A program made the position numbers and the translations under genes. A DNA stretch of 56,382 nucleotides. Origin: Thalassotalea sp. GTDB taxonomy: Bacteria > Pseudomonadota > Gammaproteobacteria > Enterobacterales > Alteromonadaceae. Within the stretch, counting starts at the first letter, position 1. Each line of letters starts with the position of its first letter. The notes under the pieces were generated by a model that had not been told where the DNA came from, made no database searches, and saw only the letters and a program-made list of their open reading frames with translations. The stretch covers positions 1 to 56,382 of the forward strand of contig JAQWHD010000048.1 in NCBI GenBank assembly GCA_029237915.1. The letters are read 5' to 3'. Below are positions 1 to 56,382 of this stretch, one piece after another.

Positions 1-96
1 AAGGGTCGTTGGAGACTACAACGTTGATAGGCAGGGTGTGTAAGTACTGCGAAGTATTGAGCTAACCTGTACTAATTGCCCGTGAGGCTTAACCAT
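1..96 (+). rRNA. rrl: 23S ribosomal RNA, 3' end only
   Basis: The first bases match the conserved 3' end of gammaproteobacterial 23S rRNA, ending in the terminal GAGGCTTAACCAT. Only about the last 96 bases are in the window; the rest lies upstream. The 145-base spacer to 5S holds no tRNA cloverleaf that I can see. The exact 3' end is by analogy with Escherichia coli. Confidence 0.93.
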
Positions 97-240
97 ACAA
101 CACCCAAAAGGTTTTTGTATGGTCTGATAAAATCACGCATAAAATAAAGAATACTTGAGAAGACAGGACGAAGTCACTAAAACGTCATGCTGACGAAGGT
201 CAGTATCTAATATCCAGCTTTCAAAATTGTAACAAGTTTT

Positions 241-358
241 TGTCTAGCGACAATAGCACTGTGGCCCCACCTGATCCCATGCCGAACTCAGAAGTGAAAC
301 GCAGTAGCGCCGATGGTAGTGTGGGAGTTCCCATGTGAGAGTAGGTCATCGCTAGGCT
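241..358 (+). rRNA. rrf: 5S ribosomal RNA
   Basis: This is a full-length 5S rRNA of about 118 bases. It contains the conserved block CCCATGCCGAACTCAGAAG, and its ends pair as the terminal helix: GTCTAGCGA at 242-250 with TCGCTAGGC at 349-357. It follows the 23S end as in a normal rrn operon and is followed by an intrinsic terminator. An almost identical copy lies on the - strand at the right end of the window. Confidence 0.95.
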
Positions 359-367
359 CCCATTCCG

Positions 368-399
368 AAAAGCCCTCTGCATACGCAGAGGGCTTTTTT
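368..399 (+). terminator. rrn operon terminator
   Basis: AAAAGCCCTCTGC and GCAGAGGGCTTTTTT form a strong GC-rich hairpin followed by a T run, 10 bases after 5S. The same hairpin follows the second 5S at 56243-56278, so it is part of the repeated rrn unit. Confidence 0.92.
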
Positions 400-501
400 C
401 GTTTGGGAGCCGTGCAATGACCTCGATAACTGCTCCTGCGTTATTCTATCTACGCACATCCATGTGCTAGTACTCCGTTGTAGACATGGCACCGCGTATC
501 G

Positions 502-543
502 AAGTTAAGCACGCCACTGCCTCAGGAGGTCCCGATATCGCTT
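502..543 (+). repeat. rrn-adjacent repeat, short copy
   Basis: This copy contains AAGCACGCCACTGCCTCAGG followed by AGGTCCCGATATCGCT. The same core is found at 827-864 and, inverted, at 56148-56185. This copy lacks one base in the CCCTGATATC segment and is continued by GCTTAGGCGATTCA, which is also the sequence directly abutting the IS at the right end of the window. Confidence 0.85.
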
Positions 544-607
544 AGGCGATTCAAGGATGACGTGGTGTAAGTTAACCAACATCGCGCACTAATTTAGATA
601 ATATTAA

Positions 608-646
608 CCGTCATTCCATCGTGCTTTTGGATGGAACCTCCCTAAT
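608..646. repeat. CGTCAT-type palindromic repeat, copy 1
   Basis: CCGTCA precedes a stem TTCCATC (614-620) with GATGGAA (630-636), and CCTCCCTAA follows. It is one of four copies in 600-1100 with the same flanks and loop but different paired stem bases. Confidence 0.8.
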
Positions 647-730
647 TCACAGCGTGCTTCTAACGAATACACCCACAGATGTACGTGATGTAAATTAACC
701 AACATAGTGCACTAACTTAGATAATATTAA

Positions 731-768
731 CCGTCATTCCATCATGCTTTTGATGGAACCTCCCTAAT
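731..768. repeat. CGTCAT-type palindromic repeat, copy 2
   Basis: The stem TTCCATCA (737-744) pairs with TGATGGAA (751-758) around a six-base loop. The flanks are CCGTCA and CCTCCCTAA as in copy 1. Confidence 0.8.
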
Positions 769-797
769 TCACAGCGTGTTTCTAAAAGTTCAATCCT

Positions 798-864
798 TTT
801 CTGGCATAACACAGCGCATCTAATTCAAGCACGCCACTGCCTCAGGAGGTCCCTGATATCGCTA
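798..864 (+). repeat. rrn-adjacent repeat, long copy
   Basis: About 67 bases, from TTTCTGGCATAACACAGCGC to CCCTGATATCGCT, match the inverse complement of 56148-56214 with only a handful of differences. The unit contains an imperfect hairpin, CCCTGA with TCAGGG, that extends to about 884. It lies in opposite orientation at the two ends of the window, as the rRNA genes do. Confidence 0.85.
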
Positions 865-963
865 AAGCTCTTCAGGGATGACGTGGTGTAAGTTAACCAA
901 CATCGCGCATCAACGTTAAGTAAAAACACCGCGCATACCCAACTATATTTAGAAAAAATACGC

Positions 964-1006
964 CGTCATCCTGTACGAGTTTAAACGAGATACGGGACCC
1001 CCTAAA
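964..1006. repeat. CGTCAT-type palindromic repeat, copy 3
   Basis: The stem TCCTGTA (969-975) pairs with TACGGGA (991-997), including one G-U pair, and the loop contains GTTTAAAC. CCCCCTAA follows. The stem sequence differs from copies 1 and 2 on both sides, so pairing is kept. Confidence 0.8.
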
Positions 1007-1060
1007 TTGACAGTGTGCTTCTAACCAACATCGCGCACGCACTAACTTAGAAAAAATACA

Positions 1061-1096
1061 CCGTCATCCCGCAGTGCTTTTATGCGGGACCCCCTA
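1061..1096. repeat. CGTCAT-type palindromic repeat, copy 4
   Basis: The stem TCCCGCA (1067-1073) pairs with TGCGGGA (1083-1089), with CCGTCA before and CCCCCTAA after. Compared with copies 1 and 2, three stem pairs are changed on both strands at once. Confidence 0.8.
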
Positions 1097-1152
1097 AATT
1101 GACAGTGTGCGTATATTCGAACCACTCATTTCAGGCTTACATCGCGCCCTAA

Positions 1153-1182
1153 CTTAAATCAAGGGGGTCAGATCAACTTGAA
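1153..1182. repeat. TCAAG...CTTGA short element, copy 1
   Basis: This 30-base sequence differs by one base from 39355-39384. Its core has inverted ends TCAAG and CTTGA around GGGGTCAGATCAA. A related, fully palindromic version lies at 51072-51096. Such elements resemble the tails of REP-type or RAYT-associated repeats, but no RAYT gene is in the window. Confidence 0.75.
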
Positions 1183-1270
1183 ACTATCAGCCAACCTTTT
1201 CTTAAATAGTTATGTAACAAATTCATTTCCTTGCTAAAATACACACAACTTATCTTATTAGAATACATTA

Positions 1271-2224
1271 ATGGCTATTAACTGGTTCCCTGGGCATATG
1301 CATAAAGCCCAAAAAGAAATTAAAGAAATTATCCACATGATCGATGTCGTTATCGAAGTGTGTGATTCTCGCTTACCTTTCAGTAGTGAGAACCCTATGA
1401 TCACCGAGATCCGGGGCGATAAACCGTTAATTAAAATTCTCAATAAAAGTGATTTATCAGATCCCAAGTTAACTAAAGTATGGATTGATTATTTCCAGTC
1501 TCAACAGAATGTAAGAGCTATTGCTTTAACAACTGATGAACCGAGTGGTGCAAAAAATATTGCCGCGTTAATACGCAAGCTTGTACCAAATAAAGACGAA
1601 GATGGTAAGCAAATAAATGCCATGATCATGGGCATACCTAACGTTGGTAAATCCACACTGATTAATAGTTTAGTTGGTAAAGTAAAAGCTAAAGTAGGTA
1701 ATGAACCTGCGGTTACTAAAGCTCAACAGCGTATACGTCTGGAAGAAGGTGTTTATTTATATGATACACCTGGAATGTTATGGCCTAAAATTGCTAACGA
1801 AAATAGTGGTTATCGTCTAGCTGTATCCGGTGGCATTAAAGATACGGCATTTGATCATGAAGACATTGCTTGTTTTGCCGCTGATTACCTAATTAAAGCA
1901 TACCCTGAATTATTAAAAGATCGCTATGGTTTAACAGAAATTCCTGATACTGAAATCGAATTTTTAGAAGCTATGGGTCGTAAACGTGGATGTGTTAAAG
2001 GTGGTGGGCATGTTGATTTTCATAAAGCATCTGAAATACTTATCAATGAAATTCGAGACAAAACACTTGGAAATATAACCTTCGAAACACCTGATATGGT
2101 TGAAAAAGAGAATGTTTATTTCGAAGAGTTACAGGCGAAAAGAATTGCTGAGCGAGAAGCTAAAAAAGAAGCGCGTGGTCGTGGTCGTAAGAACAAACCG
2201 AAAAAGAAAAAAAGCGGTAAATAA
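1271..2224 (+). CDS. ylqF: Ribosome biogenesis GTPase YlqF/RbgA family
   Basis: The 317-residue protein has the circularly permuted GTPase motif order of this family: G4 NKSD at 58-61, G1 GIPNVGKST at 121-129, and G3 DTPG at 165-168. The N-terminus NWFPGHMHKAQKEI is the hallmark of YlqF/RbgA. In Bacillus the protein acts late in 50S subunit assembly; in gammaproteobacteria the role is presumed similar. The C-terminal tail is very basic (Lys/Arg-rich from about 300), fitting rRNA contact. It is followed after 9 bases by a HIT gene on the same strand. The family is certain; the exact ribosomal role here is inferred. Confidence 0.93.
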   Translation: MAINWFPGHMHKAQKEIKEIIHMIDVVIEVCDSRLPFSSENPMITEIRGDKPLIKILNKSDLSDPKLTKVWIDYFQSQQNVRAIALTTDEPSGAKNIAALIRKLVPNKDEDGKQINAMIMGIPNVGKSTLINSLVGKVKAKVGNEPAVTKAQQRIRLEEGVYLYDTPGMLWPKIANENSGYRLAVSGGIKDTAFDHEDIACFAADYLIKAYPELLKDRYGLTEIPDTEIEFLEAMGRKRGCVKGGGHVDFHKASEILINEIRDKTLGNITFETPDMVEKENVYFEELQAKRIAEREAKKEARGRGRKNKPKKKKSGK

Positions 2225-2233
2225 GGAACTAAG

Positions 2234-2665
2234 ATGACTGAAGAATTTACTTTACACCCAGATCTAAAAAGAGATGGCATTGAAATAGCTGATTTACCTT
2301 TGTGTAAATTATTATTATGTAATGATAGTAATTACCCTTGGTTCATTATGGTTCCGAAAATAGCTGGTGTTAAGGACTTGTACGAGCTTTCTTGGAACGA
2401 TCAACAACAGTTTTTAAATGAGTCGAGTGCTTTATCTGAGATTTTAATGCAGTGTTTTAACGGCGAAAAAATGAATGTGGCAGCGTTAGGTAATATGACA
2501 CCGCAACTTCATATTCATCACGTAGTTCGGTATGTTAACGACCCTTGTTGGCCAAAACCTATTTGGGGACAGTTGCCTTTACTACCTTATACGAGAGAAC
2601 AACTCGACAACTTAAAAGCCAAATTATTACCCATGTTAAATGAAGTACTTAAAGAGGATAGCTAA
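2234..2665 (+). CDS. HIT domain protein
   Basis: A 143-residue protein with a histidine-triad motif, QLHIHHVVRY at 91-100. The central His of the triad is the presumed nucleophile for nucleotidyl transfer, as in dinucleoside polyphosphate hydrolases of the HIT superfamily. The WPKPIWGQ segment just after the triad is typical of a proteobacterial HIT subgroup. Ribosome binding is plausible through AAGGA nine bases before the ATG. It lies 9 bases downstream of ylqF and is probably cotranscribed. The substrate is unknown. Confidence 0.85.
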   Translation: MTEEFTLHPDLKRDGIEIADLPLCKLLLCNDSNYPWFIMVPKIAGVKDLYELSWNDQQQFLNESSALSEILMQCFNGEKMNVAALGNMTPQLHIHHVVRYVNDPCWPKPIWGQLPLLPYTREQLDNLKAKLLPMLNEVLKEDS

Positions 2666-2713
2666 TAGCTATAAATAGAGCTGATAATTTAAAAGTGATG
2701 TTATAAAGGGATG

Positions 2714-3616
2714 TTAATAACACGCCTCTATATTTTTTATTTGTTCAAATAATTGTGTATTACTTGGGGTTAAGTAACCGTGCTTTACCCCCAGTTTATG
2801 AATATAACCATTAATATATTCAACTTCTGTTCTACGTTTATTTAAGACATCCTCACGCATAGAAGAACTGTTGGCACTGGTATTGTGTATTACAGTTTTA
2901 ATTGTATGCAGTAAGTCTGCTAAATTTAACGATGCCCCTTCTAATTGCGCAACAGTAACAACTTCTCTAGTCACCTTTTCAATTAGCTCGTCATATTGTG
3001 GGGCACTTAAATCGCCATTAGCAACATCATTAATAGCAGTCAATGCATTGATTGCACAGTTTATTGATAGCTTCTTCCATTGCTGTAGAGAAATGTCCTG
3101 AGTAAACTCAAAAGTAATATCTGCAGATGATAAATTATTTAAAATACTTTCTATTTTACTATCAGAAATAGGATTAACTACATTACCTATTTGGTTTATT
3201 CCTAAGCCGGTGTGTCGTAAATGCTTAGGTGATAATTTACGAGCTGCTTGAGTGCTAAGCATAGTATAAATTGGATTCTTAGATATTTTTTCAAGCGACA
3301 ACTCTTCAACAACACCCATGCCATTATGCATTAAGATAATTATTGAAGTTGGACTAACTAAGTGTTCAATATCTAAAATTACATCTTTAATGTGAAATGA
3401 TTTTACACAAATTAATATGATATCTGCAGTTCGTAAAAAGCTTTGATCCGATGTTTTATAATGTATTTCAGAGGTTAAGCCGTTAATGTCAGTAAACATA
3501 TAAGATGAATGCACATCTTCAAATCGTCGATGCTTGAGGTGGACTTCTGATTTAGGTTTTAATTGCTTTAAAAATAGCAAGCCCATAGCACCAGAGCCAA
3601 CAACAACGATGTTCAT
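2714..3616 (-). CDS. panE: 2-dehydropantoate 2-reductase (ketopantoate reductase)
   Basis: A 300-residue protein that begins with a Rossmann NADP site, VVVGSGAMG at 4-12. The C-terminal ApbA/PanE domain includes KKLSINCAINALTAI, with the likely catalytic Lys. The enzyme reduces ketopantoate to pantoate for coenzyme A synthesis. Its length fits the family. The start codon is one base after the stop of the upstream VanZ-like gene (3618-3965), so the two probably share a transcript. It is convergent with the HIT gene. Confidence 0.88.
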   Translation of the reverse strand: MNIVVVGSGAMGLLFLKQLKPKSEVHLKHRRFEDVHSSYMFTDINGLTSEIHYKTSDQSFLRTADIILICVKSFHIKDVILDIEHLVSPTSIIILMHNGMGVVEELSLEKISKNPIYTMLSTQAARKLSPKHLRHTGLGINQIGNVVNPISDSKIESILNNLSSADITFEFTQDISLQQWKKLSINCAINALTAINDVANGDLSAPQYDELIEKVTREVVTVAQLEGASLNLADLLHTIKTVIHNTSANSSSMREDVLNKRRTEVEYINGYIHKLGVKHGYLTPSNTQLFEQIKNIEACY

Positions 3617-3617
3617 A

Positions 3618-3965
3618 TCAACTCCTTACTTTTGTTAGTTTATATAGCTTTAAGCATAAGAAGTAACATAAACAACCTAGCGCATCAGCTATAAAATCAC
3701 TTAACTGGCCATTTCTAAAACCAAGGAATTCTTGTGTTACTTCGGTCAAACCCGCGTATATGATAATGCTAAATATACTAGTAATTACTCGCAATTTTAA
3801 TATCGTATCCAATATCCAAGATAATAAAAAGAAGCCAATAAAGTGACCTGTCTTGTCAAGGATGTGGTATTGAGATAAGAGTTTTATGATCGCCAAATCA
3901 TTAATGATTACTAAGCTAATACTAAGTAGGGTAATAATAAGGTAGAGGCTTTGTTTTAGTTTCAC
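3618..3965 (-). CDS. VanZ-like small membrane protein
   Basis: A 115-residue protein with about four hydrophobic segments. The VanZ-like signature is visible: LDKTGHFIGFFLLSW in the first half, then EVTQEFLGFRNGQLSDFIADALG, in which the acidic residues and D-x-x-A-(N/D)-x-x-G pattern are typical. It is an inner-membrane protein of unknown biochemical function. The gene ends one base before panE starts. The family assignment is good; the role is unknown. Confidence 0.75.
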   Translation of the reverse strand: MKLKQSLYLIITLLSISLVIINDLAIIKLLSQYHILDKTGHFIGFFLLSWILDTILKLRVITSIFSIIIYAGLTEVTQEFLGFRNGQLSDFIADALGCLCYFLCLKLYKLTKVRS

Positions 3966-4127
3966 TTGGAATTACGATTCATTATTTTTTATTATCTTAT
4001 CATGTCTTTTAAAATAAATTATCAATTACTAAAGTTTTTCTCTGCAAAACTCGATTGTATCTAGCTCTAAATGGCGAGCTTTGGTAATCTATACCGTAAT
4101 AACAACGCAACCTTTAGAGAAAAAATT

Positions 4128-4610
4128 ATGCCTTCATTAGATATTGTTTCTGAAGTAGATTTAGAAGAAGTAAGAAATGCCACAGACAACGCAACTCGTG
4201 AGTTAAGCACTCGATTTGATTTTAGAGGCGCTGTCGCTTCTTTTGAGTTTAAAAATCCCAATGTAACCGTTAAAGCAGAAGGTGATTTTCAAATTAAGCA
4301 AATGTTAGATATGCTACGCACTCAATTATCGAAACGAAATATTGACTCTAAAGCCATGACCGTTGGTAATTTTAATCATGCGGGTAAAACTTTCTCACAG
4401 GAAGTAACGTTTAAAGTTGGTGTAGAACAAACTGTAGCGAAGAAAGTTGTAAAACTAATCAAAGACAGTAAATTAAAAGTTCAAGCTTCTATTCAAGGTG
4501 AAAAGATTAGAGTTACCGGTAAAAAACGAGATGAATTACAAGCTGTAATGCAACTTATTCGCAATGCTGAATTGGAACAAACCTTCCAATTTAATAATTT
4601 CAAAGATTAA
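4128..4610 (+). CDS. yajQ: YajQ family nucleotide-binding protein
   Basis: A 160-residue protein closely matching E. coli YajQ from [18 protein letters not shown] to FQFNNFKD. I chose the ATG at 4128 rather than the upstream in-frame ATG at 4071 because the family begins at MPSxDIVSEVD and GAGA precedes it. YajQ proteins have a double ferredoxin-like fold; some bind cyclic di-GMP and some bind tRNA/rRNA. The gene stands alone; the last 13 bases (TTTCAAAGATTAA, 4598-4610) are repeated immediately downstream at 4612-4624. Confidence 0.9.
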
Positions 4611-4681
4611 GTTTCAAAGATTAATTATTTTAAATAATTAACTGATTTTGAATTATTCTAAATACGCAATGGAAGATATCA

Positions 4682-6256
4682 TTGGACACACGTAATCAAT
4701 TATTGATGAAAGAAGTCGATAAGTTTTTTAAACTTGGTGATATCTCATCTGCGGCAAATTATGCTAAAAAAATATTAAAAAAAAATGCGGATAATTTATT
4801 TCTAAATGAAGTGATGCTGACTTATTTTTTACAAAATAACCAGTTGCATCATGTAGAAGTATACAGCGATAAAATAATCTCTATTGAACCCCATCATAAT
4901 GAAGCGTTGACCGCAAAACTCAAATGCGTAGAAGCTAAAGAGTTGTACTTTCAGGCCGTAGTTCTAATTGATAAATTACTAAAAACGGATCCAGAAAATT
5001 TACATCTGTTCTACAAGAAAGCATTAAACTTAATTTCTTCGGGTCAAATCTTAGATGCCGAAAAATTACTCTTACAATGCGAAGCATTAAATTTTGAAGA
5101 AGTATTTTTACAATTAAATTTAGGACATGTTTATAAAGCAAAAGGTAACTCAGCGCTTGCATCTAAACATTATTTAAAATTTATTGATACTCAGCCAACT
5201 CAAATTGGCTTGGGTCATTGGAGCTTAGCGGACTTAAAAGATTATAAATTTAGTCATGAGCAATGCATAGCACTTGAAAACTTGCTGCAGTCAGCACAGT
5301 TATCAGAAGGTAATCGAGCATTCTTAGGTTTTGCTCTTGGCATTGCATACGGGCAAAATTCAAATTATGAAGCATCGTTTAAATCTATGGCTAGTGCGAA
5401 CCAGATAATTTCAAAATACAGACCCTTTAAAGCTGAGCCATTCGCGCATTTGATTAAAAGTTTTATTAGTCAATATAATCAGCCTTGCAAAGAACCGCTA
5501 GAGTTAACATCTGTGCAACCTATATTCATTGTTGGTATGCCACGTTCTGGCACTACTTTGGTTGAGCAAATTCTGGCAAGTCACTCAAAAGTAGCAACAA
5601 CGGATGAACTCCCTTATATCGAGAGAATTGCATTAGATATGGAAATGAAGGGTGGGTACGTAAACAACCTACTATCAATGAGTGATGATAAGGCGAAGGA
5701 GTCCGCCAAGCAATATTTAGCGCAAGCCAGTAATTATCTGACCGCACATGAAGGCGTATTTATTGATAAAAATCCGAATAACTTTATGCATATAGCCCTT
5801 ATTAAAAGGTTATTTCCAAAAGCTAAAATTATTAATGTAATACGCGACCCTGCAGATAATGCCATGAGTGTTTATAAACAGTATTTTAGTAATGGCCATG
5901 ATTATTCTTATTCAATACCTGGCATTATTTTCTATTGGCAGGGGTATTTATCATTAATGTTTCATTGGAAAAAATTATTCAATAAAGATATTTATCAATT
6001 AGATTATGCAGACTTAGTCGAACATCCTGAACAGAACATAAAAAAGTTATTGGCGTACTGTGAACTTGAATTTGAAATGGACTGCTTGAACTTTCATAAA
6101 TCTGATCGTGTGGTTCTCACGCCTAGCGCGAATCAAGTTCGCCAACCTATCAATAATAAATCGATAGATTCGTGGAAAAAATACCAGCAGTCATTAACTC
6201 CATTTTTAGATAAATTTAGCCAAATAAAGATTAAAGCAAAAGAGTTAGTTCAATAA
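4682..6256 (+). CDS. TPR-repeat sulfotransferase
   Basis: A 524-residue protein. The first 270 residues look like tetratricopeptide repeats: helical pairs with spaced Ala/Leu/Tyr, such as HFLKFIDTQP-type ends. The second half is a PAPS-dependent sulfotransferase with the 5'-phosphosulfate loop FIVGMPRSGTTLVEQIL (PRSGTT at 287-292) and a 3'-phosphate region around IINVIRDPADNAMSVY near 390. This architecture resembles tyrosylprotein-sulfotransferase-like bacterial proteins. The start is TTG, supported by GGAAG six bases upstream; an internal ATG at 4706 is the alternative. It is convergent with the hydroxylase-sulfotransferase pair at 6286-8452. The substrate is unknown; the TPRs suggest a protein or peptide. 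Confidence 0.82.
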   Translation: MDTRNQLLMKEVDKFFKLGDISSAANYAKKILKKNADNLFLNEVMLTYFLQNNQLHHVEVYSDKIISIEPHHNEALTAKLKCVEAKELYFQAVVLIDKLLKTDPENLHLFYKKALNLISSGQILDAEKLLLQCEALNFEEVFLQLNLGHVYKAKGNSALASKHYLKFIDTQPTQIGLGHWSLADLKDYKFSHEQCIALENLLQSAQLSEGNRAFLGFALGIAYGQNSNYEASFKSMASANQIISKYRPFKAEPFAHLIKSFISQYNQPCKEPLELTSVQPIFIVGMPRSGTTLVEQILASHSKVATTDELPYIERIALDMEMKGGYVNNLLSMSDDKAKESAKQYLAQASNYLTAHEGVFIDKNPNNFMHIALIKRLFPKAKIINVIRDPADNAMSVYKQYFSNGHDYSYSIPGIIFYWQGYLSLMFHWKKLFNKDIYQLDYADLVEHPEQNIKKLLAYCELEFEMDCLNFHKSDRVVLTPSANQVRQPINNKSIDSWKKYQQSLTPFLDKFSQIKIKAKELVQ

Positions 6257-6285
6257 CTTAAGCTAACTCTTAGTTAATATCATTA

Positions 6286-7395
6286 TTACAGTGAACCACA
6301 ACATTGTTTATACTTTTTACCTGAGCCACATTCGCATGGGCTATTCCGGCTCATTGGGGCCTTAATCTTGGTGTTTTTAGCCTGTGGTCCTGACTGCTTT
6401 TGAGGTGTTGATGACTCAGCTTTAGGTTTGAATTTTAAATTTTGTTTAACTTCTGGGCTAAGCGCTGGGTCAACGACGCAATGGATTAACATTTGTAATG
6501 CGGTACTTTCATTTGTGAGTAGAAGCCTGTTATCAAAGTTCCTTGCTAGTTGGACCGTATGGTCACGCAGTTTATGATAAAAAGGCCAACCAGCTTCACT
6601 TTCTCCATAAAGCGTCCATAGGCGGCGCCAATCTTGACTAAATCTAATTGTAATGGCTTTAAATGCGTCAATACTTGTTGCGTCATTATCAGGATTAATA
6701 GTAATTTCATTATGTAAGTCGGTAATTAAACTATCTAACTCGCCTGGTGACATAACGATTGGCGCATTGTACCTTTCAGTTAATATATCGACTTTTTTAT
6801 CAGGTGTATAATCTAGGTGCTTAATTGCTTGCTGCATTGGTTGTGTATTAGGTATTTCTGATTGTTTGACCATTTGCCAAAAATTTGATGAACCGCATGT
6901 ATCTATGACTAAATGTATGCGATTAAATTTACTGCTATTTACCACCTTGTGAGTTTTCCAAGAATCAAAAATCCAACACTCACCTTCACCCATGTGGACA
7001 TTCTTATCGCCACAATGAAATATAACTTCTTCATTAGTAATAATTGGAATGTGTATTCTTACCCTTTTATACCAATGATAGTTAATATCGCTATGAGTCG
7101 GTACTTCACATCCTGGCGCCAAAGACATTAACCTTGAACGACCAAATACTTCATTAAATGATGATAATACTTGGCGTATATATGGTGAATTTTTTAAAGC
7201 ATCGCATTCATGCATCGGACCTTTGAAATCATTATTTTGTTCTCCATGTACACTAATTAAAGGAACTGCAAAGTTACCTTTAAAATTTTCATGATGAGCA
7301 TGCCAGTCGGACTCTTGAAACTTAAGTACTTCCTGTTGCAGTCTTTTTATGTCAAATGTTAATGGCAATTTATAAAATTCGTGATCTAACTTCAT
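6286..7395 (-). CDS. Aspartyl/asparaginyl beta-hydroxylase-like dioxygenase with SEC-C tail
   Basis: A 369-residue protein. Residues about 30-170 match the aspartyl/asparaginyl beta-hydroxylase family of Fe(II)/2-oxoglutarate enzymes: the iron ligands appear as H101-S-D103 and H149 in SWKTHKV, and an Arg in FNRIHLVID could bind 2-oxoglutarate. The middle (about 180-310) is helical and unassigned. The C-terminus, SRNSPCECGSGKKYKQCC, is a SEC-C zinc-binding motif, known in SecA and in many fused accessory proteins. It is 22 bases downstream of a sulfotransferase with the same tail. The substrate is unknown; a role in protein or peptide modification is inference. Confidence 0.82.
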   Translation of the reverse strand: MKLDHEFYKLPLTFDIKRLQQEVLKFQESDWHAHHENFKGNFAVPLISVHGEQNNDFKGPMHECDALKNSPYIRQVLSSFNEVFGRSRLMSLAPGCEVPTHSDINYHWYKRVRIHIPIITNEEVIFHCGDKNVHMGEGECWIFDSWKTHKVVNSSKFNRIHLVIDTCGSSNFWQMVKQSEIPNTQPMQQAIKHLDYTPDKKVDILTERYNAPIVMSPGELDSLITDLHNEITINPDNDATSIDAFKAITIRFSQDWRRLWTLYGESEAGWPFYHKLRDHTVQLARNFDNRLLLTNESTALQMLIHCVVDPALSPEVKQNLKFKPKAESSTPQKQSGPQAKNTKIKAPMSRNSPCECGSGKKYKQCCGSL

Positions 7396-7417
7396 TTTTC
7401 ATTCCAAAGTATATGTA

Positions 7418-8452
7418 TTAATTCAAGCTGCCATGACAAGTTTTGAAACGTTTACCTGAGCCACAAGGGCAGGGAGAGTTTCTTGAAACTTGTCTGGTAT
7501 TAATTTCTTGTTTTTGCTTATGATGAATTTCGGGGGCAAATTTAGTTTTCTTTGCTTGCTCAATAAGCTGGTTATCTATATTCGTGCTTAAGTATTGCTG
7601 CGAACTTAGGTGTTCATTGATACTTTTAACTAGGGTATTTAAACCTGCCATATAAGGTGCCAACGTAGCTGCTTTATCGTGCCATTTTTTCTTATTAGGC
7701 TGAGATAAAGTGTATTTCGACAATGCTAAACCATTTTTAAATTTATCTATAAATATAGGATCGATATCTAAATCAATAAAATTAGCTATATCTGCTAATA
7801 CTTTATGAGGTTGTGCAATGAATTGCTCATAATTAATCATCTTCCAGCGATCTTTAGGCAGATCAGACAACTCTTCAATTATGCTCTGATTACTAACCTT
7901 CCACTGCTGTGTGGCTATTTCGGTAATACTTTTATTTTTTAAATCTTGCCATTTAGGAGTTAGCAGTAATGACCATTTGCCGTTAAAACCTGGCAAGTTT
8001 GGATAAGTTAAAAAATGCTTAGAATGCCATGCATCGATAATACTGCTTATGTTTGCTTTGGGATCTCTTACTAGATATATAAAGATGGCATCAGGAAATG
8101 CTTTCTTCAAAAAGCCAACTCGTAAAGAGTTTTTAGGTGTTTTCTCTAAAAATCTTACAGGTTGTTTAGATTCTTTATCATATTCAATCCCATTACGATC
8201 TCTTAATAAGTCTAAAAATTTACTCTTTAATAGCTTAACGGTAGGTACTGTTGCATCTTCTGCGTGTAGTGCATTAGATACAAAACCTCTAAAAACAGTA
8301 CTTAATTCAGGGATATGTTCAATAACTGCATGACTTTCATCGCCAATGGTCCAAATATTTTCTAGATGGGACAGTGTTTCAAATAGTAACGTACTTCCTG
8401 ATCGGGGAGCTGATAAAATAATGATCGGTCGCTGAAAAATATTTTGTGTCAA
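7418..8452 (-). CDS. Sulfotransferase with SEC-C tail
   Basis: A 344-residue protein with the PAPS 5'-phosphosulfate loop SAPRSGSTLLFETL at 14-27, a FLEKTPKNSLR segment (catalytic-type EKTPKN), and a 3'-phosphate region IFIYLVRDPKANISS. The last 22 residues, SRNSPCPCGSGKRFKTCHGS, form a SEC-C motif of the C-C-C-H type. The shared SRNSPCxCGSGKxxKxC tail ties it to the hydroxylase encoded 22 bases downstream. It is the first gene of that two-gene operon. An inverted repeat at 8487-8515 lies 35 bases before the start. The substrate is unknown. Confidence 0.82.
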   Translation of the reverse strand: MTQNIFQRPIIILSAPRSGSTLLFETLSHLENIWTIGDESHAVIEHIPELSTVFRGFVSNALHAEDATVPTVKLLKSKFLDLLRDRNGIEYDKESKQPVRFLEKTPKNSLRVGFLKKAFPDAIFIYLVRDPKANISSIIDAWHSKHFLTYPNLPGFNGKWSLLLTPKWQDLKNKSITEIATQQWKVSNQSIIEELSDLPKDRWKMINYEQFIAQPHKVLADIANFIDLDIDPIFIDKFKNGLALSKYTLSQPNKKKWHDKAATLAPYMAGLNTLVKSINEHLSSQQYLSTNIDNQLIEQAKKTKFAPEIHHKQKQEINTRQVSRNSPCPCGSGKRFKTCHGSLN

Positions 8453-8486
8453 AAGTTAAGCCAACTAATAGTGATTCTTATAGTGA

Positions 8487-8515
8487 ATATTTCAATTCAA
8501 TTATTGTTGAAATAT
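8487..8515. promoter_or_regulatory. inverted repeat upstream of the sulfotransferase operon
   Basis: ATATTTCAA (8487-8495) and TTGAAATAT (8507-8515) are perfect inverted arms 11 bases apart. They lie between the divergent starts of the sulfotransferase (8452, -) and the transporter (8677, +). This could be an operator; AT-richness makes chance a real alternative. Confidence 0.35.
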
Positions 8516-8676
8516 ATAGTAAGGGCTATCTTAGAATATTTTAAGTAGAGCTTACAAGAAGATTAAAGGGTTATTTTACGTAAGAAAATTAATAGTTATA
8601 GGCTATTACATTTAATGCTTTAATCTTCTACAATGCTTTAATCTGTATTCATAATAACAATTCCAATAGGAAGCAT

Positions 8677-10023
8677 ATGGCGACGTCAAGAGGTGAGTTT
8701 AGCTCACGATTAGGCTTTATTTTAGCAGCTGCTGGTTCAGCAGTTGGCTTAGGTAATATTTGGGGTTTTCCTACACAAACAGCTAGCAATGGTGGAGCCG
8801 CATTTGTATTAGTTTACTTAGTCTTAGCGTTTTGTTTAGCTTACCCTGCGTTTATGGCGGAATTACTTATTGGTCGCTATGGACAAGCTAATGCGGTAAC
8901 CTCGCTACAAAAAATGTCACACTCATTATGGCAAAAACGTTTTGCTTTTTTAGTGGGTTTTGGCGGTATTATTTGTGCAGCACTCATCCTTAGTTTCTAC
9001 GGTATAATTGCTGGTTGGATGATGTCTTATGCTGTTGAGCCAGTTGCTAAACTAGTTGGTCTGACTGATGCTTCGCAATGGGTCATTAGCCAAGGCTTAG
9101 TTCGAAATTTACTATTTACTGCGCTATTTATGTTTTTAACTATTTTCATTATTCGCCGTGGTGTAGAACAAGGTATTGAAAAGTGGTCAAAGCGTTTAAT
9201 GCCGTTAATGATTTGCTTACTGGTAATTTTAATCGTTTATGTAATGACATTAGACGGTGCTAGTGATGGTCTACAGGCTTATTTAAACCCGGATCTTAGC
9301 CGCGTATTTAAGCCTGATTTATTAGTAAGTGCTTTAGGACAAGCTTTCTTCTCGTTGTCGTTAGGTACAAGTGTGATGATCATATACGGTTCATACATTT
9401 CTAAAAAAGAAAACTTAGTTAGCTTAGGTGCACAAGTTACCTTAATTGATGTCTCAATCGCATTTTTAGCCGGTTTATTAATTATTCCTGCAATGTATGT
9501 GGCTCAGGCGCAAGGTGTTGTCATATTCGCTGAGGATGGTTCATTAATCGCTGGGCCAAGTATGGTTTTTGCCGTACTACCTACTTTATTTGAAGGTATG
9601 GGGGCTATCGGCCTATTTGTTGGCTTCGCATTTTTTGTGTTAATGAGTGTTGCTGCATTAACGTCATCAATCTCAATGTTAGAAGGGCCAGTTTCTTACG
9701 CTGTTGAGCGCCATGATATGCAACGAGAAAAAGCGACAACCCTAATTGGTATTTTGATCTTCATCATTAGTGTAGTGATTATTCTTAATCTTGATTTTAT
9801 GTTGGATCTTGTTGCTATGCTTGCCACTGAATATGGTCAACCTATTATTGCTATGCTGTGTTGTATATTTGTTGGTTGGATTTGGCATCGTAGTTCGGTA
9901 CTTGAAGAGCTGAAACTCGGTAACGATGCCGTAGAGCATACTATATTTTGGAAGATCTGGCCTTGGTATACCAAGTTCATCTGTCCTCTTGCTATCGCCA
10001 CTGTGTTTATTCATTCACTGTAG
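8677..10023 (+). CDS. Neurotransmitter:sodium symporter (NSS/SNF) family transporter
   Basis: A 448-residue membrane protein with 11-12 hydrophobic segments. The N-terminus has the family signature: SSRLGFILAAAGSAVGLGNI followed by WGFPTQTASNGGAAF. The unwound first membrane helix holds the sodium and substrate sites in this family (LeuT is the model). It imports an amino acid or related solute with sodium; the substrate cannot be read from the sequence. SD AGGAAG lies before the ATG. A direct repeat, AATGCTTTAATCT, at 8614-8626 and 8632-8644 lies in its upstream region. It ends at a bidirectional terminator. Confidence 0.9.
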   Translation: MATSRGEFSSRLGFILAAAGSAVGLGNIWGFPTQTASNGGAAFVLVYLVLAFCLAYPAFMAELLIGRYGQANAVTSLQKMSHSLWQKRFAFLVGFGGIICAALILSFYGIIAGWMMSYAVEPVAKLVGLTDASQWVISQGLVRNLLFTALFMFLTIFIIRRGVEQGIEKWSKRLMPLMICLLVILIVYVMTLDGASDGLQAYLNPDLSRVFKPDLLVSALGQAFFSLSLGTSVMIIYGSYISKKENLVSLGAQVTLIDVSIAFLAGLLIIPAMYVAQAQGVVIFAEDGSLIAGPSMVFAVLPTLFEGMGAIGLFVGFAFFVLMSVAALTSSISMLEGPVSYAVERHDMQREKATTLIGILIFIISVVIILNLDFMLDLVAMLATEYGQPIIAMLCCIFVGWIWHRSSVLEELKLGNDAVEHTIFWKIWPWYTKFICPLAIATVFIHSL

Positions 10024-10047
10024 CATTCTAGAGTAAGCCTAAATTAC

Positions 10048-10076
10048 AAAAGCCGCATTACTAACTGCGGCTTTTT
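10048..10076. terminator. bidirectional terminator
   Basis: AAAAGCCGCA and TGCGGCTTTTT pair with an eight-base loop, with A and T runs on both sides. It serves the NSS transporter on + and the pseudouridine synthase on -. Confidence 0.85.
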
Positions 10077-10101
10077 GCTATAAGGTGCTTGGTATTCGTT
10101 G

Positions 10102-10791
10102 CTAACTCTTAGGCCAATTTAATTGCCAAGGACTGGTTAGGCTAGCTAATTTTTCTTTCATAGTTTCAGTTAAAAAATATTCGCCAAAACTGGGCGCTAT
10201 TTCAAACTCATATTTATAACCGCGTAATTCAAACTGCAAAGCAAACGCATGTAAGTAGCCTCTGTCAGCTACATCAGAAGGGTTGTAGATAGCGTCACCA
10301 ACAATCGGCGAGCCAATACTGTTCAGTGCCACTCTAATTTGATGAGTCTTGCCGCTGAGAGGTCTTACGATAAAAAGTCTTAAGCCGTTATCTACTCCAT
10401 AAGAAAAAAACTGGCTGATTGCTGGGTTTTCCATTGTGCGAAGTAACTTCCATGCACTGCGGCGGCTTTTTGCCATATCACCTTTGACCCAGCCTTGTTT
10501 TTTTTTGGGTTTTTGCTTACTTAGGGCAACATAAAACTTAGCTATTTTATGTTGCTCAAATAGCTGGCCAAATTCTGCCGCAATGTCTGCTGATTTTGCA
10601 AAAATGACTAATCCCGAGGTCATTTTATCTATGCGATGAACTGGGTATAGGTTTAATTTTAATGTTGATTGTACTTGGCTGTGTAAACCAGAGCCAAGCT
10701 TATCTTCGTCATGAAAGCTGCAGTCAGCAGTTTTATTGATCACCACAAAATGTTCTAAATCAGCAACAAGGCTAAATAAAGTATGTTCCAT
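10102..10791 (-). CDS. RluA-family pseudouridine synthase (TIGR01621-like)
   Basis: A 229-residue protein with the RluA-family motif YPVHRIDKMTSGLVIFAKSA, in which the Asp of HRID is the catalytic nucleophile. The later blocks KPKKKQGWVKGDMAKSRRS and SGKTHQIRVALNSIGSPIVG, then RGYLHAFAL, match the uncharacterised TIGR01621 subgroup as I remember it rather than RluA, RluC or TruC. There is no S4 domain. The RNA target is unknown. The start is 5 bases after the stop of the upstream antiporter gene (10797-12155), so the two look cotranscribed. Confidence 0.85.
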   Translation of the reverse strand: MEHTLFSLVADLEHFVVINKTADCSFHDEDKLGSGLHSQVQSTLKLNLYPVHRIDKMTSGLVIFAKSADIAAEFGQLFEQHKIAKFYVALSKQKPKKKQGWVKGDMAKSRRSAWKLLRTMENPAISQFFSYGVDNGLRLFIVRPLSGKTHQIRVALNSIGSPIVGDAIYNPSDVADRGYLHAFALQFELRGYKYEFEIAPSFGEYFLTETMKEKLASLTSPWQLNWPKS

Positions 10792-10796
10792 TGGTG

Positions 10797-12155
10797 CTAA
10801 TGAAACGCGCCGACAATAAGGAAGCCAATAATTGTTAAACCAGCAGCGACAAGCGTATATGGTAATTGTGTTTTAACGTGCTCAAAATGATCACAACCAC
10901 TGGCAATTGAGGCAACAACTGTGGAATCAGATATTGGTGACGCGTGGTCGCCAAATACACCACCACTTAGTACCGCAGCAACTAAAAATGGTACTGGTAA
11001 GCCTGTAGTTAATGCTATTGGTACCGCAATAGGAATAAGCAGAGCGAATGTTCCCCAAGATGTACCTGTAGAGAAAGCCATTAAACCTGCGGCTAAGAAA
11101 ATTAGAGGTGCAATTAAAATTAGTGGAAATTCAGGCGTGATTAATTCGCTAACATAAAGACCTGTGCCTAATGCTTTAATCGCAGTACCAAAGGCAAATG
11201 ACAGCACTAAAATAGTCACTGCAGGGACCATGTTTTTAATGCCTTTAATTGCGCCTGAAACTACGTCATTAAAGCTTAATAATTTATAACTAAATATCAT
11301 CCCTAATAGTAAAACTAATGCTGAAATAACAGCAGTTAAAACTGACAAAGAGCCTGAACCTTGGCGAATGTCACCATTACCTGTGTAATAAAGCATACCT
11401 ATGGTTATCGCCATTAAGCTCAGCATCGGTATCCACATAACTCTTGCTTTTGCTGGAGTGATTGTTTCATCAGGTTGTTCTTGGGTAACTCGGCTTTCAC
11501 TTTGCGCTAATGGGCCGAAAAGTTTACCTGTATAAGCCGTATAGTAGGCTAACAGTACAGCGATAATCGCATAGAAGTTATAACTTAATGTGCCTATTAA
11601 TACCCCGATAGGATCTTCAAGATTGTACCCATCGAGTAAGCCTAGTAAATACGCGCCCCAGCCATTAATTAAAAATAAAACACTGATAGGAGAGCAGGTT
11701 GAATCAATTAAAAATGCAAGTTTTGCTCGACTTAAACCGTGCTGGTCAAATAGTTTTTGTGAAGCCATACCCGCTGAAAACATGCTTAAATTAGTATCAG
11801 TAAAAATACTCGTGCCGACTATTGTTGGCAATAAACTGGCCTGACGTTTACTTTTAACTAAACTCATATTCGCTAGGCTATCAATAAATCCTTGCACAGC
11901 CCCAGAGCTGTTCATTAAAGCTACCAATGCACCTATTAATAAACTGAAGGTAATTATTCGAGCATTACCCGTTGAGGCAAATACGTTAAGGATTTCACTG
12001 GCAGAATTTACCGCTGCATTAATTGGGTTCCAACTGTCGAGTAACATGAAGCATAAAAATATGCCGCTAATCAAAGCAATGATGGCATTTTTACGCCATA
12101 CAGCAATGATAATAGCAATAAGAGGAGGAAGCAGTGTTAAGGCACTATCAGACAT
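10797..12155 (-). CDS. Na+/H+ antiporter NhaC family
   Basis: A 452-residue membrane protein with about 11-12 hydrophobic segments. Family blocks are visible: SIFTDTNLSMFSAGMA, IDSTCSPISVLF, STGTSWGTFALLIP and GVFGDHASPISDSTVVAS, the last being the strongest NhaC signature. It exchanges sodium for protons across the inner membrane or moves a related solute; some family members exchange organic acids. It heads a two-gene operon with the pseudouridine synthase. Divergent gshA starts 315 bases away. Confidence 0.87.
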   Translation of the reverse strand: MSDSALTLLPPLIAIIIAVWRKNAIIALISGIFLCFMLLDSWNPINAAVNSASEILNVFASTGNARIITFSLLIGALVALMNSSGAVQGFIDSLANMSLVKSKRQASLLPTIVGTSIFTDTNLSMFSAGMASQKLFDQHGLSRAKLAFLIDSTCSPISVLFLINGWGAYLLGLLDGYNLEDPIGVLIGTLSYNFYAIIAVLLAYYTAYTGKLFGPLAQSESRVTQEQPDETITPAKARVMWIPMLSLMAITIGMLYYTGNGDIRQGSGSLSVLTAVISALVLLLGMIFSYKLLSFNDVVSGAIKGIKNMVPAVTILVLSFAFGTAIKALGTGLYVSELITPEFPLILIAPLIFLAAGLMAFSTGTSWGTFALLIPIAVPIALTTGLPVPFLVAAVLSGGVFGDHASPISDSTVVASIASGCDHFEHVKTQLPYTLVAAGLTIIGFLIVGAFH

Positions 12156-12360
12156 AAATACTTAAATTTGATTAATTATTAAATAACTTTACCTTGCAAT
12201 GATAGTTTGTTCAAAGAATAGTTGCCAATCATTGATAAATTTTACAGATTCAACTCTTTCAGCTACCTTTGTTTTAAAGTTGTTTGTTATTTGTGAGCTA
12301 TTTGTTGCTCGTATTGTCGCCACTATCATTTTATTAGTTACTTAAAATTACAAAATATAT

Positions 12361-12369
12361 TGCTATAAT
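12361..12369 (+). promoter_or_regulatory. extended -10 promoter element, gshA
   Basis: TGCTATAAT is an extended -10 box (TGnTATAAT). A poor -35, CTTAAA, lies 17 bases upstream. It would give a roughly 95-base leader for gshA. The rest of the 315-base gap (12156-12470) is AT-rich and holds the palindrome at 12427-12444; I see no small gene. Confidence 0.45.
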
Positions 12370-12426
12370 TTTCACAATGTAATTGAAAAATATGTATTTT
12401 TCCCCACATAATAGCTATATATATTG

Positions 12427-12444
12427 TAATACTGACCAGTATTA
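12427..12444. promoter_or_regulatory. palindrome in the gshA leader
   Basis: TAATACTG and CAGTATTA are perfect arms around AC, ending 26 bases before the gshA start. This could be an operator or a small RNA hairpin. Confidence 0.4.
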
Positions 12445-12470
12445 ACCAATCAAGCCATTTTGGAGCTACT

Positions 12471-14042
12471 TTGACTTTATCAATTTCTGATTTTACTCAA
12501 GCGTTTGAGAAGAACCACCTTACTTCAATAACGGGAGTACAGCGTGGTATTGAACGTGAGACCTTACGCATTCAGGCTGATGGCAAACTTTCAACTCAGT
12601 GTCATAATAAAGCCCTTGGTAGCGCTTTAACTCACCCTTATATTACTACCGACTATTCAGAGAGCTTGTTAGAGTTTATTACCCCAGTATCAACTTCTAT
12701 TGATGAATCATTAAATCAATTAAAAGATGTGCAAAAATTTACCCAGGAGCACATTGATGGCGATTCTTTTTGGCCAATGAGTATGCCTTGCGTAGTTGAA
12801 AATGAAGAACAAATTAAATTAGCTGATTACGGCAACTCAAACGTGGGTAAGATGAAAACGGTTTACCGACAAGGATTAAAAAATCGTTATGGTAGTATGA
12901 TGCAGGTAATTGCGGGCATACACTTTAACTTTTCATTTTCCGATGCTTTCTTTGTTTCGCTGCAAGACATCCTTGATGATCAACAACCATTGCAAGACTT
13001 TAAATCGGAACGTTATTTTGCACTTATTCGTAATTACAAACGTTTTGGTTGGTTGATCCCATACTTGTTTGGTAGTTCACCAGCTTTATGCCCTAGTTTC
13101 TTACAGGGTAAACCACACAAAATACCATTTAAAATAGCGCCAAAAGGCTGTTATTACTTAGAGTATGCAACCTCTCTAAGAATGAGCGATTTAGGTTACA
13201 CCAACTCATCTCAGTCAGATTTACATATATGTAATAACTCTGTTGACAGCTATGTTGAAGCTGTACAAAAAGCGATTAACCTACCTGCACCAGAATTTGA
13301 TGCAATTGGAGTAAAGGTTGATGGTGTTTATCAACAATTGAATACTAATATTCTGCAAATAGAAAATGAACTGTATGCACCTATTCGCCCTAAACGAGTT
13401 GCTAAATCTGGGCAAAAACCATCTGACGCATTAAAAGAGGGCGGTGTTGAATACATTGAAGTGCGAGCTATGGATGTTAACCCATTTGTTAGCACAGGTA
13501 TTAGTAAAGATCAGATGTACTTCTTAGATGTATTCATTACGTACTGTATGTTTAAACAAAGCCCAATGATAACGGCTGAGCAGAAGAAAGCATTTACAAT
13601 AAATACTGATAAAGTAGTATTGGAAGGCCGAAATCCTGAATTAATTTTAAATGATAAAGGACTTGATAAAACGGTTCCTCAGTGGGGCAATGAGATATTT
13701 GCTGAACTAGCAGATATTGCCGATCTTTATGATAAAGCTTATGACGTTAGTTGCTATTCAGAGGTTATAACTGCGGAGTTAGCTAAAATTAATAATCCAA
13801 ATTTAACCCCCTCAGCCAAAATTATGGATGATTTGTTAACTAAGGATAAAGGTATTGTCGGTTGGTCAATGGAGTATGTTAATAAATTTAAACAAGAAAT
13901 AAACGAACATCAATATACTGTATTTGATAAAGCATATTTGCAATCACTAGCTACTGATTCACTTGTTAAGCAAAAGCAAATTGAAGATGCTGATACTTTA
14001 GATTTTGATGCGTTTTTAGCGGATTATTTTAAATGTGTTTAG
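12471..14042 (+). CDS. gshA: Glutamate-cysteine ligase
   Basis: A 523-residue protein of the proteobacterial GshA type. Recognisable blocks are GVQRGIERETLRI at about 22-34, DYSESLLEFITP, a central GSMMQVIAGIHFNFSF, YLEYATSLRMSDLGYTNSSQ, and EYIEVRAMDVNPF. It makes gamma-glutamylcysteine, the first step of glutathione synthesis, in the cytosol. The start codon is TTG, with GGAG seven bases before it; E. coli gshA also starts with TTG. It is monocistronic: a strong terminator follows at 14130. Confidence 0.95.
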   Translation: MTLSISDFTQAFEKNHLTSITGVQRGIERETLRIQADGKLSTQCHNKALGSALTHPYITTDYSESLLEFITPVSTSIDESLNQLKDVQKFTQEHIDGDSFWPMSMPCVVENEEQIKLADYGNSNVGKMKTVYRQGLKNRYGSMMQVIAGIHFNFSFSDAFFVSLQDILDDQQPLQDFKSERYFALIRNYKRFGWLIPYLFGSSPALCPSFLQGKPHKIPFKIAPKGCYYLEYATSLRMSDLGYTNSSQSDLHICNNSVDSYVEAVQKAINLPAPEFDAIGVKVDGVYQQLNTNILQIENELYAPIRPKRVAKSGQKPSDALKEGGVEYIEVRAMDVNPFVSTGISKDQMYFLDVFITYCMFKQSPMITAEQKKAFTINTDKVVLEGRNPELILNDKGLDKTVPQWGNEIFAELADIADLYDKAYDVSCYSEVITAELAKINNPNLTPSAKIMDDLLTKDKGIVGWSMEYVNKFKQEINEHQYTVFDKAYLQSLATDSLVKQKQIEDADTLDFDAFLADYFKCV

Positions 14043-14129
14043 AAATAATTAAATTAATTTGAACTTATTTAAATAACAGCACTCTTATTTTAAGTAAGAC
14101 ATTTTATTTCCTTGTGAATGACACTTTTA

Positions 14130-14162
14130 AACGCATACCTTCGGGTTATGCGTTTTTTTTTG
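14130..14162 (+). terminator. gshA terminator
   Basis: AACGCATAACC-type stem closed by a CTTCGG loop, followed by nine T. It lies about 90 bases after the gshA stop. Confidence 0.9.
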
Positions 14163-14174
14163 CCTACAGGATGT

Positions 14175-14214
14175 AGGTATGCAAATTTGGCCATGGATGG
14201 CGTTAAATTTGTAG
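14175..14214. repeat. dispersed repeat GCAAATTTGGCC..., copy 1
   Basis: GGTATGCAAATTTGGCCATG followed by GATGGCGTTAAATTTGTAGC. It matches 27684-27722 with two or three differences. CAAATTT and AAATTTG inside the unit are inverted, so each copy can fold. The rest of the gap 14043-14505 holds two terminator-like hairpins and no gene. Confidence 0.8.
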
Positions 14215-14353
14215 CGAAGGGATGAAAGCATGCAAATCGTCATTAAACTTATTGTTCGAATAAATTTAATTTTAAATATTTTGAACTTTTTTAATATGAA
14301 CAACTCATACTATATGAAAGTATTTTCTCCCTGGATTACTTTCTATGATTCAA

Positions 14354-14384
14354 AGCGCGTTTTTGTAGTACGCGCTATTTTTTT
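14354..14384 (+). terminator. orphan terminator-like hairpin
   Basis: AGCGCGT (14354-14360) pairs with ACGCGCT (14370-14376), followed by ATTTTTTT. It lies 190 bases after the gshA terminator and 120 bases before the next gene, with no gene to terminate. It may end a small RNA. Confidence 0.7.
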
Positions 14385-14505
14385 GTCTAAATTTTGATAT
14401 ATAGATTATTTTTTAATTTAATAAGCAAAACAATTAAAATTAAACTCATTTTCTGTCACACTACAATCTCTAACAATATAAAGAATAAAAACCTTGGCTG
14501 TATTT

Positions 14506-15123
14506 ATGAAACGTCTGCTACTTTTTCCTTTTATTATTCTATTGCTGCAATTAAGTGGCTGTACTACACCACCTCCAGAAAATCCTGAAAATATTTGTGA
14601 AATATTTCGTGAGCACCATAGCTGGTATGAAGGCGCTAAAGATATGAAAGAGCGCTGGGGTGTTCCTATTCATGTTCCTATGAGTATGATGTACCAAGAA
14701 AGTTCTTTTAGGGCTGATGCCTTACCTCCTAGAGATTACTTGTTTGGTTTTATTCCTTGGGGCCGAGTAAGTAGTGCTTATGGTTTTGCGCAAGCGAAAA
14801 CACTTACTTGGGATGACTACATACGAGAAAGTGATAATGGTGGTGCTGATAGAGATGATTTTGATGATGCTATTGATTTTATGGGCTGGTTTATTTCTAA
14901 AACACAAAAAATCAATGGTATTTCTAAATGGGACCCTTACAGTCAATATTTAAATTATCACGAAGGTTGGGGTGGTTTTAGAAGTAAATCCTACAACAAA
15001 AAACCGTGGCTGTTGAAAGTCTCACGCAAAGTTGAAACTCGAGCTAAAACTTATAGCGCGCAATTAAGAAGTTGCCAAGATGAACTCGATAGTAGCTGGT
15101 TATGGCGAGTGATTTTCTACTAA
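14506..15123 (+). CDS. SLT-domain (lytic transglycosylase-like) lipoprotein
   Basis: A 205-residue protein. The N-terminus is a lipoprotein signal peptide with lipobox LSGC at about 17-20. An SLT-like domain follows: the YQESSFRADAL block carries the presumed catalytic Glu, and SAYGFAQAKTLTWDDY matches the GxxQ-type second motif. It probably cleaves or binds peptidoglycan from the outer membrane or periplasmic face. I chose the ATG at 14506 over an in-frame TTG at 14494, since it gives a normal signal peptide; neither has a good ribosome site. It is followed by a terminator. Confidence 0.78.
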   Translation: MKRLLLFPFIILLLQLSGCTTPPPENPENICEIFREHHSWYEGAKDMKERWGVPIHVPMSMMYQESSFRADALPPRDYLFGFIPWGRVSSAYGFAQAKTLTWDDYIRESDNGGADRDDFDDAIDFMGWFISKTQKINGISKWDPYSQYLNYHEGWGGFRSKSYNKKPWLLKVSRKVETRAKTYSAQLRSCQDELDSSWLWRVIFY

Positions 15124-15150
15124 ATACTCGCTCTACAATAATTCATAGAA

Positions 15151-15183
15151 AAAGGTAGCTGATCTTAATCGCTACCTTTTTTA
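15151..15183 (+). terminator. terminator after the SLT lipoprotein gene
   Basis: AAAGGTAGC and GCTACCTTTTTT pair around an eleven-base loop. It also separates the gene from the convergent GMC oxidoreductase. Confidence 0.85.
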
Positions 15184-15193
15184 TTAAATTTTT

Positions 15194-16819
15194 TTATGAA
15201 TATTGCGCAAGTATTAAGTCAGCACCTTTAGCTGCTATCATCACTGTTGGAGCATTGGTGTTCGCGCTTACTAATGTCGGCATAATTGAAGCGTCTATTA
15301 CACGTAAGCCCTTAATTCCCCGAACTTTTAAAGTATCATCAACAACAGATAATTCATCATTACCCATCTTGCAGGTGCCAACAGGATGATAAATGTTATT
15401 TGATTTTTCTTTTAAAAACTCAATAATTTGCTCATCAGTTTGAACTGCTTTCCCTGGGAGTATTTCATCTATTAGGCCTTTACCTAAAGGTGGTGTCGCT
15501 AGCAACTCTCTAGTTAACTTTACCGCTTTGACCATATCCGCTAAATCGTTAGGATCGCTAAGCATGTTACTATTAATTAAAGGCGTTGAATTAATGTCGG
15601 CACTTTGTAAAGTTATCTCACCTCGACTTTTCGGACGAAGTAAGCACACGTGCATACTGGTGCCTCGTTCAAAAAACATCTTTAAATTTCGGCCATGATC
15701 GTCCATAGCTGCCGCAACAAATTGCCACTGAATATCGGGTCTTTGCGCGTCAGGGGTTAATGGTACGAAACCGCCAGACTCAACCACACTAGTACTTAGC
15801 ATTCCGGTTTTATGTTTAAGATACCTAGTAAGCTCTTTAAATAAATTAATAAAATTGCTAGGTTGTAAGGTAATCAGGTTGTTGGCTTTATGACGATTTA
15901 CAATGATTGCATCAACATGATCTTGTAAATTCTTACCTACGCCGACTAGCTCATGTTGGACTTTGATTTTATGCTTTTCTAATTCACTTTTTGCACCAAT
16001 GCCACTAAGCATTAATATCTGCGGACTATGAATGGCTCCTGCACTTAGAATAACTTCTTTTGAGGCGGTAATTGTATATTTAGTTTGTTGTTGCCAAAAC
16101 TGTACCCCAACAGCGGTTTTATCTTCTAACAAGATTTTTTCAACTTTGGCATTGGTTATAATCGTCAGGTTTTGCCGATGTTTTATCGGATCTAAAAAAG
16201 CCTTGGCAGCGCTACAACGTTTGCCATTTTTTTGAGTTACTTGGTAATAACCCACACCTGCTTGTGATGCGCCATTAAAATCGGGGTTAAACCCATAACC
16301 GGCATTCAGACCTGATTGAATTAATTGTGCCCCTATTGGATTCATAGAGCGAGAATCCGCTACATTTAATCCATATGATTGGCTGTTACTCTCGTTACTT
16401 GAATTGTGATACTTATCTTTGATCCGCTCTTGCTGCTCGGTGGCGATAAAATAAGGCAGTACTTCATTATAAGACCAACCCTTATTGCCCAGCTTAGCCC
16501 AGTAGTCGTAATCTTGCTTTTGGCCGCGAGTATATAGCATGGCATTTATGGCACTACTGCCGCCTAAGCCCTTACCTCTTGGGTTATAAATTACTCTATT
16601 ATTCTGCTGTTTTTGTGGTGTTGTATTTAAGCCATAATTGAACTTTGACAATTGCATTAATGCGGCAGTACCGATTGGAGTGTTTACTAAAATACTATCG
16701 TTGTTGCCGCCATTTTCAAGTAAGCAAACATTATACAAGCCATCAAAAGATAATTTATTTGCTAATACACAGCCTGCAGAGCCAGCACCAATAATTATAA
16801 AATCGAATTCTTGCCGCAC
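15194..16819 (-). CDS. GMC-family oxidoreductase (choline/alcohol dehydrogenase type)
   Basis: A 541-residue FAD enzyme. GAGSAGC at 11-17 binds the ADP part of FAD, GKGLGGSSAINAMLYTRG is the GMC signature 1 region, and SAGAIHSPQILMLSGIG is signature 2. HPVGTCKMG (His near 478) and NTNAP (Asn near 522) supply the active-site pair. It resembles BetA and other alcohol dehydrogenases; no betB, betI or transporter is nearby, so the substrate is open. A longer reading from 16867 exists, but the GTG at 16819 has GGAG five bases upstream and starts just before the FAD site. Confidence 0.85.
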   Translation of the reverse strand: MRQEFDFIIIGAGSAGCVLANKLSFDGLYNVCLLENGGNNDSILVNTPIGTAALMQLSKFNYGLNTTPQKQQNNRVIYNPRGKGLGGSSAINAMLYTRGQKQDYDYWAKLGNKGWSYNEVLPYFIATEQQERIKDKYHNSSNESNSQSYGLNVADSRSMNPIGAQLIQSGLNAGYGFNPDFNGASQAGVGYYQVTQKNGKRCSAAKAFLDPIKHRQNLTIITNAKVEKILLEDKTAVGVQFWQQQTKYTITASKEVILSAGAIHSPQILMLSGIGAKSELEKHKIKVQHELVGVGKNLQDHVDAIIVNRHKANNLITLQPSNFINLFKELTRYLKHKTGMLSTSVVESGGFVPLTPDAQRPDIQWQFVAAAMDDHGRNLKMFFERGTSMHVCLLRPKSRGEITLQSADINSTPLINSNMLSDPNDLADMVKAVKLTRELLATPPLGKGLIDEILPGKAVQTDEQIIEFLKEKSNNIYHPVGTCKMGNDELSVVDDTLKVRGIKGLRVIDASIMPTLVSANTNAPTVMIAAKGADLILAQYS

Positions 16820-16900
16820 ATAATCTCCAATGTAAATATTTAAGTGTGGTAAGTAACTTACCAACATACTGTTGTGGAAACAACAAACAGCCGAAAATGA

Positions 16901-16931
16901 AAAAGCCGAACTAAATATTAGTTCGGCTTTA
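16901..16931 (-). terminator. terminator after yfjD
   Basis: AAAGCCGAACTAA and its inverse complement form a long hairpin; on the - strand it is followed by TTTTT. It separates yfjD from the GMC gene. Confidence 0.8.
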
Positions 16932-16954
16932 AAATGAATTTATAAAAGTAATCT

Positions 16955-18226
16955 TTACTTTTTATAGTGCTCGGGCATAATTCGTACTGTTTTAATCATG
17001 TTATCAGCAACCTCAATAATTTCTATTGGGTAGCCAGCAATACGCATACTAATATTGGGTTTTGGGATCTCTTCTAGGTACTCAAGTACTAAACCATTTA
17101 GTGTTTTTGGACCATCGGTAGGGAACTGCCAAGACATTTCTTTATTGATATCACGGATGGTCGCACTGCCATCTACTAATACTGTGCCATCAGGCTGCAA
17201 GGTTACTTCATCACTTGGCGCCGGCTCCATCGTCGTAGTAAAGTCACCAACTATCTCTTCTAGAATATCTTCGAGTGTAACTAAGCCTTGGATATCACCA
17301 TATTCATCAACTACTAAGCCCAAACGCTCTTTAGCTCGTTGGAACTTTAACAGCTGCACATTAAGCTGTGTGCCTTCTGGAATAAAGTACATTTCACTTA
17401 CCGCGCGTAATAGCGTGGCTTTAGTGAATTGGCCTTTTGATAATAACTTAACCGCATCACGCATATGTACGTAACCAACCACATCATCAATGTTGTCACG
17501 ATACAAAATAACTCGCGTATGATTGGCTTGAGTCAATTGTTTTTGAATTTTTTTCCAATCATCATTAATGTCTATACCTTGGATTTCACTGCGTGGGATC
17601 ATGATATCTTCGACAGTAACTTTTTCTAAATCTAAAATACTCACCAACATATCTTGGTCGCGGGCAGGAAGTAGAGCACTTGATTCATTTACCACAGTAC
17701 GTAATTCTTCTGTGCTCAAACTATGCTGTTCTCTTTGTTCTGGACTAATGCGCAGCAGAATAAGAATGCCGTTGGTGATCCAATTTAGAGCAACTACGAA
17801 GGGATAAAACAACTTTAATAATATATTTAATAATATCGAACTTGGAAAAGCGACACGTTCAGGATGTAATGCAGCTAATGTTTTTGGTGTGACTTCAGCA
17901 AAAATTAATATTACAAACGTTAAAGCAAGGCCGGCAACTACAGGCCCTGTTTCGGCATCAAGCAGGCGAGCACCGATAATACCAGCAATAATCGATGCAA
18001 AAATATTTACTAAATTATTGCCAATCAGGATAAGCCCTATCAATTGATCGGGACGAGCAAGAAGCTTACTTACACGCTTAGCACCTTTATGGTTATTTTT
18101 TTCAAGATGCCTCAATCGATATCTGTTTAAAGACATCATTCCTGTTTCAGAGCTAGAGAAATATGCAGAAATTAAAATGAGCACACAAAGTATAATAATA
18201 AGTGCACTGGTTGATATGTCGTTCAA
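16955..18226 (-). CDS. yfjD: CNNM/CBS-domain membrane protein YfjD (CorB-like)
   Basis: A 423-residue protein with an N-terminal CNNM (DUF21) membrane domain of three or four helices, starting ISAYFSSSETGMMSLNRYRL. A paired CBS domain follows (from about 190: VEDIMIPRSEIQGIDINDDW to LVTLEDILEEIVGDF), then a C-terminal CorC/HlyC domain. It matches E. coli YfjD along its whole length. The family is tied to magnesium or cobalt homeostasis. It lies next to ypjD, as in enterobacteria, where the order is ffh-ypjD-yfjD. Confidence 0.9.
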   Translation of the reverse strand: MNDISTSALIIILCVLILISAYFSSSETGMMSLNRYRLRHLEKNNHKGAKRVSKLLARPDQLIGLILIGNNLVNIFASIIAGIIGARLLDAETGPVVAGLALTFVILIFAEVTPKTLAALHPERVAFPSSILLNILLKLFYPFVVALNWITNGILILLRISPEQREQHSLSTEELRTVVNESSALLPARDQDMLVSILDLEKVTVEDIMIPRSEIQGIDINDDWKKIQKQLTQANHTRVILYRDNIDDVVGYVHMRDAVKLLSKGQFTKATLLRAVSEMYFIPEGTQLNVQLLKFQRAKERLGLVVDEYGDIQGLVTLEDILEEIVGDFTTTMEPAPSDEVTLQPDGTVLVDGSATIRDINKEMSWQFPTDGPKTLNGLVLEYLEEIPKPNISMRIAGYPIEIIEVADNMIKTVRIMPEHYKK

Positions 18227-18286
18227 TTATGGAGCCTTAAGTATGTAAACATTAGTCGTTTATAATATAGCGTTATACATTATAAG

Positions 18287-19087
18287 TTAGGATAAGAGAA
18301 ACTCTTTTACAAATCTGCTACCAAAGTATGACAAAGTTAACACTGCAGTCGCAGTTAGTGACAATATCAACACTTTATGTCCTCGCCAACCTAAACGGTA
18401 ATGGCCCAGGAGTATAATAATGTATAAAACTAACGCGATTAATGACAATACTGTTTTATGTATTTTTTCACTTGCTAAGAATCCATCAACAAAAGCAAAA
18501 CCAACAATTTGTGAAACCACTAAACACATTGTTCCTGCAAACATAATACTAAACAGCTGGCTTTCTACTTGTAATAAAGGAGGTAGGTGGTTTACTGCAG
18601 CGATATTTTTAGTTTTTAGTTTAAAATTAATATAGCTAACTTGTAATGCGTATAATGTTGCAATCACTAAAATAGCATACGACATTAAGGCTAAAGAAAT
18701 GTGTAATACCAAACTAAATTGCCCAGCATCAATGGCCATGTGAGTATTTTCAGGGATAAGCATAATACTTAGTTGTATCAATGCTGAAAAAATATAAACC
18801 ACAGGTAAAATTAAATTTGCTTTAAAGCGAATAGCAATTAAGGTAATTGAAAACGAGATAATAAAAGCTACTAATGAAATAACATTCATTAAGCTTAAGT
18901 CAACGGTATCTTGTAAGAAGATGCTTTGAGAAAGTAATGCGCTGTGTAATAAAATAGCTAAGCTACCAAGAGATAAATACACCTTAGGATTTGGCCCTTC
19001 AGGGTGAAATAGCTTCGAGAAAACTGACAGCGCTGCGAATGCATAACAAGCAATGATCGCTAATGATAAAAGTAGGACAACACTCAC
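18287..19087 (-). CDS. ypjD: YpjD, CcsA-like cytochrome c assembly membrane protein
   Basis: A 266-residue protein with about eight hydrophobic segments. It belongs to the CcsA/CcmC-like assembly family; the closing block HKTVLSLIALVLYIIILLGH followed by YRLGWRGHK is nearly that of E. coli YpjD. A conserved His lies in FSLVLHISLALMSYA. Its molecular task is unknown, though heme handling is the family theme. It is 60 bases upstream of yfjD on the same strand. Neighbouring ffh is divergent, with a permease gene in between. Confidence 0.85.
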   Translation of the reverse strand: MSVVLLLSLAIIACYAFAALSVFSKLFHPEGPNPKVYLSLGSLAILLHSALLSQSIFLQDTVDLSLMNVISLVAFIISFSITLIAIRFKANLILPVVYIFSALIQLSIMLIPENTHMAIDAGQFSLVLHISLALMSYAILVIATLYALQVSYINFKLKTKNIAAVNHLPPLLQVESQLFSIMFAGTMCLVVSQIVGFAFVDGFLASEKIHKTVLSLIALVLYIIILLGHYRLGWRGHKVLILSLTATAVLTLSYFGSRFVKEFLLS

Positions 19088-19209
19088 TTATTTAAACCTC
19101 AAAGAATATTTCTTTATTATATTTTATTTCTTACAACTGCTAATACTATCAGAATATTAGCGTAAATAAACGCACTTTCAATAAGCCTAAAAGTATAATG
19201 ATATTTAGA

Positions 19210-20307
19210 CTATTTAATTATTAATCGACGGATTGGTTTAATCGCCATAATAACTAAAATAGCAGTACACATAGTGCTAAACCAAAAGGGCAACATATCG
19301 TGATTATGGCTCATTTGTTCATTAATATTAATACCAAAATAGTTCAAACCTAAATCAAGCAATAACCCAAATGAAATTGCTGAGATACTAATACCTAATA
19401 AATAGCGAATAAGCACTTGCTTGCCCATTTCATTTTTTATTACCCCAAGAGTCGATATATTTGTCGCAGGACCAGCCATCATAAATACCAAAGCGGTGCC
19501 AGGGGAAATGCCTGCGAGTATGAAGCCTGCCGCAATCGGTGTTGATGCCGTTGCGCAAATATACATAGGAATTGATATGGCAATCATTATCAGCATTGCG
19601 GTAAGACCACTGCCGTAACTTAATAAGAATTCAGCAGGTAAGAACGTTTTAACTAAAGTGGCGAATAATAAACCGATAAATAACCAAATAATTAAGTCAT
19701 CAATTAATTGGCCAAAAGCGTATTTAACGCCGAGTAAAGTTTTACTCAAAGCAGAATCGACTTTCGCTGCAGGCTTGCTGGCACAACAACTTGATTTTTC
19801 TTGCACTACATTATGTTGCTCAGAGTGTTCTTCTTTGCTTTTAGATGCACAACAACTTTTTATCTCAGTACTTGCAAGTGAATTAGCTGGCTGCTCAGTT
19901 TGTTTAATTGTTGATACTAAAAAGCCGGTAAATATTGCCGATATTATCGCGGTAATGGGGCGATAGATAGCCATGACTGGGCCGAGTAATGCATAAGATA
20001 CAGATACCGAGTCAACGCCCGTTTCTGGAGTGGCAACTAAAAATGATGATGTCGCAGGCGCAGAAGCCCCTGAACGTTTTAGTTGTGTAGCAACTGGGAT
20101 AACGCCACAAGAACATAAAGGCAATGGCGCACCAATAAAGGCTGCTTTGAAAATGGCACTGTTGCCCGAACCTAAATGTTTACTTAAAATTTGCGTGGGA
20201 ACCCAAGTTTTCATTAAGCCAGCAATGACTAAGCCTAAAATAAGGAAAGGGCTTGCTTCATTTGCCAAAATAAATAGGTTGTTGAGTAATTCGAAAAATA
20301 AGTCCAT
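19210..20307 (-). CDS. SO_0444-family permease (Cu/Zn efflux type)
   Basis: A 365-residue permease with about eight membrane segments of the YraQ/ArsP-like superfamily. FIGAPLPLCSCGVIPVATQL and the second-half PMYICATASTPIAAGF are diagnostic. The cytosolic loop carries two SCCASK cysteine pairs and a His-rich stretch (EEHSEQH), likely metal-binding. It resembles the Shewanella SO_0444 family of Cu/Zn efflux transporters. I prefer the ATG at 20307, preceded by GAG, over one at 20334. It sits inside the otherwise conserved ffh-ypjD-yfjD neighbourhood. Confidence 0.8.
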   Translation of the reverse strand: MDLFFELLNNLFILANEASPFLILGLVIAGLMKTWVPTQILSKHLGSGNSAIFKAAFIGAPLPLCSCGVIPVATQLKRSGASAPATSSFLVATPETGVDSVSVSYALLGPVMAIYRPITAIISAIFTGFLVSTIKQTEQPANSLASTEIKSCCASKSKEEHSEQHNVVQEKSSCCASKPAAKVDSALSKTLLGVKYAFGQLIDDLIIWLFIGLLFATLVKTFLPAEFLLSYGSGLTAMLIMIAISIPMYICATASTPIAAGFILAGISPGTALVFMMAGPATNISTLGVIKNEMGKQVLIRYLLGISISAISFGLLLDLGLNYFGININEQMSHNHDMLPFWFSTMCTAILVIMAIKPIRRLIIK

Positions 20308-20508
20308 AACCAACTCGAAACATAAGTAATACATAAAACTATTGAGTGCTTATTGTACCGTAAGTAAAATCGAAATAGTGTAGTTATTATCCTTAAAACA
20401 GCGCTTGTTACAATTTTTATAGAAGTTAAACGTGAATTCTTACTCTATATAATGGCTAGAAGGTAATTAAATTGGTATTAGCACTGTATTTTTTATTGAT
20501 TTGCTAGG

Positions 20509-20514
20509 TATAAT
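20509..20514 (+). promoter_or_regulatory. putative -10 box for ffh
   Basis: TATAAT lies about 65 bases upstream of the ffh start; a weak GTATTT is placed 17 bases upstream as the -35. Transcription would start near 20521. Confidence 0.45.
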
Positions 20515-20579
20515 AAGCACATTATTAATTAAGTTTAACGGCTATTAAGTTTAAAATAGCCACAAGGTTTAGGCATTCC

Positions 20580-21974
20580 ATGTTTGAGAATCTCTCCGAT
20601 CGTTTAACCAAAACCCTGAAGAATATCAGTGGTCGTGGTCGTCTTACAGAAGACAATATAAAAGATACATTACGTGAAGTTCGTATGGCTTTATTGGAAG
20701 CTGACGTTGCGTTACCCGTTATTCGTGAATTTATTGCTAATGTTAAAACTAGAGCAGTAGGGCAAGAAGTATCTAAAAGTTTATCTCCAGGGCAAATATT
20801 TGTAAAAATTGTGCAGAGTGAACTTGAAGCTGCGATGGGTGAAGCTAACGAAGGTTTAAACCTTAAAGCTACGCCTCCTGCTGTCGTTCTTATGGCTGGT
20901 TTACAAGGTGCGGGTAAAACTACCTCTGTAGCTAAGTTAGCCAAATTTTTAAAAGAACGTGAAAAGAAAAAAGTACTAGTTGTTAGTGCCGATGTCTACC
21001 GTCCTGCGGCAATAAAGCAATTAGAAACATTAGCGTCTGAAGTAGATGTTGAGTTTTTCCCAAGTGATATCTCACAAAAACCTATTACTATTGCCAACAA
21101 CGCATTAGACCATGCACGTAAAAAGTTTATTGATGTCGTTCTTGTCGATACTGCTGGTCGTTTGCACATCGATGGCGAGATGATGGATGAAATCCAGCAA
21201 CTTCATAAATCAATCAACCCTGTAGAAACCTTATTCGTTGTTGATGCTATGACAGGTCAAGATGCGGCCAATACGGCAAAAGCATTTAATGAAGCGTTAC
21301 CATTAACCGGTGTTATCTTAACTAAAACTGACGGTGATGCCCGTGGCGGTGCTGCTTTATCAATTCGTCATATTACTGGTAAACCAATCAAATTCTTAGG
21401 TGTCGGTGAAAAAACTGATGCGTTAGAACCGTTCCATCCTGATCGAGTTGCTTCACGTATTCTTGGTATGGGTGACGTACTTTCTCTTATCGAAGAAGTT
21501 GAACAAAAAGTAGATAAGAAAAAAGCTGAGCAGTTAGCTAAAAAAGTTAAAAGTGGTAAAGGTTTTGACCTAGAAGACTTCCGTGATCAACTTGTACAAA
21601 TGAAAAGTATGGGTGGCATGATGGGCATGATGGATAAATTACCGGGTATGGGTAATATGTCTGAACAAGTCAAAGGGCAAATGGATGATAAAATGACTGG
21701 TCGTATGGAAGCGATTATTAATTCTATGACTCCTGGTGAAAGAATTCGTCCAGATATAATTAAAGGTTCTCGCAAGCGCCGTATTGCTCAGGGCTCTGGT
21801 ACTCAAATCCAAGACGTAAATAAGTTACTTAAACAATTTACCCAAATGCAGAAAATGATGAAAAAAATGTCAGGTAAAGGTGGCATGAAGAAAATGATGC
21901 GCTCAATGCAAGGTATGATGCCACCAGGTGGTATGGGTGGCATGGGCGGACCAGGCGGAATGTTCGGTAAGTAA
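20580..21974 (+). CDS. ffh: Signal recognition particle protein Ffh
   Basis: A 464-residue SRP54 homologue. N domain about 1-95; G domain with GLQGAGKTT (107-115), DTAGR and TKTDGDARGGAAL; then a methionine-rich M domain (from about 330) with the RIAQGSG RNA-binding loop. The tail is a Gly/Met-rich stretch ending GGMFGK. With 4.5S RNA it targets nascent membrane proteins to FtsY. No 4.5S gene was recognised in this window. The gene is transcribed alone and ends at a strong terminator. Confidence 0.97.
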   Translation: MFENLSDRLTKTLKNISGRGRLTEDNIKDTLREVRMALLEADVALPVIREFIANVKTRAVGQEVSKSLSPGQIFVKIVQSELEAAMGEANEGLNLKATPPAVVLMAGLQGAGKTTSVAKLAKFLKEREKKKVLVVSADVYRPAAIKQLETLASEVDVEFFPSDISQKPITIANNALDHARKKFIDVVLVDTAGRLHIDGEMMDEIQQLHKSINPVETLFVVDAMTGQDAANTAKAFNEALPLTGVILTKTDGDARGGAALSIRHITGKPIKFLGVGEKTDALEPFHPDRVASRILGMGDVLSLIEEVEQKVDKKKAEQLAKKVKSGKGFDLEDFRDQLVQMKSMGGMMGMMDKLPGMGNMSEQVKGQMDDKMTGRMEAIINSMTPGERIRPDIIKGSRKRRIAQGSGTQIQDVNKLLKQFTQMQKMMKKMSGKGGMKKMMRSMQGMMPPGGMGGMGGPGGMFGK

Positions 21975-22003
21975 AGTTTAATCGACTTTTTACCTATAAT
22001 GCC

Positions 22004-22035
22004 AAAAACCAGAGTTTTTATACTCTGGTTTTTTT
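22004..22035 (+). terminator. ffh terminator
   Basis: AAAAACCAGAGT and ACTCTGGTTTTTTT form a hairpin followed by a T run, 30 bases after ffh. Confidence 0.9.
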
Positions 22036-22103
22036 GTTATTGTACTGATTAACTATAAACATAAATACAAAAGTAAATAAACTTAAATTCCCTGAGTATT
22101 TTA

Positions 22104-23303
22104 ATGGGAGTTATTGAAGGATCAACCGTAGTGCAATTAATTAAATCTTTATTCTGTTTTAAAGGCTCAGATAGTAATGAACGTTTTATCTTATTGAGCC
22201 TAATAAGTTTACTGATCTTCACGTTTTTTAATGAGCTGATCTTAACTAGTATTATTAGTAAATTGGTTTTAACAGTTTTGTTCGCCTTAATTATTTTCTG
22301 CAGCGCCATTCGTCGTTGTCGAGACGCTAACCATTCATCTAAAGCTGCTTGGCTAACAACTATCCTATATGCCATTGCTTTATTTCTTGTTATCGTTTTG
22401 CCATTTTCAACAACCTATAGCGCATTGCTGTTACCACTAGCGGCTACTTTTTATTTATTTGCCCAACCGGCAAAGCAAAAGGTCAATTACATCTTTGGCT
22501 ATAACGGTCCGGTCGATCTATCTGACTTAATTGCCCCAAATTTAAAAGAAACTCAACCAAGATCGCAGCGCATTGAACCTAGCTTATTTGGTTCTGCTTC
22601 TGATAATCAAGTTGATGAATATAATTTCAGCCCTGAATCATCTACCCAAGACGCACATAGTGATCCTTCATATCAACAAGATGTCGGTATGGAGACAAAT
22701 TCTCAACCACAAAGCACTAAGCAATCTACAACTCATGTTGAATCAAGGTCGACCAACCAAATAGCAAACTTGTTGTTCTATTGGTTCTCAGAAAATAAAA
22801 AGTTAATGCTCGTTGTAAGTGTTGTTATCGTATTAAGTGTCGCAATACTTATCGCGATGCCGTTAATTACAACTGCCAGCAATGAAGCACAAAGCAATAC
22901 ACTTACAGATCCTGAAAATTCCCCTGCTCAAGTCGTCACACGAACGGACCTACTTGAAATGCCAGATAACTTTTATTTATTGTTAGATGAAAATAATGGC
23001 CTAATTCTACACTGGCAATCAGATAGCACATCATTAGGTGAAATTTGGTCGCTTAAATCTGCTGCTGGTGATTTAAGCTGCTCTGATATTGAATTTAATA
23101 ATGGTGATAAAATCCGCACTGTAAACGTTGTTGTTGAAGGTATGGGCGATTTTTATGCAAACTTTTCGCCTTTAGATACTGAAGCTATAGTGCAATCTCT
23201 CGCTAGACGTGGCAACTTTAGCTTATGCGATTACAACTTCTCATTAAAAGGCTCACAAAGAGCATTAAACTCAAACCCTGCTTACATTGATTATGCTAAT
23301 TAA
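22104..23303 (+). CDS. Unknown multi-pass membrane protein, DUF805-like N-terminus
   Basis: A 399-residue protein I cannot name. Residues about 25-125 hold three or four membrane helices with AIRRCRDANHSSKAAWLTT, reminiscent of DUF805 (R-x-x-D-x-x-x-S-x-W). A polar, Ser/Gln-rich linker of about 90 residues follows, then a single membrane helix near 232-254 (LMLVVSVVIVLSVAILIAMP). The C-terminal 140 residues, with two Cys (LSCSDIEF and FSLCDYNF), look like a small folded domain on the far side of that helix. A GTG at 22131 with GAAGGA upstream is an alternative start. Confidence 0.6.
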   Translation: MGVIEGSTVVQLIKSLFCFKGSDSNERFILLSLISLLIFTFFNELILTSIISKLVLTVLFALIIFCSAIRRCRDANHSSKAAWLTTILYAIALFLVIVLPFSTTYSALLLPLAATFYLFAQPAKQKVNYIFGYNGPVDLSDLIAPNLKETQPRSQRIEPSLFGSASDNQVDEYNFSPESSTQDAHSDPSYQQDVGMETNSQPQSTKQSTTHVESRSTNQIANLLFYWFSENKKLMLVVSVVIVLSVAILIAMPLITTASNEAQSNTLTDPENSPAQVVTRTDLLEMPDNFYLLLDENNGLILHWQSDSTSLGEIWSLKSAAGDLSCSDIEFNNGDKIRTVNVVVEGMGDFYANFSPLDTEAIVQSLARRGNFSLCDYNFSLKGSQRALNSNPAYIDYAN

Positions 23304-23404
23304 TAAACATACTCAGCCTTTATCAAGACTGAGTTTAAGCATTTTAAATTTCACACCTCTGAAGCCATAGCGCTTCAGTGTTTTCAATTTGATAGGCGAA
23401 CGAT

Positions 23405-24247
23405 ATGTTCAGTTACTACCTGCATACAAAAAATGCTCAACAAGCACTAGATGCTATTAATAAAGGTTTATCTAGTGTCAGGCTATCTACTGATCTAAAT
23501 ATTTCTGAACGTGATTTTTCTATAAATGATCAGCACCTAGTTCTTGATGCAGATAATTCACTTTCAATTGCCGAACTTAAAAAGATGGTTAAGAAGACTC
23601 AGCGAATATTCCTATGTGAGGACGGAGATATAGAGCCGCTTGAAGATCGCAGCGTTGGCTACTACAAATTAGTTCCTACAGATGGTGCACCTTTGTTAGA
23701 AATTAGCGGAGTAAAGATGCACATATCCAAAGGAACCGACCCTTATAAAAGTGCTGCTGAAATGTCGCAAAGAGCCGTGCGCACAGGTGATAAAGTTTTG
23801 GATTGTTGTAGTGGGCTAGGCTATGCCGCTATCGCTGCTCATCGATTAGGAGCTAGTGAAGTCACCACTATAGAGCTAAGCCCACAGGTTATGGGGCTAC
23901 GTGCTCAAAATCCTTGGTCCGAAGATTTAGGTAAAGACGGCATTATACAGCGCCAAGGTAGTAGCTTTGAATTAATCACTACTATGTCTGCGACTTCCTT
24001 TGATTCGGTAATTCATGATCCACCACGTTTTTCTCTAGCCGGTGAACTATATAGTGAAGAGTTTTACCGCGAGATTTACCGAGTGCTACGCCGAGACGGT
24101 CGACTATTTCATTACACTGGAAATCCGCAGATGGTAAAACAAGGAAGCAGCTTTGTTGACGGCGTTATCCGCAGACTTAAAAAAGCGGGTTTTAGAAATA
24201 TAGAAAAGGTCGACCATTTGATGGGCGTGAGTGCGCAAAAAAAATAA
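23405..24247 (+). CDS. SAM-dependent methyltransferase, archaeal-type (COG2521-like)
   Basis: A 280-residue class I methyltransferase. SAM motif I is VLDCCSGLGYAAIAA at 131-145, an acidic TTIELSP follows at 154-160, and the catalytic-type block is IHDPPRFSLAGELYSEEFYR (203-222). The GLGYAAI, NPWSEDL, DPPRFSLAGELYSEEFY and GRLFHYTGNP blocks match, as I recall it, a family described as predicted archaeal methyltransferases. The N-terminal 100 residues are a separate small domain. The substrate is unknown. It is flanked by unrelated genes and has no visible operon partner. Confidence 0.75.
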   Translation: MFSYYLHTKNAQQALDAINKGLSSVRLSTDLNISERDFSINDQHLVLDADNSLSIAELKKMVKKTQRIFLCEDGDIEPLEDRSVGYYKLVPTDGAPLLEISGVKMHISKGTDPYKSAAEMSQRAVRTGDKVLDCCSGLGYAAIAAHRLGASEVTTIELSPQVMGLRAQNPWSEDLGKDGIIQRQGSSFELITTMSATSFDSVIHDPPRFSLAGELYSEEFYREIYRVLRRDGRLFHYTGNPQMVKQGSSFVDGVIRRLKKAGFRNIEKVDHLMGVSAQKK

Positions 24248-24263
24248 ACCTATGGGGCAATAA

Positions 24264-24288
24264 CCACAATTAGTAATGCTAGTTGTGG
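24264..24288. other. hairpin between convergent genes
   Basis: CCACAATTAG and CTAGTTGTGG pair, with one G-U, between the methyltransferase and the EamA transporter. There is no T run, so it is a weak terminator candidate only. Confidence 0.4.
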
Positions 24289-24303
24289 CTACACCTGAAC
24301 TTT

Positions 24304-25269
24304 TTAACGAAGTATGATCCTTTTTAATGCTCGCATATTATCTCTAGATAATATTTTATTACCTAATGCGGTTAGCATTGACCCTATAACAACTAGGCAG
24401 GCGCCAACATAAGCGAGTGTGTTCAACTCTTGTGCTGAAAAGAAGCTAGGCCATATCCCTTCGGCAATCGTTGCAAATAACACAGTTAATAGCGGTGTTA
24501 TTGCCAGTACAGCACTAACTTTCGATGCGGGCCAATACTTTAATGACTCTGCAAATGTGCCATAGGCGATTAAGGTATTTGCGCAACAAAATATCAATAG
24601 CACTAATGACAGCATATCAAGTGACATTACATCGCTTGGTGATGAGGCTGGTAAGAAAAAGACAGCGCTAAGTAGATAGATGCACCACATGATCTGATTC
24701 GAACTAAAATGGTTCAACATCTGCTTTTGTAATATAGCGTAGGTAGCCCAAGTAAATGACGCGCCTATCATTATCACTAACCCAGTTAAAAAATCATCGT
24801 TACTTAAGCTCTCTTGCGAGCTAAATTGTTGATTGAAAAATAACACCAAGCCTGAAATCAACACGATTGAACCAACCATCTGTCCACGAGAGAAGGATTC
24901 TTTTAAAAACAGTACACTACCTATTAACATCATAAATGGCGCCATCTGGATCAACATTTGCGCTGTTTCGCCTGGTACGAAATATAATGAGCTTAAATAC
25001 AATATATAGTTAAGAGAAAGGAATATTGAAGCCAGTAACATTTTCTTTAGCAAATTTTTACTTTGAAAAATACTGGTTGGAATTTTGTTGTTTTTAAAAA
25101 GCATTAAACCAACAAATACTGCTGCAAAGATAAAGCGATACCAAGTAATGGTATAAGAATCCATTAATTGTAAAACACTCACCAAAGCAAGCGGTAGTAG
25201 TCCCCACATAATAGCGGTCGTGAGAGCTAGGATTAAACCTTTAACATTATTATTTTCTGCTGTTGACAT
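24304..25269 (-). CDS. EamA/DMT-superfamily transporter
   Basis: A 321-residue inner-membrane protein with about ten hydrophobic segments in two repeated EamA halves: one from ALTTAIMWGLLPLALV, the second from GLVIMIGASFTWATYAILQK. It is probably a drug/metabolite or amino-acid exporter; the substrate is not predictable. The typical proline and glycine positions, as in GETAQMLIQMAPFMMLIGSV, are present. It is transcribed away from rpsP and convergent with the methyltransferase gene. Confidence 0.85.
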   Translation of the reverse strand: MSTAENNNVKGLILALTTAIMWGLLPLALVSVLQLMDSYTITWYRFIFAAVFVGLMLFKNNKIPTSIFQSKNLLKKMLLASIFLSLNYILYLSSLYFVPGETAQMLIQMAPFMMLIGSVLFLKESFSRGQMVGSIVLISGLVLFFNQQFSSQESLSNDDFLTGLVIMIGASFTWATYAILQKQMLNHFSSNQIMWCIYLLSAVFFLPASSPSDVMSLDMLSLVLLIFCCANTLIAYGTFAESLKYWPASKVSAVLAITPLLTVLFATIAEGIWPSFFSAQELNTLAYVGACLVVIGSMLTALGNKILSRDNMRALKRIILR

Positions 25270-25528
25270 TCTGTTACCACTCTCGTTGCAGTTTACTGCT
25301 AAAATAACTGCTGTATCGCAGATTAATATCCTATATTTGGCGGGATTTTAACCCACAAGTTGGTTTTTAGCTCGCATTTTGTTGATTATTTTTAGCTATC
25401 TTTACCTTAAATCAGTATTAAAGGTTGCTTTTTCTCGGCAAAAGCGTAAAATCTGCGAGCTTTTCTATCCCTTGTGGATTAGAAAGTGTCTGGAAAATTC
25501 GTTTTATAACTTAAATATAGAGGACGGT

Positions 25529-25774
25529 ATGGTTACCATTCGTTTAGCTCGTGGCGGCGCAAAAAAGCGTCCATTTTATCAGGTGGTTGTTGCTGACAGC
25601 CGTAACTCTCGCGATGGTCGTTTCATCGAGAAAGTTGGTTTCTTCAACCCTACTGCACAAGGTCAATCTGAAAAACTTCGTTTAGACGTTGATCGCGTAA
25701 ACCATTGGGTTGGTTTAGGTGCTACATTATCTGATCGTGTAGCTAAGTTAGTTAAAGACGCAACTGCGGCTTAA
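25529..25774 (+). CDS. rpsP: 30S ribosomal protein S16
   Basis: An 81-residue S16, starting [20 protein letters not shown]. An open frame extends 50 codons further upstream, but the ATG at 25529 has GAGG five bases before it and matches the universal S16 N-terminus. It is the first gene of the conserved rpsP-rimM-trmD-rplS operon, and the extended upstream reading is therefore 5' leader. Confidence 0.97.
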
Positions 25775-25808
25775 TTAATTTAGTGAAATTGCGGGAGCAA
25801 AAGTAAAA

Positions 25809-26330
25809 ATGAAAAAAGAAGTCACCCTTGGAAAAATCGGTGCTGTTTACGGCATCAAAGGTTGGTTGAAAATTCATTCCTTTACAGATGATCCTCAGGC
25901 AATTTTTGACTATTCACCTTGGGTTATTACCTTAGGTGGAAAAAAGCAAACAGTAACAGTAACTGAATGGCGTAAACACAGTAGTAGTTTAATTGCCAAA
26001 TTTGCTGACATTAACGACCGCACCGATGCCCAATTAAGAACTGGTGCTGAAATTGTGGTTGAGAGTGATGTATTGCCAGAATTACCGGATGGTGAGTTTT
26101 ACTGGCGAGATCTGATCGGGATGGATGTGGTAAACACCCAAGGCTATAGCTTTGGTAAAGTTACTGACATCATGGAAACCGGCTCTAATGATGTACTGGT
26201 TGTTAAAGCCAACCCTAATGATGGGTTTGGTAAAAAAGAAAGGTTAATTCCTTATATAGATGAACAAGTGATCCATAACGTATCGCTTGATTCAAAACAA
26301 ATTGACGTGGATTGGGATCCAGGTTTCTAA
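25809..26330 (+). CDS. rimM: 16S rRNA processing protein RimM
   Basis: A 173-residue protein starting [20 protein letters not shown], the RimM N-terminal domain (G-x-I-x-x-x-x-G-I-K-G). The second half is a PRC-barrel domain ([20 protein letters not shown]). RimM binds ribosomal protein S19 in the 30S head during maturation. It is the second gene of the rpsP operon, 34 bases after rpsP and 4 bases before trmD. Confidence 0.96.
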
Positions 26331-26334
26331 CTCA

Positions 26335-27081
26335 ATGGATAACAGCAAAATGAGGATAGAGGTGATAAGCCTTTTTCCAGAAATGTTTACTGCTATCACT
26401 GAGTCTGGAGTGACAGGAAGAGCGATTCGTAATGGGTTAATTGAATTCCAAACTAGGAATCCAAGAGACTTTACCCAAGATAAGCATCGTACCGTCGATG
26501 ATCGCCCTTATGGCGGTGGTCCGGGAATGCTTATGATGGTGCAACCATTACGGGATGCCATTAACGCAGCAAAGAAATCTGCTGGCGAAGATGCGCATGT
26601 GATCTACTTATCACCTCAGGGACGAAAGCTTGACCAAACGGGTGTACGTGAATTATCCACTCATAAATCTCTGATTTTAATTGCAGGGCGTTATGAAGGC
26701 ATAGACGAAAGATTAATCGAGTCGGATATCGACGAAGAATGGTCTATCGGCGATTTTGTGTTAACTGGCGGTGAATTACCGGCAATGACCTTAATTGATG
26801 CAGTGGCTAGATTTATCCCTGGTGTATTAGGGCATAATCAATCAGCTGAACAGGATTCATTTTCTGACGGTTTGCTCGATTGTCCACATTACACTAGACC
26901 AGAAGTTCTGGATGATAAATCGGTGCCGAGTGTTTTGCTTAGTGGTAATCACAAAAATATACGCGAATGGCGCATGCAACAGTCATTAGAAAGAACTTGG
27001 AAACGACGTCCAGAGTTACTAACTAACCTAGCTCTGACTGCCGAGCAGGAAAAAATGCTGAAGCTGATAAAGCAGAAGTAA
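26335..27081 (+). CDS. trmD: tRNA (guanine-37-N1)-methyltransferase
   Basis: A 248-residue SPOUT enzyme that methylates G37 of tRNAs to keep the reading frame. Family blocks: [47 protein letters not shown] (trefoil-knot SAM site) and [18 protein letters not shown] longer frame runs back to 26287 inside rimM; I chose the ATG at 26335, just after the rimM stop. ATG 26350 is also possible (MRIEV). Neither has a strong SD, so translation may be coupled to rimM. Confidence 0.94.
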
Positions 27082-27126
27082 TTGTCTTGTTAACGTTGCA
27101 GTATACTCTAGGAATAAAGGTGTATT

Positions 27127-27477
27127 ATGAGTAATATCATTAATCAGCTCGAACAAGAGCAAATGAAAACTGACGTACCAGCGTTTGCCCCTGGTGATAC
27201 TTTAGTTGTTAAAGTTAAAGTAAAAGAGGGTGACAAAGAACGTCTTCAAGCTTTTGAAGGTGTTGTAATCGCTAAGAAAAACCGCGGATTGCATTCTGCT
27301 TTTACTGTTCGTAAAATCTCGAACGGTGAAGGTGTAGAACGTGTATTCCAGACACATAGCCCAATGGTTGCTGAAATTTCAGTTAAACGTCGTGGTGATG
27401 TACGTCAAGCTAAACTTTACTATTTACGTGAACTTTCTGGTAAGAAAGCACGTATCAAGGAAAAGTTGGGTAAGTAA
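27127..27477 (+). CDS. rplS: 50S ribosomal protein L19
   Basis: A 116-residue L19 with the typical [20 protein letters not shown] and [20 protein letters not shown] blocks. It lies at the 30S-50S interface in the ribosome. It is the last gene of the rpsP operon, with a strong terminator 16 bases later. Confidence 0.97.
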
Positions 27478-27492
27478 TTTATTACTTGTTCG

Positions 27493-27525
27493 AAAAAAGG
27501 TCTGCAATTGCAGGCCTTTTTTTTT
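27493..27525 (+). terminator. rpsP-rplS operon terminator
   Basis: AAAAAAGGTCTGCA and TGCAGGCCTTTTTTTTT form a hairpin (one G-U) with a nine-T run, just after rplS. Confidence 0.92.
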
Positions 27526-27548
27526 GCGACCAAGGATGGTCGTAATCT

Positions 27549-27589
27549 GATACCGCGGGAGCGAAGTATCGGTATCTCACAGAATGACG
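27549..27589. repeat. CGTCAT-type palindromic repeat on the - strand
   Basis: GATACCG (27549-27555) pairs with CGGTATC (27570-27576); ATGACG (the complement of CGTCAT) follows at 27584-27589. It has the same plan as the four hairpins at 608-1096 with a different stem and loop. Confidence 0.65.
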
Positions 27590-27631
27590 ATTTTTATCTC
27601 ATCCATGAGAAAATCGCATACATTACATCGT

Positions 27632-27687
27632 GTAAATATAGGTATGTAAAAATAGGTATGTAAATATAGGTATGTAAATATAGGTAT
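27632..27687. repeat. 14-base tandem repeat, four units
   Basis: Four units of GTAAATATAGGTAT (the second has one change, GTAAAAATAGGTAT) run head to tail and lead straight into the dispersed repeat at 27684. Within the 408-base gap 27478-27885 I see only the terminator, these repeats, and hairpins such as ACGACATTCATGTCGT near 27830; no gene. Confidence 0.9.
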
Positions 27688-27723
27688 GCAAATTTGGCCA
27701 TAGAGGGCGTTAAATTTGTAGCC
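27684..27723. repeat. dispersed repeat GCAAATTTGGCC..., copy 2
   Basis: GGTATGCAAATTTGGCCATA followed by GAGGGCGTTAAATTTGTAGC. It is the second copy of the unit at 14175-14214, again preceded by GGTAT. Confidence 0.8.
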
Positions 27724-27885
27724 CTTAATAGCCTTATGCCGATAGAGCAGGGACAGAATTTCTAACATTCTCCCTATAAACGCTGCTTTCATTACGTCCT
27801 CGGTAATAGCTCCGGCATTACTCTAATGAACGACATTCATGTCGTAATGTAAATTTGCGAAGTTTCGGTAGTCGATGCGTTATAA

Positions 27886-28344
27886 CTAATACATGATCTC
27901 AACATGTCTATCTGTGGTTGGGTCAGCCCCTTCTCTATCTTCTGCGCCTTTGCCCATACTTACTGCAACTAAGTGCTCTTCACTAATACCTGACTCCACT
28001 AAATAAACCCATACAGATGTAGCACGTTGTTTTGCTAAACCATGGTTATACTCTTCATCACCAACTTGGTCGGTATGGCCTTGTAACACTATTTTACCTT
28101 GCTTAATGATTTTCATCGCATCGATGTGAGAATCTAAAACTAGCTTACTTTCAGCTGATAGTTGCGATGAATTAAAATCAAAGTAGACAAACCGCTGTAA
28201 TTCAATTTCAACTTTTTGTTGTTCTGGCTCTGAGAGTATTTCAGCATCTAAGTGCGGTTTGATCACGTTCGCACTCTTAAAGTTAGCTTGATGCTGACAG
28301 GCCGATAGGAACGTTAACGCACTGAGAATGAATAATTTTTTCAT
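27886..28344 (-). CDS. OmpA-family outer-membrane lipoprotein
   Basis: A 152-residue protein. The signal peptide ends in lipobox LSAC at about 13-16, so it should be lipid-anchored. Residues about 50-150 form an OmpA-like peptidoglycan-binding domain: VYFDFNSSQLSAES, VLQGHTDQVGDEEYNHGLAK and a closing TTDRHVEIMY. The Asp and Arg in the TD-x-x-G and R positions fit diaminopimelate binding. It probably links the outer membrane to the cell wall. It is divergent from acs. Confidence 0.87.
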   Translation of the reverse strand: MKKLFILSALTFLSACQHQANFKSANVIKPHLDAEILSEPEQQKVEIELQRFVYFDFNSSQLSAESKLVLDSHIDAMKIIKQGKIVLQGHTDQVGDEEYNHGLAKQRATSVWVYLVESGISEEHLVAVSMGKGAEDREGADPTTDRHVEIMY

Positions 28345-28464
28345 GAAATGAGACCAAAGTTTGTAGGCTTATTATTAAGTTATAACATGTTATCGCATTT
28401 TTTCACTATTTTCATTACATCAACTACTAGGCTTCAATAATAGTATGTTTTTTTTGTTAAAAGG

Positions 28465-28484
28465 TGATGACAGCGCTGTCATCA
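28465..28484. promoter_or_regulatory. 20-base perfect palindrome between the OmpA-like gene and acs
   Basis: TGATGACAGCGCTGTCATCA is a perfect, uninterrupted palindrome, GC-richer than its surroundings, 153 bases before acs and 121 before the divergent lipoprotein gene. It looks like a regulator binding site. A shorter palindrome, ACAAAATTTTGT, lies at 28573-28584. Confidence 0.6.
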
Positions 28485-28636
28485 TGTGTTTTTATATGTA
28501 TAACAACTTATTAAGATGACAAACAATTATAATATTGTTAGGTTTTATGGTTATGTAAAATACATAGTGCAAACAAAATTTTGTAAAACCAAATAATAAT
28601 AATAAAAATTTAATACAAATTTAGGCGACAAGAGTA

Positions 28637-30580
28637 ATGAATCCATTAGAAAAATTTTATCCAATTAAAGATGCAGCTAAAGCAAAGACCTATATCGACG
28701 AAGATAAGTACAAAGCACTTTATAAGCAATCTATCGAGCAACCAGACGAGTTTTGGGGACAACAGGCTACAGAATTTCTTGATTGGGACAAACCTTTCAA
28801 TAGCGTGCGCAATGTCGACTTTAAAAATGCCGATGTAGAATGGTTTCAAGGTGGACAATTAAATGTCAGCTATAACTGTATTGACCGTCATCTGGCCACT
28901 CGCGGTGAACAAACGGCAATTATATTTGAAGGTGATGAAGTCGATGATACGCGTAATATAACGTATAACGAATTGCATCAGCAGGTATGTAAGTTTGCCA
29001 ATGTATTGAAATCTCGCGGTGTTAAAAAAGGCGATCGTGTTTGTATTTACATGCCGATGATCCCTGAAGTTGGCTTTGCTATGCTTGCTTGTGCTCGTCT
29101 TGGCGCGGTGCATTCTGTTGTTTTTGGTGGTTTTTCTGCAGAATCAATTAAATCAAGAATATTAGATGCTGATTGCCAGGTTGTAATTACAGCGGACCAA
29201 AGTGTGCGAGGTGGTAAAAAGTTCCCACTAAAAGCTAACGTTGATAAAGCCATTAGTGAATGTGAAAATGTGCATAGTGTTATTGTGGTGAAGCGCACTG
29301 GAGCTGACGTTGCATGGAATGATGCTATCGATATTGATTACCATACTGCGATGCAGCAAGCATCCGCAGAATGCGAACCTGTAATGGTTAATGCCGAAGA
29401 CCCGTTATTTATTCTTTATACTTCGGGCTCTACAGGTACACCAAAAGGTGTTCAGCACAGTACCGGTGGTTATCTTTTATATGCTGCAATGACACACAAA
29501 TACGTATTTGATTACCGTGATGGTGATATCTACTGGTGTACAGCCGATGCAGGCTGGATCACCGGTCATAGTTATATATTCTATGGTCCATTAGCAAACG
29601 GGGCAACTACGTTAGTCTTTGAAGGCGTACCTACTTATCCTGATGCTGGACGTTGTTGGGATATGGTTGAACGTCATAAGATCAATGTGTTCTATACCGC
29701 ACCAACGGCTATTCGTGCATTAATGAGCATAGGCGATGATTTCCCTAACAGTAAGGATTTATCTTCTCTACGTCTGTTGGGGAGTGTTGGTGAGCCGATT
29801 AACCCTGAAGCCTGGCATTGGTACTACGAGATAATTGGTAACAGCAATTGTCCTATTGTCGATACCTGGTGGCAAACCGAAACAGGTGGCATATTGATTA
29901 CCTCACTACCTGGCTCCGCAGGTATGAAACCTGGCGCTGCAGGCTTACCATTTTTTGGCGTAGAGCCGGTGATTATCGACAAAGATAATGGTAGTGAGTT
30001 AGATGGTGAAGCTCGTGGACCATTATTAATGAAAAATAGCTGGCCGGGACAAATGACTACGGTTTATGGCGACCATGCAAGATCGCACCTAACTTACTTT
30101 AGTCAATTCGAAGATTACTATTACACTGGTGATGGCGCGCAACGTGATAGCGATGGCTATTACTGGATCTTAGGTCGTATAGATGACGTGCTTAATGTTT
30201 CAGGTCATCGTTTAGGTACTGCTGAAATTGAAAGTGCGTTAGTGCTTCATCCTAAAATCTCTGAAGCTGCTGTCGTTGGTTATCCTCATGATGTTAAAGG
30301 TCAGGGGGTATATGCCTATGTAACACTTATGCATGATGAAGTAGAAAGTGAAGAACTAATTCTTGAGTTAAAAGCTCTAGTTGCCAAAGAGTTAGGTAGT
30401 TTCTCAAAACCTGATCTTATTCAATGGGCTCCTGGATTACCAAAAACTCGCTCGGGTAAAATTATGCGCCGTATTTTACGAAAAATAGCAGAAAATGATA
30501 TTGGCACATTAGGTGATACTTCAACTTTAGCTGATCCAAGTGTTGTTGATGAACTAATTGAACACCGTTTACTGCGTTAA
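28637..30580 (+). CDS. acs: Acetyl-CoA synthetase
   Basis: A 647-residue AMP-forming acetate-CoA ligase. Motifs: P-loop-like [20 protein letters not shown], the [20 protein letters not shown] hinge region, and [16 protein letters not shown], whose Lys in SGK is the conserved acetylation-regulated catalytic residue. It makes acetyl-CoA from acetate in the cytosol. It is preceded by AGGCGACAAGAG and a 292-base divergent region with the 28465 palindrome. A hairpin terminator follows. Confidence 0.97.
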
Positions 30581-30610
30581 ATAAACTGAAAATTAACGTC
30601 GAATCTATTT

Positions 30611-30635
30611 AAAGGAGCTTAATTGCTCCTTTTTA
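30611..30635 (+). terminator. acs terminator
   Basis: AAAGGAGC and GCTCCTTTTT pair around TTAATT, 30 bases after the acs stop. Confidence 0.8.
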
Positions 30636-30747
30636 CATAACTAATATCATAAAGGCCTAAACTTTTACTTGCATAGGTTAATTAAAAGCTGATATTAATA
30701 AGGTACTCAAGCGAGTTTTTCAATTATAACGGTACTAATTCGAAGTC

Positions 30748-30804
30748 ATGCAACTTAATTACACCACATTCCGATATTATCGCTTTACCCATCTTTATTG
30801 GTAA
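30748..30804 (+). CDS. Tyr/Phe-rich leader peptide of the aroF-tyrA operon
   Basis: An 18-codon reading frame, MQLNYTTFRYYRFTHLYW, with four Tyr, two Phe and one Trp, lies 79 bases upstream of aroF. Seven aromatic residues in 18 directly before aromatic biosynthesis genes is the signature of a leader peptide. Its stop codon lies in the first arm of a hairpin (30800-30815), the same layout as pheL in this window. No consensus SD is obvious (GAAG lies close to the ATG). The Tyr-Tyr pair is at codons 10-11. Not in E. coli, where aroF-tyrA is controlled by TyrR repression. Confidence 0.75.
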   Translation: MQLNYTTFRYYRFTHLYW

Positions 30805-30815
30805 GTCTACTTACC
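30800..30815 (+). promoter_or_regulatory. attenuator-type hairpin at the leader stop codon
   Basis: GGTAAG and CTTACC form a six-base-pair hairpin with loop TCTA; TAA of the leader peptide is inside the first arm. GGTAAGTCT (30800-30808) can instead pair with GGACTTACT (30875-30883), which covers the aroF ribosome site, with seven Watson-Crick and two G-U pairs. No U-rich terminator follows, so control of translation is more likely than of termination. The rest of the 303-base gap 30581-30883 holds the acs terminator and presumably the promoter. Confidence 0.6.
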
Positions 30816-30883
30816 GATCCCTTGCTTTACCTGTACAACTTACTTTCAACATTCTTTATAACAAAATCAAAATCGGACTTACT

Positions 30884-31969
30884 ATGTCAACAGCAACTGA
30901 AAATGGAAAACTAAACGATATTCATGTTAATTCGGAAGAAGTATTAATTACTCCAAATGAATTACGTAATAAATTACCTCTTAGCGAACAAGATAGACAA
31001 TTTGTTTTATCTTCAAGAAGTACAATCGCTAAAATTATTCATAAACAAGACCCTCGCTTATTAGTGATTTCAGGCCCTTGTTCGGTACATGATGTTGAAG
31101 CTGCAAAGGAATATGGTCGTAAGCTGAAAACTCTTCAAGAAAAATACCAAGATACCCTTTATGTGGTAATGCGTGTTTATTTTGAAAAGCCAAGAACCAC
31201 CGTTGGTTGGAAAGGCTTAATTAATGACCCTCATATGGATGGTAGCTTTGATGTTACCAAAGGTCTAGAAACCGCTCGTGAATTACTTATCTATTTAACT
31301 GAGTTAGGTTTACCGCTTGCTACTGAAGCACTTGACCCTATTTCACCTCAGTATTTAGCTGAGTTATTTAGTTGGTCAGCAATTGGCGCTCGAACTACTG
31401 AGTCACAAACTCACCGTGAAATGGCTAGTGGTTTATCTATGCCAATAGGCTTTAAAAATGGCACAAATGGTAGTTTAGATGTAGCAATCAATGCGATGGA
31501 GTCAGCAGCGTCTTCGCATCGTTTTATGGGGATTAATCGTGACGGTCAAGTATCACTAATAAAAACATCGGGTAACCCAGATGGTCACGTAATTTTACGT
31601 GGTGGCAAACAGCCTAATTATGATTCAGTTAATGTATCAGTATGTGAACAAAGCCTTGAAAAAGCTGGCTTAGAACAAGCTTTAGTTATAGATTGTAGCC
31701 ATGCAAATTCAAGTAAAGACCATAACCGTCAACCTTTAGTTGCTGAGAATGTGGTGAATCAGATTTGTGAAGGTAATAAATCTATCATAGGCATTATGCT
31801 AGAAAGCCATTTAAATGCCGGAAACCAAAGCTCTAACTTACCTAAAGATGAGTTAGCTTATGGTGTTTCAGTAACGGATGCATGTATCGATTGGCAGGCT
31901 ACAGAGCAAGTGTTTGCGAAAGCCGCGGCCAAGTTGGTAAGTGTTTTACCTAAGCGAATTTCAGCGTAA
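30884..31969 (+). CDS. aroF: 3-deoxy-7-phosphoheptulonate (DAHP) synthase, AroF type
   Basis: A 361-residue class I DAHP synthase, which condenses phosphoenolpyruvate and erythrose 4-phosphate as the first step of the shikimate pathway. Motifs: RLLVISGPCSVHD, YFEKPRTTVGWKGLINDPHM, SWSAIGARTTESQTHREMAS, GHVILRGGKQPNY and IDCSHANSSKDH. It most resembles the Tyr-sensitive isozyme AroF and is followed 39 bases later by tyrA, as in E. coli. Upstream are a Tyr-rich leader and a hairpin that can mask its GGA ribosome site. Confidence 0.94.
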   Translation: MSTATENGKLNDIHVNSEEVLITPNELRNKLPLSEQDRQFVLSSRSTIAKIIHKQDPRLLVISGPCSVHDVEAAKEYGRKLKTLQEKYQDTLYVVMRVYFEKPRTTVGWKGLINDPHMDGSFDVTKGLETARELLIYLTELGLPLATEALDPISPQYLAELFSWSAIGARTTESQTHREMASGLSMPIGFKNGTNGSLDVAINAMESAASSHRFMGINRDGQVSLIKTSGNPDGHVILRGGKQPNYDSVNVSVCEQSLEKAGLEQALVIDCSHANSSKDHNRQPLVAENVVNQICEGNKSIIGIMLESHLNAGNQSSNLPKDELAYGVSVTDACIDWQATEQVFAKAAAKLVSVLPKRISA

Positions 31970-32008
31970 TACGATTAATAATTAAAGAACAATTGAAAAT
32001 GAGAATCG

Positions 32009-33136
32009 ATGAAAGATTTTGAGCAAAAATTACAGCAATGCCGTACTGAAATTGATGAAATTGATCAAAAGTTAGTACAGTTATTAGCAACGCGTAGGGA
32101 AGTAACCGCTCGAGTTGGCGACATTAAGAGCAAAGTAGGTATGCCTATTTTTGCTCCTGAGCGTGAACAAATCTTATTAACTAAGCTTAAGCAACAAGGG
32201 GCTAAATTAAATCTTTCAACCCAACTTGTTGAAGATTTGTTCCGTCGGATCATGCGAGACTCATATTCAAGCCAAGATGAAAAAGGCTATCAATGCATTA
32301 ATAAAAGTGTAGGGAAAGTCGTTGTTATTGGTGGTAAAGGGCAGTTAGGCAGTGTTTTTGTTGATCTATTCAACCGTTCGAATTATCAAGTAGATGTGCT
32401 TGAAAAAGATGATTGGCAAAATAGTGAGCAAATACTGGCTGGTGCAGGACTCGTTATTGTTGCAGTGCCTATAACTTTAACAAATACAACAATTGAAAAA
32501 CTATCTTCATTATCTAAAGATTGTATTCTAGCCGATATAACGAGCATTAAAGACAGCCCTCTTAAAGCTATGCTAGACGTGCATAGTGGCCCGGTTGTCG
32601 GTTTACACCCTATGTTTGGCCCTGATGTTACAGGCTTAATTAAGCAAACTATTATTGTTTGTGAAGGTCGTGATAAAGAAAAGTATCAATGGCTATTAGA
32701 GCAGTTTTCAGTATGGGGCGCTTTAAATTATCAAGTAACAGCCGTTGAGCATGACCGAGCTATGGCTATGGTACAAGTAATGCGTCATTTTTCAACTGTA
32801 TGTTATGGCTACCACCTTATGCAGGAAAATGTTGAACTTGAGCAATTGTTAGCAATGAGCTCACCAATTTATCGCTTAGAGCTAGCTATGGTTGGACGTT
32901 TGTTTGCACAAGACCCTAACTTGTACGCAGATATTATCTATTCCAACCCTGAAAATGTGGTAATGATGAAACGCTTTGCAGAGCGATTTGTCGAGCTTCT
33001 AAATTTAGTTGAAAGCGGTGAAAAACTAGATTTTATTGGTAAGTTTAATCAAGTTGCTAACTGGTTTGGTGATGATGCCCAAAGTTTCTTACAAGAGTCT
33101 AAAGTTTTATTGGAGAAAGCACGTGAGCCAAAGTAA
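32009..33136 (+). CDS. tyrA: Chorismate mutase / prephenate dehydrogenase
   Basis: A 375-residue fusion. Residues about 1-90 are an AroQ-type chorismate mutase ([20 protein letters not shown] with ERE-type residues further on). From about 100 comes the NAD-dependent prephenate dehydrogenase, with [14 protein letters not shown] as the dinucleotide site and [10 protein letters not shown] with the catalytic-type His. It makes 4-hydroxyphenylpyruvate for tyrosine. It is the second gene after aroF; its end overlaps the next gene by 14 bases. Confidence 0.95.
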
Positions 33137-33662
33137 ACGCAAAGTTGTGATGAAATATTTAGTTAAATACAAAGTTTTATTAATGATAATCGCATTTGGC
33201 TTATGGATTTTAGCCGCTGTAATGTCATCTAAAGCACATGCTGGCGAGGATGTTATTGGTAATATTAGCAAGCATCAGTTACTCGATCATTACCCTACCT
33301 TCAGCACTAACTATGATGATTACACCTTATCTGATGATGAGGTTGATGCAGTTAAACAGTTGCCAGATAGCGTTTCAATAAAAGTATTTTTTGGTACTTG
33401 GTGTCACGATAGTGAACGAGAACTCCCTCGTTTGTTAAAAGCTTATAAGAAAAGTGATGTTGAAATAGAAATGATATCTTTAGACATGAATAAATCAGAG
33501 CCAGAGGGGAGAGCAGTGCAAAACAAAATTAAATATACGCCAACTTTTATTGTTTATAATAACAATATCGAAGTTGGACGTATTGTTGAGCAACCTGAAG
33601 TTTCTTTAGCTGAAGATATTTTCGCTTTCTATAAAGAAAGTAAAAAACAAAAAGCACCATAA
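33123..33662 (+). CDS. Membrane-anchored thioredoxin-fold protein with a CxxS motif
   Basis: A 179-residue protein. It has an N-terminal membrane helix or signal peptide ([19 protein letters not shown], ending AHAG), then a thioredoxin-like domain with [14 protein letters not shown] and the cis-Pro block YTPTFIVY. The active site is C-H-D-S, so only one cysteine is present: a monothiol or isomerase-like type. I chose the GTG at 33123 because GGAG lies 7 bases upstream; this overlaps tyrA. ATG 33150 is the alternative. Position suggests cotranscription with tyrA; the functional link is unclear. Confidence 0.72.
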
Positions 33663-33691
33663 TATACAAAGACTGATGCCTTGCACTTTAC

Positions 33692-34045
33692 CTAGTGTAA
33701 GGATTTTAACGTGGATAGTACATCTGTACGCAGGTGTTCAATAGACAGCATAATGTTTTCACTATTCACTTTCTGCTTGTCCATATCGTGCCAATTCTCA
33801 TTCCAAACTCTGTGTAATTCATTAGCACTAGCTTGTGTTTCCGTTGAACCTGTTTGCGTTAAATCTTGTATGTAGAGTACGTAACTCCAGCCTTTTATTG
33901 GATCTTTTTTCTCCTCAGTATCTCCATAATAGGCATAATCAAAGAGTAGCTGTAATTCAGCGAGTGACATTAAAATTTCAAACGAGGAGGTACGGACATT
34001 GCGATTAAATTCGGTTTGCTCATTACGCCAAGTGTTATAAGACAA
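33692..34045 (-). CDS. Conserved-looking hypothetical protein, N-terminus uncertain
   Basis: A 117-residue reading from a TTG. It is mostly helical (SFEILMSLAELQLLFDYAYYG) with a C-terminal SENIMLSIEHLRTDVL. The same frame stays open upstream to 34108 and encodes a hydrophobic helix, TIKNNTIALISIIIAILSLS, which looks like a real N-terminal anchor. No ATG, GTG or TTG precedes that helix in frame; only ATT (34096) is available. So the true start may be ATT, or the 5' end is frameshifted. The function is unknown. Confidence 0.55.
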   Translation of the reverse strand: MSYNTWRNEQTEFNRNVRTSSFEILMSLAELQLLFDYAYYGDTEEKKDPIKGWSYVLYIQDLTQTGSTETQASANELHRVWNENWHDMDKQKVNSENIMLSIEHLRTDVLSTLKSLH

Positions 34046-34141
34046 ACTTAATATAGCAATAATTATGCTTATTAATGCAATCGTATTATTTTTAATTGTA
34101 AAACGAGGCTAGTTTTAGAGTTCTTACTGTTGTCCAATTGC

Positions 34142-34187
34142 TCACCTAAACTTAATCTTTACTGATTTAATCGTTAAGTTTAGGTGA
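34142..34187. repeat. 14-base perfect inverted repeat
   Basis: TCACCTAAACTTAA (34142-34155) and TTAAGTTTAGGTGA (34174-34187) are perfect arms 18 bases apart, located between the stop of the next gene on - and the start of the hypothetical gene. No T run follows on either strand, so it is not a classical terminator. Confidence 0.75.
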
Positions 34188-34202
34188 TAAATCGACGTTT
34201 GA

Positions 34203-34910
34203 TTAGTTAGGTTTTTTCTCTATTGCATTCTCATAATGGATATCAGCTAAGCTAATAATGGCTTTAATTAAAGAGTCGGTAATATTGGTACCAATAAAAT
34301 TGGCATCTATAGGGGCATCTCTGCCTATTGCTGCCAAAGCCAAATTTGGTATCTCTATTGTTAAAACCTCACCATTAACCGCTTGCAAATCTACAGTTAA
34401 GGTCAAGTTAGTTGCATTAATGCTAAGTATTTGCATTTTAGTTGCTGGCGCAGTTTTAGAGCTAGATTTTTTCTTCAGTTTAAATTCTTCAGGTGTGTAG
34501 CTATCAATATAATTGAATTGGCTTTGAATTTGCTGTGTAATTTGTTTGAAATTATTATCTCCATCAGCGCTGAATGTAATGTTAGCGTGCAACTTATCAA
34601 AATTTACGGATTCAACGATAATTACTGGTGCATTAATTGTTGATGTATCAGCCTTTACTCTAATTTTTTTAATTGATAATGCATTTTCACTAGAATGAGT
34701 GTCTGAAATTGTGAAATTCTCTAGCGTGATATCACCATGCTCTAACGCTAAAGTAACCTGTTTAACATCAACCTGCTGTTTAGTGATTAGAGAAGCTTGG
34801 GTTATTACTTGTGAACGTAAAAAGCCAGTTAAATCGGTTGCTGCTAAATACCAAAGAGCAGCACCAAAAAATATTAATAAGCTTGCAGCGAGAATGGCAA
34901 GTTTGTTCAT
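34203..34910 (-). CDS. AsmA/DUF748-like periplasmic protein with N-terminal anchor
   Basis: A 235-residue protein with one N-terminal membrane helix (LAILAASLLIFFGAALWYLA) and a beta-rich remainder. The repeated pattern of short strands (VDVKQVTLALEHGDITLENFTI and later SINATNLTLTVDLQAVNGEV) resembles AsmA-like or DUF748 proteins, which act on the periplasmic side in lipid or envelope homeostasis. A Lys/Ser stretch (KLKKKSSSKT) interrupts it near 145. The family is a guess by pattern; the function is unknown. It is divergent from the RND operon. Confidence 0.6.
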   Translation of the reverse strand: MNKLAILAASLLIFFGAALWYLAATDLTGFLRSQVITQASLITKQQVDVKQVTLALEHGDITLENFTISDTHSSENALSIKKIRVKADTSTINAPVIIVESVNFDKLHANITFSADGDNNFKQITQQIQSQFNYIDSYTPEEFKLKKKSSSKTAPATKMQILSINATNLTLTVDLQAVNGEVLTIEIPNLALAAIGRDAPIDANFIGTNITDSLIKAIISLADIHYENAIEKKPN

Positions 34911-35082
34911 AGATGATCCATTTATAAAGTTAAAGCGTTAGATGATGCAAGTATACCTCGAGTTAAACTCTCTAGGTAAGTTTAATTTAACCTGTAAATA
35001 TTGTAATTCAACGTTTATTTATGTTTTCAATCAGTGAACTACTGTATATTTACGACAAAATTTTTATAATGATAATTACCCT

Positions 35083-36144
35083 ATGGCACAATCTAAATCT
35101 TCTCGTTTACCTTTACTTTTTTTATCAGCTCTCCTTATTGGTTTAGTCGCTTATGTACAGTGGCCCAAAACCGATAGTCAGAAAAGTAGATTCCAAAGAG
35201 TTGTAATGGTAAAGACCGCACCTGTTATTGATGCTGAATTCAGTGATGAATTTGAAGCTTTAGGCACTACCATCGCAAACGAAGCCGTCATTATTACCTC
35301 ACAACGTTCTGATATCGTTGAAGGCGTTTTTTTTAATGATGGGGATGTCGTTAAAAAGGGTCAAATATTAGTTGAGTTACGCAAAGAAGCTGAGCAAGCG
35401 AACGTCCGTGAGTTAAAGGCTAACCTTAAAGAATCAAGTGCGCAGTTGACTCGTTATAATGAATTAAGAAAACAAGATGTTGCATCTGTTGCGCAACTGG
35501 AAGAGCAGCAAGCTAAAACTGAATCGATTCAAGCACGCCTTAAAAATTCACAAGCTCAATTAGCGAAGCTTTCAATTAAAGCGCCATTTGATGGACAGCT
35601 TGGGTTTCGCAATGTGAGTGTTGGCTCATCGGTAAAAAATGGCGACGTGATCACAAGTCTTGACGACCTCAGTATGGTTAAAGTTGACTTTTTCATTCCT
35701 GAGCAATATTTGTCTACTATTAATGTGAAACAATCTATAAATGCTCGTAACGTTGCTTATCCTGACGTTGTTTTTAAGGGGGTTGTAAGTAGTATATCAC
35801 CGCGATTAGATACTAAGACACGGATGATTAAAGTTAGAGCGTTAATACCTAACAAAGAAAGTAAGTTACGCCCAGGTATGCTAATGGCAATTACCATAAA
35901 ACGTAAAGTAGAACACGTATTACAATTACCTGAAAGTGCAATAATACCATTTGAAGACAGTCATTTTGTGTTTGTTAACAAAGACGGAGTTGCCGTTCGT
36001 ACACCTATTATCATTGGCCGTCGTAAGCCGGGAATTGTTGAGGTTATATCAGGAATTGAAGAAGGTACATCGGTAGTAACAGAGGGAGCATTAAAGCTTA
36101 GAAATGGCTCAAGTATTGCCGTTAAAACTGAGGGGCAGAAGTAG
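35083..36144 (+). CDS. RND efflux periplasmic adaptor subunit
   Basis: A 353-residue membrane fusion protein of the AcrA/MexH type. It has an N-terminal helix (LLFLSALLIGLVAYV), a lipoyl/barrel-sandwich half FFNDGDVVKKGQILVEL, a coiled-coil hairpin about 105-150 (ELKANLKESSAQLTRYNELR), and the returning KAPFDGQLGFRNVSVG. It should bridge the inner-membrane pump to a TolC-like channel, which is not encoded here. It overlaps the pump gene by one base (TAGTG). Confidence 0.9.
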   Translation: MAQSKSSRLPLLFLSALLIGLVAYVQWPKTDSQKSRFQRVVMVKTAPVIDAEFSDEFEALGTTIANEAVIITSQRSDIVEGVFFNDGDVVKKGQILVELRKEAEQANVRELKANLKESSAQLTRYNELRKQDVASVAQLEEQQAKTESIQARLKNSQAQLAKLSIKAPFDGQLGFRNVSVGSSVKNGDVITSLDDLSMVKVDFFIPEQYLSTINVKQSINARNVAYPDVVFKGVVSSISPRLDTKTRMIKVRALIPNKESKLRPGMLMAITIKRKVEHVLQLPESAIIPFEDSHFVFVNKDGVAVRTPIIIGRRKPGIVEVISGIEEGTSVVTEGALKLRNGSSIAVKTEGQK

Positions 36145-39100
36145 TGATATTATCTGATATTTCAGTTAAACGCCCGGTTTTTGCCACGGTATTAAACTTA
36201 TTAATTGTGACTTTCGGTATTGCTGCATTCTTGATGCTGCCTTTGCGAGAATATCCAGATACAGATAAACCTGTTGTATCTGTTTCGACTAAATACTCAG
36301 GCGCTTCAGCCGCTATTGTTGAATCTAAAATCACTCAAGTTCTAGAAGATAGAATTAGCGGTGTTGAAGGTATAAAACACATAACATCGAGCTCACGCGA
36401 TGGCCGCTCTAGTATTTCTATTGAGTTTGAACTTAGCCGCGATATCGATGGCGCAGCTAATGATATACGTGACAAAATATCTTCTGTGTTAAGGCGTTTA
36501 CCTGAGCAGGCAGAACCACCAGAAGTGCAAAAGGCAGGTGATGATGGAGATGTTATTGTCTGGTTTAGCCTGCGCTCGGAGGTTTTTAATACTTTAGAAT
36601 TAACCGACTATGCCAATCGTTATATTGTCGACAGATTTGCCACGGTTAATGGTGTCTCAGAAATTTACCTTGGTGGCGGTCGCACTTATGTAATGAAGCT
36701 TACTTTAAATCGTGAAGCTATGGCTGCACGAAATATTACTGTAAGTGACATAGAGAAGGTGTTAAGAGCCGAAAATGTTGAGTTACCCGCTGGTGAAGTT
36801 AAATCTATTGACCGAAAATTTAATGTTAGGGTTACTAGAAGCTATAAAACTGCAGAAGACTTCGCTTCTATGGTCATTGCTCGTGGCGCCGATAACTCGC
36901 TAGTGAGGCTCGACGATATTGCTAACGTAGAAGTTACCGCCGAAGATGAAGAAAACATGTTCCGCAGTAATGGCTACAACATGGTAGGCCTTGGTATTAT
37001 CAAACAATCTAAGGCGAACACCATCGATGTGGTGAAAGCTGCGCAAAAAGAAATGGAAGAAGTTAAGCTAAGCTTGCCTGCCGGCACGGAGATCATCCCA
37101 AGTTACGACTCATCTATTTTCATTAAAGACTCTATCGATGAAGTTTATAACACCTTAGGCATAGCTATGCTGATGGTGGTGTTAGTTATTTTTATCTTTT
37201 TAGGTAATGTTAAGGCTACGCTTATACCTGCGGTAACTGTACCTGTAGCCTTGATCGGTTCAATGATCGTAATGTCAGCGTTAGGTTACTCAATTAACTT
37301 ATTAACCTTATTGGCATTAGTATTAGCAATTGGTTTAGTTGTAGATGACTCTATCGTCGTACTTGAGAATATTTATCGCCGAATTGAAAATGGTGAACCG
37401 CCATTACTTGCAGCCTATAATGGTGGACGCGAAGTTGCTTTTGCCGTAGTTGCAACCACATTAGTGCTTGTGTCTGTATTTGTACCTTTAGTCTTCATTT
37501 CTGGCGATATCGGTCGCTTATTTACCGAATTTGCCGTAGCAATTTCGGCTGCTGTAATTTTTTCAAGTATTACCGCATTGTCGCTAACTCCAATGATGTG
37601 CTCGAAATTATTAAAGCATAGGGAGCGCAGTTCTTCATTTGGTCAATTACTCGATAAAGGTTTTGCTCGTCTAGAGAAATCTTATGCTAATGCGCTTAAC
37701 TCATCGATTAAACAGCCCATGATGATAGTTGTGGTTATGGCATTAGCATTTGCGAGTGTTTGGATTATAGGTAAAAAACTTCCTAGTGAATATGCACCTA
37801 AAGAAGACCGAGGTGGTGCTTTCTTAATGATGTCGAGTGCTGAAGGCTCTAGCTATGAGCGTAATGTTGCAAATATGAGCATTATTGAAGAAAAATTAAT
37901 GAAATATTATGATGACGGTTCTTTAGAGCGCGTAATGGTAAGAGTTCCTGGCTTTAGAGGCGCAGGTGGTGTTGCTATTCTCGGCTTACCTGACTGGCAA
38001 GACCGTACTATTTCTACGCAAGATTTTATTGGTAAATTTAATAACGAACTCAAAGATGTAACAGATGCTCGGGCTTTTATTATGTCTAGAGGTGGTTTGG
38101 GCGGTCGCTCTGGTGGCGGTAAACCTATCGGATTCGTTCTTCAGGGGAACAGCTACGAAGAATTGGCTCGCTGGCGTAATATTATTTTAGAAAAAGCTCA
38201 AGACAATCCAAAAATCATTGGCTTAGAAGGGGACTACAAAGAAACTTACCCGCAACTTTTAGTTAAAATTAATCGTGAACGAGCTTCTGATTTAGGTGTT
38301 TCTGTTGGCGATATTGGTAGAACCTTAGAAACTATGCTGGGTAAACGCCGAGTGACAACTTACATCGAGCGTGGTGAAGAGTACGATGTGTTGCTCGAAG
38401 GTGATGAAGATGAATATAAAAGCCCAAGTAGCTTAGAAAATATTTATGTTCGTTCAACTACAACGATGCAATTAATTCCTTTATCTAATTTAATTAGCTT
38501 TGAAGAAAATGCTACGGCAACTAATTTAAATCGATTTAATCGCCTACGCAGTATCACTCTTTCAGGAAGCATTACTCAAGATTACACCTTAGGTGAAGCG
38601 CTTGATTATTTAAATGATATTGTAAAAAATGAACTGCCGATGGAAGCGAATGTTGCTTATACAGGGGCTTCTGAAAAGCTTAAGGACTCAAGCAGTTCAA
38701 TGTTATTAGTATTTGCTTTAGCATTACTTATTACCTATTTAGTATTAGCTGCACAATTTGAAAGCTTTATTCATCCATTTGTTATATTAATCACAGTACC
38801 GTTAGCGCTTGTTGGCGCGGTTGCCGGTTTGTATTTAAGTGGCATGACATTAAATATCTACAGCCAAATTGGTATCGTTATGCTCATAGGTTTAGCAGCT
38901 AAAAATGGTATTTTAATTGTTGAATTTGCCAACCAACTTCGAGATTCAGGCGAAGAGTTTACTCAAGCTATTATTAAAGGCTCTCAGCAACGTTTACGTC
39001 CGATTGTAATGACGTCATTCACAACGATTATGAGCTCTATACCGCTAGTGTTAGCGACAGGTCCTGGCTCTGAGTCGAGAATGGTTATAGGTACGGTAAT

Positions 39101-39227
39101 ATTCTTCGGTGTGGCATTAGCTACCGTATTTACTTTGTTTATCGTACCTGGTGCTTACTACTGGCTATGCCGTAATACTAAATCACCAGAGTTTATTGCT
39201 AAGCAAATTGAGCAACAAGAAAGCTAA
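36144..39227 (+). CDS. RND multidrug efflux pump, inner-membrane subunit
   Basis: A 1027-residue HAE1-type permease with the usual 12-helix, two-loop layout. The N-terminus SDISVKRPVFATVLNLLIV is typical; the TM4 relay motif GLVVDDSIVVLENIYRRIENG carries the paired Asp, and the second-half LAAKNGILIVEFANQLRD is the TM10-TM11 region. It exports hydrophobic compounds using protons. The start is GTG, coupled to the adaptor's stop. It is followed by a strong palindromic terminator. Confidence 0.94.
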   Translation: MILSDISVKRPVFATVLNLLIVTFGIAAFLMLPLREYPDTDKPVVSVSTKYSGASAAIVESKITQVLEDRISGVEGIKHITSSSRDGRSSISIEFELSRDIDGAANDIRDKISSVLRRLPEQAEPPEVQKAGDDGDVIVWFSLRSEVFNTLELTDYANRYIVDRFATVNGVSEIYLGGGRTYVMKLTLNREAMAARNITVSDIEKVLRAENVELPAGEVKSIDRKFNVRVTRSYKTAEDFASMVIARGADNSLVRLDDIANVEVTAEDEENMFRSNGYNMVGLGIIKQSKANTIDVVKAAQKEMEEVKLSLPAGTEIIPSYDSSIFIKDSIDEVYNTLGIAMLMVVLVIFIFLGNVKATLIPAVTVPVALIGSMIVMSALGYSINLLTLLALVLAIGLVVDDSIVVLENIYRRIENGEPPLLAAYNGGREVAFAVVATTLVLVSVFVPLVFISGDIGRLFTEFAVAISAAVIFSSITALSLTPMMCSKLLKHRERSSSFGQLLDKGFARLEKSYANALNSSIKQPMMIVVVMALAFASVWIIGKKLPSEYAPKEDRGGAFLMMSSAEGSSYERNVANMSIIEEKLMKYYDDGSLERVMVRVPGFRGAGGVAILGLPDWQDRTISTQDFIGKFNNELKDVTDARAFIMSRGGLGGRSGGGKPIGFVLQGNSYEELARWRNIILEKAQDNPKIIGLEGDYKETYPQLLVKINRERASDLGVSVGDIGRTLETMLGKRRVTTYIERGEEYDVLLEGDEDEYKSPSSLENIYVRSTTTMQLIPLSNLISFEENATATNLNRFNRLRSITLSGSITQDYTLGEALDYLNDIVKNELPMEANVAYTGASEKLKDSSSSMLLVFALALLITYLVLAAQFESFIHPFVILITVPLALVGAVAGLYLSGMTLNIYSQIGIVMLIGLAAKNGILIVEFANQLRDSGEEFTQAIIKGSQQRLRPIVMTSFTTIMSSIPLVLATGPGSESRMVIGTVIFFGVALATVFTLFIVPGAYYWLCRNTKSPEFIAKQIEQQES

Positions 39228-39301
39228 GTTTTCTGCAACAATTTTAAACACCGAAACGTTTACATATATGTAGTTTCGGCATACTACACACCCTATGTGG
39301 C

Positions 39302-39336
39302 AAAAGGGGCTATTCGATATCGAATAGCCCCTTTTT
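39302..39336. terminator. bidirectional terminator after the RND operon
   Basis: AAAAGGGGCTATTCGAT and its exact inverse complement form a perfect palindrome flanked by A and T runs. Confidence 0.93.
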
Positions 39337-39354
39337 ATTTTTATAGTATATAAG

Positions 39355-39384
39355 CTTAAATCAAGAGGGTCAGATCAACTTGAA
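39355..39384. repeat. TCAAG...CTTGA short element, copy 2
   Basis: One base different from 1153-1182 over 30 bases (AGAGGG instead of AGGGGG). It lies between the RND terminator and the convergent enoyl-CoA hydratase gene. Confidence 0.75.
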
Positions 39385-39423
39385 TTGAGCAACGACTGGT
39401 TTGCAAAAAACTATCTTGGTGTA

Positions 39424-40161
39424 TTACTTAAAAAACTGTTTTAAAATTGTTTTGCACTCATCGCCTTCTACTAAACGGCCAAACTCGTGTGCTTCATTCA
39501 CCATCACTTGTTGTAGTATCGTAGCACTTGCATCACGGATTAATTTTCGACTTGTTAATAAAGCATCTAAAGGTAAGGCTGCAATGGAATTCGCCACTGA
39601 TAAGCCCTTAGCTAAAACTTCTTCTGGTTCGCATGCTTCATTAGCAATACCATATTGAACAGCCTCAAATGCGTTAAATCCTTTACCCAACACCATCAAT
39701 TCAAAGGCTTTTTGTTGGCCGACTAAACGTGTCAAAAGAAAACTAGATCCAGCTTCTGGGCAAAGACCTAACTGGGTAAATGGTAATTTAAACTTACTAT
39801 TCGTTGCCGCAATAACCATATCGCAATGCAGTAAAATAGTGCTACCAATACCAACTGCTGCACCAGCCACTGAGGCTACGATTGGCTTTTCAAAAGATGC
39901 TAACACTTTAATAAATTCAAACGCGGCCAAATCTTTCGAGTCACTGTTTTTAATAAAATCGTCTAAATCGTTACCGGCGCAGAAACAGCTACTGTCCCCT
40001 TGAATTAGTACACAATGAATACTTTTAGTCTTACTCGCATGACGAAATAAATCAACCAGCTGTTGGTACATATCAGTATTTAAGGCATTTTTTTTATCAA
40101 GTCGGTTTAAGGTAATACTAAATACGCCACTATTTTCATGACTTAAAATTAAGTTGCTCAT
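39424..40161 (-). CDS. Enoyl-CoA hydratase/isomerase family protein
   Basis: A 245-residue crotonase-fold protein. The oxyanion-hole blocks FCAGNDLDDF and VAGAAVGIGSTILLHCDMVI are present. The TQLGLCPEAGSSFLL block keeps one acidic catalytic position (Glu in CPEAG), while the first catalytic Glu of hydratases (in GGGxE) is replaced in GIGSTI. That pattern fits an isomerase-type member better than a classical hydratase. It is 11 bases downstream of pheA and shares its strand, so it may be under the phe attenuator. Confidence 0.85.
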   Translation of the reverse strand: MSNLILSHENSGVFSITLNRLDKKNALNTDMYQQLVDLFRHASKTKSIHCVLIQGDSSCFCAGNDLDDFIKNSDSKDLAAFEFIKVLASFEKPIVASVAGAAVGIGSTILLHCDMVIAATNSKFKLPFTQLGLCPEAGSSFLLTRLVGQQKAFELMVLGKGFNAFEAVQYGIANEACEPEEVLAKGLSVANSIAALPLDALLTSRKLIRDASATILQQVMVNEAHEFGRLVEGDECKTILKQFFK

Positions 40162-40172
40162 AAAATTAGCCC

Positions 40173-41351
40173 TTATTTAATTTCTGCATGTGGCACTTTA
40201 GTCGGTTTAATTTGCTCTGTTGCATAACAACCTAGTACCTTCATAAAGCGAGTGTTGTCATTTAACTTAGCGAGACAGTCTTGCATGGCAGATGATTTTA
40301 AATTTGCTTCTAAATCGATATAAAACATTTCTTCCCAAGGACGTCCTTGAATAGGGCGTGACTCTAGCTTAGTCATATTAATGCCAAATTCTTTAAGAAT
40401 GATCAGACAATCAACTAATTCACCTGGCTTTTGCCCTGTTGCTAAAATTAATGTTGTTTTAGCTGGTATTTGCTCCGCTACGTCAATTGACTTTCTAGCC
40501 ACTAAAATAAAGCGTGTGTGGTTTTCATCCTGATTGGCTATTGATTTTTGCAGTGGCAATAAGTCATATAACTTGCCACCTTCTTCACTGCCTATTACTG
40601 CCACATTCTGTGCTTGTAACTCTTGAACTTTACTCATAGCTTGAGCACTTGAGTCAGAGTATTCCATGCGAATACCATCTTGTTTATTTAAGAAGTTACT
40701 ACATTGCTGTATTGGCTGAGCATGTGCGTAAATAGTATCGATTTTATCTAAAGTGGTATTAACTGAGGTGAGTAAACAATGGTCAATTGGTTGTGATAAT
40801 TCACCAACAATTGATAAGTTGGTATGTTGCAATAAGTCATACACTTCGTTGATGCTACCTGAACTTGTATTTTCAATTGGCAACATACCGTAATCTACAT
40901 GGCCAGATTCTACCTGTTGTAGGACTGCAGCAAAGCTATCACAGCCAAATTCAATGATCTCTTCTGCTCTTCGTGAAAAGTAGCGATAACTTGCTAAATA
41001 ACTGTATGAACCTTTATCGCCTAAAAATGCCACACTTACCGTTGGCGTTTTAATATTAGGATTTTTAAGTTGTTGCAAGAAAGCTTGCTGATTGAGCACT
41101 GAATCTTCAATGATAGTTTGAAAGATTGACGTAACATAATGAGCATCTAAGCCTTGCTCTTTACCTAGTTGGATAAGTCGTACTAATAATTCTTGTTCGC
41201 GCTGTTGATCGCGAACAGGGCGAATTTGATGGGCTTTGCTTTTGGCAACGTTGAGTGTGAGGGAACGACGCTTGGCAAATAAGCTTAAAAGCTCTTGATC
41301 TAACGTGGTAATTTCTTTGCGTATAACGTTCAAATCTAAACTGTCTTTCAC
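40173..41351 (-). CDS. pheA: Chorismate mutase / prephenate dehydratase (P-protein)
   Basis: A 392-residue fusion. AroQ chorismate mutase at about 1-90 (RKEITTLDQELLSLFAKRRS), prephenate dehydratase at about 105-285 (VAFLGDKGSYSYLA, MLPIENTSSGSINEVYDLL, and the catalytic ENHTRFILVA), then an ACT domain (GQKPGELVDCLIILKEFGIN and LESRPIQGRPWEEMFY) for Phe feedback. It makes phenylpyruvate. Upstream on the same strand are a Phe-rich leader and a complete terminator/antiterminator. The next gene, an enoyl-CoA hydratase homologue, starts 11 bases later. Confidence 0.96.
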   Translation of the reverse strand: MKDSLDLNVIRKEITTLDQELLSLFAKRRSLTLNVAKSKAHQIRPVRDQQREQELLVRLIQLGKEQGLDAHYVTSIFQTIIEDSVLNQQAFLQQLKNPNIKTPTVSVAFLGDKGSYSYLASYRYFSRRAEEIIEFGCDSFAAVLQQVESGHVDYGMLPIENTSSGSINEVYDLLQHTNLSIVGELSQPIDHCLLTSVNTTLDKIDTIYAHAQPIQQCSNFLNKQDGIRMEYSDSSAQAMSKVQELQAQNVAVIGSEEGGKLYDLLPLQKSIANQDENHTRFILVARKSIDVAEQIPAKTTLILATGQKPGELVDCLIILKEFGINMTKLESRPIQGRPWEEMFYIDLEANLKSSAMQDCLAKLNDNTRFMKVLGCYATEQIKPTKVPHAEIK

Positions 41352-41397
41352 GAGGTACTCCGTACACTGTTATTATTTATAATCACTTGCTATAAAA

Positions 41398-41420
41398 TAA
41401 AAAACCTCCATATTGGAGGC
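41398..41420 (-). terminator. pheA attenuator (intrinsic terminator)
   Basis: On the - strand, CCTCCA and TGGAGG form a hairpin with loop ATA followed by TTTTTT, 47 bases before pheA. Its first arm (CCTCC, 41415-41419) can alternatively pair with GGAGGA at 41448-41453, making an antiterminator. Confidence 0.88.
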
Positions 41421-41451
41421 TTTCGCTTTTAAATTTAAAAACAAAAATCCT

Positions 41452-41465
41452 CCGGCTTCAGCCGG
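41452..41465 (-). promoter_or_regulatory. pause/protector hairpin of the pheA leader
   Basis: CCGGCTGAAGCCGG folds on itself; the leader peptide's TGA is in its loop region. Its last GG is shared with the antiterminator strand GGAGGA (41448-41453), so the two structures exclude each other, as attenuation requires. Confidence 0.82.
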
Positions 41466-41505
41466 TAAAAAATGTAAATTTAAAAGTGGTCATGCTATTG
41501 TTCAT
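41458..41505 (-). CDS. pheL: phe operon leader peptide
   Basis: A 15-codon reading frame on the - strand, MNNSMTTFKFTFFTG, has four Phe in a six-residue run (codons 8-13). It is followed by the pause hairpin and the attenuator, then pheA. The arrangement matches E. coli pheL (also a short Phe-rich peptide), though the sequence differs. A ribosome stalled at the Phe codons would cover the pause hairpin and let the antiterminator form, so low Phe-tRNA gives pheA expression. AAGG lies very close to the ATG; an internal ATG at codon 5 is an alternative start. Confidence 0.85.
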   Translation of the reverse strand: MNNSMTTFKFTFFTG

Positions 41506-41518
41506 AGCCTTAATGTAT

Positions 41519-41547
41519 TGGGCTGTAGAAAAAGAGTCAACAGATAA
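41519..41547 (-). promoter_or_regulatory. pheL-pheA promoter
   Basis: On the - strand, TTGACT (-35) and TACATT (-10) lie 17 bases apart, directly upstream of the leader frame. The -35 matches consensus in five of six positions and the -10 in four. Confidence 0.55.
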
Positions 41548-41618
41548 TTTGTTTTCTGTAGAATTCTGTTAAAATACTTCGAAAATATATTCAAAGTACA
41601 CACTTTTAGGGCAATTTC

Positions 41619-42164
41619 ATGGCGTCGTTACAAGATCAATTACTTAAAGCGGGTTTAACAACTAAACAAAAAGCCAAACAAGCGAATAGTGATAAACGTA
41701 AAAAGAACAAACAAAAACGCAGTGGCGTAGAAATAGAAGCGAGCTTACAGGAAAAAGTAAGGGCTGATTTAGCCAAGCAACAAGCAGAAAAAGCCGCAAA
41801 AGATAAAGCACTCAATGATGAGAAAAAACAGCAACTAGCAGCAAAAGAATTACAGCAACGAATTTTACAAATACTTAACCACCATAGTATTTCTGCAAAA
41901 GGTGAAGTCGAATTTAATTTTACTCAAGACGGTAAAATTAAAAAGATGTTGGTAGACGCTAAAATTCAAAAAGCCCTGGTTAATGGCCTACTTGCTATAT
42001 GTGGTTTTGAGCAAAAGAGCTACTTAGTTACAGCCGAAACAGCAGAAAAAATAGCGACCTTAGACGCTGCTATTGTCTTAGTGAGTAATGAAAAGGTTGA
42101 AGACGATATTGATGAAGATGACCCGTACGCGGATTATCAAATTCCAGATGACTTGATGTGGTAA
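41619..42164 (+). CDS. DUF2058 / YaiL-like protein
   Basis: A 181-residue protein. The first half is a highly charged Lys/Gln/Ala-rich region, probably a coiled coil (about 15-80). The second half matches E. coli YaiL: EVEFNFTQDGKIKKMLVDAK in the middle and a nearly identical acidic tail DEDDPYADYQIPDDLMW. YaiL is described as a nucleoprotein or polynucleotide-associated protein; its role is unclear. It stands alone, divergent from pheL-pheA. Confidence 0.85.
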   Translation: MASLQDQLLKAGLTTKQKAKQANSDKRKKNKQKRSGVEIEASLQEKVRADLAKQQAEKAAKDKALNDEKKQQLAAKELQQRILQILNHHSISAKGEVEFNFTQDGKIKKMLVDAKIQKALVNGLLAICGFEQKSYLVTAETAEKIATLDAAIVLVSNEKVEDDIDEDDPYADYQIPDDLMW

Positions 42165-42289
42165 TTGTAAACATCACATAAGCATCAAACAAATAGCAAA
42201 TAGTTATCATAGCTGAATAAAATGAAAGGTTTATTCGGTCTACTATTTTAAGCAAGTTGCATTAATGCAAAACAATTTAGGAAATATAC

Positions 42290-42655
42290 ATGGCTTTATT
42301 ACGATTTATTATTGGTAGAATTATTTTATTAATTAATTTTATTTTTTCACCAAAAGCAGTTAAACGTGAACAAGAGTTACAACAAAAATTAAATGAGCAA
42401 ACTGCAAATTTTAGTATTTATCAACTTAATGCCTGCCCATTTTGTGTAAAAGTACGACGCAATGTGAAACGTCAAAACTTGAATATTGAATATCGTGATA
42501 TTAAAAAAGACAACCATTTAACTGAGCTTGTTGAACAAGGCGGTAAACGAACGGTACCTTGTTTACGTATTGATAATAACGATGGCAGCAGTCAATGGAT
42601 GTATGAATCAAAAGATATCGTCGCCTATTTAGATAAGCTAGCAACAGCTGCCTAA
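42290..42655 (+). CDS. Glutaredoxin-like protein with N-terminal hydrophobic segment
   Basis: A 121-residue protein. The first 22 residues are hydrophobic (IIGRIILLINFIFSP), likely anchoring it to the membrane; then a glutaredoxin domain with the dithiol active site NACPFCVKVRRNVKRQ and the TVPCL cis-Pro block (GKRTVPCLRIDN). It probably reduces disulfides with glutathione, whose first synthesis enzyme, gshA, is also in this window. A terminator follows immediately. Confidence 0.87.
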   Translation: MALLRFIIGRIILLINFIFSPKAVKREQELQQKLNEQTANFSIYQLNACPFCVKVRRNVKRQNLNIEYRDIKKDNHLTELVEQGGKRTVPCLRIDNNDGSSQWMYESKDIVAYLDKLATAA

Positions 42656-42676
42656 TCATAACTACATAAAAAAATT

Positions 42677-42709
42677 AAAGGTCTGAACTTATGTTCGGAC
42701 CTTTTTTTT
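42677..42709 (+). terminator. terminator after the glutaredoxin gene
   Basis: AAAGGTCTGAAC and GTTCGGACCTTTTTTTT form a hairpin (one G-U) with a long T run. Confidence 0.9.
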
Positions 42710-42780
42710 GAAATTTTTTTGATCTCAACAGTGTCTATTAATGTATGTTAGTTAGATAAAAGACAATATCAAGGCTAAAT

Positions 42781-43785
42781 ATGTTGATAAAAACAAAGCG
42801 TAGCAGTGAATTAAGTGAAAATGATGTAACCGATGAAAAGGTTTATAAAGAACGCCGTAAACTCCTTAAAGGTTTAGGGTTCGCTGGCGCATCATCATTA
42901 TTAGTCGGCTCTGGTCTATCCTTAAATAGCTTTGCCGATGAAGACAATAGCTCATTTAAAACCACGTCATTAGAGTTTGCTAAAACTAATGCTAAGCAAG
43001 TTACAGATAAGCTCACCCCTGAAGCAAAGGTTATCAGCCATAATAACTTCTATGAATTTGGCGCTAAAAAAGACCAACCTATCGAATATGCAAAGAATTT
43101 TAAAGTAGACCCTTGGCAATTAAAAATTAGCGGTGAAGTAGATAAGCCATTTACTCTTGATTATGACCAGCTATATACCTTATTTGATTTAGAAGAACGT
43201 ATTTATCGACTGCGCTGTGTGGAAGCGTGGTCTATGGTTATCCCTTGGTTAGGTTTTCGCTTAGCAGATTTAATTAAAAAAGCTCAACCAAATAGTAATG
43301 CTAAGTATGTAAAGTTTAAAACCTTATATGATCCAGACCAAATGCCTGGACAATCGAATCGCTATTTAGGTGGTGGAATTCATTATCCATATGTTGAAGG
43401 CTTACGTTTAGATGAGGCGATGAATGATTTATCATTTTTATCGGTAGGCTTATATGGCAAAACCCTACCACCGCAAAATGGCGCACCAATTCGTTTAGTT
43501 ACGCCATGGAAATATGGTTTTAAAAGTATTAAATCCATTGTTGAAATTGAATTAGTTACCCGCAAGCCAAAAACAACTTGGAATAAGTTAGCGCCAAATG
43601 AATATGGCTTCTATGCCAACGTTAATCCTGAAGTTGATCACCCGCGATGGTCACAAGCTAGTGAAAGAAGGATCACCAGTGGCGGATTGTTTGCTCGTAA
43701 TCGAATTGAAACACAAATGTTTAATGGATATGGGGATGACGTTGCTCACTTATACAAAGACATGAATTTAAAACGAAACTATTAA
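42781..43785 (+). CDS. msrP: Protein-methionine-sulfoxide reductase catalytic subunit MsrP
   Basis: A 334-residue periplasmic molybdenum enzyme. The N-terminus carries a Tat-like signal ([20 protein letters not shown]). The molybdopterin Cys lies in [19 protein letters not shown], and the MP-x-Q block (DQMPGQ) and [10 protein letters not shown] are typical of YedY. With the membrane cytochrome MsrQ it repairs oxidised methionines in envelope proteins. The gene ends one base before msrQ begins. Confidence 0.94.
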
Positions 43786-43786
43786 T

Positions 43787-44389
43787 ATGGATTGGGTTAA
43801 AGAAAAACGAGTGATATTGCTTAAAACAATAATCCATTTATGCTCATTTTTACCAGCGTGCTACTTTTATTATCTCGCTATTATCGATGAACTCGGTAGT
43901 GATCCTGTTGAATCCATCATCCACTTTACCGGCATTAGCGCGTTAAATTTATTATTAGTTACACTACTTATATCACCACTAGCGAAAACCTTTAAGCACG
44001 CCTGGTTACTCCAAGTCCGACGTTTGCTTGGCTTATACGCTTTTTTTTATGCGTGTTTACATCTGCTTAATTTTTTATTTTTTGAACTACAGTTTGATTT
44101 TACCCTGTTTATTGATGAAGTTATTGAAAGACCTTATATAACCGTTGGTATGTTAGCATTTGTTATAATTACCACGCTTGCGGTTACCTCTTTTAATTTC
44201 TTAAGACGCAAAATGGGTAAAAGTTGGCAAGTTCTTCATAACTACAATTATGCCCTTGTCAGTCTAGTGTGTATCCACTTTTTTTGGTCGGTCAAATCTG
44301 AAATCATTGAACCGAGTATTTATTTTATTATGCTGTTTATTTTACTTTATCAGCGTAAAGATAAATTCAAACGTTGGCTTAAACGCTAA
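43787..44389 (+). CDS. msrQ: Heme-binding membrane subunit MsrQ
   Basis: A 200-residue protein with five or six membrane helices and conserved His residues (IIHLCSFLPACYFYY, IHFTGISAL, ACLHLLNFLFF, QVLHNYNYALVSLVCIHFFW), which fit heme b ligands. It passes electrons from the quinone pool or flavin reductase to MsrP. It follows msrP with one intervening base. Its length and layout fit the YedZ/MsrQ family. Confidence 0.92.
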   Translation: MDWVKEKRVILLKTIIHLCSFLPACYFYYLAIIDELGSDPVESIIHFTGISALNLLLVTLLISPLAKTFKHAWLLQVRRLLGLYAFFYACLHLLNFLFFELQFDFTLFIDEVIERPYITVGMLAFVIITTLAVTSFNFLRRKMGKSWQVLHNYNYALVSLVCIHFFWSVKSEIIEPSIYFIMLFILLYQRKDKFKRWLKR

Positions 44390-44434
44390 CGTGGGTTACA
44401 TTGCCAATATTACTTATTAAAACAACTCATTCTC

Positions 44435-45307
44435 ATGACAGATAATGTTCCCAGCAATAGCCAAACTAGCGCTCAAGAATTTCATATTGACGTAAAAGAC
44501 AGTAACGACTCTGTAGTTGATTTACTTTCTATTGCATCGTGTTTATCGAAACAAGAAGTTAAACAGGTAATGCAAAAGGGGTGTGTTTGGCTCGAGCGCG
44601 GCGCATCCACTCAGCGTCTACGTAGAGCTAAAAAAACTCTTAAGCTGGGGGATATTCTACACATGTATTATAACCCTGATGTGTTAGATCAAACTGTTGA
44701 TGATGCTATTTTAATTGATGATCAAAACTCTTACAGTATTTGGTACAAACCTTACGGCATGTTATGCCAAGGTTCAAAATGGAGCGACCATACCACCATT
44801 TATCGCTTCGTTCATACTCACTTAGAACCACAACGTTCAGCATTTATTGTTCATCGCCTTGATAGGGCTACCTCAGGTTTAATTGTATTAGCCCATAGCA
44901 AAGCTGCCGTGCGTGAACTAACCAAAGCATTTGAGCATAGAAATACCGCGAAAACCTATCAAGCCATTGTGCACGGCGACTATAGTAATTGTACTCAACC
45001 ACAAACAATCACCACTGAAATTGATGGAAAAGCGGCGATTAGCCATGTGACTTGCTTAGATTATGATGAGCAAATAGATCGCACTTTACTCGAGGTAGCA
45101 ATAGAAACTGGTCGTAAGCATCAAATCAGAAAACATTTAGCGAGTATAGGTTTGCCTATTGTAGGTGATAGATTACACGGCGAAGAAGAGCTTCGAGGCA
45201 CAGGTAAAGATCTTCAGCTTTGCGCTGTATATTTAAAAATTCCTTGCCCAAACAGTCAACAAGACAAGGAATATAATTTACCTGATGAGTATAAACTCAA
45301 GCTCTAA
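44435..45307 (+). CDS. RluA-family pseudouridine synthase
   Basis: A 290-residue enzyme. The N-terminal 75 residues look like an S4-type RNA-binding domain (LLSIASCLSKQEVKQVMQKG, then RLRRAKKTLKLGD). The catalytic block is VHRLDRATSGLIVLAHSKAA with the nucleophile Asp; ETGRKHQIRKHLASIGLPIV is the second RluA signature. The target RNA and position cannot be told; it differs from the other Rlu protein in the window (10102-10791). It is convergent with methionine gamma-lyase. Confidence 0.87.
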   Translation: MTDNVPSNSQTSAQEFHIDVKDSNDSVVDLLSIASCLSKQEVKQVMQKGCVWLERGASTQRLRRAKKTLKLGDILHMYYNPDVLDQTVDDAILIDDQNSYSIWYKPYGMLCQGSKWSDHTTIYRFVHTHLEPQRSAFIVHRLDRATSGLIVLAHSKAAVRELTKAFEHRNTAKTYQAIVHGDYSNCTQPQTITTEIDGKAAISHVTCLDYDEQIDRTLLEVAIETGRKHQIRKHLASIGLPIVGDRLHGEEELRGTGKDLQLCAVYLKIPCPNSQQDKEYNLPDEYKLKL

Positions 45308-45337
45308 TAACAATGACTTGTGCCTGTCTATTTGTTA

Positions 45338-46555
45338 CTAACTAAAATTAACTACATTCTCATGATTAGTATTGGTTAACATGTTAAACGAGTTATCTAA
45401 ATCATTAATAATATCTTCTGGGTTTTCTAATCCCACAGATATACGAATTAAACTATCACTGATCCCGGCATCTAATCTTTCTTCTTGGCTGTAAGGAGAG
45501 TGAGTCATTGAAGCAGGGTGTTGAATCAATGACTCTGCATCCCCCAGACTAACCGCGATTGAAAACAACTGCATTTGGTCAATAAACTTAGCACCGTCTG
45601 CTAAATCACCGACAATCTCAAAAGCTATCACACCACCTGCACCAGTCATTTGACTGCCAATAAACTTATTACCGCTATGACTTTTCAATCCTGGGTAGTA
45701 AACGGATTTTACCATAGCGTGTGCTTCTAAAAATTCAGCCACTTGTTGTGCACTTTTACAATGCCTTTCCATGCGAATAGGTAAGGTCTTTAAACCACGA
45801 AGAATTAACCAAGCGTCATGTGGACTAATGGTTGCACCTATATCTTTTAACACGGTTAGCTTAATGTGCTGGATCATTTCAGCAGTGCCACAAACAATGC
45901 CTGCAACCACATCACCATGGCCATTTAAGTATTTTGTTGCACTGTGAACAACAATATCAATACCAAATTCAGTAGGGCGTTGCAGTATAGGAGTTAGAAA
46001 GGTGTTGTCGACGATGGAAATAATATTATGCTGCTTGGCAATATCTGCAATCATGGCAATATCTAATACCACTAAATTTGGGTTTATTGGTGTTTCTAAA
46101 AACATCACCTTAGTATTAGGTTTAATTGCGTTTATAATTTCTTGTTGGTTATTCATATCAACGAAGCTCACTTCAATACCAAAGCGAGTTAATTGGTGAG
46201 CCATCAATGCATAACTGCATCCGTACACTGCTTTTGAAGAAATTAAATGATCGCCTGCACTTAAGTTTGCTAATAACGCGGCTGACACTGCCCCCATTCC
46301 CGTTGCTGTTGCGGCCGCATCTTCCATGCCTTCTAGTGCTGCCACACGTAACTCAAATTGACGTGTTGTTGGATTACCTAACCTAGTATATATGTATCCT
46401 TCTTTGTCACCAGAAAACCTGTCAGAGCCTTGCTGAGCATTATCAAAGATAAATGTAGATGTTTGATATAAAGGTGTAGCAAGAGAGCCAAACTGTTCAT
46501 CGTTAATACGACCTGCATGGATTGCTTGGCTATCTATGTGCATTGTTTTTTTCAT
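45338..46555 (-). CDS. megL: Methionine gamma-lyase (Cys/Met metabolism PLP enzyme)
   Basis: A 405-residue PLP enzyme of the cystathionine gamma-lyase family. The Schiff-base Lys lies in VVHSATKYLNGHGDVVAGIV. Features favouring methionine gamma-lyase are the Cys of KAVYGCSYALM (equivalent to Cys116 of the Pseudomonas enzyme), SLGDAESLIQHPASMTHSPY, and close overall resemblance. It would split methionine into methanethiol, ammonia and 2-oxobutyrate. It is divergent from tyrR, and three TyrR-like boxes lie in the shared 250-base region. Cystathionine gamma-lyase is the alternative. Confidence 0.85.
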   Translation of the reverse strand: MKKTMHIDSQAIHAGRINDEQFGSLATPLYQTSTFIFDNAQQGSDRFSGDKEGYIYTRLGNPTTRQFELRVAALEGMEDAAATATGMGAVSAALLANLSAGDHLISSKAVYGCSYALMAHQLTRFGIEVSFVDMNNQQEIINAIKPNTKVMFLETPINPNLVVLDIAMIADIAKQHNIISIVDNTFLTPILQRPTEFGIDIVVHSATKYLNGHGDVVAGIVCGTAEMIQHIKLTVLKDIGATISPHDAWLILRGLKTLPIRMERHCKSAQQVAEFLEAHAMVKSVYYPGLKSHSGNKFIGSQMTGAGGVIAFEIVGDLADGAKFIDQMQLFSIAVSLGDAESLIQHPASMTHSPYSQEERLDAGISDSLIRISVGLENPEDIINDLDNSFNMLTNTNHENVVNFS

Positions 46556-46672
46556 TTTCCTGAAATCCTAAATAATTGGTAATATTTATATTTATATTTA
46601 TGTTCTAGCAATAATCTAGCCATTGTTTTTATTTTTTCAAATCAAAGGGTTAGCTTTGTAAGTTGAAGTGTT

Positions 46673-46690
46673 TGTAATTTAATTATTACA
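46673..46690. promoter_or_regulatory. TyrR-box-like palindrome 1
   Basis: TGTAAT-TTAATT-ATTACA. It matches the TyrR box plan TGTAAA-N6-TTTACA with a symmetrical change at the inner position. Confidence 0.65.
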
Positions 46691-46751
46691 GCTCGGCTTG
46701 TAAGTTTGTTGAAATATAGCTAATACGCCTATTTAACAAGGCTTTAATACT

Positions 46752-46769
46752 TGTAATAAAAAAATTACG
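46752..46769. promoter_or_regulatory. TyrR-box-like palindrome 2
   Basis: TGTAAT-AAAAAA-ATTACG, one mismatch from perfect symmetry, 38 bases before tyrR. Confidence 0.65.
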
Positions 46770-46770
46770 T

Positions 46771-46788
46771 TGTAATATTAATGTTACA
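46771..46788. promoter_or_regulatory. TyrR-box-like palindrome 3
   Basis: TGTAAT-ATTAAT-GTTACA, starting 19 bases after the start of box 2, so the pair may be bound side by side. Confidence 0.65.
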
Positions 46789-46806
46789 TAGTTAAAGGCA
46801 CTGTTT

Positions 46807-48327
46807 ATGCGTATTGAAATAGCATCATTAGATAGAGTGGGGATTACTCAAGAAATTTTAGCCATTTTTGCTGAAAATAATTGGGATTTACAGGCTATGG
46901 AAGTTAGCCAATATCATACTTATATACAGTTAAAAGATAGTCATATTAAATTCTCTGTCATAGCGAAAGAATTAAACCAAGTCTCAGGGGTAGAGGCATT
47001 TAAACAAATTGAGCTGTTACCCGGTGAACGTAAGTCACAACAGTTACAAGTGTTACTCGCAAAAATTCCTGAGCCTATCATAGATATAGATAAAAATGGT
47101 CTGATCTTAGTAGTCAATAAATCTGCCGCAGATGCTTTAAACCTCGATGACCAGGATTTGATTGGACGACCATTACATAGTTTTATCGAACAACGATTAA
47201 GGATCCACTCCAGTGGTCAGTCGGTCACCCAAGAGGTAACTTTTGCTGGCGCCCAATACTTTGCCGATATTACCCCTGTGAAAAATGAGCAAGCCATTAA
47301 TGGTGCCGTTATTGTTTTACGTAGCTTAAAGACTGTTGGCCGACACCTTTCTCAATTACAACGCGGTCACTTTAATAGCTTCGATGCCATCATCGGCGAG
47401 TCAAAAGACATTATCGCTGTAAAAGAGCAAACAAGGCGATTTGCAAATTTAGATTTACCGGTATTAATTACCGGTGAAACTGGTACTGGCAAAGAACTAC
47501 TCGCTAAGGCATTACACAATAATGGCAGCCGCTCCAACAAACCATTTTTAGCAATTAATTGCGCAGCATTGCCTGAACATTTACTTGAGTCCGAATTATT
47601 TGGTTATGCCCCCGGCGCTTTCACCGGCGCACAAAGTTCAGGTAAGCCAGGTTTATTCGAACTTGCCGATGGTGGCAGTATATTTTTAGATGAAATTGCA
47701 GAAATACCTCTGTATTTACAAGCAAAGCTACTAAGGTTTTTAGAAGATTTTACTATACGCCGAGTTGGCGGTATCAAAGATAGAAAGGTTGATGTGCGTA
47801 TCATCAGCGCTACTCATCAAAAGTTATTAAGCAATGTTAGCGATAAAATCTTTCGAGAAGACTTATACTATCGCTTGAATGTATTAAACCTACATTTACC
47901 TGCGTTGCATCAACGCGGTGATGATATTAACCTCTTGGTACAACACTTTTTAACGAATGCTGCTAAACAACTTAATAATGACAATATGTCTATTTCATCT
48001 GATGCTATGCATAAAATCAAAGGCTATCATTGGCCCGGAAATATAAGGCAACTGCAAAACACCTTATTTCGTCTCGTAGCCTTATCTGAAACTGAGCAAA
48101 TTCAGCCAGAGGATATAATCTTTGAGGACAGCGACAGTAAATTACATCTGCCAATTAATGGCTTTGACCATGTAGAAAACTGGCAACAGGCACAGCAAAA
48201 TTTTGAATATGAATTACTCACTGCACTTTATCCTCTGTATCCATCAACGAGGAAGTTAGCAGACAGGTTGCAAGTATCTCACAACAAAATAGCGATGAAG
48301 CTAAGACAAAACAACATCATCAAGTAA
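46807..48327 (+). CDS. tyrR: TyrR/PhhR-type transcriptional regulator
   Basis: A 506-residue regulator: ACT domain (about 1-70), PAS domain (about 78-175), AAA+ ATPase (about 193-430; Walker A GETGTGKE 223-230, Walker B GGSIFLDEIAE) and a C-terminal HTH (TRKLADRLQVSHNKIAMKL). This is the TyrR architecture. The AAA+ loop keeps an intact GAFTGA (270-275), which E. coli TyrR lacks, so this protein could act with sigma-54 like typical enhancer-binding proteins. Three TyrR-like boxes lie upstream. It starts an apparent operon with a ThDP enzyme (19 bases later) and a FAH-family gene. Confidence 0.93.
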   Translation: MRIEIASLDRVGITQEILAIFAENNWDLQAMEVSQYHTYIQLKDSHIKFSVIAKELNQVSGVEAFKQIELLPGERKSQQLQVLLAKIPEPIIDIDKNGLILVVNKSAADALNLDDQDLIGRPLHSFIEQRLRIHSSGQSVTQEVTFAGAQYFADITPVKNEQAINGAVIVLRSLKTVGRHLSQLQRGHFNSFDAIIGESKDIIAVKEQTRRFANLDLPVLITGETGTGKELLAKALHNNGSRSNKPFLAINCAALPEHLLESELFGYAPGAFTGAQSSGKPGLFELADGGSIFLDEIAEIPLYLQAKLLRFLEDFTIRRVGGIKDRKVDVRIISATHQKLLSNVSDKIFREDLYYRLNVLNLHLPALHQRGDDINLLVQHFLTNAAKQLNNDNMSISSDAMHKIKGYHWPGNIRQLQNTLFRLVALSETEQIQPEDIIFEDSDSKLHLPINGFDHVENWQQAQQNFEYELLTALYPLYPSTRKLADRLQVSHNKIAMKLRQNNIIK

Positions 48328-48346
48328 ATTCGACTTTATCGATACT

Positions 48347-50014
48347 ATGAATACTAAAACAGAATATGAGCCATATTATATGAAGCAAAGAAAAACCGTT
48401 GCACAGCAAGTTATTGAAGCGCTAAAAGATTTAGGTGTTAAGTATGTATTTGGTGTGCCAAGTGGTGGCTGGATTGATTATATGGAAGCGATACGGGTAA
48501 CCGCTGATATTGAATTTATATTAACCAGTCATGAAGGTGGCGCTGCTTTTATGGCTGAAACAACGGGTCGGTTAAGCGGTGTTCCTGGTGTTTGTTTTGG
48601 CACCTTTGGCCCCGGGGCAACTAATTTGACCACAGGTGTCGGCTGCGCTTATTTAGACAGGTCACCTATGATTGTCCTTACCGATGAAATGCCGGAGAAT
48701 AAGCGTGCACGAAATGTGCAAATGAATATTGATCATCAAGCACTATTCGCACCAATAACTAAACATAGCACTCGTTTAGAAGTAGGTAAGGTTCAGCAGA
48801 TCATTTTTGATGCTGCGCAAATTGCACTTTCAGGATCTCAAGGACCGGTACATATTGGTTTACCTCAAGGTATGAGTGATAAAGTCAGTAATGAGCCTAA
48901 ATTATCACCACCGCCAAGTTTAAATCAAAAACTTGCATCAACTGGAACAATCACTCAAGCCAAGGCTTTATTCGCTAACTCAGACACCCCTGTTATCGTC
49001 TTAGGTCTGCGTGCCAAGTTACTAAAGCAAAGCCTTATCAATGAAGTGTTAAACTTTGCTGAAAACTTAAATATACCTATAGTGATAACGCCAATGGCGA
49101 AAGGGATAATGAATGAAGACCATCCTTGTTATGCCGGAGTATTATTTCATGCGCTAAGTAATATCGTAGGCGAAACACATCAGCAAGCTGATCTGGTCTT
49201 AGCGATTGGTTACGATGAAGTAGAATTTAATTTTGAAGAGTGGATGCCAAAAGTAGCATTAGTCAGTATCGATATTGACAAGACAGATATAGACACTGGC
49301 GAATACAATTTAGCTTGTGATGTTATTGGCGAGATAAATTACTCCGTAACGCAATTGTTATCAGTTAACTGCGATAACAAGCGTTGGGATTTATGTGAGG
49401 TGCAAGCTAGAACTTTAGCCATGTTTAAACAATTACAACCTGAGCATAAAAACTTTGGCCCTTGTGCCGCGTTAGATATATTAAGAAAAACACTTCCGGA
49501 GAATGGCATTATGACCAGTGATGTTGGTGCTCACTTACATCTCATAGGTCAAAAATGGCGTACGCCGGCTGTTAATTTACAATTAATGACTAATGGTTGG
49601 TCATCGATGGGCTATGCGATACCATCAGCAATTGCGGCAAAATTAAACTTTCCAGAAACGCCTGTTTGTGCGGTAATTGGTGATGGTGGTTTCTTAATGA
49701 CCGTAGGGGAGATAGTTGTTGCGGTACGTGAGCAATTAAATATTGTATTTGTTTTGTTCACCGATAACGACCTTGCATTGATACGTATTAAGCAAGAGAA
49801 AAAATCTAAGCCTATTTACGGCACACAAATCAGAGCTGAGGGGACAATAGGCTGTGATAGTCTATTTGGAGCTAAAGTTATCACGGCATATGATAAAAAT
49901 GAGTTTGAATTGGCTCTAGAGCAAGCATTTGCCACTAATGGCCCTGTCGTTGTAGAAGCGGTATTAGATGCAACAGAATATGACTCACTAGTATTAAAGG
50001 CAGATAAACCTTAA
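48347..50014 (+). CDS. Thiamine-diphosphate enzyme, acetolactate-synthase-like
   Basis: A 555-residue ThDP enzyme. The N-terminal pyrimidine-binding domain has the catalytic Glu in LTSHEGGAAFMAETTGRLSG, and the C-terminal ThDP/Mg site is VIGDGGFLMTVGE plus TDNDLALIRIKQEKK. It resembles acetolactate synthase large subunits but has no small subunit nearby, and 2-oxoacid decarboxylases share the fold. Being 19 bases after tyrR and opposite methionine gamma-lyase, it may act on an aromatic or short-chain 2-oxoacid. The start is ATG 48347; ATG 48380 (MKQRKTVAQQV) is an alternative. Confidence 0.8.
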   Translation: MNTKTEYEPYYMKQRKTVAQQVIEALKDLGVKYVFGVPSGGWIDYMEAIRVTADIEFILTSHEGGAAFMAETTGRLSGVPGVCFGTFGPGATNLTTGVGCAYLDRSPMIVLTDEMPENKRARNVQMNIDHQALFAPITKHSTRLEVGKVQQIIFDAAQIALSGSQGPVHIGLPQGMSDKVSNEPKLSPPPSLNQKLASTGTITQAKALFANSDTPVIVLGLRAKLLKQSLINEVLNFAENLNIPIVITPMAKGIMNEDHPCYAGVLFHALSNIVGETHQQADLVLAIGYDEVEFNFEEWMPKVALVSIDIDKTDIDTGEYNLACDVIGEINYSVTQLLSVNCDNKRWDLCEVQARTLAMFKQLQPEHKNFGPCAALDILRKTLPENGIMTSDVGAHLHLIGQKWRTPAVNLQLMTNGWSSMGYAIPSAIAAKLNFPETPVCAVIGDGGFLMTVGEIVVAVREQLNIVFVLFTDNDLALIRIKQEKKSKPIYGTQIRAEGTIGCDSLFGAKVITAYDKNEFELALEQAFATNGPVVVEAVLDATEYDSLVLKADKP

Positions 50015-50073
50015 CATATTAATTAACTTCAACTGATTAAGCTCTATTGATCTCACCTTAAGAATAAATATAG

Positions 50074-50688
50074 ATGATAAAAACAGTTAACCTTGATAAG
50101 CGAACATTTACACCGAGCAAAGTGGTATGTATAGGGCGAAATTATGTCGAGCATATTGCCGAGTTGGGCAATGAAATTCCCGATGAGATGGTGGTCTTTA
50201 ATAAACCTAATTCGGCAGTATCAAGCCAGTTACAGGCTTTTCATCAAGAGCAATTGCACTATGAAGGTGAGCTGTGTTTTCTAGTTGAAAATGGCCAGTT
50301 TGCTGCTGTCGGTTTTGGTCTTGATTTAACTAAACGAGGTTTACAGTCAAAATTGAAAGCAAAAGGGTTGCCATGGGAGCGAGCTAAAGCATTTAATGGC
50401 GCCGCTGTGCTAACTGACTTTGTTGCAATTGACGCTATTACTGACTCACTAACACTTGAGCTTTATATTAATGATAAATTAATTCAGTCAGGTGGTGTTG
50501 AGTTGATGATGTACAAACCAGATGACATTCTTACCGAACTAAACACATTTACTGACTTAGTTGACGGTGATGTGGTGATGACAGGTACGCCAAAAGGAGT
50601 AGGTGTTGTTAATTTAGGTGATGTATTTTTAGCTAAAGTACTCCAGGATAATAAAGTGTTATTAAGCCATCAATGGACAGCTCAATAG
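50074..50688 (+). CDS. Fumarylacetoacetate hydrolase (FAH) family protein
   Basis: A 204-residue protein of the FAH superfamily. Visible are VVCIGRNYVEHIAELGN, VVFNKPNSAV, the metal-ligand region QLHYEGELCFLV (Glu pair), and GDVVMTGTPKGVGVVNLGD. Members hydrolyse or isomerise acylpyruvates, often in aromatic degradation. It is short compared with true fumarylacetoacetase and resembles single-domain acylpyruvase-like members. It is 59 bases after the ThDP gene, which suggests a catabolic operon under TyrR; the reaction is unknown. Confidence 0.8.
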   Translation: MIKTVNLDKRTFTPSKVVCIGRNYVEHIAELGNEIPDEMVVFNKPNSAVSSQLQAFHQEQLHYEGELCFLVENGQFAAVGFGLDLTKRGLQSKLKAKGLPWERAKAFNGAAVLTDFVAIDAITDSLTLELYINDKLIQSGGVELMMYKPDDILTELNTFTDLVDGDVVMTGTPKGVGVVNLGDVFLAKVLQDNKVLLSHQWTAQ

Positions 50689-50718
50689 CTTTGACAAGTT
50701 CATCGGTGGATACAGTAG

Positions 50719-51054
50719 TTAACCGCCAATAAATTTAACTTTAAAACCGTTTTTTTCTAAAACGGTTTTAATCACATCGCGTTTATCACCTTGGACCTCA
50801 ATGATCTCGCCAACAACAGTGCCGCCAGTGCCACAAGTCTGTTTTAACTTCTTAGCCAGATCCTTTAATGCTTTTGCATCTAAGCCTAAGCCGGTAATGG
50901 TGACGACGCCTTTACCTTTACGACCTTTAGTTTCTCTACGTACATGAGCAAAACCATCTGTCGGCGTGATTATTTCAGCTGGCTTTTCTTCTTTTACTCT
51001 GCCGCCATCGGTTGAGTAAACGAGGTTTGATAATTGATCTTGTAGTGATGACAT
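50719..51054 (-). CDS. yciH: SUI1/YciH-family translation factor
   Basis: A 111-residue SUI1-domain protein matching E. coli YciH: an N-terminal YSTDGGRV, then RETKGRKGKGVVTITGLGLD and KLKQTCGTGGTVVGEIIEVQ. It is related to eukaryotic initiation factor 1 and can affect start-site fidelity. It is convergent with the FAH gene and lies downstream of etfA on the same strand, separated by a terminator and a palindromic element. Confidence 0.92.
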   Translation of the reverse strand: MSSLQDQLSNLVYSTDGGRVKEEKPAEIITPTDGFAHVRRETKGRKGKGVVTITGLGLDAKALKDLAKKLKQTCGTGGTVVGEIIEVQGDKRDVIKTVLEKNGFKVKFIGG

Positions 51055-51071
51055 ACTAATTCCTTAATTAA

Positions 51072-51136
51072 TATCAAGGTGTCAGACACCTTGATACTTG
51101 CTGTTGATATATAATATCAAGAACTCTGACACCTTG
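51072..51136. repeat. palindromic TCAAG/CTTGA element with a partner copy
   Basis: Arms of 12 bases (TATCAAGGTGTC and GACACCTTGATA, 51072-51096) are perfect around one A. A second, partial unit follows at 51116-51136 (ATCAAGAACTCTGACACCTTGA). Its ends and central GTCAGA resemble the elements at 1153-1182 and 39355-39384. It lies just upstream of yciH. Confidence 0.7.
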
Positions 51137-51141
51137 AAAAC

Positions 51142-51169
51142 AAAAAAACCAGTCCGAAGACTGGTTTTT
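51142..51169 (-). terminator. etfBA terminator
   Basis: On the - strand, CCAGTC-TTCG-GACTGG has a UUCG tetraloop and is followed by seven T, 22 bases after the etfA stop. Confidence 0.9.
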
Positions 51170-51191
51170 GGTATTTACAACCTGCTAGTTA

Positions 51192-52118
51192 TTATAACGT
51201 TTTTTCTAACTCAGGAAGTGCGTCAAATAAATCAGCAACTAAACCGTAGTCAGCAACTTGGAAGATAGGCGCTTCAGGATCTTTGTTGATTGCAACAATA
51301 ACCTTAGAGTCTTTCATACCAGCTAAATGTTGAATAGCACCTGAGATACCTACAGCAATGTATAAGTCAGGGGCAACGATTTTACCTGTTTGGCCAACTT
51401 GCATGTCATTTGGTACGAAACCAGCATCAACAGCGGCACGTGAAGCACCAATTGCAGCACCAAGTTTGTCAGCAATACCGTCAAGAAGTTGGAAGTTCTC
51501 ACCGTTTTGCATACCACGACCACCAGAGATAACTACGCTTGCAGCACCTAAGTCAGGACGCTCTGAAACTGTAAGTTCAGCGCCAACGAAGCTTGAAGTA
51601 CCCGCGTCAGTTACATTGCTTAGGGCAACTACTTCAGCAGAGCCGTTTGTTTCAACAGCATCAAAACCAGTCGCACGAACAGTAATTACTTTAGTTGCAT
51701 CTAAAGATTGTACTGTAGCGATTGCGTTACCTGCGTAGATTGGGCGAACGAAAGTGTCAGCGCTTTCTACTGCAATGATTTCTGAAATTTGTGCAACATC
51801 TAGTAAAGCGGCAACGCGAGGCATAAAGTTTTTACCTGTTGTTGTTGCAGAAGCTAAGATGTGAGTGTAATCACCAGCAAGTTCAGTGACTAGTAAACCC
51901 ATGTTTTCAGCAAGTTGATTTTCAAAGGCTGCATTATCTGCAACTAAAACTTTACTTACACCAGCAGCTTTAGCCGCTTCATCAGCAACAGCTGCACAGT
52001 TTGCACCAGCAACTAAAATATGAATATCACCACCAATTGCGGCAGCTGCGGCAACGGTTTTTAATGTATCGGCCTTAAGGCTCGCATTGTCATGTTCTGC
52101 AATTACTAAAATAGACAT
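51192..52118 (-). CDS. etfA: Electron transfer flavoprotein alpha subunit
   Basis: A 308-residue ETF alpha. The C-terminal FAD domain is clear: [37 protein letters not shown] and [19 protein letters not shown], then [17 protein letters not shown]. With ETF beta it collects electrons from acyl-CoA and other dehydrogenases. The ATG overlaps the etfB stop codon by one base (TAATG), so translation is coupled. Confidence 0.96.
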
Positions 52119-52867
52119 TAGATCACCTTCGCTTCATTTCTTAATTTTTCTACTAATTCTTCAATAGACTCAACAATAACACCTGCTTGACGTTGTGCCG
52201 GAGGAGTTACTTTAACTAATGTAGAACGAGGGCTTAAATCGATACCAAAATCGGCAGCAACTTTAACCGCTAAAGGCTTACGTTTAGCTTTCATGATATT
52301 AGGAAGAGATGCGTAACGAGGTTCGTTTAAACGTAAATCAGTAGTAATGATTGCAGGTAAGTTAAGAGCAACAGTTTGTAAACCGCCATCTACTTCACGA
52401 GTAACATTAACTTTATCGCCTTCAACTTTAACGATTGATGCGAATGTACCTTGTGGCATACCTGTTAGAGCACCTAACATTTGGCCAGTTTGGTTATTGT
52501 CAGAATCAATCGCTTGCTTACCTAGTAAGACAATTTGCGGTTGCTCTTCTTCAACAACTTTTTGTAGAAGTTTAGCAACGTTGATTGAATCTAATGTTAA
52601 ATCAGTATCAATTTGAATAGCACGGTCAGCACCAAGTGCTAAAGCAGTACGAAGTTGCTCTTGGCAAGATTTATCACCAATTGAAACAGCAATGATTTCA
52701 GTCGCAACGCCAGCTTCTTTTAGGCGAACCGCTTCTTCAACAGCAATTTCACAAAATGGGTTAATAGCCATCTTAACGTTAGTTAAATCAACGTTAGTGT
52801 TGTCAGGCTTAACACGTACTTTGACGTTATAGTCAATTACGCGTTTTATAGGAACAAGTACTTTCAT
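52118..52867 (-). CDS. etfB: Electron transfer flavoprotein beta subunit
   Basis: A 249-residue ETF beta, starting [21 protein letters not shown] moved the start from 52894 to 52867 because GAGG lies six bases before this ATG and it matches the family N-terminus. [20 protein letters not shown] and [18 protein letters not shown] are typical. It binds AMP and supports FAD binding in alpha. It is the first gene of the etfBA pair. Confidence 0.95.
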
Positions 52868-52888
52868 AGCAACCTCTGTTTGTTGTTC

Positions 52889-52921
52889 GTACAATTATTT
52901 ATTGTGTTTTTGTACAATTAT
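52889..52921. promoter_or_regulatory. direct repeat upstream of etfB
   Basis: GTACAATTAT occurs at 52889-52898 and 52912-52921, 23 bases apart, close to the etfB start. This may be a regulator site. The remaining 333-base gap to ETF-QO is AT-rich, without a gene or clear terminator. Confidence 0.35.
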
Positions 52922-53200
52922 CTTCTGTTTATTTGACATTAGTATATTAATTAAGTAAAAATTAAACAAGTGTTTTAATTTGTTGTTTTAAGTTAATACT
53001 CAAAATTATGTGTTGTCTGGTGCGAAAGATTACTCACTAGGCGACAAAAGATCAATCACCAATGTGACAGATCAACGAGTAAATTAAGCTTTATACTAAT
53101 AATTGACAATTATTCGAGATTAAAGCATAGGTTTGCTCGCTATAAAATGATATAAAGCCACAATTAAAAAATATAATGAAAACTATTTAAGGAGATGAGC

Positions 53201-54850
53201 GTGGAACGTGAATCTATGGAATTTGATGTTGTGATCGTAGGCGCAGGTCCTTCTGGTCTATCTACAGCATGTAAGTTAATGCAAATGGCACAAGAAAAAG
53301 ATCAAGAATTAATGGTTTGTGTTGTTGAAAAGGGCTCTGAAGTTGGTGCTCATATTCTTTCTGGTGCTGTACTAGAGCCTCGTGCTTTAAACGAATTATT
53401 TCCTGATTGGAAAGAGCGCGGTGCACCTCTTAATACTCCAGTGACTGGCGATGATATTTATTTATTAAATAATGCTGAAAAAGGCATTAAATTACCTAAC
53501 TTTGCAGTACCTAAAACTATGCATAACGATGGTAACTATATTGTTTCTATGGGTAATGTATGTCGTTGGTTAGCCGAGCAGGCTGAAGGTATGGGCGTTG
53601 AAATATTCCCTGGTTTCCCAGCACAAGATGTGATTGTTGAAGACGGTAAAGTTGCAGGTGTTATCACCGGCGATATGGGCCTTGATGCCGACGGTAATGA
53701 AAAAGATTCATTTATGCCAGGTATGGAACTTCGCGCTAAGTACACCGTATTTGCAGAAGGTTGTCGTGGCCACTTAGGTAAAGAGTTAATCAGCAAATTT
53801 AACTTAGATGCAGATTCAGCTCCGCAACATTACGGTCTTGGTTTTAAAGAAATTTGGGATATTGACCCAGCTTTACACCAAGAAGGATTAGTTGTGCATA
53901 GTGCTGGCTGGCCTTTCGATAATGATACTACCGGTGGTGGTTATTTATACCACGCTGAAAATAACCAAGTATTTGTTGGTTTAATTATCGACTTAAATTA
54001 TTCGAATCCACATTTAAGTCCATTTGATGAATTCCAACGCTTAAAGCATCATCCAAAATTTGCCCAATACCTTGAAGGTGGCAAACGTGTATCTTATGGA
54101 GCTCGTGCGATTGCTAAAGGTGGTTTTAATTCATTACCTAAAATGACTATGCCAGGTGCGGTTATGGTTGGTTGTGATGCAGGTACGATTAACTTTGCAA
54201 AAATCAAAGGTAATCACACAGCAATGAAGTCTGGCATATTAGCGGCAGAAACTATCTTTGCTGCACTAAGTGCTGGTGATGAAGGTGGTAAAGATTTAAC
54301 GGCATATACTGATGGCTTTAAAGCTTCATGGTTATATGATGAGTTATACAACACTCGTAACTTTGGCGCGGCTATGCACAAACTTGGTACCTTCTTTGGC
54401 GGTGCATATAACACAGTTGATCAAAATTTCTTTGGCGGTAAATTACCGTTCAACTTTAGCGATAATAGTTTTGACCATGAATCGTTGAAGCTGGCTAGTG
54501 AATCAAAAGAGATTAACTACCCTAAGCCTGATGGTAAGTTGAGTTTTGATAAGTTGTCTTCGGTATTTTTATCAAATACTAACCATGAAGAAGAGCAACC
54601 TTGTCACTTAAAACTTAAAGACAATAGCATTCCAATTAGTGTGAATTTACCTCAATATGCAGAGCCTGCACAACGTTACTGTCCTGCTGGCGTATATGAA
54701 GTAGAAGAAACCCCCGAGGGTGATAAGAAGTTTGTGATTAATTCACAAAACTGTATTCACTGTAAAACTTGTGACATTAAAGACCCAAGTCAAAACATTA
54801 CTTGGGTTACACCAGAAGGTACTGGTGGACCAAACTACCCAAATATGTAG
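53201..54850 (+). CDS. Electron transfer flavoprotein-ubiquinone oxidoreductase
   Basis: A 549-residue ETF-QO. FAD site VVIVGAGPSGLSTACKL near the N-terminus; the C-terminal [4Fe-4S] domain has Cys in RYCPAGVYEV and in NCIHCKTCDIKDP, ending GTGGPNYPNM. It passes electrons from ETF to ubiquinone at the membrane. I chose the GTG at 53201 because AAGGAG lies exactly six bases before it; the ATG at 53195 abuts the same SD with no spacer. It is divergent from etfBA. Confidence 0.95.
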   Translation: MERESMEFDVVIVGAGPSGLSTACKLMQMAQEKDQELMVCVVEKGSEVGAHILSGAVLEPRALNELFPDWKERGAPLNTPVTGDDIYLLNNAEKGIKLPNFAVPKTMHNDGNYIVSMGNVCRWLAEQAEGMGVEIFPGFPAQDVIVEDGKVAGVITGDMGLDADGNEKDSFMPGMELRAKYTVFAEGCRGHLGKELISKFNLDADSAPQHYGLGFKEIWDIDPALHQEGLVVHSAGWPFDNDTTGGGYLYHAENNQVFVGLIIDLNYSNPHLSPFDEFQRLKHHPKFAQYLEGGKRVSYGARAIAKGGFNSLPKMTMPGAVMVGCDAGTINFAKIKGNHTAMKSGILAAETIFAALSAGDEGGKDLTAYTDGFKASWLYDELYNTRNFGAAMHKLGTFFGGAYNTVDQNFFGGKLPFNFSDNSFDHESLKLASESKEINYPKPDGKLSFDKLSSVFLSNTNHEEEQPCHLKLKDNSIPISVNLPQYAEPAQRYCPAGVYEVEETPEGDKKFVINSQNCIHCKTCDIKDPSQNITWVTPEGTGGPNYPNM

Positions 54851-54914
54851 TTTGCTAATGTTAGCAAGGATTAAATAAAAGTGTAGTGGTATAACTAATT
54901 TGGCCACCTAATTA

Positions 54915-54933
54915 GAGGTGTTATAATCACCTC
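54915..54933. promoter_or_regulatory. IS promoter with inverted repeat
   Basis: GAGGTG and CACCTC flank TTATAAT, so the -10 box lies in the loop of a palindrome. This may limit transposase expression or bind a regulator. Confidence 0.5.
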
Positions 54934-54941
54934 ATAAATAA

Positions 54942-56131
<1,190 letters not shown>

Positions 56132-56147
56132 CCACTACAAATCGCCT

Positions 56148-56214
56148 AAGCGATATCAGGGACCTCCTACGGCAGTGGCGTGCTTGAATTAGATACGCTG
56201 TGTTATGCCTGAAA
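56148..56214 (-). repeat. rrn-adjacent repeat, inverted copy
   Basis: The inverse complement of this segment matches 798-864 over about 67 bases. On the IS side it continues with GCTTAGGCGATT, as in copy 502-543, and then stops exactly at the IS end. Confidence 0.85.
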
Positions 56215-56242
56215 CGGTGTAGGTCATTGCCCGGCTCCCAAA

Positions 56243-56278
56243 CGAAAAAAGCCCTCTGCGTTAGCAGAGGGCTTTTCG
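56243..56278 (-). terminator. terminator of the second rrn operon
   Basis: The same GCCCTCTGC hairpin as at 368-399, here oriented for the - strand 5S, with a run of six T. Confidence 0.92.
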
Positions 56279-56285
56279 GAATGGG

Positions 56286-56382
56286 AGCCTAGCGATGACC
56301 TACTCTCACATGGGAACTCCCACACTACCATCGGCGCTACTGCGTTTCACTTCTGAGTTCGGCATGGGATCAGGTGGGGCCA
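56286..56382 (-). rRNA. rrf: 5S ribosomal RNA, truncated by the window end
   Basis: The inverse complement is the 3' 97 bases of a 5S rRNA, nearly identical to 262-358. The 5' part lies beyond the window. The operon therefore runs from right to left, facing the rrn at the left end. Confidence 0.95.

What the first reader, a model, noticed from the sequence alone, without database searches (positions are those of the whole stretch)
30748..30883. Tyrosine-rich leader peptide before aroF-tyrA, with a stem that can mask the aroF ribosome site
An 18-codon frame with four Tyr, two Phe and one Trp ends in a hairpin arm, the same layout as pheL in this window. Seen: GGTAAGTCT (30800-30808) pairs either with CTTACC next to it or with GGACTTACT (30875-30883) over the aroF SD. 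No U-rich terminator is visible. Known: in E. coli aroF-tyrA is controlled by TyrR repression. Inference: Tyr-tRNA shortage stalls a ribosome on the leader, shifting the pairing and opening aroF translation. I see no TyrR box here.
Basis: partly seen in the sequence, partly recalled or inferred. Interest (0 to 1): 0.8.

Follow-up and report, generated by a model that had tools for sequence, protein, structure and literature searches.

The report
Tyrosine-sensing leader before aroF-tyrA
A short tyrosine-rich reading frame and a hairpin that holds its stop codon are conserved in front of the tyrosine-making genes of a group of marine bacteria, which suggests that a stalled ribosome senses tyrosine there, in place of or beside the usual protein repressor.

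Summary
The leader is real. Window 30748-30804 encodes MQLNYTTFRYYRFTHLYW*; 13 of 15 genus genomes carry a full leader ending RYYRx(T/S)(Y/H)LY(W/Y)*. Tyr-rich leaders stand in 56 of 121 aroF upstreams read, in 14 genera. The leader's stop codon lies in the 5' arm of a hairpin with compensatory change (covariation 0.385 against 0.205, 0 of 500 shuffles). A clear intrinsic terminator is lacking in most, unlike pheL in the same window. From the Tyr codons to the aroF ribosome site the RNA is C-rich and G-poor. TyrR boxes, found in most related genera tested, are at chance level in all 15 genus members, which keep a TyrR-type protein. Best reading: Tyr-tRNA-controlled ribosome stalling on the leader derepresses aroF-tyrA. 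Whether the OFF step is SD masking, Rho termination or both is open; nothing was tested at the bench.

The parts
30748..30804 (+). leader ORF MQLNYTTFRYYRFTHLYW, stop TAA
   Evidence: full leader in 13 of 15 genus genomes
30772..30801 (+). conserved core from CGA-TAT-TAT-CGC on: tandem Tyr codons, G-poor, synonymous sites conserved
30770..30775 (+). TCCGAT, strand that can mask the aroF SD
30797..30818 (+). hairpin with the leader stop codon in its 5' arm
   Evidence: covariation
30819..30871 (+). C-rich, G-poor stretch between hairpin and SD (rut-like composition)
30872..30877 (+). ATCGGA, aroF SD region, complement of 30770-30775
30875..30883 (+).
30884..31969 (+). aroF, DAHP synthase
   Evidence: NF009395, TIGR00034
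32009..33136 (+). tyrA, chorismate mutase/prephenate dehydrogenase
   Evidence: NF008400

Best explanation
The leader is a ribosome-mediated tyrosine attenuator of aroF-tyrA. When Tyr-tRNA is short the ribosome stalls at the tandem Tyr codons (RYY) and covers the Tyr-codon strand; when Tyr is plentiful it runs on to the stop codon and leaves, and the Tyr-codon strand becomes naked. The naked strand turns aroF-tyrA off. In this genus the most direct route is pairing of its UCCGAU with the aroF SD AUCGGA (translational attenuation). Shown by comparison: the leader, its Tyr codons, the stop hairpin, the SD complementarity in this genus. Inferred: translation of the leader, stalling, the direction of control, the OFF step and the role of the hairpin. 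My estimates: Tyr-codon sensing of some kind 0.8; SD masking as the main OFF step in this genus about 0.4.
For: Leader with tandem Tyr codons in 13 of 15 genus genomes, these codons invariant in the 13. Tyr-rich leaders in 56 of 121 aroF upstreams, 14 genera. Stop codon in the 5' arm of a stem of 5 or more pairs in 50 of 56, 19.8 expected from shuffles. On 32 aligned hairpins, 35 cells changed on both sides against 16.0 in shuffles (0 of 500 as many), including the stop codon's third base in two rows. A covariance model of core and hairpin gave 24 hits in 118 genomes, 22 of them just upstream of aroF; 15 of these 22 are genomes the model was built from, 7 are not. SD complementarity p 0.007 or less in 10 of 14 genus members. 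A modelled stall at YY opens the SD in 9 of 14 while a ribosome at the stop does not. TyrR boxes at chance level in 15 of 15 genus members although all 15 keep a TyrR-type protein.
Against: No expression, ribosome-profiling or mutant data. SD opening depends on settings: at 15 C with a six-base SD only 5 of 14 genus members reach 4 of 40 shuffles or fewer, and the window does not (0.34 to 0.40, 5 of 40). Own leader:SD pairs in the genus are no better than pairs swapped within it (-7.69 against -7.81 kcal/mol), so there is no sign of coevolution inside the genus. The pairing is not significant in L087, L092, L094, L095, and a YY footprint has little mean effect in most other genera, where the leader must act otherwise. 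The number of hairpin pairs with a two-sided change is not exceptional by itself (5 against 3.8, 76 of 500 shuffles). Two of 15 genus members lack a full leader. The leader's own SD looks weak (by eye).
Confidence: 0.55

Rival explanations
1. Rho-dependent attenuation. The Tyr-codon strand and the stretch behind the hairpin form a split Rho loading site (C-rich, G-poor) with the small stop hairpin between its halves. A ribosome stalled at the Tyr codons covers the first half and blocks Rho; a ribosome that finishes exposes it and transcription stops before or early in aroF. It could act alone in most genera and beside SD masking in this one.
For: C 0.269, G 0.034 from Tyr codons to hairpin (C over G in 54 of 54 measured) and C 0.178, G 0.067 from hairpin to SD (54 of 56), against C 0.125, G 0.135 in the 40 bases before the leader and C 0.141, G 0.137 in 23 of 24 g39 upstreams, which lack the leader; C at least twice G behind the hairpin in 43 of 56 against 6 of 42 upstreams of other ORFs of the window. 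Synonymous sites of the core are conserved, e.g. the rare Leu codon CTC 17 of 17 in g8. Precedents: orf34-speF (PMC6386406, abstract) and mdtU-mdtJI (PMC7815308, passages).
Against: No Rho data. A G-poor leader also keeps RNA unstructured for other reasons. 23 other family upstreams without this leader show a milder C excess (0.223 to 0.183, C over G in 17).
Confidence: 0.3
2. The conserved Arg-Tyr-Tyr peptide is an arrest peptide that senses free tyrosine (TnaC-like), not Tyr-tRNA supply.
For: Arg before the Tyr pair is nearly invariant (13 of 13 in g1, 14 of 17 in g8); a different short ORF ending RYR* or RYY* stands before aroF in four genomes of three other genera.
Against: CGA gives way to CAA or CTA; in the g22/g26/g35/g40/g42 group the aromatic run varies (YYYY, FYYY, YYFYY and others); synonymous sites are conserved too, which points to codons or RNA.
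Confidence: 0.08
3. The stop hairpin is itself a weak intrinsic terminator.
For: The scan flags it; 10 of 50 stop hairpins have a T-rich tail by one of two loose measures, e.g. TTTTTTATAC in L091 of this genus.
Against: 40 of 50 have no such tail; 10 of 13 genus members have a tail that begins with C; stems are AT-rich. A ribosome that reaches the stop would melt it, giving read-through when Tyr is plentiful, the wrong sense for this operon.
Confidence: 0.05
4. No regulation: ORF and hairpin are by-products of AT-rich sequence.
For: 15 Tyr-rich short ORFs in the window by the same loose test; fold z-score -0.52.
Against: Conservation over 14 genera, compensatory changes, position before aroF.
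Confidence: 0.02

Closest known systems
pheL-pheA and trpL-trpE attenuators (gammaproteobacteria)
   Same: Leader peptide rich in the pathway's end product before a biosynthetic operon; a pheL of this design is in this very window.
   Different: No stem with a long U-run and no terminator/antiterminator pair was found behind this leader in the window.
C. glutamicum aroR-aroF attenuator
   Same: Leader peptide (Phe-Tyr-Phe) before a DAHP synthase gene, ribosome stalling (review PMC11802643, passages).
   Different: Unrelated actinobacterium; according to that review it answers to Phe and not to Tyr; this leader is dominated by Tyr codons.
Salmonella orf34-speF
   Same: Upstream ORF with two consecutive cognate codons; its translation counters Rho termination and unfolds a structure over the RBS (PMC6386406, abstract and outline).
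   Different: Polyamine gene and arginine; no sequence relation tested.
TyrR control of aroF-tyrA
   Same: Same operon, same effector amino acid; PMC5343134 (passages) gives TyrR control of aroF-tyrA in most lineages it analysed.
   Different: Protein acting on DNA; its boxes are at chance level before aroF in all 15 genus members.
Proposed Tyr-tRNA attenuator at E. coli/Shewanella aroF
   Same: Same idea for the same gene: table 3 of PMC2659441 lists S. oneidensis aroF as 'Attenuator sensing tyr-tRNA', citing Camakaris 1980 on E. coli; PMC8632094 also calls it hypothesized.
   Different: No Tyr leader peptide is described in the passages seen; no leader resembling this one was found in the two Shewanella loci L027 and L044.

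Membership tests
pheL/trpL-type transcription attenuator | leader ORF with clustered codons of the pathway's end product | tested here: met
pheL/trpL-type transcription attenuator | intrinsic terminator (GC stem plus U-run) between leader and first gene | tested here: not met
   in the window the only scan hit is the AT-rich stop hairpin with tail CCCTTGCTTT; 40 of 50 stop hairpins lack a T-rich tail
pheL/trpL-type transcription attenuator | matches a curated leader family | tested here: not met
   no Rfam leader at gathering in the window (it misses pheL too); nothing at aroF up to E 5 in 20000-40000
translational attenuator (SD masking) | leader strand complementary to the SD of the next gene, conserved | tested here: inconclusive
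   10 of 14 in the genus; modelled opening 9 of 14 but weaker at 15 C; little in most other genera
Rho-dependent uORF attenuator | C-rich, G-poor RNA overlapping or following the uORF | tested here: met
Rho-dependent uORF attenuator | termination depends on Rho | not testable with these tools
   needs bicyclomycin or a rho mutant
TyrR regulon | TyrR box TGTAAAN6TTTACA before aroF | tested here: not met
   15 of 15 genus members at chance level; 10 to 12 of 12 in most other genera of the group

The most novel reading that the evidence does not exclude
A third aromatic attenuator, for tyrosine, that works without an intrinsic terminator: the Tyr-codon strand itself is the regulatory RNA, masked by a stalled ribosome and otherwise either pairing with the aroF SD or loading Rho. 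It arose in this bacterial group beside TyrR control and then stood in for TyrR boxes in several lineages.
Probability: 0.45. Interest if true: 0.75.

Novelty: new variant of a known kind. Interest (0 to 1): 0.62.

Why it matters
In E. coli the Phe and Trp operons have textbook leader-peptide attenuators while aroF-tyrA is left to the TyrR protein. A conserved Tyr-codon leader before aroF-tyrA would fill that gap, shows how a repressor and an RNA switch may replace each other at one promoter, and offers a compact system to test attenuation without an intrinsic terminator.

Tried and rejected
Rejected: chance ORF; the stop-arm:SD switch as the conserved mechanism; SD masking as a mechanism common to all genera; a TyrR box at about 30832 (TGTACAACTTACTTTCAA, 9 of 12, chance level); the element before other genes: the two model hits away from aroF, G046 (E 0.0017) and G095 (E 0.0056), lie in protein-coding frames.

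Corrections and dropped rows. L108 was cut out wrongly (its contig is short), so miss its leader; one search replaces it by the correct stretch L121 and gives 71 of 101 upstreams passing the Tyr filter, 56 kept. The 15 left out, by eye: L138, L154, L159, L171 (g39), L166, L170 (g47) and L174 as unrelated frames; L123, L129, L130, L137 (g14) because only a TTG or a distant GTG starts them; L087, L139, L144, L103 as truncated. Alignment A1 holds 32 distinct of 33 rows; g8 (17), g49, g2, L098-L100 and L121 are not in it. A2 was misaligned and not used. R1 was built from 25 of the 28 pieces printed; it misses G015 and G035, whose leaders are L135 and L172. Tree labels were set by hand: L007 'both' without a located start codon, L103 'both' though truncated, L009 'box' though only at chance level, L016 and L035 'none' though they have boxes (12 and 11 of 12).

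The papers held are open access only; Panina 2001 and Vitreschak 2004, which may discuss aroF, could not be read. Searches made. The accession TIGR04381 and the TyrR consensus were recalled; the first was borne out by its E. coli control hit.

Full report
The observation. The frame 30748-30804 reads MQLNYTTFRYYRFTHLYW. Its stop codon is in the 5' arm of a nine-pair hairpin, 30797-30818. The genes behind it are aroF and tyrA. Two further DAHP synthase genes lie elsewhere in the genome, at 50 and 51% identity.

Is it more than chance? By composition alone it is not remarkable: 15 short ORFs of the window, this one included, have four or more Tyr in their last 18 residues. By conservation it is. 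Of 15 genus genomes 13 carry a full leader with the tail RYYRx(T/S)(Y/H)LY(W/Y); one has a truncated MHYQLVHFRYYN (L087) and one has none (L097). The first residues vary; RYYR, the Leu and the Tyr after it do not. In the wider GTDB family I read 121 distinct aroF upstreams, out of 288 genomes with a match: 101 among the best matches, plus 20 chosen to test the boundary. Of the 101, 71 have an ORF passing a Tyr filter and 56, in 14 genera, were kept (which corrects one wrongly cut locus). The 20 gave two filter hits that do not resemble this leader. Among 80 loci of named genomes similar leaders appear in L004, L005, L006 and L018, all of this group, and a remoter one in L047, an Alteromonas (MKNRESYRCPPYYHYYW).

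The stop hairpin. In 50 of the 56 the stop codon is paired in the 5' arm of a stem of five or more pairs; shuffled downstream sequence gives 19.8, and 15 of 42 stops of long ORFs in the window pass the same loose test. Mean fold energy is -7.0 against -3.3 kcal/mol. On 32 distinct hairpins from outside genus g8, 83.1% of cells are paired (72.4 in shuffles), 35 cells show changes on both sides (16.0; 0 of 500 as high), the covariation score is 0.385 (0.205; 0 of 500), and sliding the partner by one to three columns destroys the signal. The count of pairs with a two-sided change, 5 of 8, is not exceptional (76 of 500). The stop codon itself covaries: UAG for UAA comes with C for U opposite in two rows.

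Where else? A covariance model of core and hairpin (R1) gave 24 hits in 118 family genomes, one per genome. By the coordinates, 22 lie just upstream of aroF; 15 of these genomes supplied rows of the model, 7 did not. The other two lie in protein-coding frames. Two genomes with leaders, G015 and G035, were missed.

How the SD could be masked. In the other 12 genus members p is 0.08 or more; L105 of g13 has 0.03. The helix kept in the genus is UCCGAU, the end of the Phe codon, Arg and the start of Tyr, with AUCGGA of the aroF SD: p 0.007 or less in 10 of 14, and 0.027 in L111 of g4. Genus SDs pair with genus leaders at -7.7 to -7.8 kcal/mol on average, whether own or swapped, and with leaders of other genera at -3.8. 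With a footprint of 28 bases on the YY codons SD accessibility rises by 0.17 to 0.42 in 9 of 14 (2 or fewer of 25 shuffles as high), and not with the footprint on the stop. The limits: at 15 C and with a six-base SD the window goes from 0.34 to 0.40 (5 of 40 shuffles as high) and only 5 of 14 reach 4 of 40 or fewer. Outside the genus the YY footprint has a clear effect in g4 (0.22, one genome) and in single members of g8 (L126), g26 and g35, with group means of 0.13 or less elsewhere and about zero in g8 (0.03, 17 genomes), g31, g14 and g22; in g26 a ribosome at the stop opens the SD as well.

What the leaders share is composition. From the Tyr codons to the hairpin C is 0.269 and G 0.034, C over G in 54 of 54 measured; from hairpin to SD 0.178 and 0.067, 54 of 56; the 40 bases before the leader show no bias, 0.125 and 0.135. 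23 of 24 g39 upstreams, without the leader, show none either (0.141, 0.137); 23 upstreams of other family genera show a mild one (0.223, 0.183). Synonymous positions of the core are conserved: CTC, 59 of 1,457 Leu codons in long ORFs of the window, is used in 17 of 17 g8 leaders; CGA and CGC in 13 of 13 in the genus. C-rich, G-poor, unstructured RNA is what Rho loads on (PMC7815308, passages). Salmonella orf34-speF is a known case where translation of an upstream ORF with tandem cognate codons bears on both Rho termination and RBS masking (PMC6386406, abstract). I therefore hold Rho as a serious rival or partner.

A terminator? The scan flags the stop hairpin, and 10 of 50 stop hairpins have a T-rich tail by one of two loose measures, among them L091 of this genus; 40 have none. 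pheL in this window, MNNSMTTFKFTFFTG at 41505-41458 on the minus strand, is followed by GCCTCC-GGAGG and a run of T, the classical design. The aroF leader of this genome is not.

TyrR. Boxes matching 10 to 12 of 12 positions, usually as a pair 23 bases apart, stand before aroF in most genera of the group, with or without the leader. They are at chance level in 15 of 15 genus members, in 3 of 3 g28, in L098-L100 and in g2, also in both g41 and in some g39 members. All 15 genus members keep a TyrR-type protein. On an AroF tree of 44 rows the group with the leader is a supported clade (100/98). Its neighbours L014, L015, L019 and L022, and the outer L016 and L035, have boxes and no leader of this kind, so the box looks older. 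By inspection boxes are lost in three places (this genus, L104, L098-L100) and the leader in the g39 group and L102. This reads as an RNA switch added beside a repressor, each later dispensable.

Literature. The passages seen say that TyrR controls aroF-tyrA in most lineages analysed (PMC5343134), that C. glutamicum aroR-aroF answers to Phe (PMC11802643), that a uORF motif lies before aroF in Acholeplasma (PMC8632094), and that a Tyr-tRNA attenuator was once proposed for E. coli aroF (PMC2659441 table 3, PMC8632094). I found no description of this leader in searches, which cover open-access papers only.

Verdict. A tyrosine-codon leader attenuator of aroF-tyrA, well supported by comparison, untested at the bench, with its last step undecided between SD masking and Rho.

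Noticed in passing
L192, L199, L204, L208 (upstream of aroF): Genera g52, g6 and g15 carry a different short ORF ending in KTSRYR* (three) or KTARYY* (one), starting at or near the TyrR box and followed by a hairpin (by eye); one or two Tyr only, so perhaps an arrest peptide.
   Followed up: partly
genus g8 loci among L106-L168, after the stop hairpin: A second hairpin with apparently compensating changes follows the stop hairpin in many g8 sequences (by eye).
   Followed up: no
L098, L099, L100: The loop of the stop hairpin holds an insert with its own hairpin (AAAGCC..GGCTTT in L098); the outer stem GTAAGC/GCTTAC is kept.
   Followed up: no
L123, L129, L130, L137 (g14): TTCGATATTATC is kept before aroF although the frame FRYYH* or FRYYP* has only a TTG or distant GTG start: RNA motif without ORF, or a rare start codon.
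   Followed up: no
window 46807-48327: A second TyrR-type regulator (HTH_TypR domain, 63.7 bits) lies in the window, beside the stronger match on contig 46.
   Followed up: no
window 41505-41397 (minus): Classical-looking pheL attenuator before pheA with a stem and run of T; Rfam gives no hit there at gathering score.
   Followed up: partly
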